64,000 nucleotides of DNA from Rhytidiadelphus loreus (Eukaryota; Streptophyta; Bryopsida; Hypnales; Hylocomiaceae): contig OX344765.1 in assembly GCA_947034895.1 (NCBI GenBank), forward strand, positions 811,001 through 875,000, written 5' to 3'. Made by a program: the position numbers and the translations under genes. Of this stretch, positions 1 to 64,000 are shown piece after piece. The notes under the pieces were generated by a model. That model saw only the letters and a list, made by a program, of their open reading frames with translations, did no database searches and was not told the DNA's origin. Within the stretch, counting starts at the first letter, position 1. Each line of letters begins with the position of its first letter.

Positions 1-19
1 CTACGTTGTCCTAGGATAG

Positions 20-1650
20 GAAGAGTGCACAAAGATAGAGGTCTCACCCGGACAGTTCTTTCATCAGTGGGCCAAAATGTTGTGCATGAAAGTTCTGTTC
101 GAGACATTGTTTAACAATACTAGCGGGACCACTTTGTTTACGGCGGACAACACCATTCTCATTGATGACTCTCCGAATAAGAGCGTCTGTAATGAGTATG
201 GTAATGCCATTTTCTTAGAAACGTGGAGCCATGAGAAACGACGGGACGACGTGCTCTTGGGACAGCTCCTGCCTTGGCTGCGTCGTCTAGATGCGAATTG
301 CGGTCTTGGCTAGTTGCGGCGATACGTCGAAGAGAATAGGATTGGAAGGAACCCTCTATCGGCGGGTGACGACCGCCTAGAGCAAATCGTTGGCGGAATG
401 AGAGAGTCCTCGAAGATGATGGGTTCCCGATTTGAGCTACCTGGGATAGGGGTGGTCGTAGAGAAAGGGCGACGTAGGAAGTATGCTCTTGTGTAAATTT
501 GTTTGTAGATTTGCTGTCTCCGAGGATTCATACTTTTTGCTGACCTTCTTCTGTATCTTGACGTTTTTGTAAATAATATATTGAATTTTTATTTGATACA
601 CTTGATTCTCCTGTCTTTTTATCCGGAAATATCTGTCAATGGCTACCAATTCGTCTCTGTTTTCACTGATTGAAGTTGTTCGTTTCTCATGATATGGTAT
701 TAAACGTAGGCTTGTGGGATCTGTAGTTGAAGCAGGTTGGGGACTTCTCTAATCCGCCAAAAAGACAAAGAGTGACGAGAAGTCTGCTTTCAGGCTCCGA
801 AAACTCCATGTCCAGGGGGTCCGTTTCTGTGGGTGGAAGTTGTGGGACTGCTCCGCTTTCCAAGCCGTACATGCTGCGCTCTGCAACAAATGCGGCATCT
901 GCCGCCATAGACTACTCCAAAGGAAACATTGAGGACGGGGTCGTGAATAGCCCTCCTAGTCGCGGACCAGGCAGGACTCCCGTGTGTTCTCCGTCGCCAC
1001 TGAAACGGGCTTCTTCGAGTCGAGGATGCTCTTCGCCATTTGATGAACGGATGGATGGTTCGACGAGCCGAAAGTTAAACCTTTCCGTTGTGGAGGCACC
1101 CGGTTCTCCTCGAGGTGAGGATGGCTTTCTATCCTCTCCTCCTAGTGCCGATGTGAGTACGCTGTTGGCATTGAGGTCCACGTCTCTGCTGGAAATTGAC
1201 TTACACAGGGACTTACTGAAGACGGATGCTTCTGCTGCTGTATCTGAAGTTCAGGATACACGACTTTGTCCCTCACACTCCATCCGCTCTAGGCGGTGTT
1301 TGTCGGGTGGCATAGTATTCCGTCAGCAACTTTGTAGGGAACAACGGCGTTCTCATATAGGACATTCCATCGTAGAAAATGGGAATGCGTTGCTACCAAG
1401 ACCGCCTGTTCGAGGGTCGAGGTCTCTTTCGGCTTCCGAGGTCCCCCAAAGCATCCAGAAGTCAAAGCGCCATGTGAATGGAATTCAACGGCACCCCTTA
1501 CATGATATAGTGGACGTTCCAATCACGCCATTCTCTCGTTCTCGACGTGAGGATATTATGAGAGGGCTAGCAAAGTTCAAAGCAATGGATGGAGCCAATA
1601 GCAATTGTACAGTGGATAGCCAGCCCTGCGGAGGTGATGTGAATTTTTAA
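20..1650 (+). pseudogene. 3' part of an FCP1/NIF-type HAD phosphatase-like gene, interrupted by a stop
   Basis: The first exon appears to start after an AG at 18-19 and is cut off upstream by the window edge. It encodes the C-terminal half of an FCP1-homology (NIF/CTD-phosphatase-like) HAD domain. The recognisable parts are NTILIDDSPNKS, then GNAIFLETW and LLPWLRRLDA. The catalytic DxDxT motif lies outside the window. A TAG at 311-313 interrupts the frame, but the same frame continues with LRRYVEENRIG, which looks like the normal end of this domain, so the stop is probably a nonsense mutation. A GT donor at 491 and an AG at 724-726 join it in phase 0 to a second exon, 727-1650. That exon encodes a Ser/Pro/Arg-rich tail of about 300 residues with no recognised fold. 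The substrate is unknown. The exon join and the functional state are inferences. Confidence 0.55.
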
Positions 1651-2134
1651 TCACCTCACCTTCTATGACTATCTTACTATTAATAGCATCATATGCGGCA
1701 AAAATCATCTAGGAAAGAGATGGAACATATTATTTTCATCTTTGAGACTTACTACTAATAGCGCTTTTTACAGAGAACAAGAGTTACACTAGTTGTATAC
1801 ATCTTTTTAGACTGCCTTTGCATATGTTCTTTGAAATCTTTTGGATTCCTGTTTCATTTCATTTAGAGGACATTGAAAGCGACTCTTACATACAGCGTGT
1901 GCATTTGGACTACGCCAATAAAGCTATGTGAATGTACTTAAATTCACTCGCATTTCCACGTCTTCTTATGTATGAATGCATTTGGAGTCGCTTCCTCAAA
2001 GTCTTTATGGGCGACATGTTATAATCTTTCAATCAAACCTTTGATTCCGGTAGTACTTATCGTAGAGCTCAACAACTATAATTTCAATAATGATTCACAT
2101 TCCTTTTTCAAAGTCCCAATGTCTTGATTTTGTC
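1651..2134. other. spacer between convergent genes
   Basis: About 480 bp between the 3' end of the FCP1-like gene and the 3' end of the minus-strand ParB-methyltransferase gene. I read both strands for a last exon of the methyltransferase and found no convincing one. Nothing else is recognised. Confidence 0.5.
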
Positions 2135-5100
2135 TCAAATTAACGAATAAGGCCTTGTAGAAGCAGTGCAGTCCAAGACATCATTTGGTAATGAGCATGC
2201 TTCAATCAACATTTGTAGAAAGCGAGGATCCTTTTCTCGCGCCCCTCTCCAAGGCTTGGAGTTGTTGTCCGTAGTCAAAGTTTCAACCTTTGTAAAATTT
2301 TGTAGTACATCGTCGCGTGCTACATCCACACCAAGTTTCTTCAAGGTCGGACATGGCTGGAATTTGAACTTAGAAGGGGCAGCCCCTGGGAAGTTCCTCA
2401 CCAACAAAGCAATTCCAAATCGTTGGGTCTGCACAAATAAATTCAATGAAGAACAATGTAGACATTAGATCTATGTAAATTGGAAAAAAATACAGAACCT
2501 TCATTTAAAAAAATAAAAACTAAAACAGAGGCATGCATACAATTCCAGAGATATATGAACAGATGTCGGATTTCATTACCGTTGCAAGGATTCGAATAAA
2601 CTAAACAAGTATCATCAGAAGATGCGTGGAGTCGATAAGGAAATGGAAAAAGAATATACCGTTCTTGAGGGTGAAACCGGTGAGGCCAAATGTAGCCAGT
2701 TCATTCCCCACCAATCCTTCATCTTTTCAAAAGAATATGTAGTACCGTACTTCAGAATAGTGGCTTTTGTAACAGCTCTCAGGGGATAGATAATGATAAG
2801 ACCTCCGTCATCATGGAGGTGGCCATCAGCAAACTCAAACAATGACTCCAACCAAATGGAGGAGTCCATGTTCCACTTGGGAATGCTTGTGGAAGGCACC
2901 GACAAATCAGGGACAGGCAAACCCTCTAGCATGTCAGCAAGAATAAGGTCAACGCGCGGTTTATCACTCTTCACTCCTTTAAAAAAGCGATGCTTCTCCC
3001 CTTTATGCTGCAACAAATGGACGGATGTTAGTAAAATAAAAAATGACCTTAAAAAGAGTATATATAAAGGTAATTTGAAGTAGATTAGGGAAAGTGCTAA
3101 CCTTATCAATAAAGTTTAGGATGTCATGATACACTTGGGGTAGTGGATCAGCCAACACCTGTGTAAGAGAAAAATTGAGAATGAACTCATTGATGGAAAT
3201 TTCTGAGTCATTTAAAAATCCCACAGCTCCAGGTCCATCCACCATACCACCATCACTTAGTGAGACATAATCAGCATCACGCTTGGTTCCTCATGAAACA
3301 GATTGTTGGTGTTGGGAGCCCTCGTCTTTAGTGGAAGAGGGCGGAATTTGTTGCTTCCCCTTCTTGCCTTTTGTCTGCTTAGCTGTAGACGCCTCTCCAG
3401 TCTCTGCAAGTTTAGAAGCCTTCTTAGCCATCCTCTCCTTCGCCTTCTCCACTGCCTCTGCATTCTTCAATGCTATCTTCTTGTCAGCTTCCTCTCTCTT
3501 CTTCATAGCCCGAACTTTTGCATCTTCATCAAGTCCTGCGAACTCGTCAATGTCTTCTACCACCTCATGAGAATGAATAGATTGTTTCAGGTACTCCTCT
3601 GATGGTGGCGTGAACTCCGGTGGGCAATCCAAATACCAAGCGCCCGACTTCAGATGCACACTCGTCCACCATTTTAGCTGTGAGGTAGAGAACATACAAT
3701 GCTCGGACAAGACATCCAACCACGTTCCAAGGAAAGGAGGCAGATCTCGCTTCGAAATGGCTCCTTTTGGAAGAAGCTCGTATCTGAAGTACCTATAGGA
3801 ACAAATTATGTCAATTCAAGGAAAATAAAGTTTGTATTTGAAATGAAATACAATTGTGAAGAAGTTCTACAAATAATTGAAAATAAGCATACCGGTAGAG
3901 CACACGTTTCACAACTAGATCGCTGTCCTTGCGTTTTTTGAAGTCATCAGACTTCCTAAAAACGTCTTGCCCCTTAAAATTGTGCAGGAATGCTTTGTCC
4001 CAAACTTGAATTCTCCATCCTTCAATGTAATCTCCAAAACTCTCAGGCTCCTTTGGAGATTCCATAGACAATGCCAACTAGTCCTTCTTGACAATATCAT
4101 CAAACATTTCTAACCCAACATCTTCAATCTGTAAATTACAAGGACTTCAAATATCAATCAATTCCACATTTCCAAAAATCATCCACTGAAGCAAATAGCA
4201 GAAGGAGATAAAGAAATTAGAGTACAGTGAGAAACACATACCCCTACATACCAACAAGCCTTAGTCAAGAAGGACTTTAACTCATTCTCTCCGACCGGCT
4301 TAAGGGGAAACCTTCTTGCCTCTCGTGTTTGAACTGAAGAATTCCACCACCGCAACCACTTGACCTTGTGTTCACTCTTCACGTTGCAAGTGGCTATCAT
4401 CTGTAACTTGTCCAGAGTCATTTCTGGTGTTATATTCGAACTCCAATGGCGCTCGATCTAGAAGAAAAATAATAATCATATTAGAACAATTCATCAAGTA
4501 GAAGAACCAACTGAAATGAAGAAGGGCTTTGATAATATCATCGTACCTCTCTCAGCCACTCCGTCCCTAGATTGGGATTTGCGACAGCTGTCAACTTCCC
4601 CAATTTTTGGGTCAGTTTTGTGGTTTGCTCTTTAGTACCCAATCTCATTGCAGCCAGGATTCCTTCCTCGGATTGATCCTCACCCGCAGTGACTTCCTTG
4701 TATTTCCTGACTGCCACATCCGCTGCAGCTGCAATCTCGTACTGCACAATGTCGTAGAAATTAGTAGTGTAATTTCAATAAAGGAAGGGACACTAAAACA
4801 CCATACATTGATTGAAAGATGAGTAATACCCGATAAATAAATGAAGTGAAAACCTCCAGAGACATTGTGTACCAACTCTTCCTTGTATTCTGTTGGCACT
4901 GAGTCATCTCGGAGTCACTCAAATGCTCGGCAAACTTGTCCAAAGGGAGGACACCGTACTTCTGTACACGATAAAGCGTGTGCACAAGGCTGGTCTTAAT
5001 AAACGAATTCTCCGTTTGCCTGAATAAAAAAAAGGTGATTAGTAGAAGGCAACAAGTGATGTGAATGAAGGATATACAAAAAAGAAGTCAAGATAGAAAG

Positions 5101-6737
5101 ACATACTTGTTTATATCATGCATAGCATGCATGACCTGCCCGATTTTGCCCTTGGTCTCTAGGATTATGGAATCCACGGAAACATGCCACTCTCTATCAC
5201 GAGCATGGTGCTTGGAAATGTATGAGGACCAAGCAAGAAGCCTGTGATTACCGTCGCAAACGAAAAATTTGGAGCCTTCATAATTGCTCAGGCCGGGCGT
5301 TGCCCGTAAGTTGGCATTGAATTCATCATTCTCAGCATTCCATATAGGTCCCCATAAATCCTTGTCAGTATCAAAAACCTCCTCCGTCTCTCCCTGCTCA
5401 TTCGTGACAGACACATAGAAAACACTAGATCCATCTCTGTATCCGTGGACGAATTCTTGCTCAAGTCTGGTTAGGTCACAATGAAGTGCTGGACGGACCA
5501 TTGGCATTTGGATAAGTCTACACAAGGGAATTCTCAAACGAGATATCGAATGAGGTTTTAGTCTCAATGACGCTATAGAGGCAACAGAGTTAACTTTCTG
5601 GGACCTTCTGAATGCATCCTCGGACGTAAAGTCCAGATTAGAATTATCCATGTCATCATCAGTTATGTTATCCTCCTCAACGCATTCCACCCTAGCGGCA
5701 TCCACATTGGGGCTCGCAGGAGGCGGGAGTTGGTTAGTATCCTCCATAATTTCCTGGAACATTATCAAGCATGAAATTGGAATTAAATTCCAGTCATCAG
5801 GATATGAGAGAATTTTCTACCCAGACATCCCCTATCACCTAAATCCAATCCCAGCCTTGCTTCCCCTCGGCCCCTACGAGATCCCCGAGTCCCACCCACA
5901 TTCAGTCAAACAGCCCCCGAACATTCACTCTCCGCCCCGTCCTCACTTCCCCTCGGCCCATACGGGATCCCTGAAGCCCACCCACATTCAGTCAGACAGC
6001 CCTCAAACGTTCACTCCCCGCCCCGTCCTCACTTCCCCTCGGCCCATAAAGCATCCCCGAAGCCCACCCACATTCAGTCAGACAGCCCCCGAACATTCAC
6101 TCCCCGCCCCATCCTCACTTCCCCTCGGCCCATACGGGATCCCCGAGTCCCACCCACATTCAAACAGACAGCCCCCGAACATTCACTCCCTACCCCGTCC
6201 TCACTTCCCCTCGGCCCATACGGGATCCCCGAAGCCCACCCACATTCAGTCAGACAGCCCTCAAACGTTCACTCCCCGCCCCGTCCTCACTTCCCCTCGG
6301 CCCATAAGGCATCCCCGAAGCCCACCCACATTCAGTCAGACAGCCCCCAGCGTTCACTCCCCGCCCCGTCCTCACTTCCCCTCGGCCCATAAGGGATCCC
6401 CGAAGCCCACCCACAATCAGTCAGACAGCCCCCGAACATTCACTCCCCGCCCCGTCCTCACTTCCCCTCGGCCCATACGGGATCCCCGAAGCCCACCCAC
6501 ATTCAGTCAGACAGCCCTCAAACGTTCAATGCACACCCAAAGCATCCCTCCTACAGCCTAGACGCAAGAGAATTTTGAATAGTTAAAGAAGAGAGGATTC
6601 GAAATGCTTACGGAGGTTTTCGCCAGTTCGGTCTGAGGGTTGATATTTGCATCACCAACAACCGGAGTACTCCTCCCATCTCCTTCACTTTCTTGCTCTT
6701 CCGCTGCCGCACTTCTTGTAGGTGGCCTTCTCCCCAT
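2135..6737 (-). pseudogene. ParB-like domain fused to a beta-order DNA methyltransferase fold, nine exons, two in-frame stops
   Basis: The exons, 5' to 3' on the minus strand, are 6737-6612, 5753-5107, 5019-4830, 4741-4547, 4457-4242, 4128-3893, 3792-3102, 3007-2660 and 2428-about 2149. All joins are GT-AG and keep one frame (start MGRRPPTRS, roughly 970 codons). Exon 2 has a ParB/Srx-like core: VFYVSV, then KFFVCDGNHRLLAW, then WHVSVDSIIL. Exon 6 contains a Lys/Glu-rich linker. Exon 7 has PRVDLILADMLEG where methyltransferase motif IV is expected. Exon 8 has KPWRGAREKDPRFLQMLIEA and NDVLDCTAST, which resemble the segment before motif I and motif I itself. Motif IV before motif I is the beta-class order of N4-cytosine and N6-adenine DNA methyltransferases. 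A TAG at 4078-4080 and a TGA at 3291-3293 break the frame, the catalytic (D/N/S)PP(Y/W) is absent, and the C-terminus stops soon after motif I. This is probably a decayed copy of a gene of bacterial or phage ancestry. Confidence 0.65.
5864..6550. repeat. 85-86 bp minisatellite, about 8 units, inside intron 1 of the ParB-methyltransferase gene
   Basis: The phrase CCCCTCGGCCC recurs at 5864, 5949, 6035, 6121, 6207, 6293, 6378 and 6464, giving a unit of 85 or 86 bp. The units are C-rich and differ by a few substitutions. The array lies between the donor below 6612 and the acceptor above 5753, so it fills most of an 858-bp intron. The same DNA is open on the plus strand for about 300 codons, but the unit is not a multiple of three, so the reading frame shifts from unit to unit. 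Confidence 0.9.
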
Positions 6738-6884
6738 GGCCTTCTTCCGCTGGAAAGGGAACAACGTCACGACCTACAATCAATTTCTGTATTCTAAGGG
6801 AGGGGGGTTTGCAGGTCGGGTGGCAACAATCAAAACCTAATGCAAGAAAGAGAAATCGCAATTCGGTTTAGGCAGTAGAAAGAA

Positions 6885-7165
6885 CGGGGAAGGAAGGTGA
6901 AGCGGGAAGGCGGAAGGGGAGGCAAAGAGGGCGGAGAATCGGGGAGGGGGAAGGCGGAAGGGGAGGCAGAGAGGGAAGAGAAGTGAGGAGCACGAGGAGG
7001 TGGACGCCTGGGAAGCAGGGAGGCAGAGGGGGTGGAGAACAGGGAAACAGGGAGGCATACAGGGCGGGGAAGCGGGAAGGGGGAATCGGGTAGGGGGAAT
7101 CGGGAAGGGGGAAGGGGGAAGGGGGAAGCGGGAAGGGGGAAGCAAGAAGGGGGAAGATGAGAAAG
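6885..7165. repeat. polypurine GGGAAG-type low-complexity tract
   Basis: About 280 bp are almost purely G and A on the plus strand, built from variants of GGGAAGC and GGGAAGGG. The tract lies 150-430 bp upstream of the ParB-methyltransferase start codon, in its 5' UTR or promoter. Such DNA can form triplex or G-quadruplex structures, but no function can be read from sequence alone. Confidence 0.8.
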
Positions 7166-7354
7166 AGAGGGGACCAAGAATTCATTTATTCATATAATGT
7201 ATAGTTCACTTAGTAGATAATTTACAGCAGTCAAGCTCTCTACAGAATCCTCTGGAGCACATGAAATGAAAAGCTAAATTAGGCACGGCAGAGTGTTCTA
7301 CAAATGTTTCTATCAGTTTATTATCCAACAATATTTTATAAATATGGTACACTG

Positions 7355-7705
7355 CTATATTGCGAAACTACCTTCACTCCGACCACAGTTCAAGTATCTT
7401 ACCTCACACTCACTTGCACTGGTCATGGACGTCATTCGGAGCTTGCAAACATTGAACTCAGGAATCCGAATACATGGTAACTTAACGGCCGTTCTTTGCA
7501 TTTCTTGATCAATACTATTATGATCGTTGACATTTAGAGAGACGGATTCACTTCGTGCAGGCGTAGTTCTTACTACAATTTGCTTGTATCTACTCCTAGA
7601 CCTTCTCAACTCCTTTGGCGAGGAGTACAACAGTTTTCCTCTCTTCCTCCTCTTCCTAAAACTACGACATGATCCACTCTCGGCTATACATATTGCAGCC
7701 TGCAT
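7355..7705 (-). CDS. small basic hypothetical ORF (116 aa)
   Basis: A 116-codon open frame with a basic N-terminal half (CRSFRKRRKRGK, then KELRRSRSRYK) and no recognised domain. It sits alone between the polypurine tract and the MULE-type transposase, with no neighbouring exon that extends it convincingly. It may be a chance ORF or a gene remnant. Confidence 0.2.
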   Translation of the reverse strand: MQAAICIAESGSCRSFRKRRKRGKLLYSSPKELRRSRSRYKQIVVRTTPARSESVSLNVNDHNSIDQEMQRTAVKLPCIRIPEFNVCKLRMTSMTSASECEVRYLNCGRSEGSFAI

Positions 7706-7719
7706 GAGACTAACTTAAT

Positions 7720-8609
7720 AGATCTGAAACGGTGTAACGTCCGTGACCTGAATGTATGCAGTGCTGCGAGTGTATATTCTAATGTGAGGTTCATGTGAAC
7801 TCAAAAGGACAACCCCTTCTGTATTCACTATATTTTTAGAGAATACAACCGGTCTCACTTATAGGATGCCTAAATGTACTAAGTGTTATCAATTATGTAT
7901 CAAAGATTGCTTCAGAAATCATCCTAAACCCTACCTTTTGATTTCTGACCGATCATCGTCAGCAAGTTCTCTGAAATGAAACCATTACTCCGGTCCTTAT
8001 ATATCCCAATGAATCAATGTTGACTGCCAATGCCATCACATGTATATTTTCTAGTGGATCCACTTAAATTTGTTAACTGCAGAATCTGTTTGCATATCGT
8101 ATCTTTTGGCTTCCTACAGGAGAATTGTCCGTATATTTTCTCAAATAATTATGGATATGGCATGTAGTCTAATAATGAAATGAGTACTATACATTATTTT
8201 AATCATTAATTAGATCTAATGGATACCCTCACTCATCAAATGACCGAAATTAATTTGTGATATTTACCCAATCATAATATGATCCGACTCTTCAAATCCA
8301 TTGCCAGTTGATCGTATTTTGTTTTAAGTCCATTTATGACTTCCGTAGCATGAACAATGTTTTGTTTACAGAATCCATTTGAAAATTACCTCTCAAAGAC
8401 GGTTTTAGATTTAATATTGTGGGGGCCACTGACAACCATTCATTGTCATTACTTGTGGACACTACATGCCTTGAAATTTTTATCCGTTCTCCAGTCAAAC
8501 GGATCCGTATAAGTTGCACAAACACACCTCTCATTGTCTCTCAGTCTCATAGGTTCGACGAGTTATAGTCATAGTATTGAACTTGATATACATAGTGAAC
8601 AAGGTGTCC
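7720..8609. other. AT-rich spacer upstream of the MULE-type gene
   Basis: About 900 bp with no open frame and no recognised repeat. It presumably holds the left end and promoter of the MULE-like element. I could not identify terminal inverted repeats or a 9-bp target duplication. Confidence 0.4.
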
Positions 8610-11600
8610 ATGGCTTCCATTCGAGCAAATGGGCATGAAATTCCACTTGTTCTTCCTATTGGGGTAGACGGGTATGCTACATTGCCTTCGCACCTTCTGT
8701 ACGTCCGATTCGGTTTTATGCAGTCTAGTATATATGTCGAAGAAGAGGTCATGTCCGATTCTGGACACCTTAAGGAGTACGTCCACATCTTAAAGTTAGA
8801 ACATGAGACTGGTTCTGTCTGGCACCTCCGTGAAGGCCGCTATAGAGCCTACGGCTTGTCCACTCCCCTAATGGGTGTTTCCACTGAGATTTTACCTCGC
8901 CAATCCGACCACTCTACAGTGGATATGCCAATCCCTCGGCAGGGAATCCGGTCTTCTCAGGATTTAGACCATGTCACAGTTGCATGTACTCCAGTAGTCC
9001 TTTGCCGTGTGAAACAAGAAGTTCTTGGCCCTATCATAGATATATCGAGTGAGTCTAAAGGAGAGTCCCCTAGTCAGCCAACTCTTCAAGTCGAGTCTCG
9101 GAGTGAAGATCTTGACAATGTCCAGGAGATGTCTTCAGATATGTATCACACACCATCTGGAAATCTTGATCTTCCAATTCATCCTCGCCCCCCAACGTAT
9201 CCAAATAGTATAGGAACAATTAGCATAGTTGGATGCCTAAAGAATCTTGCATCAGTTCCGGGGTCTAGGAATGAAGTTGCTGCATTAGACTTCGATTCAG
9301 TAATCCACCACAAAGTGCAGTATCTTCCAGCAGATTTTGATGGAGACGTAGTATTCGAATTACCGGCGCTTCAAGCTTCGTCTTCATCATGTAGCGGTGG
9401 GAATCTACAAGGCATGGATAAACGATACAATGGTCATGCTTGGTGTCGAACCATGACATCCAATATCCACAACCAAGAGAGGCTAAAGTTCAGAAAGTCC
9501 TCTTGTGCGGGACATCTGGTATGTACTAATTCTGAGTGTCAGTATTTGAAGCGGTTCTCCAAAAGAAACGAGTCACAGTGGTGTGGATATACTAGTGCTC
9601 CATTCCAAGTTGGTGTTTATCCCCCGAAGGATTCAAGTCTTCTTTGCAAGATCTGTAAACATCCCCCAACTTGTGTTAGTCTGTGTGACGCTAGAATATA
9701 TTATGTTTTCAACGATACCGCGTTAATGACTAGAGCATGCATCCATTTAGGGAATCACAAGCATCCTATAGCAACAGGAGTTTGTAGACAGTCTTTAGAC
9801 ACTATTTCCGGTCTTATCGCGAATGAGGTTGCAAAAACACCTACTGCCACTAACTCTGCTATTGCCCTAGCAGCTAGTAAGCAATTTCTAGACAGACAGT
9901 TGATACACAGTGGTGATGGGCCTAAGGATATGTTGTGAGGAAAATTATTAGAGGATGTCATGGACAAGTTCCAGAGGCTAAGTTCTCCTAACATCCGTAA
10001 TATCATTACTTCTTTCCGTAGCACTGGCAATGGGGGGATTATTGACAGTATTATGAATATGAAGCGGATTTTGAAGTTCGACTACATTCATGACAGTGTC
10101 TTCCCTGGACAAGGGAAAGAGAAGGTGTACCTTTTTAAGATGTTGATGGAAGGTCCTGATAGTGGAGTGGACTTGGTGAAACAAATGCAGTCTGGTGGAG
10201 ATCTAGAGAACGCATGGATTATGTTTGACCATGTCAAACGCGTTAAGAATTGGACCACTATGGCTTGCCACGTCTATGACACAAGTTGCAAGAAGGTCAT
10301 GACAATTGCCGTTTGTGACATGCAATCTGAAGACACTGAGGTCCAAGTTATTATGTGGAGGTGCTTGAACGAGGTCATGAGACGCAATGCTGTGCCAAAT
10401 ACAAACTTCAAGGGCTTTATGGCTGATAGTGCCCAAGCAAATTGGAATGCAGTTCGCATTGTTTATGGTACAGGGGATTCTAAAATAGAGATGGTGAACC
10501 GTGAACGTACGTGTCTTCTACATTGGAGTACATCATTGCATCACCATACTCAAAAACTCATCAAGCCAGACATGCAATTCCAACACAATCGTCTTTGCAA
10601 GCAGTACAAAGATTCAAAGACTATGGAGGAAGCTGAGACACGATACTTGGCGATCCGCTCTTGGTGGCTATTATCTGGAGTAGCCTCAGAAGAATCTTTG
10701 CGCAAACTGGAGTTGTGGCTTGCGTTCTGGCACTTCCGATATCGCCAATGGGGCGGGTTCATGCAAATGGTACTTCAATGGAAATCCTTTCTCTATCTAT
10801 GTATGTGTTCCTTGTAGATCCTTCAGTATCTTATAGTTTTATTTCTATAGAACTACTTGCATATCATTATAATTTTTTGCCATCCCAAAAAAGGGCTATT
10901 ATATACTTCTCACGGATCTTTGCTGACTACAAGGAGTGGAGGACTTACCTCTCGGCGCCAAGGGGAACCTTGACCTCTTACTGGATAGTTCAAAGTTGCA
11001 GTGGTTTACGAAGATGAAGTGTGTAGTAGGATTATTTAACTTTCGCATGTTTTTATTTAGGAGCTAACTACTCATTTTTTTTTCTTGTAGGGATTGAGTC
11101 TCGATGAGATGGCAGACATGCCATCATGTAACTTATCGGAAATAGTTCACAACAAGTGATTGCAGCAATCTGGTAATCGCGGTAATGATTTGTTTGCGGC
11201 CACTTGTGATGATTGCATTCGAGCCTTTTTGCAAATGACCAACTATCGAGCATTCTTGAATGGTACAACATCAAGGTCAGGGCCATCCAAATCAGAGTTG
11301 AAGTTACGAGGCGCTAGACGAAGTGGTGATCCAAAGAAGATTGCAGAGGCCCTGAATGACCTGCCTGGACCAGATAATCTTGGAACACGTATTCCACATT
11401 TGGAAGGTGAAGAAGTATTTGGTAGCAGCAAACGTAAGCTTGACCTACCTGTTGGGTCAGATGGTGACTCTCATCGTCCAGACAAGGTCAACTTCTCTCA
11501 ACCACGAGTGTAGATCCGGTCTACATGTACGCCCACAGTGGTTTCTAATGAACCAGCCCCAGTTGTTGACTTGTTGCATGTACCTCATGTCTCTACTACG

Positions 11601-12497
11601 ATGGAGAGTGACTGTGACACATCATAATGGCACATTGCAAGATTATCTCATAAATCGAGTTGTAAATGTCACGCCCAACAGCGAGGGACAAACATTCGTT
11701 GCACTGCCAAAATTGCAAAGGGATCTAAAGGTACTCCAGCCCCAACATACCGTGGTCGCAAAAAACAATATGGTGGAACCAAGGAGATTATGACGGACTT
11801 TTGGTTCTGTGCAGATGACATTGACCGATGTGTAAGAGGCTCCAAAAGGCCTTGGGTAATTGATTGGCCCCAAGTTCCAGACGTCTGGCCAGTGCTCAGT
11901 GACACTAGTTTGACTCGTCACGAAACCCTACTATTGCAAGAAGCTGGCTTTCTACTCCAAGAGCGGCCACCTATGTCACCTCGACGGTTGTTTACGATGT
12001 CTAATGTGTTCAAGGCAAACTTTTACAATGAAGCTAGCCCGGTGAATGCAGACACATATCCAACATCTCGAAAGAACAAGACCATTCGACGTATTGCAAA
12101 TGCTCCAACTACAGAGCATCGCAATAAATGGGAGAGTGCTGCTAATGTCAAAGGATTGATTTTGGGAGTTACTATGCTCCCCTTGCCCGGACTTGGAGCC
12201 ATTATCACCCTTCAAACTGGAACAGAGCCCACAGAAAAGGTTTATCGAATTACACTTGGCATGTATTCTGAGTGCACTTGTCCTGATTTTGTAGACATGG
12301 CCGTCTCCGCAATTGGTGGCCGACACCAATATGTGAGTTGCAAACATCTTTACTATTTATTTCGTTATTTCTGCAAAATGAATCAGATAGATGACAAATT
12401 CATCCATTCTCCAAGCTTTAGCTTCAATGAAGTCAAATTGCTTCTCATTAGGGCTGGTATCATCAAGGTTACAAGCGACACTCGTAAACATGCTTAG
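8610..12497 (+). pseudogene. MULE-type transposase with SWIM zinc finger, several nonsense mutations
   Basis: The start is taken at ATG 8610 (MASIRANGHE). The N-terminal half ends in a Cys/His module: HLVCTNSEC, then LLCKICKHPP, then CIHLGNHKHP, resembling the GCM/FLYWCH-type DNA-binding modules of Mutator-like transposases. The core contains TIAVCDMQSED, then GFMADSAQANWNAVR, then ERTCLLHW, as in MULE transposase domains. A donor at 10801, a probable small exon ending at 11022 (GAKGNLDLLLDSSKLQWF), and a last exon from 11091 follow. The C-terminal part has a SWIM finger, SECTCPDF to YVSCKHLYYLF (CxCxnCxH). One frame runs through but is broken by TGA 9936-9938, TGA 11157-11159 (after HNK, where a Trp would fit), TAG 11511-11513 and a TAA near 11626. 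This is a dead or host-silenced transposase gene. Confidence 0.7.
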
Positions 12498-13391
12498 AAG
12501 TGCAATAGTACTTTATTGAATGGCATTTCGGATTTGAAGATTGTAGACTAAAATCCGAGATATAGCTTCAGAATTATCACCTGTTATTTGGGCAAATACT
12601 GTAATTTGCAAATGTACTGAGTACGGACTATTTTTAGTCTCAATTCCAATTTTAATATACTTCAGTTCTTTGTCTTTAAAATGTGTACTCTATTATATCC
12701 AGAAATACAGAAAATCAAAGTATTTCCAAAATTCTAAACCCTATACCACGGTTTTAAGTCTCCAGCAAAACGTCCGTGGTCGTCACTACTTTGTATCAAG
12801 TCCACAGTAATGGGTCCACGGTAATAAGCACCCTAAATCCTAAAATAGTCACAACACTAGAAATTGAAAAAATATTGACTCTTTTTAGAAGAAAATGGTC
12901 TCTTTAAAAGATTTTTCTAATTCTTGAATTCCACGCTCACAAAACCCAAGCTCACCGCTCGTAGGCTCGTGCTCGCAGGCTCACAATCTAGCACCGTTGG
13001 AATGATGTGTAGTATTTTGATGTACATTCACTTTATATACATCAAAAGTAAAATACCGTAGGGAGCCTAAAATCTGTTTCTAGAGTGACCAAATTTCTAA
13101 GAAATAGACATCCTTGAATTTTCATTTCATAGAGGATTCTATAACAAAAAAATTACTAATGGAATTTGGAACCTTTTTTAATCAACTCCAAATGGTGTCA
13201 ACTAGGTGATTTCTAATTAAGAATCAGAAATATATTAAAGATTGTTGCTTTGTTTACATTGAATTAAATTTTCATTATTATATTTGGAATCATAGAATAA
13301 AAATGCCCTCCAATGAATCCGAAATGCTAAATTGTCCTATATTGTCCATATTCAAAAACCAAACTTGAAAACATTTAAGTTCGTCACCATA
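12498..13391. other. AT-rich spacer
   Basis: About 900 bp between the MULE-type gene and the hairpin ahead of the Roc-COR gene. I searched for the missing 5' exon of the Roc-COR gene (a P-loop GxxxxG ending in phase 1) and found none. A short GC-richer patch at 12,955-13,000 repeats GCTCGYAGGCTC; nothing else is recognised. Confidence 0.4.
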
Positions 13392-13459
13392 CAATTGCAG
13401 AAAGTTCGTCATCATACAAATGTCCACACAAATGTATGATGACGAACTTTCTGCAATTG
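13392..13459. repeat. perfect 27-bp inverted repeat (hairpin) with 14-nt loop
   Basis: The left arm 13392-13418 begins CAATTGCAGAAAGTTCGTC. The right arm 13433-13459 is its exact reverse complement, and the loop is 13419-13432. A partial extra copy of the arm (GTTCGTCACCATACAATTGC) lies just upstream. It could be a small foldback element, a MITE remnant or a transcribed stem-loop. Confidence 0.9.
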
Positions 13460-13578
13460 AAATTTTTTTGGTGAAGTCTATATAGCTTAGATTAATGATA
13501 TGTAGCTTCTTAAGTTAAATGTATATTGTATAATTGTATTTTTATTGCAATTGATATTTATAGATTACAAAATTGCAG

Positions 13579-16500
13579 GAAAAACAACTCTACGAAAGAA
13601 AATGATATACATTCTCCATGAACAATCAAAAAAATTTCATCCCCAATATAGCCTATCGAAGAGGGTGGAGCTTCCTTCTAGGCATGTTTCCAAACGAACC
13701 ATTGGGGTTGAAGTGGTAACAACTCGTGTTGGAGTTGTTGACCTCTCATTTTGGGACATGGGTGGACAAGATGAATACCATGCCTATCATGATCTTGTGA
13801 TTCCTAACCTTAGTGACAATGGAAGTGCAAGTTTATTCATCTTGGTTTGTTCTATGGCAACAATCAAAGATGGAGCAAATTGTGTGAATGCAAAGAGTAC
13901 TAAGGCCATTGAGATGGAGCTTCAATATTGGTTGCGTTTCCTTTCATCCAATACAAGGACTTCAAAAAACCTCAAGCTTCATGTCCTTGTTGTCTTCACT
14001 CATGTTGATGTTTTGCCCAAGTCCATGAATGTTGGAAGGCACATTGAGAGCTTGTTAACTTCTATCAAATTCAAATTTGGTGATTCTTTTCAATTTTCTT
14101 CCATGGAGTATTTTGTCAAAAGCACTTCAATTCAGATGGTTGAGCCGCTTGTTGAATTTGTAGGCAAAGAGGTTGAAGCAATACTTACAAAAGTACCCAA
14201 TATCTTTGGGGCTTGTCATGAGATGAGGGATGAAATCACAAAATGGAAAAGAGATCATCCTTGTGAAACAATTGTCAAGTGGAGGGACTTTGTACACATG
14301 TGTTGGGAGCTACCTTGGTTGAAGAAGGCAATACCCCATCTTGACACTAATCTTGCAAAAGATATTTGTCAAACAATAGCTTCATCTTTGAATGAAGGAG
14401 GCTACATCATGTATTTTGAGGATCTTGATTTCATTGTGGTAGATCCAAATTGGTTTGGTACGCAAATTATAGGTGCCATTTTTAGTATTGACTACAAATG
14501 TCTTGATCCACACACAAAGGAGCCAGTGACAAATGAGAAGGGCTACAAGGAGAGAGACACTCTTGTGTCCGTATTGGAAAACTCCTTCAAGGATAAGAAG
14601 GGCATTATTAAGAAGGGGATAGACGTGACCCATCATGTGAATGTAGATGACTTGATTTGTGTGATGAAAAAAATGAATGTGTGTTTTGAGGAACAATGTG
14701 CTCCAATTATCAAGAAGTCAAAAAAGTCAATATTCATTCCAGCAACATTGAGGGATGAAGGTGGTCTTGCCCACCAAGGTCAACGCAAGTTGAATTGGAA
14801 TGTCATTGGATCTTCATCAAATGGAACGATAACATACATTGGTCGTCGACTTCAATGTGAGGATTTAGAACGAACATTTCTCACCCCTGGATTTTTCCCT
14901 CGCTTACACGTATGAACATTGTTTTCATTTTTTTTCTAGCAAAATAGTTACATAAGTCTAGATACTCTATTAAATTTCCTTGGATGATGATCTCACTCAA
15001 GTTTATGATGTAGAATGTTGTATTAAAATTGGGCCTTGTATTAGGTGAACTATTGTAGTGTTTGGTATTCATGATTCAAAAATTCAATTCAAGTAGATGT
15101 TCTATAACCTTCTACAATCTATCAAATCTTTATTGTCTTCCAACAAGTATTTATTTATCAAGAAGATACTTATGTTAGTTTCTAATTTTTTGACATACAT
15201 TTTGTTTTTTTGTAGGTTGTTTTGGAAAGGAAGTTTGGATCAAAATCCACTTTTCGCTTGGAGAAGAATATGGTAGCCTTTACAGAGGATGGCATGCAAG
15301 TGCTAGTGGAGCATAGTGGAGATCTCACCTTTGGCAACTTTATGGATGACTTCATTGACATCATGGTGCAATCATTGAAAACCTCTATGAAGACGTTGCA
15401 ATTTGTGAAAGAAGAAGTGGTGAAGCCCATTCAAAGATTGTGTGCATCACCTACTTTTGGATGTCAAGGTGTTACACTTTCTCAAAGCATATTGAGGCCT
15501 GAGTGTGTGAAACACCTTTGGCTATGCATTGACAGAAGGGACCAAGCTATCAATGAAAGAGTTTTGATAGAGAATGTTCTTTCTAAAGAGGATTTTGAGG
15601 GGTATATTCATCATTGGCCAAATCATCATGGAGATGAAGCTCGCAAGTTATTGGGAGACGTTGTATGGAATGAAGAAATTGTGAATAGGCGCATAGCAAA
15701 TATGGCAGAGCTCACAATTGTCTTGTTGCAAGAACAAGATCAAAATATGGTTTCAATGAAGACGAAGGAGATTGGACCTAAAGAAGATTGTCAAGTTACT
15801 TCCTTGGAAGGACTATACAAGAAGTTGAGAGACGAAATGGTCAAAGTCGGAAATTGCATTGTGGAAAGAGTCAACAAGCACACGGAGGAGGCCATATATG
15901 GCATGCGGCGTGAAATATTGGAAGAGATTTCAAAGAGTGTGAATCGATTGATTGATCATTCCATGAACTTGTTGCAACGTCAAGTGCCATGCTATGTGTA
16001 TGTTACTACAAAGGATTTGGAAACATCCGAGTGGTTGATTAGTAGCTTGGTACCTGGATTGAAATCGGTGCAGCTACATTTGATGTGCAAACACAAGGAA
16101 GACATTCACACCGTGGATGATCAAAATGGTGTGGTGTTGCATTTGGAGAGCAAGACATTGCAAGGTCTTCGTCCGTATGTGATTTGGGGGTTGAGGACTA
16201 TCACCATGTTGATGAAAGTGAGTGCAAATGTTGGGGCTGGTCTTGGTTCTATGGTACCTGACTTGGAGAGGTCCCTTTTGAAAGGTGTTGCATCTATCAT
16301 TCCAAACGTTTCTTCAGATTTGCTTGGACCAGAAGGCACTCCTATTGAACAAGTTAATCTTATGAAGTTGAATAATTACTTTAACAATTCAGAGAAGAAG
16401 ATTGCTAAACAATGGCTTGTGAACTTTTTGGTTGGGAAAGACCTTCAAAGGGACTTTGGTTTGCAAAGAGTTCGGTATTTAGATGGAAGCAATGACTTGG

Positions 16501-16580
16501 CATGGTTGTGCCAAAGACACATAGACGAAGGGTATAGGACAAAGGGATTGGAGTTGTGTCCAATCCAAGTGGTCCAATGA
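13579..16580 (+). CDS. Roc-COR (Roco/TORNADO1-like) GTPase, 5' exons missing
   Basis: Two exons are seen: 13579-14909 and 15216-16580. The donor at 14910 and the acceptor TAG at 15213-15215 join in phase 0 to give PRLH-VVLERKFG, the expected COR-domain continuity. Exon 1 opens with the second half of a P-loop (GKTTLRKK), then SKRTIGVEV, WDMGGQDEYHAYHD (switch II, DxGGQ) and VVFTHVDVL (THxD guanine motif), and then a COR domain with NEGGYIMYFEDLDFIVVDPN. Exon 2 completes COR (CQGVTLSQSILRPECV) and adds a coiled-coil stretch and a C-terminal region ending near RVRYLDG...AWLCQRH. Plant TORNADO1 has leucine-rich repeats before Roc; none is seen here. The G codon is split by an AG acceptor at 13577-13578, so at least one upstream exon should exist. 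Both exons are fully open. The gene is either partial or has a very long first intron. Confidence 0.8.
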
Positions 16581-18809
16581 GACCACCATAGAGATCAAGG
16601 TCTTTAGACAAGTTATATCCTTTTGTCAATATCATACTTCTCAAGTAGTGTGAATCTCAAATGGGGCCTATTATTTTTGGCAAGGTTTAGTAGGCTATAT
16701 AGAGGGTTGTTACTTTGTCTCCTTTCATATATTCTTTTACTAGAGAGCGGTATGTTCTTTTGGTCATTGATTGAGTCCCTCATCTTGAATCCTTTGTCCT
16801 TGATCGGTTGGCTTTGCATGGCTACTTGAATCCAAATGACATTGTCGTTATTTTAATGTACAACAAAGTGATTCTTTAGTAGATTGGATTGAGTGTGTGC
16901 CTATTAAATCCTCTAGTCTAGTATTTCTCTATCTAATTTAGAATATTGAGAGCATTATTAGAATAGCACTATAGAAATATTCAAGTTGCACTAATTTAAA
17001 ATAGTGACCTATTTTTTTTTTAAATTCACACATACTAATAGGACAATCAATGTACTTGCTATGTAAAAAATACCTTTATCGATTTTACTAATCCTTATTG
17101 AAGTAGAGTACTAGTAAGTGCCACTTTGTTGGGTTACAGTAGGATGTTTTTATTTATAATAGAAAAGTTCAACTTTCAACACTTTACATGTCATTTTACT
17201 ACTAAGGTATGTGCATCTAGAATTGCCAATTGAGATGAATGTAGACTGCATGATATTATAAAAAGGTAGAAAGATGTACAAGTGGAACATGCCATCCAAC
17301 CATTGCAGAGAGATGTTGAGAGGGATGCTCGAGTCAATTGTATCTCATTCAATTTGACATGGTACTTTAACCCTAGAATGTTCGGTCTCATTGTCAAAGT
17401 GGAAGGAGACTTCAATTGTGGGAAAATTTGCAAGAACAATGTTGGGAAATTGTAATTGTGTATGCATGAAGTAACCATAGGATCTAGAGAATTACCAATG
17501 CAATAGTTGTACTATGAAGTTATAGTGTGGGAAATTGTTGGTGGGAAATTATTGTATTCTTCTAAGCTAGGATGTCTACCTCTATTGCCCTCCGAACTCT
17601 CTAGAGTATTTATTTTCCTACTTCTTTGAGGGTCCATTTTAATGGAAGTGTGTCAATTTGATGAAATTGAAGTTTCACACAATTGCTACAATTATCCAAA
17701 ACTAATGAAGTGTTTGTTGAATAAATGTATAGTCAATTGGTCATTCAATATATACCATACAATATTATCAATGGCGGTGCACAAATTAATGGCCATTGCA
17801 ATACAGTAATTTGGTGTCAGCTAAATTCTACCACTAAAAGGAAAGGCATTGCTTCTCACCAATGACAAACTTGGTCATCATCCCTTGGCACTCAAATTCC
17901 ACTCAAACTTCAACTACAAGTTAGTCTAGTGAAGAAGGAGGGAGAGTACAATGAACCAATGATGCTCATCCTAAAGGGCTGAAATCAACTTTGATATCAT
18001 CCCAATTCTTCTTATACATTGTAGGACAATTTTTTGACCAAAAATGTAGGGATTTTGGATTGTGTGACCAAACTCTCCAAAAATAGCTACATTCTAATTA
18101 TCCATGCTTTGGTGCATTCACATTGCTTAGGGTGCCACAATGAATGGGGAGTTTATGGGTGACTTAGCTTTTTGCCCTTCTTTTTTCTTGTCATTCAGTA
18201 GTTCTCCATGGTCATTCAGTTGTGGCCTAAACTTAGCTATGTAATTCAATAAAAATCCAACTTTCTTTGAAATTCCGATCATTTCCTTTAATTTTGCAAA
18301 AGCAATTAGTTAAATAAAAAATAAAAAATTACAACTTACTTTGAATATTAAGTTGAAGGCAAGTCTTCAATTCAAGGTAATTTGCACAGTCAATACTGTA
18401 TTCGAATAGCTGGTTCAGCTTAAATTAATAAATAAAAAGTGTCAAATTTTTCTACTAATTCTTAAACTAGATAGCCAAATCTACAAATAAATGTAAAGAT
18501 GGTCCATCAAAAATCCAAAGAATCCAATAACAATCCATTGAGTCAAATACCAATTTATCATTTGATCATCTACCATCAAGAAATCTTTTGATGGCAAAAT
18601 GAAGGAATCAGTTCATAATTAACAATTAGTGAGATTGACAAGTGAAGAGATCATTTTCATAATGCAATGCATTGTCCATCATGAATCCTCAAAGGATATG
18701 GGACATTTTGAAGATGAGAGCTTGACCACTCAATATCAATTATGAAGGAATTGTGCTCAAAGCATAACTTTAGACTTCATTTGGGTATAGTAGAATACCT
18801 TTTCCAACA
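16581..18809. other. AT-rich gene-free DNA
   Basis: About 2.2 kb downstream of the Roc-COR gene with only short chance ORFs. It presumably includes the 3' UTR and terminator of that gene. No repeat unit, RNA gene or conserved motif is recognised. Confidence 0.5.
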
Positions 18810-19363
18810 ACCTGACCAAGAGTCCCCTTGGGAGATTTTTCAGAGCTTGGGCAGGTTCCTACGACCTCAATTTTTGGTGAATTTTTTGAAACTTTCTCAT
18901 AAGATAGAAAAACTTATTAGCTTTTTGGGAAAATAATTTTTATTCTAATCAATGCCCCAAAAAAAGAATTTATGCCATCTTAAACATAATTTTCATGTTA
19001 TTGGACAAAAATATATATATATATACAAAAAACTTCAAATAATTTTATTTTAAATTGTTTCTTATAGACCTTATTTTTGTCTATATGTGAAGCTTTGATT
19101 CATTCCATTTAAATTAGTGATGAGAGAATTATAGACAATCTTGTTTTTCGGGGAAATTAAGCATCTTTTTGAAAAAATAACTTATTGGAATCATTTTTTA
19201 ATGCAATTTTCACAATTCATGAAATGTTTGTCACATTAATTCTTCAAGGCAATTTCACTACATGCCTAAAAAATTTTAAATAAAAATAAATAAAAATTCC
19301 ATTTAGAGTAAGCTAGCCTAAATCTCTATGTTGCCAAAAAAACACAGTTTGGTCCTTTAGGGG
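18810..19363. repeat. old copy of a dispersed TTAA-type repeat
   Basis: The left part (near 18,850: GGCAGGTTCCTACGACCTCA) and the middle part (near 19,090: GCTTTGATTCATTCCATTT) match a second copy starting near 27,190 and a fragmentary copy near 22,055. The right end reads TTTGGTCCTTTAGGGG followed by TTAA at 19364-19367, the same right end as the copy at 25,329. The left end is too worn to fix exactly. Confidence 0.55.
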
Positions 19364-19367
19364 TTAA

Positions 19368-22012
19368 TCAGAAATGCATTCATAAAGAGTACATGATGAA
19401 AAAATTTGGGAAGTGTACTAGTACAATAGTCAATACACTATAGTAGCAAATTAAAGCCTATGACGACCATTTCAAATTTCAAAGTCTATTTCTACATATG
19501 CATGTTCCTATTTTGCAACTAAACATGAATGAAATGTGTTCTACTTATTTTTCAAAGATGTAATCATACGTTTTCTATAATCATATCAGTTTCAATAAAA
19601 ATTGTGAATTTTTTGAATAAATCGTGAAATTTTCAAATCAAATAGAAAAATATGTTTAAAAAATGTATTGTAACACATTGTAGTGCAAATGAATTTACTA
19701 TGTCATTCTAAAATTAGAAAATCAACACTCCATGGTTATTGAAACAAAAAATTGAATTTTACAAAATTTTCAAATTTTCACATTTTCAAATTGGAATAAA
19801 AAACTCAGCTTGACCTAAATTTCATTTACTTAATTGGTCTTAAATTCAATATGATCAATATGATGTTTGAAATTCAAATAAAGAAAAAGGAACAAAATTG
19901 CCCAAACACACTAAACAATGATCCATAGATTTGCCATTTTCTTATGTAGGAAACACAACAAATATTGTAAGAACGAAATATCTAGTAACTTGAATGAAAT
20001 TGTGTTCAAACAATTCCTTCCTAAAATTTGATGAAAGGATGTTATTTTCCATCCTTGAGGCCCCTTTGAAATCATCCCAAGGATACAAAAATTCTTCTCA
20101 CATGCTTAAGGGTTGTTTGATAAATTATATGACCATGGGACCCTTTTATGCCCAACAACCTTTTTTTGTTCTATTTTTTCCAATTTTAGTTTCTTATAGT
20201 TCAAATTACATTTGCATTGGTATATTTCAAAATAAGATTGATGTGGTTGTTGCCTTCTAATATGGAAATAACATTGGGTGTCTAACTTCTACACAACATT
20301 CAAAAGATTCAAGGTTCAATTGACAATATTGTAAAAAATATAATTTTGATGAGGCCATATTTTTTTGTCACCAAAATTACTAAAGAGCAATACAAGTGTT
20401 GGTCAAAAAATAAACTACATTGAACAAAAATAATCCACAAATGCCCTACTTAAATTGACTCAAAAAAGCATGAAGCCAAAATTAGGGATCTTGGTTATCT
20501 AGAAGGTAAGTGGTTAACTCTTAAATGATAACTTTTTTTTAAACTACCATTTATTAGTGTATTGTATAATAGGTGTGAGAAATTTTAAAAATAATTAAAA
20601 TTCAACAAAGTTGCACTATACTACTACAAGAATGTGTGGTATTTTTTGAGACTTTAATAGCATAGATTGGAAGATTGTAGCATTTGAAAATAAAAAATGT
20701 TTTTTTTTCTAGCCTTATTTGAAGGATTAATAGATTTTGATCCTTCTTAGAGTAAGATTTTTTGCACTCCAATTTTTATTTTTTCTTACCATTAGTTACC
20801 ATATCATATTAGTCAAATACTTGCAGAATTTCAAATGTAAAAAGGATGCAAAAGTTGCTAAAAGTTGGCCCAATACCTTAGGGATTAACCTTTAAAGTCC
20901 TTTGCATCCAAAATTCAATGCTTATCAATCAAGTTCAATTGAAAATTTCAAGATGTTCATTTTTTTACTTGTTTTGCTCTAGATATAATAACTTAGTGGT
21001 GCAATTTCTAATCCATTTTTAAAATTTCAAAAAAATAATTAATTCAATAAATTCTTGCAATTCCAAGCTCTATGTGTTAAAATCCAAATTACAAAATATT
21101 ATTATTTTTATGGTAACTTTTTACTTTATAGAAGTTTTTTAATTGAAAATTGAAAATTAATGTTATGCATTCAAACCACTTAGATTTCAATATAAATCTT
21201 GGATTGTTCAAATGTATACAATAATTAATTAATTCAGAAGATATTCTTAAGATATCACAATAATTTTATTATTCTACCAATTTTTTTGAAATATCAACAT
21301 TAATGTAATTTTTCCAAAATATTATAAATGTATTTTAAAATAGTCAATTATATAAAAGATAAATTTAGCTTGGTTATTCGACTTCAAGGTCATTGCAAAT
21401 GGTTTTTAAGTGTAATTTTTTTTTAAATTACTTGAAATTTTGTTTGACTATTCTTCAATCCCAATTGCCTCTTCATAAGAAATTTCAAAATAATGATATT
21501 TTAGATTATAATAGTCAAAAACTTCTTTAAAATATTTTTCTATAAAGCTTCTTTAAAATCACATTTTTTCCCAAAATTAGTTAAATGTTTCCATACTAGT
21601 CTCTTGTAATAAAACTATAAGCTTTTATATAATTTAAAATGAAAAATTGAGCCTTGGAAATGATGTGTCATGAAGTTGGCCATGAAGTTGGTCTTTATTG
21701 TTAAAAAGTATTGATTTTTTATCTTCAATAATTCTAGCAAATTACTAAAAGAAACTACTTCCTCTGTTCTTGAATAAAAGTAGTGCTTTCTTTGTGTAAA
21801 TACAAATAAAACACTAGTATTATTCAAAAATAGAGGGAGTAATTTACAAAACTGAAATTTGAATTTTTTATAAATATGAAAATTTAAGGTTATCTCTTGT
21901 AATTCTTTAGTGATCTAAAGCCTAAAATTACTTAAAAATACTCTTACCCAAAGCAATGCTAAAATCTTAATCTTTATTTATTCTTTAATAAATTCAAGTG
22001 AAGGACCTTTTA
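19368..22012. other. AT-rich gene-free DNA with one stray repeat end
   Basis: About 2.6 kb without supported coding sequence. Near 20,880 the phrase CCTTAGGGATTAA looks like a worn right end of the TTAA-type repeat family. The rest is low-complexity AT-rich DNA. Confidence 0.5.
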
Positions 22013-22192
22013 CTTGACCCCTAAAGAACCAAGAATTCTTTCGAGGGACTCTTGAAGGTTCATGTAGGTTTCTATGATCTCAATTTTGGACATGATGTTT
22101 TGAAACTTTTGTTGAAGATACAAAAACTCATAATTAGCTTTCTCGAATTTTTTTTTAATTTCAATCAATACTCAGGAGCAAAAGGTATACCA
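22013..22192. repeat. left fragment of a TTAA-type repeat split by a hAT insertion
   Basis: It starts with TTGACCCCTAAAG, a worn TTAACCCCTAAAG end, and continues with GGTTTCTATGATCTCAATTTTGG, which parallels copies near 18,850 and 27,195. It is cut at 22,192 by the 1.65-kb hAT element. Related sequence resumes after 23,859 (GATTTGATTCATTTTATTTGG near 23,965). Confidence 0.5.
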
Positions 22193-22200
22193 CATGAAGT

Positions 22201-23851
22201 CCCGGGGAGATCACTTAGAGTGTCCATTAGAATCTATGTGCGTTGTTGTGATGTGGGCCGTCTAGTATTTGAAGTTGACATCTTTGTTAGTTTCAAAAAT
22301 GTTGTTAGTGTTGAGCATTATTAGTGTTTAGTGTTGTTAGTTGTTAGTTGTTAGTATTGGATGATGGAAGTTGTTAGAATAAGGAGCTTGTTGTTGTTGT
22401 TGACCTTGTAGTTGGCGGTTGATAACTAGTTAGGTAGTAGTTGATACTAGGGTTAGTGGAATTAGAGTTAGGGCTAGCCGGCAACTAGCTGCCTTTGGGG
22501 TTTGGGTGTCTACTTGAGGCAAGGGCTGGTCCCTTGTCTCTTTCTCTTGTTTTTGGTGTGTTGGGAGGTGTGGGAGCCATTTGGGGTGTAGGTTGTGTAC
22601 TTTCTGAAGTTTAATATTGAAAGGAGCATGATTTGGGAAAGTTTTGTGTGGCATTTTGCAAAAGTGTTGGTTGAATGCAAAATTTTAGATTTGAGTTTTT
22701 GAAGAATTGATACACAATGAGGCCAAGTTTCAAATCTAGATCTATTATAGAGAAAAAGTTATGAAGGTTTGAAGTGGAGATGTTTGGATTCCAAGGCAAC
22801 CAAGGAGGGTGTATTGAGGAGCGTCATTCTTATTGGAATTTTATATTATGGCAATGAAAATTGGAGGGTATTTTCCTTATCTTATCTACTCTCTTGTGTC
22901 AAAGTTTTAGCTTCAATGGACGTAAGATCTATGAGTTATGCATCAAATACAACCGGGGTGTGAAGGTAGGGAAGGGTTGGAAAGTCAGTATTAGTAAAAT
23001 GTCCACCAAAGTTGAATAGTACCTTAGATTAAGATGGAAATTGGTATGTGAGCATTTAGATAGTTTATCTACATTGTGGAAAAGTTTCAAGTTGTTTGAA
23101 ACTATTTTCCATATTTTATAGTAAATCAAAGGTAGGTATGACAATTTCTAGGGATTTGAAGGAATTGTAGGATAGGGATTTGGGAAAAGGGAGTTTGAGG
23201 GTAGATTTATGGATATTTAGAGTGTTTAGGGATATCATAGTTATATACAAGCATTACCATAGCAAAGACCCAGTGCTATTCCAAACCCATTTGCAAATCT
23301 TTGTGGCAACATTAAGATTTTAGACCCCCTATCTTATATCGTAAAATTTAAATAAAAGGAAAAGAAAAAAATATCAATATATTTTCCTACTTTCAAAGTT
23401 TATTTTCTGAATTATTGATAATTTTATTTGTTAATTATAATTAGTTACAAATTTTTGAAGTAAAGAAATACACTGTAGAGCTGAAAATAACTTTCACACC
23501 CCTATTTTATATAAGAAAAAATTGTCTAAAAAATGAGCAAATTTAAAAAAAAAATAGATTTCAATTGAAAGTTCATTTTTCTGGAATATTGATGCAATGG
23601 TTGTATAAATGTATTCTCTATAAATATTTGAGTTGAAAAATATGTTATTTTAGTTTTTTTTCAACCCATTCTACAAATCATGCCACATGTTATTTGAATT
23701 GGGAATTTTTGGCAATAGAAACCTACAATCGTTATTAAATAAAACTCAAAATTGTAGGTTGAAATCATAGTTTATTAAAAAATAAATAGGGGGTCAAAAA
23801 TCACTTTAACACACATGGTTACTTGTATATACACTAAGTGATCTCCCCGGG
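22201..23851. mobile_element. non-autonomous hAT element, 1,651 bp, exact 8-bp target duplication
   Basis: The left end reads CCCGGGGAGATCACTTAG (22201-22218). The right end, reversed, reads CCCGGGGAGATCACTTAG as well. The 8-bp sequence CATGAAGT directly precedes it (22193-22200) and directly follows it (23852-23859). An 8-bp duplication with short inverted ends is the hAT signature. No transposase is encoded. The right 520 bp match the internal sequence of the 564-bp element at 58,830-59,393. About 1.1 kb after the first 40 bp is not shared and includes a GC-richer patch around 22,430-22,600, possibly captured DNA. Confidence 0.88.
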
Positions 23852-24418
23852 CATGAAGTTCAAAATGGAGGTTGTTGGGTAGCACAAAAAAATCACAAAA
23901 ACTCAAAATAAAGTTTTTAAAGTTTCTTCCTATTATAGAAAATATTTTTGTCTACATAAAAAGATTTGATTCATTTTATTTGGACTATGGTAAGAAAGTT
24001 ATGTAGAATCTTGTTTTTCTAGCAATCAGAATATCTTCTTCAAAAAATATTTTTAGGATCCATTTCTAAACTTAATTTTCACAATTTTTCAGGAAAAAAA
24101 GATCTCCACATGGTATAGTTCTCTTGCTAGAACAATGTCACTCTTGAGATTAATGTGTTTTAATTCTATCTTAGTGCTATTAACAATTTATTTTTTCCTA
24201 TTATCTCATATTCACTTCTTCTTAATAATTTTTTTATTAATAAGAATATAAATAAATAAAAAATTCTTGCAATTTTTTTTACAAAGATTTTCAATTCAAT
24301 TATTCAATATATAAAAATTTAGTTTAAAACTATTTTGCAAAAAATTTAAAGTAAAAAGATTCAAAGTCTTAAAATCTTAGTAGACAAGGTTCAACAATAA
24401 TTATTTTATTTACTTTAA

Positions 24419-25329
24419 CCCCTAAAGGTATTCAATGTTTTCAGGCCTAAAATTAATTTAAAGTACTTGAACCCAAAGCAAGTCTAAAATCTTCATCAGA
24501 TTCTACATTTATTAATTAACAAATCCAATCATAGGATCATTTATTTAACTTGAGAAAATACACTCTTCTAAAATTTCAGAATAAGTAACCTTATCAATTG
24601 CAAAATCAAGTCACTTGAATTTCAACAAGTATTTTCAGCTATTCCCAAATGGTTAGATTTCATCTTTCAAACTTTTTACACAAAAATGTGTAGATCCTAC
24701 AATTTATTACTCATTATAATATGTTGAAGAAATAAGTTGAAAATACAAATAAAATTTTCAAACAAAAAAATTTCATATTCATGCTTGAAAAAATAGTCAA
24801 TAGGAAGAATTATAATATGGTCAAAAATACTAAATTGTTAATAATTTAGTTATGAAATTGAAATATGTCAATCCCAATGGTTGTAATGTTGTTATAAACA
24901 ATCTACACCCAATATTATATTTTTTTCAATATTGAAAATTGAGTTAAATAATGGACTTCAAAGTTTTACTTTAGAGTAGAGAATACATAACTATCCGCAA
25001 ACTAAAATTCCTCATAACTTTCATCTCATTAATTAAAATGGACTGATCAAAACTTTCTATGTATATATAAATCTTCGAAAACCAATTTCAAGTTTTTATT
25101 TCTTGAAAAAGTGATTTTTTTTTAATCTACTTGGACAATCAATGAAAATTACATTTCATGCAATAACTTTTTAACTATGTATTCAAAAGTTATGAAAATT
25201 GTTACACCATGAAGCTACTCCTTGAGCACATGTTGTGTGAAAATTTCAGCAAAAAAAATGAAAACTTTGTTCGTAGTGAGTTGCCAAAAATCACCATGCT
25301 ACCAAAAATACCATTTGGTCCTTTAGGGG
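24419..25329. mobile_element. TTAA-flanked element with CCCCTAAAGG ends (piggyBac-like MITE)
   Basis: TTAA lies at 24415-24418 and 25330-25333. The left end is CCCCTAAAGGTATTC and the right end, reversed, is CCCCTAAAGGACCAAAT: a 10-bp perfect inverted end. TTAA duplication and CCC-starting ends are the marks of piggyBac-type elements. No transposase ORF is present. The right half matches, in reverse, the element at 25,862-26,815. Confidence 0.65.
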
Positions 25330-25861
25330 TTAAACACAAATATCTTGCAATCTATGTAGTGAAATTTTTAGAATTTTTTTTCAAACAATCTCATACTAGT
25401 TAAGTGCAAGATCCTATAGTTAGATATGCAAAAAAATAAAGTCTTAAAAGTTTTGCACTTTGCAATTGAAATGGCAATTTTGAGTATTTTTTTACCCCCC
25501 AAAAAAACCTTGTTCTTTAGGGATTAACTTGTTCAATCACATCCTTTTAAAATTTTAGAGTACCCCCACTCCACTTCAATTGCAAGATTAATGTACCTAA
25601 ACTTCACCAACTAGGTTCTAAAGCCCTTCCAAAAGATGAAGCTTTGTCTTTCAATATTTTTAGACAATTTTTGTATTTCATTCATTGTGTTGAAAAATGG
25701 ATTGAGAATATATGAAAAAAAACTATCAAAAAATTATATTTGAATAAGCAATATATAGTTGCTATGATTGTTTTTTCTTTTAAAATTTCAAAACTTGAAT
25801 ACAATAAACTACTTTTTATGTTTATTTTGCCTTCATTGCTCGAAAACTAAAACTCTTTTAA

Positions 25862-26815
25862 CCCCACCTATTGTAAAGTACTAAACTACGTTTTTTTGGC
25901 AATATAGCGATTTTGGACAACTCACTACAAATGGGGGTTTTCTTTTTTTCTTTGAAATTTTTACACAACATATGCCCGAGGAGTATCTTTAAGGCCCACT
26001 AGTTTTCATAACTTTTGACTACATAGTTAAAAAAATTATTGTATGATATGTAGTTTTCATTACTTGGCGGGCAACATAGACAACCAAAAAACTTCCTAAT
26101 AATCACTTTTTACAAAAATGAAAATTTGAATTGATTTTCTATATTTATATGTGCATTGAAAGCTTTGAATCATTCCATTTTGATGAAGGAGATGAAAGTT
26201 ATGAGTTTTAGTTTGCGGATAGTTTATAGCTAGTTATGGAATCTCTACTCTTAGATAAACTTTGAAGTCCTTTATTTAACTCAATTTTCAATATTTAGGA
26301 AAATAAAAAAATAAAAAAATAAGGTGTAGATTTTTTATTACAACATTATAGCCATTGGAATTGGCATTTTTCAATTCCATAAATAAATAGTTAACAACTT
26401 AGTATTTTGAATCATTCTCTACTTATTTCTACTTATTATTTTTTTCCTATATGTTGTACAATTCCAAATGATCTGAAATTTTTCATGCATGTAGCCAACT
26501 TGACTTGAAGAATGAATTCAATGAAGCACCACCATTTTGGACACTTTTTCATAAAAATGTGACCTTGTGAAGTGCAACTGCCTGGTTTTTCATAGGGGCC
26601 CCCCCAAAATTTTTGTCAGTCACTTCAAATGCTAATATCTTGCAATTTACATAGTGGATTTTTTTTGAAATTTTTTCCACATCTTTTTAAACCAGAATAC
26701 TACAAGATCCTATGGTTATATATGTCCAGTTTTTTTTTCTAAAATTTGGTACTTGCACTAGACATGGCAATTTTAGAGCGTTTTTGGTGAAAACATAGTC
26801 AAAAATCTTTACGGG
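25862..26815. mobile_element. second TTAA-flanked element, inverted relative to the first
   Basis: TTAA lies at 25858-25861 and 26816-26819. Its left end (CCCCACCTATTG) and right end (reversed CCCGTAAAGATTT) are worn versions of the family ends. About 500 bp match the preceding element in inverted orientation; examples are TAGTTTGCGGATAGT near 26,208 against its complement near 25,000, and the shared AACTCACTACAAA stretch. The pair forms a large imperfect inverted repeat with about 0.5 kb between the arms. Confidence 0.6.
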
Positions 26816-27149
26816 TTAAATTTCATCTCATTAGATTGAGTTGAATGGTTTAAAGTTTTAGTGTAGGTATCAATCTATACAATCAAATAAAATTAAGAAA
26901 CCTAGTTTTAGAATTTAATTTTAGTTGATCACTTTGACATTGAAATCAAAAGAAATGTGCGATGCTTCTCCAATACTTATGTGAATGACAAAAAACGAAG
27001 CTTCACACAATAAATATGATGATTAGGAGCTAACCTAAAAGTTTCATGCAAAATATATGAATTCAATAAAGAGCTTGCTTGAATTATCAAAAAGCCCCAA
27101 ATTAGGCTCCTTTGTCCTTTAGGGGTTAAATGCCTTTATACTCACTTAA

Positions 27150-28144
27150 CCCCTAAGGTCCCAATGTCCCCTCGAGGGATAAAATGGATTTTGGGCAGGC
27201 TCCTACAACCTCAATATTCGTCATGCTTTTTCGGAACTTTTTGTGAAGATAAAAAAACGCATTAGTTTTGGGGGAATATAATTTTTATTTCAATTGATGT
27301 ATGGGGATAAAAGTTATGGCACAAAAGGTCCTTTTTTTTTGGTGTGGCAAGCAAAAACTTCCTCACACAAAAAAAGATTTCAATTAATTTTTTTTCTCAT
27401 AGATTGTAATTTTATCTATATAGTAAGCTTTGATTCATTTCTTTTGGATTTGTTATGTGAAAGCTATAGACAATCTCAATTTTTAGGCAATCATAGCATC
27501 TTCTTGATATAGGACTCATTTTTTAATATTCACAATTTTGAATAAGTGAATTTTGGAAATCCAATTTTTCCATAAATTCACAATTTTGAATTTTTTTTTT
27601 ATAGAAATTGTGAATAACTTATAGAAATTTTCACAATTTTTCAAAAACAATTGTTTGATGAGCTAAAGTTTGCTTGTTAAAAAAATCTCACCATTTGAAT
27701 TACAGTATTTCAATCCCATCTTAGAGCTATTAACGATTTAGTTTTTCTTTCAATCTTGGACCTACTTCAACTTAACAATTTTTTAAGGAATGGAAATCAA
27801 TTGTGTATTTTTGAAATTTTTTACTATACTTTTAACTCAATTCTTCACCATAAAAAATATAAATTCAAAGTTTGTAGTGCAAATTTTTTCCACAAATGGT
27901 AGTCAAAGTCACATAAAATTGTAGGCTTGTGTTCAAAAAAATAATTTTTTTAAACTTTGAATTCTAATATCTTCCAATCTGTATGGTCAAACTCTATAAA
28001 ATTTTTATCACATGATCTCAAACAAGTTAAGTAAAAGATTATGTAGTTAGATTCTGAAATATTTTTTGTTTTCTTGGATGAATGTAGTAAAATTGGTAGT
28101 TTTGAGTCATATTTGATAGAAAAATGGCCTTGGAACTGTAGGGA
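27150..28144. mobile_element. third TTAA-flanked element copy, about 1 kb
   Basis: TTAA at 27146-27149 is followed by CCCCTAAGGTCCC. The worn right end CTGTAGGGA is followed by TTAA at 28145-28148. Internal blocks (GGCAGGCTCCTACAACCTCA, GCTTTGATTCATTTC, CAATCTCAATTTTTAGGCAA) match the copy at 18.8-19.4 kb. A separate right end (GTCCTTTAGGGGTTAA) lies just upstream at about 27,114-27,129, so copies abut or are nested. Confidence 0.5.
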
Positions 28145-28148
28145 TTAA

Positions 28149-28856
28149 TGAACATTTTTTAGCAGATTTGTCTTTTGTCCTGTATATATCAAGCAATTAG
28201 GAGTTATTATTTTATTTTTCATATTTTAGATAAATAAATCTTAGCCATAAGATTCTATGACAATATTTCACTTAAAACACTTCAAAATGATCATTTCTAG
28301 TACAATGTACCCAAAAGTAGCGAACATGTTTGCTTTTGCCTCCCACCCACCCACAAGAATCACAAAAATCCTGCACCGTTGATCTGGTCACCAAAAAATG
28401 TTAAAACCCACCCTTGTACCGTCGATTAAAAAAAAGAATTTCGCTGAGCTAAAACTACCCACTGTCGATCTAGTTGCAGAAAAAATTTGAAGCCCTACTC
28501 GTCGTCGTTGATGTTGAGAAAAATTGACACCGTTGATTAAACGTGTCATTGAATCTCAGTCATTCATAGGGTTAGGGTTTGGCGCTTTGGAAGTTGGCTT
28601 CTGCTGCACGTTTGTATGTTAGGAATTGGTCATGTGTTGTCTTCATCGCCGCCTTGAGCTTCCATTTCAGTAAAGTCGTGGAATTGACGACATTCAGCAA
28701 GTAAGCGTAATGCTCAGAGGGTTTTTTTTGGTTTGGGCTTTAGGGTTTGAATGCTAATTCGAGGGTTTGGGGTTTTGGAATAGGTACAGTAATTGTGTCC
28801 GTCCCAGGATTGGGAAAGAGCATGGGAACTTGCGTTAGTCCATGCATTGTCTCGCT
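28149..28856. other. host DNA left of the giant hAT element, with a possible 5' exon
   Basis: GC content rises here. A strong donor context, CAGCAA followed by GTAAGC, lies at 28701, and the sequence just upstream looks like a 5' UTR exon. This would place the giant hAT in an intron or 5' region of a plus-strand host gene whose continuation is beyond 43,390. No coding start is identified; the exon is an inference. Confidence 0.3.
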
Positions 28857-28874
28857 CACAAAGGCAGGGTTGAC
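28857..28874 (+). repeat. left target duplication and terminal inverted repeat of the giant hAT element
   Basis: CACAAAGG (28857-28864) is the 8-bp target duplication, and CAGGGTTGAC (28865-28874) is the terminus. Both are repeated, the terminus in reverse, at 43,373-43,390. CAGGG is a common first pentamer of hAT ends. Confidence 0.9.
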
Positions 28875-28952
28875 AGGGCGTCCGGACGTCCAGAGTCCGC
28901 GGACGCTGACCCCAGGACGTCTTTTGACATACCTAGCGGTAGATGAACAGGA

Positions 28953-29165
28953 GCGGACGGCCCGTCGGATCAGAAGCGGACGGCCCAACGGAGCAGAAGC
29001 GGACGGCCCGACGGAACAGAAGCGGACGGGCCAACGGTACAGGAGCGGACGGCCCGATGGAGGAGGAGCGGACAGGCCGACGGGGCAAGAGCGGACGGCC
29101 CGACGGAACAGGGGCGGACTGGCGACCGGATGTCCGTCCGCCTGTCGGGGGCCCGTCCGCTTTGG
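28953..29165 (+). repeat. GCGGACGGC array 1 (left subterminal; upstream of the first cargo gene)
   Basis: Eight consecutive units of 23 bp, each starting GCGGACGG or a one-base variant, begin at 28953. Looser copies (GTCCGTCCGC, GTCCGCTTTGGACGG) follow to 29,165. The spacing is close to two helical turns. The array lies 90 bp inside the left end and about 0.3 kb before the ATG at 29447. Subterminal short-motif arrays are transposase binding sites in hAT and CACTA elements; binding here is inferred. Confidence 0.85.
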
Positions 29166-29270
29166 ACGGTGACCGTGCGATGTGACGGACGCCGATTTTC
29201 CACCGTTCGATCTTGCCGTCCGCATGTGTGCCGTCCGATGCTCCCGTACGTGGATTCATGCCGTCCGACT

Positions 29271-29280
29271 GCATAAATAG
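29271..29280 (+). promoter_or_regulatory. TATA-like box of the first cargo gene
   Basis: GCATAAATAG lies just after array 1 and about 170 bp before the ATG at 29447. Similar boxes follow the arrays ahead of the kinase and RING genes, which supports a promoter reading. Confidence 0.45.
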
Positions 29281-29446
29281 CGGAGAGCACGGCTTATTTT
29301 GCCACAATCGTTTCCCTTGCAGAGTGGGTGATCTAGTGCCTAAGGCTCTGTGCGCCTCTTCCGTTTTGGTGTGCAAATGATTGTGATCGAACCCTAAATT
29401 GTTTCAAGTGTAAGTGCGAATCATTAATCATTTAAGCAAGCTTACC

Positions 29447-30547
29447 ATGCTTCGCGATAACAAATCGAAGTCCAGTAAGAAGGGCAAATCCCAAGACATA
29501 AATTGGGATGATTGGGACAACCAAATGTGTGTAGCTGAACTGGAATGGGAAGAAGAACCCAAAAAAACTTGGGACTGCACGACGTGCAAGAAGTACATCA
29601 AAATGATGCACCTCTCCAAAATACGGTCCAGAGAACGCGCAGAGGTGCAAGTTCGTCGTTGGGAAGGACAAATTTCCACATGCCAAAGCAAACACTTTGT
29701 TCATCGATACGAGGAAGTAACACGTTCAGCTCAAATACGGGACTCCGAACCGAATTTAATGAACTATTCCAACATGAGCATGGTTTGGGCGGAGATTGTA
29801 CTCCACAAAGATGTACATTGGCGCACAATTTACGAAAAAGATGTTACCCACTTGAATCGCAGTGATGCGGTACTTTATACCAGTTGGATTGGGCCGAGCG
29901 ATTGCATGCCAGAGTGGTCTAATCGAGGCCAGTTTGGATTTCCACCGATTGTATTGCCGGATGCAGAAGATGAATGGTCAGGTGATGATGATGAGAAAGA
30001 CACTCCAACACCCGCGAGGATGGAAGAGAGGCACGAGCGTACAGAAGATCGGGAGGACATTCAATACCAACAAGAAATGCGAGAGGCAATGCAAAGAAGC
30101 CTAGAGGACCGTGGTCGACAATATGGCCATCATGGGGTGTACAGACCCGATCGTGGTGCATATGGCTTGCAAGATACGCGAAGTATTTCACACTACGATA
30201 ATGACCCTCAAGGGGGGTATCACAGCTCAAGGACAAGCCACGGAACCACGCATCATTTTGAAGGTAACCAGGGAGGCTCCCAATACAACTTTACGTCTAT
30301 TGGAGGTGGTTCTCATGAACCTCAAGGAGGCCCTTCTTATGGCGGTTCAACTCAAGGAACATCTACTCACAATGATTCAATTCCTCCTCCAACTTTTGGA
30401 GGTCCATACCAAGGACATTATGGACAAGCAAGTGGGCAAAACAGATATGGAGACGACTACTATGGCGGAGGACCATTTCTCAATGTTTATAGGTCTAGTG
30501 GTACAGGCCCAAGCCAAAAAGATGACACCGAATCAGAATCTGAGTGA
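29447..30547 (+). CDS. giant-hAT cargo protein with unrecognised Cys/His domain and Gly/Gln-rich tail (366 aa)
   Basis: The start is ATG 29447 (MLRDNKSKSSKKG); an upstream extension of the frame has no ATG. Residues about 45-135 form a domain shared with the RING protein at 35,486: TCKKYIKMMHLSK, then a C...HFVHRYEEVTR segment, then NYSNMSMVWAEIVL and HW. No known family is recognised, and a zinc-binding or DNA-binding role is only a guess. An acidic stretch follows (WSGDDDEKD), then a Gly/Gln/Ser/Tyr-rich low-complexity tail (residues about 220-366) that ends in ESESE and resembles a disordered or activation region. The frame is intact. It is the first gene inside the left end of the giant hAT, behind array 1. 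Confidence 0.7.
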   Translation: MLRDNKSKSSKKGKSQDINWDDWDNQMCVAELEWEEEPKKTWDCTTCKKYIKMMHLSKIRSRERAEVQVRRWEGQISTCQSKHFVHRYEEVTRSAQIRDSEPNLMNYSNMSMVWAEIVLHKDVHWRTIYEKDVTHLNRSDAVLYTSWIGPSDCMPEWSNRGQFGFPPIVLPDAEDEWSGDDDEKDTPTPARMEERHERTEDREDIQYQQEMREAMQRSLEDRGRQYGHHGVYRPDRGAYGLQDTRSISHYDNDPQGGYHSSRTSHGTTHHFEGNQGGSQYNFTSIGGGSHEPQGGPSYGGSTQGTSTHNDSIPPPTFGGPYQGHYGQASGQNRYGDDYYGGGPFLNVYRSSGTGPSQKDDTESESE

Positions 30548-31571
30548 AGTAGATTGGACTATTGGACATTTGTAAGATTGTAGTTGTTGTCTCACAATAC
30601 AATCAAGTGATTGTAAATTTGTAATCTCTTGCCACATAATATAGAAAGTGACAAGCACGGTACAAAGATGTTGGCTCTTAACAAATAGTATTTTCCTATT
30701 TGTAAATTATGAATAAAATATATTGTAATTAAGCCCTAAAGCCCTATGGATGTTTTTAGAAAAATGGATTTGTTCGGACCACTTCTACGGTATATACCGT
30801 AGAAAAACATCAACATCAATTTCTGGGGGGAATTTAAATAAAGTATTTTGGACATAACTTATTTGAGAGCATGGCGCCAAAATTTCAAAATTTTTGACTG
30901 CATGGATTGAAAGATATGGCATGATAAGCACTGCATTTGAAATTGAGAACACCTTTAATCTCAGACAAAATTTCAGTAAAGAATTTTTTACAAATTAAAA
31001 TCTGCAATTTCGGTTTAATTTACAAGACCACAACCCAATTATGCTTTGGAATTTTAATTTCATTTAGGGTTCTAGAATAATGAACGGAAAATTGATTCAA
31101 GGAGTTTGGCACTTAAGCTTCTCCTAAACAAAATCAACTTCGCAAAACAACATATTGTATAATTGTATTATTTCAATACAAATGGTGTTGTTACTTTGTT
31201 GCCCCCCAATGAAAATTTGGGGGATTCTCTTGCATGTGCCATACACATTTACACGATAGATCATACAATTTAGCACACCACCTTGCCAACCTAGGTGGCT
31301 AGGTACCCAACAATCCAACATCAATGATACATCAAGAAGAAGAACTCCAAGTCTACATTTCTCATCCACCCAAAAAAGATGTTTTGTATTTAAATAGTTT
31401 GTGTTCTGAAAAATACAAAATGTTCAAAACGGAAAGCCAATTTCACATATATTGGCATACATTGATGGTGTATATATAGTCTATAGTTAGCACACATAGT
31501 AACGTACATCCTCACTGATACATTTATCGATTACTTCTATAATCTATAGTACTATGTAGCACACTCATATA
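30548..31571. other. AT-rich spacer between two convergent cargo genes
   Basis: It holds the 3' ends of the plus-strand cargo gene and the minus-strand kinase-like gene. Apart from a perfect palindrome at 30,783-30,804 nothing is recognised. ORFs here are short and unsupported. Confidence 0.5.
30783..30804. repeat. perfect 22-bp palindrome
   Basis: The core reads CTACGGTATATACCGTAG and the symmetry extends two bases on each side. It sits in the convergent 3' region between two cargo genes. It could be a binding site for a dimeric protein or an RNA stem near transcript ends. Confidence 0.85.
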
Positions 31572-33056
31572 TTAATATGAGTGACGGAAGTGGTCATCTG
31601 GAATAGGCCAATTGTAAGAATTAGTAAATCGTTGGATGATTTCGGAAAAACTTCCGCGCTCCGCAATCACTGAATTGCAAAGGCGATCCAAGTAGAGGTG
31701 AAATACCCTTGCCAAATCGTGGTGGCTAAACCTCGTATGTCCTTCATTTTCACGATGAAGCGATGTGTAGGCCTCTGACATGCATAGTTTGTTGATCCGT
31801 TGAGCTATTCGACCAACGGCATATTCCTCCGATTTACGTGACAAAGTTGGAATCATTTCCACATCCGCATCTTTGCGGTGCACGTATGCAATTGAAGGGT
31901 CCACCCACCACCTTCGGTTCAAAGCTGCATCCCGATCTGCCGCAGATGTGAACATATACAATGACTTCATTGGTTCAGTACGAACCGTAGACATGCCCCA
32001 ATCGCAAACTCCAATGTAAACACGTGATTCATCCTCAGGAAAGTGAAACATGATATTGTCGGGAGATATATCATTGTGTAGATGACCCGCATTGTGGACC
32101 GCATTCATGATATGTACCAATGCCCATGCCAACTCGGTGCGCTTCTTTCTCCATCGACCAAGACGGAAAGCTTGAATCACCTCTTCGGGCGTTGGTCGTG
32201 AATAAGACAATCGAATGGCAATGTTATCTGGATAATCATTATCGAGAATCAACATTTGCCACAATGTACCACCATTCCACCAATATGCATACCCTTCATT
32301 GTTTGTTGCATGGACAGCGGCAAACCGAATAACTCCGTCATGTGGAATCCTCACTGCCATTGATTCGTTTTGGTGCTCCAACTTCGCAAGTTGAGGACGA
32401 ATCCGTTGTTGATGAGATATCTTTGCAGCAAATTCCCAAAATGTGGGAATCTCATGACATCCTTCAATTCGAACCCTGCGAATTGTTGCGTATCCGCCCT
32501 TCAAGATTTTGTCATCTTGTAGAATCACCCTTGCTGTGTCTGGTAGTGCTATGAGATGTCGTCGTCCACGTTGCAATTCTACATCTCCTTCATCCGAAGT
32601 CCACCAACCCAATGACCCTCGCCGATTGCGTCTCTTTGCAAACGGAGCGCAACGACGAACAAACAAGTCAGCTTTGAGAATGACTTGTTCAAAGCTTTCA
32701 TCACTTGCACGGTGTTCCCTCCCGTATTTTTCTAGGATCACCTTCACATTCCACAATGCGTCTTGCACCCTGTTCTTTAGAAATTGTTGGAAGCCTTTCT
32801 TCTCCATTTCATGAATCCATTGTGGAACGTTTAGAGCATCCGTGAACTTCTGTGTCATATCCATCTTGAATTTGTCTACACATTCCTCTTGGTATCTCAC
32901 ATATTTAGTGTCAAGAGACACTGTAGTTTCCGCCTCATAAAACTTCACAATGTATTCAATCAAGAATACTTTGCAAGCATTGGAAGGAAGTTCACGTGCT
33001 GAGTCAATATCGGGCACCACATTCTTCCCCTTCGCCGCTCTCTTCGGTCTCGGCAT
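31572..33056 (-). CDS. protein kinase-like protein carried by the giant hAT (494 aa)
   Basis: An intact minus-strand frame from ATG 33056 (MPRPKRAAKGKN, a basic start). The kinase-fold motifs are in order: a glycine loop ILKGGYATIRRV (about 184-195), FAAKI with Lys212 in the VAIK position, HLHNDISPDNIMF (326-337) as the catalytic loop with HND in place of HRD and with Asp329 and Asn334, and CDWGMS (351-356) as a DWG version of DFG. EYAVGRIAQRI (411-421) fits helix F. The first 150 residues are an unrecognised helical region. The key residues are present, so activity is plausible; substrate and regulation are unknown. It is convergent with the first cargo gene, and its promoter side faces array 2. 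Confidence 0.72.
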   Translation of the reverse strand: MPRPKRAAKGKNVVPDIDSARELPSNACKVFLIEYIVKFYEAETTVSLDTKYVRYQEECVDKFKMDMTQKFTDALNVPQWIHEMEKKGFQQFLKNRVQDALWNVKVILEKYGREHRASDESFEQVILKADLFVRRCAPFAKRRNRRGSLGWWTSDEGDVELQRGRRHLIALPDTARVILQDDKILKGGYATIRRVRIEGCHEIPTFWEFAAKISHQQRIRPQLAKLEHQNESMAVRIPHDGVIRFAAVHATNNEGYAYWWNGGTLWQMLILDNDYPDNIAIRLSYSRPTPEEVIQAFRLGRWRKKRTELAWALVHIMNAVHNAGHLHNDISPDNIMFHFPEDESRVYIGVCDWGMSTVRTEPMKSLYMFTSAADRDAALNRRWWVDPSIAYVHRKDADVEMIPTLSRKSEEYAVGRIAQRINKLCMSEAYTSLHRENEGHTRFSHHDLARVFHLYLDRLCNSVIAERGSFSEIIQRFTNSYNWPIPDDHFRHSY

Positions 33057-33249
33057 CGTAGAAAGTATTAATTTTTAGTCCCAATTTAATTCATAAAAAA
33101 TTACAGTGCACCAAGTACATATAAACTGGAAAAAACGGGCAAAATATAGGCCCCCAAAATCCACCTCCAACCTTCCCAACGAAAGGAGCCAATGGAGGAT
33201 AAACCACCAAGCTCTCCGCTCTCTCTTGCAAAGCACAAGGGGGAAGGCA

Positions 33250-33565
33250 AAAGTGAGAGCGGACGGGCCGTCCGCACCGCCTTATATGAGGCGGATGGCC
33301 TCGAGGTCTGCACGAGCGGACGGCCAACGGTCCGCCTCGCTTCGGCCGTCCAATGAAACGCACGGATCGGCAGTCCGCTTCATCGGACGGCCAAAACAGA
33401 CCGCCCAGCCGGACGCCGACTCCGCGACGCGGACGGCAGCGCCGAAATCGCGGACGGCGATTAGCAGCCAGATGGCGGCCTGCAGCACGCGGACGGCAGC
33501 TCCGACGGGCGAACGGCAGCGTGGGAACGGAGGACGGCGGGGTCCGCCTAGGCGGACAGGGGTGG
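33250..33565 (-). repeat. GCGGACGGC array 2 (upstream of the kinase-like gene), with TATA box
   Basis: About ten GCGGACGGC-like motifs in both orientations, mostly GCGGACGG on the plus strand, spread over 310 bp. The array begins about 200 bp upstream of the kinase ATG at 33056. On the minus strand CATATAAGG (33281-33289) is a good TATA box. The outer edge carries GTGGGATTTTGA, similar to the outer edge of array 4 near 39,108. Confidence 0.75.
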
Positions 33566-33573
33566 GATTTTGA

Positions 33574-34979
33574 AGTGCATCCCGCCCAAATTCATCATTA
33601 CGGCCTTAGGGGTCTTTGAATCCTTGATGTCACCAGCTGGCTGGCCCTCCGGTTCAATTTCATTTTTAATGTGGTTCCTTTGTGCCAATGGCGCTGGGAT
33701 TTCATTTGATCTAAAAATTAAAAAATAAATAGAAAAAAGGATGTGTGAATTTAGGAATTATCTAAAAGATTCACATATTTTTGTATGTTGTTTTTACGTG
33801 CATGCATTGAGTTTATAATTTTCTCTTATTTTCTAGGGATGCAATTGAATTTCCTATGATATAAATTTTTGAATGAAATGAAGAATTGAACACATGGTAA
33901 TTTAATTCTACTTATTTGAACTTCGAGAAAAAACTTAAAGCTTCTCATTGTCCAAATGAAGCTACGAGGTTTGTTTCTTGTATGTCAACACCTCATAAAA
34001 TGGTCATTTCAAAACCAAAGACAAAAATTCTTTTAAATGGTATTTTACATGAAGGGGATATTAGGGGCTTGCAAAGGTTTTGATACTCTAGCATGAAAAC
34101 GTGTAGAAGTAGATTTCTAGAAGTCTCCCCCCCCTCCCTTTGAGTTGAATGAATTTATTGATTTCCAATGTATTGATTTCCATTCTTTACAGAATCATAA
34201 GGTGCCAAAATATTAGCGCCAATTATATCAAGTTAAATTAATTCTAGTATGAAATTATAACTTGCTCAATCACTAGGGTGGGACAACGTGCTATGAAAAT
34301 AGTGCATACACTTGTCTTCTTATAACCTCACAAGTTCATGTGCACCCTACTAGGCATTCAAGCAAATTTTTTAAAGTCTAAACATCTACATGGTTAGGAA
34401 ATGCAAGGACAAATGTTTATTTCGTTGTGGATACTAAAAGGCCATTTTTTTTTTCATACGTACAACACACTTTGAATGGCTTGGGCACTCAAACCTCTAA
34501 AAGATTTGATCCATTGGAAAATTAATCAACTTTGAATATTACATGAATTGGACCTTGGGAATTGTTTGCAATTCAATAACTCCTTTCCATTTTGTTATTA
34601 GTTCTATTTGGAATTTTGGGGGGCATACTTGTTTATCTAAAATCAAAGACAAAGGATTGTGATTGTCACCCCCATTTGGACAACGAAAGGCCTAAACCCT
34701 ATACCCTAAACCCTAACAAGGGTTTGGAGGCATTGCATTAGTCAAAATACTACCTTTGAGTCCGTGGATTGCCTTGACATTTATGAAAACCAAGTCAATG
34801 CATCGAACATTGAAACATTCCTTCATCAATGAACACCCGGTACTAGTACAACGTCTCTACATTCCCAAATGAAAGAATCCTATGCTTCTGAAAATCAGAA
34901 GAGGACTAGAGGACTCAAGAGGGTGAAAACAAGGCCCAAACTCCCTAAGTGTGCTTGGGCAGACCTCGGGGAGGGAAGG
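33574..34979. other. spacer between divergent cargo genes
   Basis: About 1.4 kb of AT-rich DNA between arrays 2 and 3. Near 34,690-34,715 two or three CCCTAAA-type telomere-like units occur, far too few for a telomere. No gene is supported. Confidence 0.5.
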
Positions 34980-35255
34980 GCGGACGGCAGCGTCGAAAAT
35001 GCGGACGGACCCGTCGGAATGGCGGACGGCGGCTCCGACAGGCGGACGGCCCGTCGGAAATGCGGACGGAAGCGTCGGAATCGCGGACGGGGGGCAGCAG
35101 GCGGACGGCGGTGGCGGGAAGGCGGACGGCAGCGGCGGATTTGGAGACGGATGGGCCGTCCGATTGAGCGGACGTTCGGGTCCGCTTCGCATTGGTTGGG
35201 GGAGGTTCAGTGGCGGACGATCTTAGGTTTGGTTTCGGACGGCTATAAGGACGGA
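34980..35255 (+). repeat. GCGGACGGC array 3 (upstream of the RING gene), with TATA box
   Basis: Eight units starting GCGGACGG, 18-21 bp apart, run from 34980 to about 35,150. Single motifs then continue up to a TATA box, GGCTATAAGG, at 35241-35250. The first unit, GCGGACGGCAGCGTCGAAA, recurs in inverted orientation at 39146-39164 in array 4, so arrays 3 and 4 bracket the RING gene as inverted repeats. Confidence 0.82.
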
Positions 35256-35485
35256 CGGCCTTCTTGTTTTTTCTCACTTCCCTCTCCTTCCTAGGACTCA
35301 CAACCGTGTTGGATGTGCTACTGTTGCTTCATTGTGCCAGTTGCTCCTACATGGTGGAGAGGTGGGGTCATTCATCTATCATTATTGGTTCACATACAAA
35401 CATTCATTGAAACTTGGGTGGATTGAAGACACATACTTTTGGTGACTATTTAAATTCAATTGGGGACAAGTTCAAGTTGACAACC

Positions 35486-38400
35486 ATGAGTGGTCAAGGC
35501 GTTGAAGGTAGTGGTGGGTTGACCGGCGGAGGTGACAATAGTAGGAGGCCTAAACCAAAGGGAACCGCCCATGAGCTCCACTATGAGATTTTAGATGATC
35601 CCAACATCAAAGCAGAGGGTGGTTGGGAAGCGGAGGAAGCGGAATATTGGTCCTCCAAAACGTGCAAGAAGTATGTGAAGATGTACCACATCGACAAGTT
35701 GTGGCCTAGGGAGGCCCACATCATCCATACTCGTGGTTTTTGTTGCAAACCAGGGAATTGCAACAATGCGCACTTCATTCACCGAGCGCATGAAGTTTGG
35801 CGGGCCCTCTTCGGGGATAAAGCAATGTCCAAGGGGTATATAAACTACAGCTTGGCTTCTATGGTGTATGCAGAATTGATATTGGCACGCAAGGTAGATT
35901 GGAGCACGTTTCCAACGACAACGAACGCTCCACGTGTGCTTGAATGTAATCGGAAAGATATTCCCGATTTGTACAATCCACAAGCAGGGCCAAGTGAGGC
36001 ATTTAAATCCAAAAGAGAGGTCAAACCAATGACACGGACTATGACCAAGGACGTGGAGGTCACAAGTTCGGCAATGCAATTGGCTTCAACACAAAACCGT
36101 ACGGCAATACAAGATTTCAAAGGCGAGCATGTGGAGGGAGACATATTTTTAACTCCTCCAACGGATTTGATATGCACACCAAATGGAACAACAATGGTGG
36201 AGCACGTGGCCCCATCCGCACCACATGAACGTCATGATGATGTCATTGAGGGAGAAGTTGCTAATGCGGGAATTGCCATTCAGAATCTTATAGACAGCAA
36301 TGCTTTAAATCATTTGGCAAGTACTTCGAAGCAAAGTTTGCCGAAGACACCGAGCCCGACATTGAATCTAGGAGTTGAGGGGCATCCTTCACCTCATCAT
36401 GGAGAACAATCGGATGGCGTGCTGCCAAATGAGACCATTCTTGGCGGATTTATCGATTCCAAGTATCCACATTTGTCATCATTGAGGACATCAAAATGGC
36501 AAATTGTTCGTCGGATGCCCTTGGTTGCATTATTAGAATCTTTGTGTAAAGGTTCACATTTGTGGCGGTCACACGAAGAACGTTTAAAGAACATGGAGCA
36601 CACCAACGAGGATGGCACGAGTAACGGAGGCGCAGAAACCCAAGATGAGCCTTCCGAGAGTCAATGGGCTGATTTTGTTTTGACCGCATCAAAATTGGTA
36701 GTTACGGCTCAATTTGTAGCAGAAGTCGCTCCAAGGCTGCAAGAAGTTGCAACGGATTTTTCCAAATTAGCGCCTGAATTGTTGAGTGGTGCCTTGGACT
36801 TCATGAAGTTCAGCCAATCTATGACACCATTTCTCGACGAGCGTGTTACAGATTTGAAGGTTTTGAGTGAATACCAAGAGGAGATCAAGAAGTATAAGGG
36901 TATAGATGTTGAGAATCTCAAGTTGGCGGCGGATGCTTCGAAATTGAAAGAGAAGCTAGAGACATTGGAGGCTCAATCAGATCGTCGCCATAATACATTG
37001 CTTTTCCAAAGGAAGTTTATTGAAGACTTGGAGTACGAAATTGTAGCGTTGAAGAAGAAAATCCGAGAAGGTGAGGTGGTTGTTGAGAAGGGAAAGGAGA
37101 AAGTGGAGGACAGACTAGATGGCATTGAGGAAAACAACAATCCGGATTTGTTGTATTTGACCCCCATCGGTAATACTAATTCCACATTCCACGATGCTTC
37201 CATGCAAACGGAAAGCAATGAGGTCAAAGAATTGAAGCAAAAATTGAACGAGGTCACCGAAGAAAACACGCGTTTGGAGGCCAAGTTGAAACGATTGCAA
37301 CGGATAGTGCAATTGGATGAATGTATGCCGAAGGGCACTTTGGACTCTCGATGGTTGGCATGGGTGCAAAAACTCGAAGACAAACCGTCTGTAATATCAC
37401 GAGCAATGAAAGGGCTACTCAAATTGGTAATGAAGTTGGATGAAGAATGCGATAGCGTGGAGTCCTCTCTTTGGCGTTTGAAGAAGATGTTTGCCTTTGT
37501 GCCAACGGGATCTACCGAAATCACATATTGGGGAGACATGGATGCAATGTTCGAGCGTTTGAACCACACAAAGAAGGAAGAGGTGGCCTCCATTAATTGG
37601 GCCTTGGAACTAGAAGAAGGTTGGGTCCCTTATCCCACGCTTTCGGCACACATCAAGAAGAATGACAAGACAATGGTGCATGCTTGTGATCCTTCGGCCT
37701 TAATATTGGAGGGTCATTGTAGCCTTTGTCGAGTTCATTTTGGGCCCGAGGGAGCCCTCACCATGGGCCAATGTCCCCACACTTTCCACATCACATGCAT
37801 CGTGAAAGCATCCCTTATTCGTTCGGTGTGCCCCGAGTGTCGTTCTCCCTTGCCTCCTAGGTTCTACGAAATGCTCGGGATCTCGGAAGCTATGCCCCCC
37901 GGCCATGAATACGATCGATGGACCCTTCCGTTAGACCAAGCGCCATTCAAATTTCAAAATTATGTGCATTGGGGAAAAAGTCTAACGTGGGATTCGGTAA
38001 ATTCTACACATGGGCTATACGAATCATCGGAGGTGCCGATAGATTCCTTGGTGTGGATGACCCACGATCGAGACGTGGAGTTGCGAGCTAGAGGTATTGC
38101 CAACGAGGAGGATCGAGAAGTGTTTTGTCGTAGTATGGGGGGCCATTGGAGCATGCAACACCACAAATTCTTTTGATTTCCCGAAAAGGAAGTGAAGAAA
38201 GGACTAGATGGCAATTGGATAGAGGTGGAGCCTACACAAGAGTTTAATGAGCAATACGGGGATTACAATCACACTTTGCTAGGGAGGGCCCTGTTTTTAT
38301 CAAAGTTGGAGGAAGCTGCACAAGTTCGTGCCTTTGTGGAACTAGATGGGCAATCAAGCACAAAAAATTCAATGGTGGAGGTGGTGGGGGCATTTGATAA

Positions 38401-38773
38401 GAGGATGGGCGAAATCATAATGCATTGGAGGGCATTTTTAGTGGGGGGAGAAGAACCAAAGTGGTTTTCCATGAAAAATGATGATGACGTGGTCAACTTT
38501 TTGGTAGATAAAGTGGATGCTGCTTTGAGAGCGTTGAAGGCAGAAGACGTGGATTTGACTCCAAAACGGAAGAATAAACGGAAGATTGAAGACGAGGATG
38601 ACTACTTTCCGGATACGAAACAACACTTTTCCGCAGTAGACATGGAAGCTGCGTCCAGAGGGCCTATGAGTAAGGGCAGTCTTGGTCCTCAAACACGCCG
38701 TGCAAGTGCAAGGCTGAAGGATAAAGAGGATTCGTCGCGTCTTTCTGAGGGAGGTAGCACGGATAATATATAG
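35486..38773 (+). CDS. giant-hAT cargo protein: Cys/His domain, coiled coil, RING-H2 finger; in-frame TGA before the last 199 codons
   Basis: The start is ATG 35486 (MSGQGVEGSGG). Residues about 55-140 share the domain of the first cargo protein: TCKKYVKMYHIDK, then HFIHRAHEVWR, then NYSLASMVYAELIL and DW. A disordered stretch follows, then coiled coils (about 460-610), then a RING-H2 finger (745-785): CSLC, CPHTFHITC and CPEC, in the C3H2C3 pattern of E3 ubiquitin ligases. A TGA at 38174-38176 follows KFF. The same frame then stays open to 38773 (GLDGNWIEVEP to a basic KRKNKRK patch). The stop may be a recent mutation, may be read through, or may truly end the protein at about 896 aa. The gene lies behind array 3. 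Ubiquitin-ligase activity is inferred from the RING only. Confidence 0.7.
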
Positions 38774-39117
38774 GGTAGTTACACCTTGTTTGTATTTCGA
38801 TATGACATTATGGAGTGTTGTTAATTTTGAATCTCGAGAGGATTCAATACTATTAATTCACAACACTCATAGTATGCTATGAGTTGCTTTTCATTAATAT
38901 AAAAATATGTGGGTTACTCAAATGTTTTTGAATTTATTCTCCTAAGTTTTTGATATTTTATGCGATACTTTTTTGTCAAGTATGATTTTGGACATGCCTA
39001 TCTCTCAACATAATTTTATCTCATTAATTTCTGTATTCCTAAAATTACGTGCATCTCTAAACTAAGTCCCTAAAATTAAAACTTGTAGAATTAATGAATT
39101 ACTCAAAATCCACCAGC
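38774..39117. other. spacer after the RING gene
   Basis: About 340 bp of AT-rich DNA that likely contains the RING gene's 3' UTR. No signal stands out. Confidence 0.5.
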
Positions 39118-39300
39118 CGTCCGCTAGTCCGCCACCCGCCTACAATTTCGACGCTGCCGTCCGCCTGTCGGAGCTCGCCGTCCGCGATTCCGCCGCTGCC
39201 GTCCGCCTGTCGGAGCTCGCCGTCCGCGATTCTGTCGCTGCCGTCCGCCTGTCGCAGGTCGCCGTCCGCGATTCCGTCGCTGCCGTCCGCATTTTTGTTC
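39118..39300 (-). repeat. GCGGACGGC array 4 (upstream of the transposase gene), inverted orientation
   Basis: On the plus strand the motif reads GCCGTCCGC. From about 39,158 it repeats every 21 bp, and two spacer types alternate (CTGTCGGAGCTC and GATTCYGYCGCT), giving a 42-bp higher-order unit. The transposase ATG lies about 320 bp downstream. A weak TATA-like CTATAAG is at 39377-39383. Confidence 0.82.
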
Positions 39301-39617
39301 TCGAAACCGTTGGGGCTTTAGAAATGTTTTAGTTTTTGCTGCTCAACGGTCATGAGGAATGGGCCTGATCTGAAATCTATAAGTTCTTAGAATTTCAGAC
39401 TAACAAGCATTCCTGAGAAACTGAACGCTAAGATTTCCAAGGGCTAGGAGCTGCAATTTATTTTGTGTCCCTTGCTTGGTAATGCATAGTTCAATGGACA
39501 GGGGGGCTTTGGTTTCCAAGGCTTCATTCACACATTGTTTCTAATATTTTTTACAAATCTTATCCAACGGTTACATTTTTAATTTGAATCCAATTTACGG
39601 AATTGGAGGTGATCACT

Positions 39618-42600
39618 ATGAGCAAGGATTGGTCTTCTTGGTATGGCTTCCCGGAGGTTGGTAAAGTGCAATGCCGGTTTTGCAACTTGGTGTTTGCCAA
39701 GAAAGTAAGCCGGTTGTTTAGCCACTTAGGATACCAAGGCACATCGGGGGCTCGTGACAAAGGAATTAGCCTTTGCACAAAAATGACATCTCAAGTTCGA
39801 GCTTTATTTTTGGGTTGCCAAGGGGCGATCCCACGAAGATCGTCTCTGAACAATGTGGATGGCAGTGGCACACCTATGGCTATGCGGGAATGCGATAATT
39901 CAAATGGAAGAAACATGGCACGGTCTACACATTCCGACTCATGCACTGCACCGGAGGATTTGGATCCATTGTCTTCTGAAGTGAACCTCAGTACACAAAG
40001 ATCAAGTGAGCGTGGTACTCCACGGGGATCAAGCAGTAGGCCTCTGATTAGTCAGAAGCAAAGTATTCTGGTGAATGGATTTGAAGAAGCAAATAAACGC
40101 AAGTTGAATGCGGTGTGGGCCAATTTCTTTTATGCTGCAAACATACCATTTGCTGTTGCGAGGAACCCAGCATTCAAAGAAGCGGTGAAGCGAACCGCCG
40201 AGTTTCAACGGCCTTATATCCCACCGTCTTATCACGACTTACGCCATAAATTGCTTGACCAAGCAAAGGCAGACATTGAGGTCAATCTCCAAAAGCGGAC
40301 CGAACACAGCATTAGGAAGTTTGGAACAACATTGTCTATTGATGGATGGACGTCGGTTACGAATCGGCCGTTGATAAATGCCATACTCGTGTCTTCTGCG
40401 GGTGAGCAATTCTTGGGAGCGGTGGATACGACAGGGCACGAAAAAAATGCAACATATTTGGCTGGCATACTTGAGAGCTTCATAGAACAAGTAGGCCCCA
40501 ACAATGTGGTGCAGGTGAGTACAGATAATGCGTCAGTGAACCCTGCAGCATGGAATTTGATATCTAGAAAATATCCCCACATTTTTTTTCAAGGTTGTGT
40601 AGTACACGCCCTCAATTTGTTGCTGAAAGATTGGGGGAATGAACAATGCATTGAAGAGGTCGTGGAAAATGCCCGTATCGTGGTGAAATTCTTCAAGAAG
40701 CGGCACATGCCACTTGCAATATTTCGGAAGTACTCACCGGAATATAATTTGTTGATGGCGGTGGAAACAAGGTTTGCCTCTAATTACAACATGATTGGGC
40801 GCATGTTGAAGGTCAATGGGAAGTTGCAACAAACAGTGACGGACCCGCAATGGGATGAATACGCAAGGAAGTTTGGGCGGAACTCCAAATCCCGTAGTGA
40901 ATGTCGGATGGTGAAGAAGATAATTTTGAGCGAGCATTTTTGGCGCCGTTGTCAAAATTTCAAGGACTTGTCGGCTCCCGTTGTAAATGGTCTACGTGAC
41001 TTGGATGCAAAGAGGCCATGCATGGGCAAGGTGCTGCACATAATGAGGAAATTAGATAAACATGTCCTCTCTTTAGATAAACCGCCTTTTCGTTTATCCT
41101 CAGACCTTGCCATTCCACTAGTGCAACCGTATTATGCCCGACGGGAATTGGTGGAGACCGATCTACATTATGCAGGAGCTTTGTTGAACCCCTACCTTCT
41201 TGAAGATCAAGAGCTAGCCGACGACCAAGATGCAATGGATGCATGCAAGCGTGTTCTAATGAAAATTTGCAAACAAGGGGAGTACGCCTCGGTCGTGAAA
41301 GAATTTGTAGCCTTCCGCCACAGGGAACCTCCATTTCACAACATGTTGAACCCGGACGAGCAACAATTGTCGGCGCACGCTTGGTGGGATTTTGAAGGTG
41401 CGTGTGGGAAGCTCATTGCTCCAATTGCTAAGAGGATTTTGGCCCAACCGGTATCTTCGTCTTCATGTGAACGAAATTGGAGTAGCTATTCATTTGTTCA
41501 CAACAAATTTCGAAACAAGTTGAAGCCACAGAGAGCCCAAGATTTGGTGTATGTGTACACCAATTCCAAAGTCCTTTCTGCATCAAAGGAAAACGATGAG
41601 AAGAAGTGGTACACCGAGAATGTGGAGTCAGAAGATTCTATGTCGGAGGACGAGCGTGATGAAGATGGTGAAGATGGTGATCCTCTATTCGATAACGAAG
41701 ATGCTATGAATGATGACATCACCAATTTGGATGATGAACCGCTCCGGAGCCCAAATCGGAACAATGAAGAAGGGGATAGAAATGCAGAAGACATTTACAA
41801 CTTTCCATTGGATGAGGACAATTGTGAATATGATGAAGGTGGCCCTTCTATAGCTAAATTTGTAGATGGAACCGGGTTGTTGACTAGCGAAAAGATTCTA
41901 GCCAATACGGAGGACACTCATGCGCAAATAGTGGAGGAAAATGAGGCAATGTTTGTCAATGATTGCATCCCCCAAACAGATGAAGTGATTCCAATTCTCG
42001 AGAGTCTACCCATGGCAATGGCACTTGTAGAAGAAAATCCCGAAGTCAATGACATGGGAGAGTGTGGGGTGAAGTCTGACATGAATGTGGATAATACAAG
42101 TGTTGAATGTGTGGAAGTACCATCGAATGTAGATGCACGTGTGACGGAGTTTGATCGCCCAATGCTAGTTCACAACGTCGAAGACCAGAAGCAAATTGTG
42201 CAAGATCTCCAATTACGACCACGTAGCAATCGTCCATCAGCACTACATACAAGAGGTAGTACAACTTTGAATGGTCCCGGAGGCTCAAGATTTGGGAAAC
42301 AAGTTGAACAACATTTGACCAGTCCAACCGGAATGCACCTTCGTGTCAATCCAGATCCATTCAATTCATCATGGAGCGATGATGAGAAGGACGAGACATT
42401 GGCATCAATGTTTGGTCAACGTTCTGGCCAAACAAAACGTGATTCATTCAAATCGTCTGATGGAACATTGCAACAGATGATTGGAGCAAAGATACCCAAT
42501 CAAGGAGGATTGCAAGTAAGACCACCAACGGTGAAAGAGTCCCACAAAGCTCGAAATAAAAGATTAATGGAGGCTTTTGCAATTTCCCCATCAAAGAGAC

Positions 42601-42905
42601 AAAGTCTTGGTAAAACCCCTCTTGATGTATGTCAACCAATTTCAGCGAGGAAATTAAAACCGATTCATGGCCTTAAAGAAGGCATAGGAAAGTCTATACT
42701 AAGAGCCAAACAAGAGCAGAGGAAGGGCCGACCAACGAGGTCAGTTGCATCCAAGCAAGTACAAGGAGGGGCAATTGTACAATCTTTATCAGAGGATATG
42801 GAAAAGTCAGACAACGATGAAGATGAAGATTCAGGATGGGATACTAGAGGTCATAGTAGCGGGGCAGAGGTGAAAGGAGATAGTGATTATCAGCCTTCAG
42901 GATGA
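39618..42905 (+). CDS. hAT transposase with BED-like finger, DUF659 core and long acidic tail (1,095 aa)
   Basis: The start is ATG 39618 (MSKDWSSWYGF). A BED-like zinc finger follows: CRFC (19-22), LFSHLG (His36) and LCTK (Cys53). The hAT/DUF659 catalytic core has SIDGWTS (Asp242), VSTDNAS (Asp303) and CVVHALNLL (Cys327/His330), and WWDFEG (Glu593) is the likely third acidic residue. The hAT C-terminal dimerisation region follows, SSSSCERNWSSYSFVHNKF to DLVYVYTNSKVL (about 610-655). The remaining roughly 440 residues are acidic, Ser-rich and low in complexity, ending in a basic segment (near 1,000-1,060) and DYQPSG. This extension is unusual for hAT proteins. The frame is fully open with all catalytic positions present, so the element may be active or was recently. 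It should excise and insert the element, making 8-bp duplications. Confidence 0.85.
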   Translation: MSKDWSSWYGFPEVGKVQCRFCNLVFAKKVSRLFSHLGYQGTSGARDKGISLCTKMTSQVRALFLGCQGAIPRRSSLNNVDGSGTPMAMRECDNSNGRNMARSTHSDSCTAPEDLDPLSSEVNLSTQRSSERGTPRGSSSRPLISQKQSILVNGFEEANKRKLNAVWANFFYAANIPFAVARNPAFKEAVKRTAEFQRPYIPPSYHDLRHKLLDQAKADIEVNLQKRTEHSIRKFGTTLSIDGWTSVTNRPLINAILVSSAGEQFLGAVDTTGHEKNATYLAGILESFIEQVGPNNVVQVSTDNASVNPAAWNLISRKYPHIFFQGCVVHALNLLLKDWGNEQCIEEVVENARIVVKFFKKRHMPLAIFRKYSPEYNLLMAVETRFASNYNMIGRMLKVNGKLQQTVTDPQWDEYARKFGRNSKSRSECRMVKKIILSEHFWRRCQNFKDLSAPVVNGLRDLDAKRPCMGKVLHIMRKLDKHVLSLDKPPFRLSSDLAIPLVQPYYARRELVETDLHYAGALLNPYLLEDQELADDQDAMDACKRVLMKICKQGEYASVVKEFVAFRHREPPFHNMLNPDEQQLSAHAWWDFEGACGKLIAPIAKRILAQPVSSSSCERNWSSYSFVHNKFRNKLKPQRAQDLVYVYTNSKVLSASKENDEKKWYTENVESEDSMSEDERDEDGEDGDPLFDNEDAMNDDITNLDDEPLRSPNRNNEEGDRNAEDIYNFPLDEDNCEYDEGGPSIAKFVDGTGLLTSEKILANTEDTHAQIVEENEAMFVNDCIPQTDEVIPILESLPMAMALVEENPEVNDMGECGVKSDMNVDNTSVECVEVPSNVDARVTEFDRPMLVHNVEDQKQIVQDLQLRPRSNRPSALHTRGSTTLNGPGGSRFGKQVEQHLTSPTGMHLRVNPDPFNSSWSDDEKDETLASMFGQRSGQTKRDSFKSSDGTLQQMIGAKIPNQGGLQVRPPTVKESHKARNKRLMEAFAISPSKRQSLGKTPLDVCQPISARKLKPIHGLKEGIGKSILRAKQEQRKGRPTRSVASKQVQGGAIVQSLSEDMEKSDNDEDEDSGWDTRGHSSGAEVKGDSDYQPSG

Positions 42906-43169
42906 AAGGGATGTATAATTCATTATTCAAGTGTTCATAATGAATTGTTACATGGAAGCATGTAACGGCAATTTATTTTTTGAACCTATCATTGTAATGC
43001 ACCTGAACTTAATGATGTTCAAAATATCATCAAGGTTTTTTTGTTTCTAAATAGTCAAGCACTATTGACTAAAATTACATTGTGTGCATCATTTTCTGGA
43101 TCAAGTATTACCTACAAAAATGTAATAGTATAATGCATCAAATTTGGCTTCATGTACTGTAGTTTTATG

Positions 43170-43345
43170 GATGTCCGCCCGTCCGTGCCGTCCGCCGTCC
43201 GCGCGGACGCGTCCGCCGTCTGCGCCAACCGCCCGTCCGCGTCGGTCCGAACGGCCGACGGGTGCCATCCGATGGACGCCGTCCACATCGTCCGCGCGTC
43301 CCGAAAATGTGGGCGTCCGGACGTCCGGACATCCGAAAAATGGAC
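43170..43345 (-). repeat. GCGGACGGC array 5 (right subterminal)
   Basis: A dense run of GTCCGCC and GCCGTCCGC motifs with less regular spacing, including GTCCGGACGTCCGGAC near 43,315. It lies about 40-210 bp inside the right end and is inverted relative to array 1, as expected for subterminal transposase sites. Confidence 0.8.
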
Positions 43346-43372
43346 GTGATTTTGCCCCGGACATTGAAATTC

Positions 43373-43390
43373 GTCAACCCTGCACAAAGG
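43373..43390 (-). repeat. right terminal inverted repeat and target duplication of the giant hAT element
   Basis: GTCAACCCTG (43373-43382) is the reverse complement of the left terminus and is followed directly by CACAAAGG (43383-43390), identical to the octamer left of the element. Confidence 0.9.
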
Positions 43391-43619
43391 TGCGTCAAAT
43401 TCAGGTTTTGGGGTTTCTTGTGTTGTCTGGTTGAAGCTTCGCAAGTTTGTTCGACCTATCTTGGGAGTCTTACATACTCTTCCACACACAAGCTTGTTCA
43501 ATCTATTTGGAGATCTACCAGGGTATGTAAAAGTTTGTGCTAATTGGTAACGATGAATCTTGTCATTTTCTCAGTAGTCGAACGATGAGCTAGGAAGTCG
43601 TTTTGTTCTCATAATCTAC

Positions 43620-43865
43620 ATGGTGTGTGGTATCTGTTGGGGTTTAGATCAAATTGCCCAAGCAAAGAAATTCCATATGCAAGCCATGGTGTTTATGATT
43701 ACGATTTCTACGTTTTGGAATCTGGTTTTAGGAATCGGAACATTTTGTATTGCATTTTTCTATCTAGGGTTTTGTTATGCTCAGAGCCGTGAGGACCTTA
43801 AAGGATTGTATAAAGGATCGTCTAAAGCCCTGATTTGGGTGATACTTGGACTTGGAGAACATTGA
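43620..43865 (+). CDS. small putative membrane protein ORF (81 aa)
   Basis: ATG 43620 opens 81 codons with a hydrophobic stretch of about 30 residues (MVFMITISTFWNLVLGIGTF and onward), followed by a polar tail with SREDLKGLYKGSS. A donor-like AG/GTATGT at about 43,521 upstream hints at a 5' UTR exon, so this might be the host gene whose 5' region received the giant hAT. The family is not recognised, and the ORF could be chance. Confidence 0.3.
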   Translation: MVCGICWGLDQIAQAKKFHMQAMVFMITISTFWNLVLGIGTFCIAFFYLGFCYAQSREDLKGLYKGSSKALIWVILGLGEH

Positions 43866-46800
43866 GTATATTGCTGCAGGTTGTTGCATTAGCAATTATT
43901 TGAGTACACATTTAAATGTATAGATATGTAAAACCCTAATTGAAGTTTCTCAGCAATTTGTTAGGCTTTGGAAGACTGTCAACATTATCTTAGAGTTTTT
44001 CTTCTCAGCATATGATCTGAAATGAAATTTGAAGTTAGAAAAAACAACCAATGTACTCTTTTTGTAATTTACTTTAATTGTTTTCCTTCAAATGAAAAAA
44101 TGACACGTGTACTTGTTTTAAATTAATTTGGGGTTTTCACTGTTTTGTAACAGTTTCAGACAATGACAATGAGCTCAAAAGTGGCAATCACTGCCATATA
44201 ACAATCAACCAAGAACCAAAACATTTCCAATATTTTGAGATGCAATTATAAGATTTTTTTTAGCTTGTTTATATAGAAAAATCTGAAATTAACGTAAAAA
44301 ATAGCATCATGAATTGAAAAATCATAATGTTTGAAGAGGAAAGTAATTTTTTTGGGTGTATTTTTTAAGACTCTAGTTATATTATTAGATTCTAGCATTC
44401 AATACAAACTAATTTTTGAGGGCTACAAATTGAGAGATTATGTTAAAAAAGTTAATGAAGTCAAAAACTATATTATTGAAAATAAAGTTAATCAAGACAA
44501 AAAATAAAGTCAAAAAGTTTGAAAAGAATCTTAAGAGTGCAATAACTTACTTTGGAAAATACTATTTAGTGAATTAAGATACATAATCATAGTGAAAAAT
44601 AAATTTCAAATAAATTTGGTATGATAAAAAAAATCCAATCCTAATGGCACAAAGGTTCAAGAAATATTGTACACCTTTCCAATATTTTATTTTTTTAAAT
44701 TAAAAAAATTAAGGTTCAAAAATGATATTCATCTGTTCCTTTTGCTAAGAAATAATATAGTTGTCAATGAACAAAAAATCTTCATATCTTCATCTTTTTA
44801 ATGAGAAATTAATGAATTTTATATTTGTGTGTGAATATAAATGTAATAAACTATAATCTGTAAGGAATAAGTTTAAAAATTAATATTTTGTTGTTTGATT
44901 TTAGGCTTGAAACAAATAAAATTATAACTTCTCACTCGTATGTTATAATTATATGAAAATTTTCTCCCATTAGATGTTGCGTTTTTTGACCTTCTATAAA
45001 AAAATTTAATAAAAAATAATAATAAAAGCTACTTAATTTGGGTCTCTTGGGATTTTTGAATTTAAAACTTGCACTTGAAAGTTGTATAAAACAATTATCA
45101 TGGTCATAGTTCTTGGTCTCTAGTTGTGGCTAGTAAAAATTCCAAAATAATTTTAAGAATTGTATAATAGTGAAAAATGACTATGAAAATATCTTTTTAG
45201 GAAATTTTTACAATGCAAATGGTTGCAATAACATATTGTCAAATAGTTAAATGTATTTATATTATTATATAATTTAATTCAATAAAAAAAATTATGTACA
45301 ACAACAATGTCATATTCAAGGAGCTCGAACTTCAAAAAATAAAAATAACCAACAAATAAATAGATCAAATAAGTTCATTTTCAACTCAAACGGTTTTTGA
45401 GTTTTGCTATATGATAATCTATATAGATTTTACACTAACATAGTTTGAAGTTTGTAAGACATTATCCATTTTGTAACCTACAAAAAATGTCATATTCTTT
45501 TATCTTCCATTTCTAAATTTTAAATAGTTACTCTTCAATCTATACTAGAATACTAGTAGGACATTGGTGGGTAGTTTGGTTTTAAAGTTGGGTGTATTGT
45601 AACCACATTTCTACTCTTACTTTATTTCTTAAACTAAACTAAGAAAATTATTTAATGTCATTAACACTAAATGTCGTGTATCATAAATGACAATATGTTT
45701 ATCAACTACTGTAATTAGTTCAAGTTAATATTTGATTTATCACTATTACAAATATTGTCAACAACAAAAAATGGATTTGGATGACATTATTTGTAAAAAA
45801 TATTTACAAAATGGTCTCTTGTACAGTAAATTTATACAGGACATTGTCTATATACACCATTTAAAACACGTAATACAAATTTGTAGTGTAATAAGTGCAA
45901 AATGAAGTAAGTTGGAGGAATTTTCTTCTTCTTGTTGTTTTTAACTTTGTTTTCAATTGTAAAACTTATACTTTTCCAATTGAAACATGTCTCCTGAAAG
46001 AATTTATATTCATTTATTTTAGAATCTTTGTAAAGTAATCTTTATTAGAGTAATGCATTTGTTTACACCTATAGAAATGGATGAAATGTGCAAAATGTAA
46101 ATGAAACTTAACCCCTAAATGCTCAAGGCACCAAATTTTGGTGTCAACAATACTTTGAAGTCAAATAACACCTAATCAATTTGTTATTTTTAGTAGTTTA
46201 TGTTTTTGAAAAATTCTTTTTGAAGTCTAGTTTTAGCATCAAAAATCCAATTTTGAAAATGATTGATGATGATTTTTGTATTCAAGATTTTGTACAAGGG
46301 TATTCATTGCAATCTTGACTTTCTATAATGTTGAAGGCTCTTGGAAATGAGCCTCAAATATACTAAATCTTGGAGGAAAAATCACATTAGAAATTCATTT
46401 AAGAAAATTTTAGAGTAGATTTTGAGAAGCCATAAATTGATTGTTTGGGGTCATGCATGTTAGACTCTTTATCCTTATATTTTTTTGGTGACCCACTTTT
46501 TAGATTTGACATGTGAAGAGAGGATTTAAAGACTTCAAATCACTTTCACAGTTTTAACACCCTCATGATCAAACATTATAACCTTTCAATCCATAAGTGA
46601 AATTGTTGTGTTTTCTTTTCCTATGTGATATCTAACATGTCTAGTTTGAATTTGTATGGTTACAATTGAAATAAAATTGATACAACTTATCAAAATGTTA
46701 TCTTTTTATTCAATTTACAACAAATTCCTAGAAACTCAAAAAAAGCTTGAGCTTCATTAAAAAATGAGTGATATTGTCCTTAAAAAATGTAGAAATCAAT

Positions 46801-47594
46801 GATTTCATCTCCTAAAAATGAAGGAATATATTGCCTAATATTCTTTAAAGAAAATGGTATTGCTTTTGAACAAAAGAGCACTAAAAAACACACATTATGT
46901 TTCCTCATTTTGTTGAGTTTGTTACTCCTCTTCAATATCCGCAAATTGATGTTTTCTTTCCTTTCCTTCTATATAATATACACAATTATTTTATTTAGAA
47001 GTTACCCAAGTTCACAAGTCAAATATGGTAGTTTTGATAAAAAAAAAAAAAGACTGCCAACCTTGGAGAGGATTAAGCTTATCTTTGGTACTTGTCAAGG
47101 TCTAATAATGAAATAAAAACATAGAGAGGTACTCGTAGGGATGCTACTATGCACCCATGAGGAGTGTGTGTGATTATGAGGTGTAAACTTATGTAATAAG
47201 CTTAGTTGTTGTTGTTTGATTCTTAGTTTACAAATGGTGCTTCATGATTGTAAAGTAATAAGCTTTTAGTGAGCGGTTTGGGGTCTTTTTCAAGGCACTT
47301 CAAACGTGCACCTCTTGAACACTTTGAAGTTTTTTTCAAACTTGACTTTGAAAATTCACAAAAAATACAAACATTCTCCAATTATTATTATTATTTTTAA
47401 TATAAATTATTTCTATTTGACGAACAAGGCAAAAGTAACACGTAATTGTGATTTTGACTCCATCTATATATACCATCTTAAATGAATAGGAGTGTGTGTT
47501 TCTAAATGAAGTTACTTCCCTTTCGTTGAGAAGACAAGGTATTGGATGTGATACAACAAGTCCAACTTTAAATTTTTCATTTGATATGCTTCAA
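43866..47594. other. AT-rich gene-free DNA
   Basis: About 3.7 kb of very AT-rich DNA. Near 46,108-46,120 TTAACCCCTAAATGC looks like a lone left end of the TTAA repeat family. No coding sequence is supported. Confidence 0.5.
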
Positions 47595-47805
47595 TGCCAC
47601 ATTTAACTACTTCTTGAGTATTGAGTGAATTTTGGACAGAATATCCAAAAATCTCTAGATAATAACATTTGGAGAGCTCCAGATGTTTGTTTAGATCTTT
47701 AATTGTTTTGCATAGATTTCTTGATGTTCTGCATGATCTCCAAATGACCATTTTTTTCCTATTATTAATTCTGGACCCTTTGAAAGTCGAGAAGTAGTTA
47801 AATGC
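47595..47805. mobile_element. worn MITE, same family as 55,181-55,430
   Basis: The left end TGCCACATTTAACTAC matches the other copy exactly. The right end, reversed, is TTGCATTTAACTACTTC. The interior (GAGTATTGAGTGAATTTTGGAC, AATCTCTAGATAATAACATT, CCAGATGTTTGT) matches the other copy in inverted orientation. Confidence 0.6.
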
Positions 47806-50800
47806 AATATTTCAATATTTGTTTGTTGTATGGTATTTTATTCATGTTTAATGTAATTGTACCTATCATTACATAGAAATAAAAATGCACCTTGTTGTAA
47901 ACAAAAAAAAAAGGCGTTTCAAACCCCAATTTTTTTATCCTCTAACCATCAATAACCATATTACTTTAAAGAGGATTAAGAATTTAGCATAGTTTTTGGA
48001 AAAGTTTGATAGGTTCAAATTTGTTGATTTTATGACTTTAATTAGGAGAGTTTCAAATTTTTAGTATTGCAAAGACAAGAAGCTAATATTGTTGACAAGA
48101 AAGCATTTTTCATCTAATATTTGGGACAATCCTTGCTCATGAATGCAATTGCAAACATCCATAATTGGAATAAAGATAATTAAAAGAAGATTCAATCAAA
48201 AAATTGCCTTGTGCAATCATAGGTCCAAGGTCCATAGATCTACAATCTTAGGTGTCAAAATTTATTAAAATTAGTAATGCCTTAATTAAAAACCATTATT
48301 TACATAAATTCACTAAACTAGAGTTTAAAGAAAATCATGGCTCCATGCTTACAAAAACTATGTTCTATACTCTTTGACTCATGTTTGCAAGCTCATATTC
48401 TAAAGTCATTGTGCTAAAATCATGTGGTATTGTTGTGGAAAAGTTCATTGAGGACATTCAATTATGTAAACATGAGTTTTCATAAGGATGTATTGTAAAT
48501 GACTATTTGGTGAACTGAATTTGGTATTGATCTATACACAAAATTTGTAGATTTTGAATTTTAAAATTTTGAATTTAGATTGATAAGTTTTATTATTTTA
48601 AAATATTTATGAATAAATTTTGAACTAAAAAATGAAAATTCCTTTAATGATTATTGACATCTTCAACATTGAGAATTTTAGAATAATCTTTCTACATTGA
48701 GTTCATAATTGTATGATTCTATATATGGTTGTTATTTTAAATTAATAGATAGTTAATCATTTCTTTTTCTATGTGCTTTTAATTGAATTGAATAATCAAT
48801 TAGCCAATCATTTTTATAGAGTCTATGCATTCTTTCCATGAATAAGTCCCTTTTATTATGTCCCCTTCCTCTCTTTTATAAAGAAAGTCATATCAAAACA
48901 TATTGATAAATTTCTTAAATTAAGAACAAGTGGAGCTAAGAATGAATGTTCATGCCTTAATCCATTTTTCCATTGAAATGTAATTATAGGTATAAAAATT
49001 ATAATTTTAAGATCAATAAATGAAAAAAAATGAAAAAAATAACAAACTTGGAGTAAATAGGATTCACTTTTGCAAGATTTTAAGACTTTAACCATTTGTC
49101 TTGACTAATTTAAAAGAATCCACAACATGAGTACACTTTTTGTAAGTAATTATTTATGTAGTGCCTCAAAAAACTATGCTTTCTAAAATTAAACTCTTAC
49201 ATTTAACTATTATAATTGTCAAAATTCACTTCATTCTGAAAATTGTTCAAAACCTTACACATAATAAAAACTAGGTCCCCATTGTCTTATACTACCAATG
49301 AAGCTCCTCTAAAAGCTTTGGACTTTCTTTTTGACTCCAAAGACTTTGGCAACAAATAATTCTTGGATGGAAATTGGGGCCTTGAAAGCACTTGTGACAA
49401 CATTTGTTTTTATAAGTCCTATTGGTTCCCTCTAAAAACCTTTCAACCCCCTCACCTTGCTCTTGAAATTTTGTTGTTCTTTATGCCTAGAAATATTGGC
49501 TAAATCCAAAAGAATTGAAAAAGATTATCAATTATGGGCTTCAAATTTAGTTGTGGCATTGAGATTTCATTATTTGTATTGTAGCTATTCATTCCATTAT
49601 TTTTGCCACCACTTGAAAAGACCCCATGGTTGCAAAATAGATTCATCAATGGAAAAATTAATGGTCATCATTGATCACTAAAATATTCATATATTTTTTA
49701 ATCAATTTAAAATTTTGGATTTTGATCTCAGAATGAAAGGGTTTAGATCTTATCTAAATTTAGACAGTTTTTGCACATTTTAAAATTTTCTTAAGGTTGC
49801 ATGATTAGGATTTCTTTAGCTCACAATTAATCTTAGGACAAATGCACAAATCAAGTACACCCCCCCAATCCTATTATAGCCCAATTTAAAAACATCAAAT
49901 TTGCAAGAATTGATATTCATTATGCAATCATGTTTGAATGTTTATAACATATTAATCGAGTCCTAATCTACAAGTTTTCAATTCTTCATTTACGGCTTCT
50001 TCAATCCAACATGTGCTTTTGTATTAATTTAACTTTCTACTTCATTACATTGTGTAAATTATGTCTACATTTTCTAGGTTGAAAGTCAAATGGAAGAAGT
50101 CCTAATAATTATGACATTACACCTCTATTTTTGCAAATTATGAACTTTTGCAATTTTTTGCAAAAATTAATAAGAAATCATTCAAAACAATAATTTACAA
50201 ACTTACATGAGAATTTGGTATTTTCTCATTTACAAGAAGACACTCCAATGTTGGATCAAATAAGGTGAAAACGACAACAATCAATTCTAGAAGGTGCTAT
50301 TATCCAAATGGAAATATGTGAATGAATTTGGAGTATTGATTTTGTATTTATAAAATAATATAATAAAAAATATTCCCAATCCAATATTAAGGCCTTGGTT
50401 ATCAAATTCATCTCATTCTACAAAATAAAAAATCCTCTAATATCATATACCATTTATTAAATGTAATGATGTTTTGTTTGTAAAAATTTCCTTTACAAGA
50501 TCTAAACTTGAGCATTGAATACAAAAGAATAGAAGTCTAAAATCAAAGTAGCCATTAACACCATTTGAAAACTATTCAATGTATTTTATTACTTTTAGAC
50601 TATCAATCCATATAATTTTAGGTCACAACATTAAACCTTTATCATTAACTTGATTATATCAAGTCTAAAAACTAATATTGGATACAAGAAATATATGTAT
50701 AAGTATATATATTTATATCGAGGTGAAAGCAAAAATAGTAATCATTATTTTAAATTTTATCTAAGAATAGTGCAATTATTTTCTTAAAGATTAATCTTTA

Positions 50801-51399
50801 AGGCTATTTGTTGCCAATTTTGCATACCTAGGTTAACATTTCAAGCTCCATTGATGTTGCAATGATTTTATCAGCTTAAGCAAACTTTCTAAATGAGAAT
50901 TTTTTTGTCTAATTTGGTTCCCCAAAAGAATTTGGCTATGCATATTTTGGAGTTTAATTCATTACCATGATTTTCTTATAAATTTCAATATCTTTGAAAC
51001 ACGATTTTAAAGTGATTAATAAAAATTAGAAATAATTTATGTATTTTGAAATGATACATGAGCATCATAGGTTATGATGAGTTGAACTTATTAAAAGTAT
51101 AACCATGTACCTATTATTTCAATATGTAATTAAGATTGATATTTTTAAGTTTGTTGATGGTTGTTTGTAGGAAAAATATTGTAGAGGTTATTCATTAATT
51201 TCTTATTGACAAAGAGTTGTAAATAAAAAGATATGGACATTAATATGCAATAAAATGGCTCAAAATTCAAAGGTTAAATGCTTCAATTAATTTCATCTTG
51301 ATGTGTGCATTCAAAGAAGAATAAAAAAACTTGAAATGATTATTGGAAGTCCAAATTTTAGCTTAACAATAATTGCTATAATAATTCTTTTTAATGTAG
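47806..51399. other. AT-rich DNA upstream of the first recognised dynein exon
   Basis: It should contain further 5' exons or the promoter of the dynein gene, because the exon at 51,400 begins in phase after a splice acceptor. I could not identify such exons by eye. The short ORFs here show no dynein similarity. Confidence 0.4.
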
Positions 51400-54300
51400 A
51401 TTAACGTTTTGGAACCCATAGTCATGGCCTTGTTTGAACCAAAAGCAGGTGATATGACAAGAGAAGAAGCCATTGAAAGGTCTGACTTTGTGAATATATA
51501 TAAATATCATATGACATTAGCATCACAACAAATGGTCATTATAGTTGTAGTTACTTAGTCAATGACATTAGAAATGATTTTTTTTTTCAAAACTTATAAA
51601 ACAAGTATGAAGTATTTATGGTATATCAAATTTGTAACTAAATGTTGTATATTTTTCCTATTGGTGGAATATCATTAGAATTTATTTGGTTTAAAATCAA
51701 TGTTAATCACTTTAACTTTTAGCAGGATGAAACATTATTATTCACTACAAGATCTTGTAAAATTATTTGATGAAAAAGGTTTTGATTCAAATGAATTCAT
51801 ATTAGATGAAGAAAAAGGATACTTACCTTTGTATTTATTTGACAATGAAGACTTTGAAACTCGAACTCCATCTCAATGGTAATTATAGATTTATATAATT
51901 TTTAATTGAAATTGAAATCATTAATATAGTTTTAAAATTTCAATTTTCAATTCATAGATTGGCTCAATGTATTTAATTTTGCCATAAAATGTTGTATTTT
52001 TTTAAAAATAATTTATAAAATTATCTATGTTTAAAAGAGTAAAATTTGATAATATTGTTTTTACTTCAAAGTATTCGCAATATTTTTTAATAAACAAGTC
52101 TTGAAAAACACTATAAAGAATCATAAAAAATTATACAAAATGTCATAATTTATTTTGTTGTTTAATATATATATATATAGTAGTATTTTTCTTTAGTTTG
52201 TTTAATAATAAATATGTTTAAAATTCTATACTTTAAACAATAATAGAGGAATAAATCCAAACTAAAATATAATCTTTTTTTTATAAATTATACCACTCAT
52301 TCATTTTCCTCTCTAACAATACTTAGGTCACTTTATGCCATGTATTTTGATCAATACATTTAGAGTATATATTATTCAATTTATACTTATCATATTTATT
52401 GAACTTGTCATCTTTTAAATGTAGGGTTGATAAAACTATTCCTATTCCTGCAAAAGCATTGTTTATAAAAATTGATGGCACAATAGAATGGAAAACATCA
52501 AATATTGTAGATTATTGTGAGGAAAATAATACCTATTTGGTGAAGTGGAATGACATTGAAGAAACAAAATGGTTACAAAGGTAATTGCCTAAATTATCCA
52601 TGTATTTTTCAATTGATTTGGTATATTTTATTTCCAAATATCTACCTACTTTCCAAAATTTTAGTATAGTGGAAATAAATCATATCCTAAAGTCAATTTG
52701 TTTATCAATTCTTTAAATTCTTTATGTATTTATTTATTTAATATAAAAATGTCAAATGATAAACATATTTTGACCAAGTTCATTCTATAAATTTAATTAA
52801 ATTTTTTTTTTCACATTTGGAACATTTAGATTTTTAAAATTGTTCAAGTATGAAATGATTAAAAGTATAATAACATATTTTATTCTTAATAATCCAGATT
52901 TTGAGTTGAACTCATAGCATTTTATCCCTTGAGGATTTTACGGTAGTCTAAATTTCCAAAATTGTAAAAATGTATGATAAAATGAAACTTAAAATAATAA
53001 TTAAATGATGACTTTCAAACGGAAATTGTAAAATGTGATCTATAAATTAAGTTACATCCATATCATTAGTTCACTTGCTACACTTCCTAATTATTATTTT
53101 ATTTCCAATAAAACTTAAAACCATGGAATAAACATTTTTTCTATAATTGATTCCAAATTGGATATTTGTAATTTTTACAAAATTATTTTTTCTTTGAATC
53201 CAAAATATTAAGTTGTGATTCTAAAAATCTTTTAAAATTTTATTTTTCTTATTTGTTCAAATCAATTTTAGAACTAAATAAGGTAGTTTTCAAGGTTTGA
53301 CAAATTTAATTACTTGTATTCCTTGAACTACAAAAGATTTGCAAAAGAAAGTTGTGAAATCTATACCATACAAGTGTAAGAGAATTAACACAAAAAAATT
53401 AGATGAATGAAAATATGAAGATTGTTTGTGCTCAGGACATGTTTGTGTTTAGATATTGTTGAAATTTGAATACGTAGTCCTTTAGGATTTTAAGAAATAA
53501 CTTCATTTATTAAAAAATTAAAAAATTAAAATATTCATTTGAAGTTGAACACTAATTGATTTGAAATCTAATCGTAGAGATGTGTTTTAATTTTAGAAAT
53601 AATGATTGATTAATGAATTAGTAGATCTTGCAAGCCTCCCAAAGGACTGGTTTAATCCCTTAAAGTCTTCCCCAAAGGATTGGTTTAACCCCAAATGACT
53701 GGTTTAACCCCTGTGCGTCACAACGGATGTTTTTCAGATGCCCAGGATCGAAAAAAAATTCAGACTAATTCCGGAGTTGTTTGAAAGCACAATCTGTACA
53801 TGAGTCTGAAATAGTTGTTTAGGGTTGCGTCTCTGCTCCACGCCTCAGATTAGCCCCACCTTTGCTAATTACACAATGCTAGAAATGTATATGTGGCCCC
53901 AAGTTGACTGTACCAAGGACACAAACCTCAAATCTCACTGCTTTCAAACATTCCCAAAGTCGGGTTTTCACGAATTTCGAAGAAATTCTTTTTTCTCTAG
54001 ATTTTTGGCTACAATTGCTAAGTCATACTTGAAGCTTGTGGGCATGTGATTTGTGGTTTGCCCTGTGCAAATTTCTAAACTCGGGAAGTCCTAAGAGAAA
54101 CCCAGGATCCGTAGAATAGCAAGTGCATCAAAGATCATAATCTCAAAATCCGGATGGTGGATTCTCGTGGAAATTGCAGATTTCCACGCATCACAAAGTT
54201 GGTTTCAAATTGCAATGATGAAAACTTCTATAACACAATAGCTTTCAAATTATTCCGTTTTCTTTCACAAGTGCAAGAAAGCTCCTCACTTTGTGGCTTT

Positions 54301-57300
54301 GCTTTGTGACGCATAGGGGTTAAACCCCCAGAGTCTTCTCCAGAATTGAGGATTTGAGAAAAATCATTATAAAGTGCTATCTTGAAGAATATTTTGGAAG
54401 TGATATATAAATAAAAGTTGTAGATTTTGGGTTTTAGATTCCATCCGTATGGTTGGATTTACCAATGCCATTACCAATATTTTTTAATAAATTTTGAAAG
54501 GAAAATTCTAAAATTCCTTCTAAATTTGATTACAAACAAAATATTATCATTTTTTGAGTAAAACTTGTTGGAATGGATTTGAAGTGAGTTTCTCTTGACA
54601 TAGTAATTTTTTGAAATTTTTGTGTTCTTTAAATCTATGACCTCATTTTTGCAAATCCAGTTTTGAACTAGAGTCAATGCACATTTGGCTTAATCAACCA
54701 CTTGACATACTTCCACATTTGTAATTTTAGAAAAATATGTACTCTAATAATACCAAACCCAACCATCAGATAGGACAACAACTTCATAAAGTATCTCCAC
54801 AAATCATAATGACTTTCATCCAAGCAATAATGCGAAAGAAATGTCAGTTCCAATCTATTCATTGCCTAGAAACTGGATGTTGGAGCACTTAGTAAAATTA
54901 AGAAAAAAATCCTACTTATCATTCTGATTTCTATTTTGATTTTCTATAAATTTTATATATTAATATGATTATTGAAGTTTATGTTAATATAATTATTTTC
55001 TTATATAATGAATTTTATTATTTTTATATATTTTAGAATATTTCTCCATATAATAATGTTGGAAGAAATAATTTTGAAAATAAATTAATGAAATTTTCAA
55101 AATGTATTTTTTGCATACATCAAATATTTAGGAATATTTTACAATTTTGATTTTTACTAAAGCATGTCTTCTAAAAAATATGCCACATTTAACTACATCT
55201 AGACTTTGAAAAGTCAAGAATTAGTAATGGTCATCAAGACTGAGGAAAAAAAATTGGTCATCAGGAGATAATGCAAAACATTCGGAGATTTAGGCAAAAC
55301 ATTGGGAGATCTATACAAACATCTGGAGATATATACAAACATTAGGGGATCCCCCAATGTTATTATTTAGAGATCTTCAAATGTTTTGTTCAGAATTCAT
55401 TGAATAGTCCAAAAGTAGTTAAATGTGGCATAAATACATTTGATAGAGATCTATCAACCTTTTTATGGTTATACTTTGTAGAGTTAACATGTGACCTAAT
55501 AATAATGCAAAATTATGCTTGTTGCAGAATTCACGTGTGTTTTTCAGCTGAAAATCCATTTCGTTTTGTAGATCGAATTGTCTATGCTGCAAAATCACGT
55601 AGAGTAGCCAAAGTGAAGATGGTAATTAATATAGAAACTCATTATATATTGTAGAGATTCTTCTTTTTTAATTTTGACCAAATGTGATTATTTATAAATG
55701 CTTAAAATGATATTTCTATGAATGTAGAAATTTCAAAAATACATTAATTGTATGCCCATTGAAGATATTTCAACACTTAATGACACCCAAGTTAAGCACA
55801 TAAAAGAACATGTTTACAATACAAAGGCTATGATAGAGCGCAATGAGGATTTAACTCAACTTCTAAGGGAAGCTAATCTAGATTATGCTCGTGTTATGAA
55901 TAAATTGGTGTTTGTAGAAAATTTAAAACAACGAGATGCTCTTTCACAAGAATTTACCGTGGATTTAGATGAGCCACTATTTATTGATACATCCAAGATT
56001 GAAGTGCCAAGGTAGAAGTATTGAATGTTTTTTTAATTGTATAACATTCAATTCTTCTCTATTTTAAATATGGTGTTTTCTTTATGTAGTGTTTAATATA
56101 TTGGCTAAATAAATATGTAGATATGGCACTCTACAAATTCCCAAATATGCATTTGAAGAAAAGAAAAATGAATTTTTTTTCACTTCTAATCTTACAAGAA
56201 GAGAAGTAATTTTTTCTACTGTAAAAGTAACAGCTGAGTGCCACAAAATTTTGAAGTTGACAATCTTACAAACTCATTATACAAAAAGTTTGAAGCTAGA
56301 AGAATTTGAGCAACTACAAACTACAACATCTGATCAAGCAGCCACACATCTAAAAGAAAGGTAATAAAAAAAACTTTATTTACATTCTAATTTTTGGTGT
56401 GTATACATATATGCACACACTTATATATACTTATTCTTGCCATGTTTGGAAAAAAATAGTTGGATAACCATTCTCAAGAACATATTAAAATCTACTTTCA
56501 AAGATGTTGGCAAGGGGTGGTTTAATATCAAGGAAACAAACATTGATGCTTACAATTTTAGCAAAATGAAAAGATATTTAACTATGATTAAATTTTTGAT
56601 GGAAGATTCTTTACGATTTTTGACCGAAGACATGCTACATAGATACACTCGCTTTATTGAACGACATTGCGATGCACCTCTTATTGAGGTGAAATCCATA
56701 AATAATGTTACATGCAAATGGTCAGATGATGATTTTTCTACAGTAAGTATTCACTTAATATCCATATGAATATTCCTTATTCATAACTTCAATACTTATA
56801 CATTTGAAAATTTTAATCATGAATAATAGTTTATTAATTATTTTTTTATAATATTCCAAAGTAATATGTACTATATACAAGCTATATTTATTCTACTTCT
56901 AAACATCAAAAGACACTTAAACTTTTGTGAATATAAATTTTTTTTGAAACTTAAGATGATTGATGTCTGAAAAAAGGTATTTCGTATTGCAATACTTTTA
57001 GAAATGCCTTCAAATTATTAATATTTTTTTATTTTTTTATTTTAATTGAAGATACTATTTAAAATCTTTGTTATCAAATTATATCAATTTTTCACAATTT
57101 AATGTTCTAAGCTTTACATAATTTATAAATTTATTTTAGCGTGACTTAAATGAATTCCTATGATATTTTAATTCATAGAAATGAAATAATTGTAGTCAAA
57201 ACCAATATTCAAATTGTGTTAATAATGTAACATTTTTTTCTTATTGTAGATGGTTAAAAAACCACCACTTTTCTCTTTAGAGGTAATAATTGTTGACAAT

Positions 57301-60300
57301 AAAAGTTTTGATTATAGTACGCGAATTTCAAGATTTGAAGAAGTGACAAATGGTGCAATAGATCATTGCATAAATTCGTTGCAAGAAATACCTCAAATTC
57401 ATACATTTGTAATGGATAAATTAAAATGGAGTACACGTCCTAATATTGCAGCAGTGGCACTAGATGAACCATTAGTCCAAAAACTTAAACTTAAAGTCCA
57501 GGTTTCATTTTTATGCATTTACAAACTTTTTTAGTATTAAATTCAAAATCCTAAGTCTTATTATAATACTTGACTCAAAATCAATATTCTCTATATGTAA
57601 TTGAAATTCATGACATTCAAATATCTTTTACATGAATTAAATAACATTATTTTCTTAATACAAAAGGAAGCTTCAAAAAAGGCAATGCACCATGTAACCT
57701 TGTATTTGGAATTTTGGGCAATTTATGAAGAACAATTACAATTGGATATTAAAGCTTACAAAGCTGATTTGGAATATAAGAAAATAGAATTAAAACAATT
57801 GCTTGTAGAAGTTGAAATTCATAGAAAAGATTTGGATGGATTGGATAGATGGTTTGTCTTTATTTTATTTAATATTTATGAAATGAATTTAAAAGTATTT
57901 TATTAAAAACTTGTACAAATTTTTAGATGCAATTGGAATATAATAATAATAAAAATGTATACAAACTATATGTTTTTTTGCAGTATTCCAAATGCCATAG
58001 AATTTGGATGTTTTGTGATTAATAATCAAAAAGTACGAAAGTTTTTGATGACCAAAAAACAACAACTTATAGACTTAGGTTTTCTTCTTTCCTACTGAAA
58101 TTTAAATATAATTTATTAAAAATAAAAAATAAACATAAAAAAATCCATAAATAATTCTTCAATTCTATTTAAGTTGGAAATAATATTGAATTAATTATAA
58201 ACATGTTTTTCATTTGTGAACTACAGTTCTCTTGATGATTTCAAAAACTCCAAAAGACATAGGTTTTAAAATTGGACACAAATTTGAGGCCATTGAAACA
58301 CAACTAAAGACAAAAACAAATACTCCAGAAGATGTTGATGCTTTGAAACAAGCAATGGTGACTATGCCAATGAAAATACATGAGCTTAGTGGAGAAATTG
58401 AATCTACTGAGGTGCATACGCACATATTAAAAACTCTTAATCATTTTATTAATAAAATTTTGGATTGCTTCACAAATATGTATTGAAACATTATCCATAA
58501 TCATTGTCATTGTGTTATATCTACGAGATACAAAATATCAAAAATCATTGTTGTTTTATTTACTTTTCATGTTTTAAATTATTTATTTTAAAATAAAATA
58601 TTGATATGTCAATAAACTATTGAAATTTATATTTACAAATTTATTTGAATAGTACATTATTTTATATGAATTTTTGTTCAAAACATACAATTTTCAAGAA
58701 ATTATTGCCATTCGAGTTGCCATTGTATAAGCAATTAATCTATTCATCATTGCTTAATTATAATTAAACCAAATAAAGCAAAGCAATAATTATATTTCAA
58801 AAGATTATCTACACCTTATCAGTTTTAATCTTAGGGGGTGCACTTAGTTCTACTACAACAAACCACGTGCGAACAAGTGGTTTTTAATAAACTATAATTT
58901 CAATCTAAAATTTTGACCATTGTTTAGTAATGACTATAGGTTTCTATTGCCAAAATTTCCAATTCAAATAAAATATGAAATGATTTCTTAAAGAGGTTGA
59001 AAATGAACTAAAATGGCATGTTTTTCAACTCAAATAATTATAGAGAACACATTTAGATGACCATTGAATCAATATTCAACTCAAAAATTGAGCTTTCAAT
59101 AGAGTTATTTTGAGGAATTTTTTTTTTTCATTTTTTAGACAATTTTTTCTTATATAATATAGGGGTATGAAAGTTATTTTTTAGTTCTACAGTGTATCTT
59201 TTTACTTCAAAAATTTGTAACTAATTATTAATAACAAATGAAAATTTCAATAATTCAAAATATAAACTTTCAAAGTAGGAAAATCTATTCATATTTTTTC
59301 ATATTTTTTTATTTAAAATTCAAAAAGTATATAGGAGGTCTAAAGTTTTGTTTGCACATGATTTCTAATGGACACTCTAAGTGACCCCCCAAGGTTTTAA
59401 TGCGTATTTGAGTCTTCTTAACATTATTTATTTGCCACCCATACAATGAAGTTATATGCTTGTGTTTCAAATTTTTTTACTATGATTTATATTTAACTTG
59501 TTAGAATTTAGATATATTGAAATGGAAAAAATTCTTAGATTTTAAAAATGTATATATTCCATAGTCAAGTAGTCAACAATAATTTGACAAATAAGTATAT
59601 TTTAAATCTATTTATTTAATTAAATATTTAAAATGTTATAAATTTTATATATTTATGTATTTTTAATTTACAAATGATATTTTGTTTTAGATTTACTATC
59701 AATCTCTTGAAGGATTACAATTTTCACTAAACGATAATGATTTCACTCAAAAGTGGACTCTCTTAACTTGGCCTCTTAAGATTGAAAAACAAATGGAAAA
59801 AACTTTAAAGGTTCTAGCTAATGATAATGAGCGTTATCAAAAAGAAATGGAAGGTGAACAAGCATTATTTGGCAACCAAATGGAAAGACTTGATACGGCT
59901 GTTACAAATTTTGTGTCATTTGTTGATTTGGCAAACGTAATTTTTTAATTACTCCTATAACATTTGAAAGAATAGTTGCTAATAGGAACATAAAGAAATT
60001 TTCAAAAATGGTCCAAATAAAAACATATATATAGTTCAATTTATTGTCTTTCAAATTAAAAGAAGCAAGAAAAGAAAGACCTTTTGTCCTAATCTTATGA
60101 TATTGGTGGTAGCAAAGTATACACTTAAATTATATGTAATTTTTTGTATCATTGTGTTTTTCTTAACTAATATATTTTCTTTATTAATCTTGATTAGGTT
60201 GACAAGATTGCCACTGATGCTCGTAATCTTAATAATCGGCTTAAAAAGGCTCAAGAACTAACACGTCAATTTAATTCAAGAGAACTTTTATTTGGAATTG

Positions 60301-63300
60301 AAACAACTGACTATAGCCGATTGAAAGCAATTGTTGAACAATTTGCACCTTTTTTCTACTTGTGGGATACAACTGAATCTTGGAAATCATCATACCAAAG
60401 TTGGATGAATGATCCCTTCGATACTTTGAATGCTGAAAAAATAGATGAAAAAGTCAATGGTTGGTTCAAGGGACTACTTAAAACCCTTCGTGATTTTCAA
60501 AAGCGAGAAATTATATCTCAAGCTTCATCTTGTGAACTCATTCGACAACAGGTGCACACCATGATTTTATTGAATAATTTATATTAATAACGAGATGTTA
60601 GTGTAAATGCACCTTCAACTTTGGCTCATTGGTCTTGACCTTAGCACACTAGTGAGGTGGTCATGAATTCAAATCCGAGCGTTGGTAGGATGCTTACCAC
60701 CATAGTCCAATGGTAGGGGGGTGCAATAACTACCTTATTGTCATATGGGGACCTCAAAATTTCTTGGGGGAAGGAACATATTGTTTCTTTATTATAGGGT
60801 CTACCTCCTAACTGAGACATCAAGGATGAAATTCTTTCAAATGAGAGTTACCTTTCTTCTTTTTATCTTCTAATGTATTTATTTGTATTTAGGTTGGTGA
60901 TTTTAAGCCCTATTTGCCATTGATTCATGGATTGCGACAAGAAGGTATGCGAGAACGTCATTGGAAGACAATTTCAGAGAACTTAAATTTACCTGTTCAA
61001 CCTTCTCCTGAATTTACATTGACAAAAGCCTTAGAAATGGGATTGCTCCAGCACCTTGAAATCATTCAAGAAGTTTCAGAATTAGCAAGTAAAGAATTTG
61101 GTATAGAAATGGCATTAAAAAAAATGCAACAAGAATGGATCCCTCTTGAAATGCAGGTGGGTATTAATTAATTTTATGTTTATTTCATAATTCAAATGGA
61201 CCAATGAAGGAAGTTTTTCATTTCCTATTTATATCACTGAATATTTGGAAATTAATATAATTGATATTATTATTATTTTAATTATTTTTTAATAATATTT
61301 AGAATATATGATATTTTTGAAATTTTGAATTTGAATTTCTAAATTGATGGATTTTTTTAAATTATAGTTTGTTTTATTAATTGTTTTATGAATGAAGAAA
61401 CAATTCATAATTAACTGTTTCTTCATTATCGAGTTAGTTATAACATTATTTCAAACTAACTCAATAATGTGATAATGTTATAGATATTGCCATATAAAGA
61501 AACAGGAACATATATTATGAAGATTGAAGAATCCTATCTTCAACAATTAGATGATCACATAGTTTTAACACAATCAATAAGTTTTTCTCCTTTCAAAAAA
61601 CCTTTTGAAGATGAAATTGATAAATGGGAAGAAAATTTGGTTTTGGTATCTAATACTATCGAAGAATGGTTGAAAGTACAAAGACAATGGATGTACTTGG
61701 AACCTATTTTTAGTAGTGAAGATATCAAAACACAATTACCTATTGAAAGCAAAAGATTTGATAATGTAGACATGGTCTATAGCAAGGCTCTTAGTTCAGC
61801 ATTTTCAGCACCACAAATAATCAACTTTTGTTCTAATAAAAGGTTACTTGATCAATTTATTGAATCAAATAGAGTATGGCATTAACTTCTATTGTGTTTA
61901 TTTTCTATTTTTTCTATATTATGCAAAAATATCATTCAATTTTTAATTAATTTGTAGCATCTTTAGAATTTCAATGGTTGCATGACATTATTGTGTCATA
62001 TTATTTTTATTGAAAACTATGTATTTGTGATCTTTTTTTTAATACCTAATCATTGATGTTTATTTGTTTTATATTAGCTTTTAGATTTGATACAAAAAGG
62101 ACTTTCAGATTACTTAGAAACAAAGCGTTTGGCATTTAGTCGCTTTTTTTTCCTTTCAAATGATGAATTGCTTCAAATTTTATCACAAGCCAAAAATCCA
62201 TTAGCTGTACAACCTCATTTACGTAAATGCTTTGAGGCCATTGATCGACTAGATTTTGAAGAAGATTTAACAATTACATCTATGAATTCTGGAGAAGGAG
62301 AAAAGGTTAATAATATTAATTTATTTTGTAGTGATGTATCTTTAGAGATTGTTAATGTATAGTTTATTGTTTATTAATTGAATTTTTTTATTTTTTTATT
62401 CTATTTACAAATATAATATATGTCATATGAATCAATGTACATGAATTAACACATAATTATTCAATTTTTGAAATGTAGATTCCATTTCCAACAACAATGA
62501 AACCTCTTGGGAATGTTGAACATTGGTTATGTGAAGTTGAAATCAAAATGAGACAAAGTATACATTGGCAGGTATTTAAATTTTGATATTATGAGATCTA
62601 ATACTTTGATATTTTAATTTATTACAAGATCATGAATTCAAAAAACATTCATACTAAATTTTTTCTTTTGTATAGTGTAAACATTCACTAGTGGCATATA
62701 AAGACACTCAAAGAACTCTATGGGTTCAAAATTGGCCTGGCCAAATAGTTCTTGCCGGAAGTTCTACTTATTGGACAGAGGGTGTGGAAAATGGCATAAA
62801 TACAAACACAATGCAAGATTTCTTTGATAATGTGCAGGTTGGTGCTTGAAACTTAAAAGACACTTGTCACAATTTATTAAAGAAGGCGTGTTTGAAGGTT
62901 TTATAGCATTATTATCTGTTTTGCTTATTAAATTTCTTATAATGGATGTATATAGTATACAATAAATTTAAAAATAAATAAATCATGTTCAATAAATATA
63001 CATATTTTTAAATCTTGCTAATCAAAATATTTGAATGTCAATGTTTTTCAATGCCAATTTTTGTTTCAAAAATGTTTTAATCATGTAGGGATTTAAAAAA
63101 ATTAATATAATATTTAAATTTTATTATTATTACTTTAAATATTAAAATTTAGATATTTAATTTTTATAAAAAAATTCACATGATCTATTTATTTTGGATA
63201 ATTTATTTGTAGGTAGCTCAATTATTGGATTTAACTGATCTTGTTAGAAAACCTCTCACTATTCTTGCTCGCTTAACTTTAGGAGCCCTTATTGTCATAG

Positions 63301-64000
63301 ATGTCCATGCACGTGATGTAGTACAACAACTTATCAATGAAAAGGTACAAAATAGAGTTTTGCAAGATATAAAAAGTGTTAACACTTAAGATTATCAAAT
63401 AGCATTTATTGAGTATTACTATAATTTTTAATATTGCAATTGAATGAAGTTGGTACAAGATGATATGGATTATAATTTCTAATAGATAGATAATGTGAAA
63501 ATTACAGACAAAAGCAGTTACAGATTTTGAATGGGTTAGTCAATTGCGATACTATTGGGAAAATGATGGCCTTTGGGTGAAGATGGTCCAATCATCTCTT
63601 TCATATGGCTATGAATATCTTGGAAATACCCCTCGATTAGTAATTACTCCTCTTACTGATCGTTGTTATATGACACTTATGGGTGCTCTTCATCTAAATT
63701 TAGGAGGGGCTCCAGCAGGGCCTGCTGGGACTGGAAAGACTGAAACAACAAAAGACTTAGCAAAGGCCCTAGCCAAACAATGCGTAGTATTCAATTGCTC
63801 TGATGGATTAGATTACCTTGCTATGGGAAAGTTTTTTAAAGGATTGGCTAGTAGTGGAGCATGGGCTTGTTTTGACGAATTTAATCGCATTGATCTTGAA
63901 GTTTTGTCAGTTATTGCACAACAAATTTTAACTATACAACTTGCTATTCAACAAAAATTAAAACGATTTATTTTTGAAGACACGGAAATTTCATTGGATC
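51400..64000 (+). CDS. axonemal inner-arm dynein heavy chain (DNAH1/3/7/12 type), 20 exons seen, 3' end outside the window
   Basis: The exons are 51400-51479, 51726-51878, 52425-52580, 55528-55621, 55728-56011, 56121-56360, 56460-56742, 57250-57501, 57667-57851, 57984-58078, 58227-58411, 59691-59936, 60198-60551, 60893-61156, 61484-61873, 62078-62305, 62479-62571, 62676-62837, 63213-63344 and 63508 onward. All joins have GT-AG and matching phases, with no stops. The tail region shows [20 protein letters not shown]. The linker has [26 protein letters not shown] and [20 protein letters not shown]. The AAA1 ATPase has [18 protein letters not shown] (Walker A, near 63,720) and [16 protein letters not shown] (Walker B). 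The [20 protein letters not shown] form is typical of single-headed inner-arm dyneins. It drives sliding of axonemal microtubules in sperm flagella. The start lies upstream of 51,400 and the gene continues past the window. Confidence 0.92.
53708..54319. mobile_element. 612-bp TTAA-flanked element in a dynein intron
   Basis: TTAA lies at 53704-53707 and 54320-54323. The left end is CCCCTGTGCGTCACAACG and the right end, reversed, is CCCCTATGCGTCACAAAG, matching at 16 of 18 positions. TTAA plus CCCC ends fit a piggyBac-type non-autonomous element. It lies in the 2.9-kb intron between 52,580 and 55,528. The left flank has three tandem copies of a 20-bp-class repeat ending in GGTTTAAYCCC. No protein is encoded convincingly. 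Confidence 0.78.
55181..55430. mobile_element. 250-bp MITE with 16-bp inverted ends and TA duplication
   Basis: The left end is TGCCACATTTAACTAC (55181-55196), and the right end is its exact reverse complement (55415-55430), with TA on both sides. TA duplication suggests a Tc1/mariner (Stowaway-like) origin. The interior holds about four tandem 21-bp-class units containing AACATTNGGAGATC. It lies about 100 bp before a dynein exon. Confidence 0.78.
58830..59393. mobile_element. 564-bp hAT-type MITE in a dynein intron
   Basis: GTTTTAAT (58822-58829) is repeated at 59394-59401, an exact 8-bp duplication. The ends are CTTAGGGGGTGCACTTAG and, reversed, CTTGGGGGGTCACTTAG. Almost the whole element matches, in reverse, the right third and left tip of the 1,651-bp element at 22,201-23,851 (for example CACTTAGAGTGTCCATTAG). 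It lies between the dynein exons ending at 58,411 and starting at 59,691. Confidence 0.85.
60615..60830 (+). repeat. tRNA-derived SINE in a dynein intron
   Basis: TGGCTCATTGGT (60622-60633) is a good RNA polymerase III A box. GAATTCAAATCC (60665-60676) is a worn B box 31 nt downstream. This spacing is that of tRNA-type promoters. The body continues without coding content to about 60,830; exact ends are uncertain. Confidence 0.55.

Follow-up and report, generated by a model that had tools for sequence, protein, structure and literature searches.

A 14.5-kb hAT transposon with four genes in Rhytidiadelphus loreus, and a second, diverged multi-gene hAT family in the same genome

The window (the 64,000-nucleotide stretch of the Rhytidiadelphus loreus genome that we analyzed) contains a complete hAT element of 14,518 bp in which the transposase gene is accompanied by three other genes: a kinase-like gene, a RING/coiled-coil gene, and a gene for a novel domain, which we will term gene 1 (Table 1). 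hAT elements are textbook one-gene transposons of a few kilobases. The element has many relatives in the same genome, and the same types of genes accompany the transposase of a second, deeply diverged family (family 2; the window element and its copies are family 1). On balance, we favor the explanation that family 1 is an autonomous multi-gene hAT family that inserts as one unit and that the extra genes are accessory machinery, acting via regulation or anti-silencing that is addressed by arrays of a short motif.

Table 1. Features of the family-1 element in the window (positions are those of the window).
Feature	Position	Strand	Details
Left 8-bp target site duplication, CACAAAGG	28857..28864	.	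identical to 43383-43390
Complete family-1 multi-gene hAT element	28865..43382	+	14,518 bp; terminal inverted repeat CAGGGTTGAC
Island 1, left subterminal array and array upstream of gene 1	28953..29223	.	9 GCGGACGG, partly in 23-bp units
Gene 1	29447..30547	+	366 aa; N-terminal novel helical domain, common to the RING protein
Kinase-like gene	31572..33056	-	494 aa; predicted protein-kinase fold; K212, E231, D329, N334, D352 conserved
Island 2, array upstream of kinase gene	33259..33496	.	6 GCGGACGG
Island 3, array upstream of RING gene	34980..35129	.	8 GCGGACGG
RING/coiled-coil gene	35486..38176	+	novel N-terminal domain; RING-like match at residues 768-810 of P0002; an in-frame stop ends this copy
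193-aa ORF, cut-off C-terminal tail of RING gene	38192..38773	+	by eye, continues in the full-length relative P0006
Island 4, array upstream of transposase gene	39117..39290	.	8 GCGGACGG
hAT transposase	39618..42905	+	1,095 aa; DUF659 and Dimer_Tnp_hAT; D247/D308/C332/H335/E623 conserved (P0001 numbering)
Island 5, right subterminal array	43188..43240	.	3 GCGGACGG inside a CGGAC cluster at 43173-43358
Right 8-bp target site duplication, CACAAAGG	43383..43390	.	identical to 28857-28864

The 10-mer CAGGGTTGAC occurs without a mismatch at exactly two sites in the window (28865-28874 on the plus strand and 43373-43382 on the minus strand), and the same octamer flanks both of these termini. The original prediction of exact ends with an identical flanking octamer is borne out: both were located, and other copies share the ends and the pattern of target site duplications (TSDs). 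If one mismatch is allowed, the 10-mer is found three times in the window and 2.2 times are expected, which is no excess over chance, so the case for an element rests on the copies and not on the motif. The terminal inverted repeats (TIRs) are short and have the CAGGG-like start that is a trait of the hAT superfamily (CAGGGTTGAC in family 1 and CAGGGTTGT in family 2). By its TSD, its TIR, and its transposase, the unit in the window is a hAT element.

To count copies, we searched the 407-Mb assembly (489 contigs, the large ones being 94, 90, 85, 75, and 51 Mb); the searches scored the best candidates only, so the genomic copy counts are lower bounds. There are at least 42 matches to the transposase, at least 112 to gene 1, at least 87 to the kinase, and at least 50 to the RING gene. 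The same right terminus (allowing differences at no more than 4 of its 19 bases), with differing sequence beyond it, was present at 28 of the 30 transposase loci that we fetched; at the other two (L005 and L024) it was not found within the stretch examined. In the left halves of three further copies, gene 1, the kinase gene, and the RING gene are arranged as in the window, the left terminus is present, and the 8 bp outside it are identical to those outside the right terminus (AGTACGGT, ACGGTGGA, and ACTTGGAC). Counting the window copy, the 8-bp TSDs of family 1 are identical in 4 of the 4 copies examined, and in each of these the ends bound the whole gene set, so they do not come from a smaller nested element. 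Looking within 20 kb of the 42 transposases for partner genes at the right position and on the right strand, we found gene 1 for 28, the kinase gene for 27, and the RING gene for 22; all three partners accompany 14 transposases, one or more accompany 36, and 6 stand without any. No instance was seen in four controls with wrong arrangements of the partner genes. Also, for 65 of the at least 112 matches to gene 1, a kinase gene lies on the opposite strand within 12 kb, and 56 of these pairs are separated by 900-1200 bp. (Some copies have far larger distances between genes.) The ends and gene set that were originally described at one locus are present, in the same order, at others.

Two kinds of empty site were found. 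The joined flanks of one of the three further copies (L006), with a single TSD between them, match at least 40 other places in the genome over all 408 bases with 96-97% identity, and this copy is a clean insertion into a repeat. The joined flanks of the window copy have a sole full-span match (C4:11636750-11637194), which is 75% identical and has both flanks but no element. At its junction stand 29 additional bases, and this place is a duplicate that is unoccupied but imperfect as a pre-insertion site. So, a clean empty site, which had been suggested as a check at the window locus itself, was obtained for L006 and not for the window copy. Together, the TSD-flanked copies and the empty sites are only indirect evidence that family 1 transposes by cut and paste.

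The family-1 transposase matches the Pfam models for DUF659 (E = 1.2e-35) and for the hAT dimerization domain (E = 3.9e-10), both over the cut-off, and has a weak match to zf-BED (E = 0.18; 12.3 bits against a cut-off of 20.6). A profile of 16 transposase sequences matches the structures of the Hermes transposase (1.9e-11, profile positions 581-643). In these sequences D247, D308, C332, and H335 are invariant and E623 is conserved in at least 90%; we take D247, D308, E623, and the CxxH motif (C332/H335) to be the equivalents of the catalytic residues of Hermes. The 30 transposase copies show 97.2-99.6% identity (median 98.3%), 11 of the 30 are free of stops, and dN/dS across 20 copies is 0.54.

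The kinase-like protein scores under the cut-off for Pfam's Pkinase (24.2 bits against 31.7). Nevertheless, K212, E231, N334, and D352 are invariant, and D329 is conserved in at least 90%, among 44 sequences, made up of the query plus 43 of its 66 relatives. The AlphaFold model of the protein (pLDDT 86, pTM 0.66) matches 1859 PDB chains at E of 0.001 or better; the best 50 are all kinases, with TM scores of 0.54-0.67 (normalized to target length) and 0.34-0.40 (normalized to query length). Given this model, the product of the kinase-like gene is a predicted protein kinase.

The RING gene has a true length of about 1,100 codons, and in the window copy it is interrupted by the in-frame stop at 38176. 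Nine of the 29 loci that we aligned cover this codon; the stop is present in the window's own copy and absent from the other eight. Among the at least 50 genomic matches to the RING gene, 33 have an open frame of at least 1,120 aa and three have one of 921 aa (the window copy and two others, which may share its stop). Thus, the original description of a transposase and three other open genes holds in that all four genes are open, but the RING gene is truncated here, and because of this the window copy alone may be without some function. The RING protein matches zf-RING_2 (1.7e-4, under the Pfam curated cut-off) and has, by eye, a pattern of cysteines and histidines that may be RING-H2 zinc ligands; from its sequence, we predict that it is a RING-type ubiquitin-ligase-like protein. 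Its novel N-terminal domain is shared with gene 1 (31-36% identity over 144-157 residues) and has 13 invariant columns in 14 sequences. The structure model of the gene 1 protein is confident (pLDDT 88, pTM 0.86) and has no convincing match in the PDB. None of the five window ORFs that we scanned matched TET/JBP.

Across four copies, the within-family pN/pS was 1.26 for gene 1, 0.65 for the kinase gene, 0.80 for the RING gene, and 0.77 for the transposase gene. This shows that copies within a family drift near-neutrally after insertion, and the extra genes show no strong selection. Constraint is evident solely from conservation across families and sources.

Family 2 came to light at a family-1 copy (L010) that is nested within an open frame encoding a relative of the novel domain, inside an element of the second hAT family. 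The host element is 24,342 bp long and is flanked on each side by the TSD GCCTCGCG; its TIRs start with CAGGGTTGTC and CAGGGTTGTT. We read the gene set of family 2 in this one element, setting the nested copy aside. Its transposase is 40% identical to that of family 1 over 501 aa and matches DUF659 (8.3e-36) and the hAT dimerization domain (2.6e-5), both over the cut-off. The kinase is in pieces, which are 37% and 32% identical to the family-1 kinase over 150 and 139 aa; the RING/coiled-coil gene is 28% identical over 222 aa, with a RING-like match under the cut-off; and there are two novel-domain genes, the second identified by a tblastn match. Overall, proteins from the same types of genes are roughly 26-40% identical between the two families, and the order and orientation of the genes differ. 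The family-2 transposase has at least 84 genomic matches at 95-100% identity. In the five copies that we examined (this element and four more, the latter at their expected ends), the TSDs were identical in three and agreed at 7 of 8 bases in one, and for the fifth a single end lay in the stretch examined. Besides the host element, the two copies with identical TSDs (CTTTATAC and TTCAAGAT) are elements of 22,783 and 22,352 bp. The size of family 2 is therefore 22.4-24.3 kb, with both ends seen in four of the five copies.

Relatives were also found in other sources. Protein searches gave 12 relatives of the RING protein (best 50% identity), 66 of the kinase (best full-length match 68%), and 15 of the transposase (best 65%); the only species-named plant among them is a moss, Ceratodon purpureus. 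For a RING relative (P0006) and a transposase relative (P0084), the one contig that is reported as the source has 17,649 bases in both cases; about 0.01 coincidences of this sort are expected by chance. Similarly, the longest contig for both a kinase relative (P0075) and a transposase relative (P0096) is 6,480 (about 0.05 such coincidences expected). No coincidence of this kind among the relatives paired a RING protein with a kinase. These matching lengths suggest that RING and transposase relatives, and kinase and transposase relatives, lie on shared contigs.

Both families carry GC-rich repeat arrays. The motif GCGGACGG occurs 34 times in the window, always within the element, and block shuffles of the element gave 0.3 occurrences (at most 3). 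None of the 34 is in coding sequence, and 31 are 203-506 bp upstream of gene starts (9 for gene 1, 6 for the kinase, 8 for the RING gene, and 8 for the transposase). The numbers of CGGAC vary between loci: at the 28 family-1 loci that have the right end, its last 1.5 kb contains 10 to 39, and 4 to 24 are upstream of the transposase at 30 loci. GCGGACGG is absent from the family-2 element, which has motifs of its own (67 of GGGCGAC and 39 of GCGGGTC, as compared to about 2 of each in shuffles). There, 53 of the 106 motif sites precede the first ATG of a gene by 223-572 bp (transposase 20, novel-domain gene 10, kinase 13, and RING 10). For the second novel-domain gene, the distance was taken from its matched part instead of a start codon, and 11 sites precede this part by 428-673 bp; a further 14 are at the left end, and 2 are in coding sequence. 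Taking both families together, every gene with a placed start (4 of 4 in family 1 and 4 of 5 in family 2) has an array 0.2-0.6 kb upstream. A further family-2 array, of about 26 of the 106 sites, lies at 15.07-15.80 kb of the joined stretch, and no gene was found beside it; this array departs from the pattern, which implies that the arrays are not promoters only.

Taken as a mechanism, the explanation that we favor would run as follows. The transposase would cut and paste the element via its CAGGG ends. The GC-rich arrays of each family are likely recognized by a protein of the element, either the transposase through its N terminus or the novel-domain proteins, so that the genes and ends would be switched on, or spared from silencing, together. 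As a precedent for such binding, hAT-derived DNA-binding domains often favor CGG or CGC (PMC8097297). Once at the arrays, the kinase and the RING protein would probably act on a host factor of silencing or repair, or on the transposase, by modifying it or removing it. More generally, the extra genes likely serve the element, probably in regulation or anti-silencing, as accessory machinery comparable to the VANC of VANDAL elements.

An alternative, which seems rather unlikely to us but deserves serious consideration, is that the extra genes act in transposition itself (by phosphorylating, stabilizing, or turning over the transposase, or by bridging ends that are 14-24 kb apart) and that the arrays are sites for the transposase, with no role in silencing. 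Indeed, the arrays could be ordinary transposase-binding repeats: subterminal repeats are bound by hAT transposases (PMC8097297). The length of the elements, the presence of arrays at both ends as well as internally, and the family-2 array without an adjoining gene would all fit with this. On the other hand, all but 3 of the 34 GCGGACGG sites lie in the four gene-upstream islands. This suggests a role in gene regulation, even if island 1 doubles as the left subterminal region.

A less probable alternative is that the extra genes are passengers, captured from the host and carried along by the accident of their position between functional ends; they may even be of some use to the host. Genes of the kinase and RING types are common in hosts, and the near-neutral drift of copies within a family and the differing gene order in the two families are consistent with this alternative. 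Yet the three types of extra genes accompany transposases that are only about 40% identical, in two families, and they have their own family's array upstream. Also, the best relative of the kinase (68%) is no more distant than the best relative of the transposase (65%), and, among the matches listed, 71 of 87 kinases (with gene 1 or RING) and 47 of 50 RING genes have a partner from the element within 20 kb. The recurrence of the gene types at roughly 26-40% identity across families, along with relatives at 50-68%, fits accessory genes of the element's own better than random passengers. For the same reason, of the original proposal of a new class of cargo transposon, we retain the multi-gene hAT class, while "cargo" is less apt.

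Finally, it is very improbable that several independent transposons, nested in one another, make up the unit and that the hAT ends come from a smaller element: nesting does occur here (one copy is inside the second family) and the distances between genes are much larger in some copies, but all 4 copies examined at both ends have exact TSDs around the complete set, the gene order is the same and the spacing near-constant in many copies, and there are clean empty sites, all of which contradicts this reading.

Returning to accessory machinery as the preferred explanation, several known systems are worth comparing. Large multi-gene elements of eukaryotes include the Starships of fungi. The captain of a Starship is a tyrosine recombinase and its cargo is variable, whereas the elements here have a hAT transposase and a recurring set of genes. 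Among hAT elements, those in this genome are like Ac/Tam3 and Hermes in their 8-bp TSDs, short CAGGG-type TIRs, and DUF659 and hAT dimerization domains, but an ordinary hAT element has one gene and these have four or five genes in 14.5-24 kb. Extra genes in hAT elements are known from rust fungi: the TET+ hAT7 elements, with 20 families, carry an extra gene that is thought to act in anti-silencing (PMC12730594). However, those elements have a 7-bp TSD and a TET/JBP dioxygenase instead of an 8-bp TSD and kinase, RING, and novel-domain genes, and the accessible portion of that description does not include the gene set reported here (PMC12730594). The same source describes the fungal IS3EU elements, in which a kinase-like gene faces opposite to the transposase, as it does here; IS3EU belongs to another transposase superfamily, has a 6-bp TSD, and encodes an alpha-kinase rather than a Pkinase-like fold (PMC12730594).

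The closest parallel for the arrays is with the VANDAL elements of Arabidopsis, which have several genes and whose VANC protein binds short, tandemly arrayed motifs in the element's non-coding parts; as here, the arrays are family-specific and vary between copies by gain and loss of units (PMC5735166). VANDAL transposases are of the Mutator type and not hAT like the family-1 transposase, and the available text on VANDAL mentions no kinase or RING gene, both of which are present here (PMC5735166). Also, anti-silencing has been demonstrated for VANC, while for these hAT elements it is only inferred (PMC5735166).

Our literature search recognized no plant hAT element of this kind. A bolder proposal, which we put forward tentatively and hold to be somewhat less than an even bet, is that these elements are an undescribed class of giant autonomous hAT transposons, represented in a single plant genome by two or more families that diverged deeply, and that they have their own signaling and protein-turnover system (a kinase, a RING ligase, and novel-domain adaptors) that is addressed by arrays at their genes and ends. 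If so, sequence-specific anti-silencing would have evolved in plants a second time, independently, and on hAT instead of Mutator elements. Why a cut-and-paste element keeps a kinase gene and a ubiquitin-ligase-like gene is a question that can be tested directly, and so is whether there is more than one kind of sequence-addressed anti-silencing among plant transposons. Also, some of the annotated kinase or RING "gene families" in such genomes may be transposon genes.

The contig C5 between 0.32 and 0.87 Mb, around the copy of the multi-gene hAT element at window 28857-43390, holds that copy's closest gene-1 relatives among the matches listed. In the genome search, these relatives (the best among the matches listed) lie on the same chromosome, none of them farther than about 0.53 Mb from the window copy. 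This pattern looks like the result of local hopping or else of local duplication.

Relatives of the window copy on C5, the closest among the matches listed
Feature	Position	Identity
gene-1 relative	C5:783435	99%
gene-1 relative	C5:711880	97%
gene-1 relatives	C5:318182 and C5:376549	96%
closest kinase	C5:714788	99%

Another contig, C3, carries 54 of the at least 112 gene-1 matches that the genome search returned. Among the matches listed, all of those below 90% identity (12 of 12) are on C3, where older copies of the family seem to have been retained. One C3 copy (loci L032/L006, at 20.06 Mb) is inserted within another repeat, of which the genome search gave no fewer than 40 copies (96-97% identity) and which has an open frame of its own where the element is inserted. 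For the window copy, an element-free duplicate of the insertion region (L038, C4:11636750-11637194) is 75% identical and has 29 extra bases at the junction.

Elsewhere in the window, 8577-16580 contains several long open frames without a Pfam match. The frame at 13545-14915 had a weak, below-cut-off Pfam match to Roc GTPase (1.5e-4), and the frames at 8577-12497 have a Mutator-like appearance, as judged by eye only. In the second, distant hAT family, 26 motif sites form a repeat array between 15.07 and 15.80 kb of the joined family-2 stretch, and we found no gene adjoining it.

Relatives of the kinase also occur in other sources. One (P0020, 66% identical) is from a 2.9-kb contig of a "Bacilli bacterium" MAG, and this filing is probably due to plant contamination. 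The protein search also returned kinases from Ceratodon purpureus (P0051 and P0038). A C. purpureus kinase cluster, named for the gene KC19_VG055000, has 126 member sequences, so similar elements may be common in that moss.
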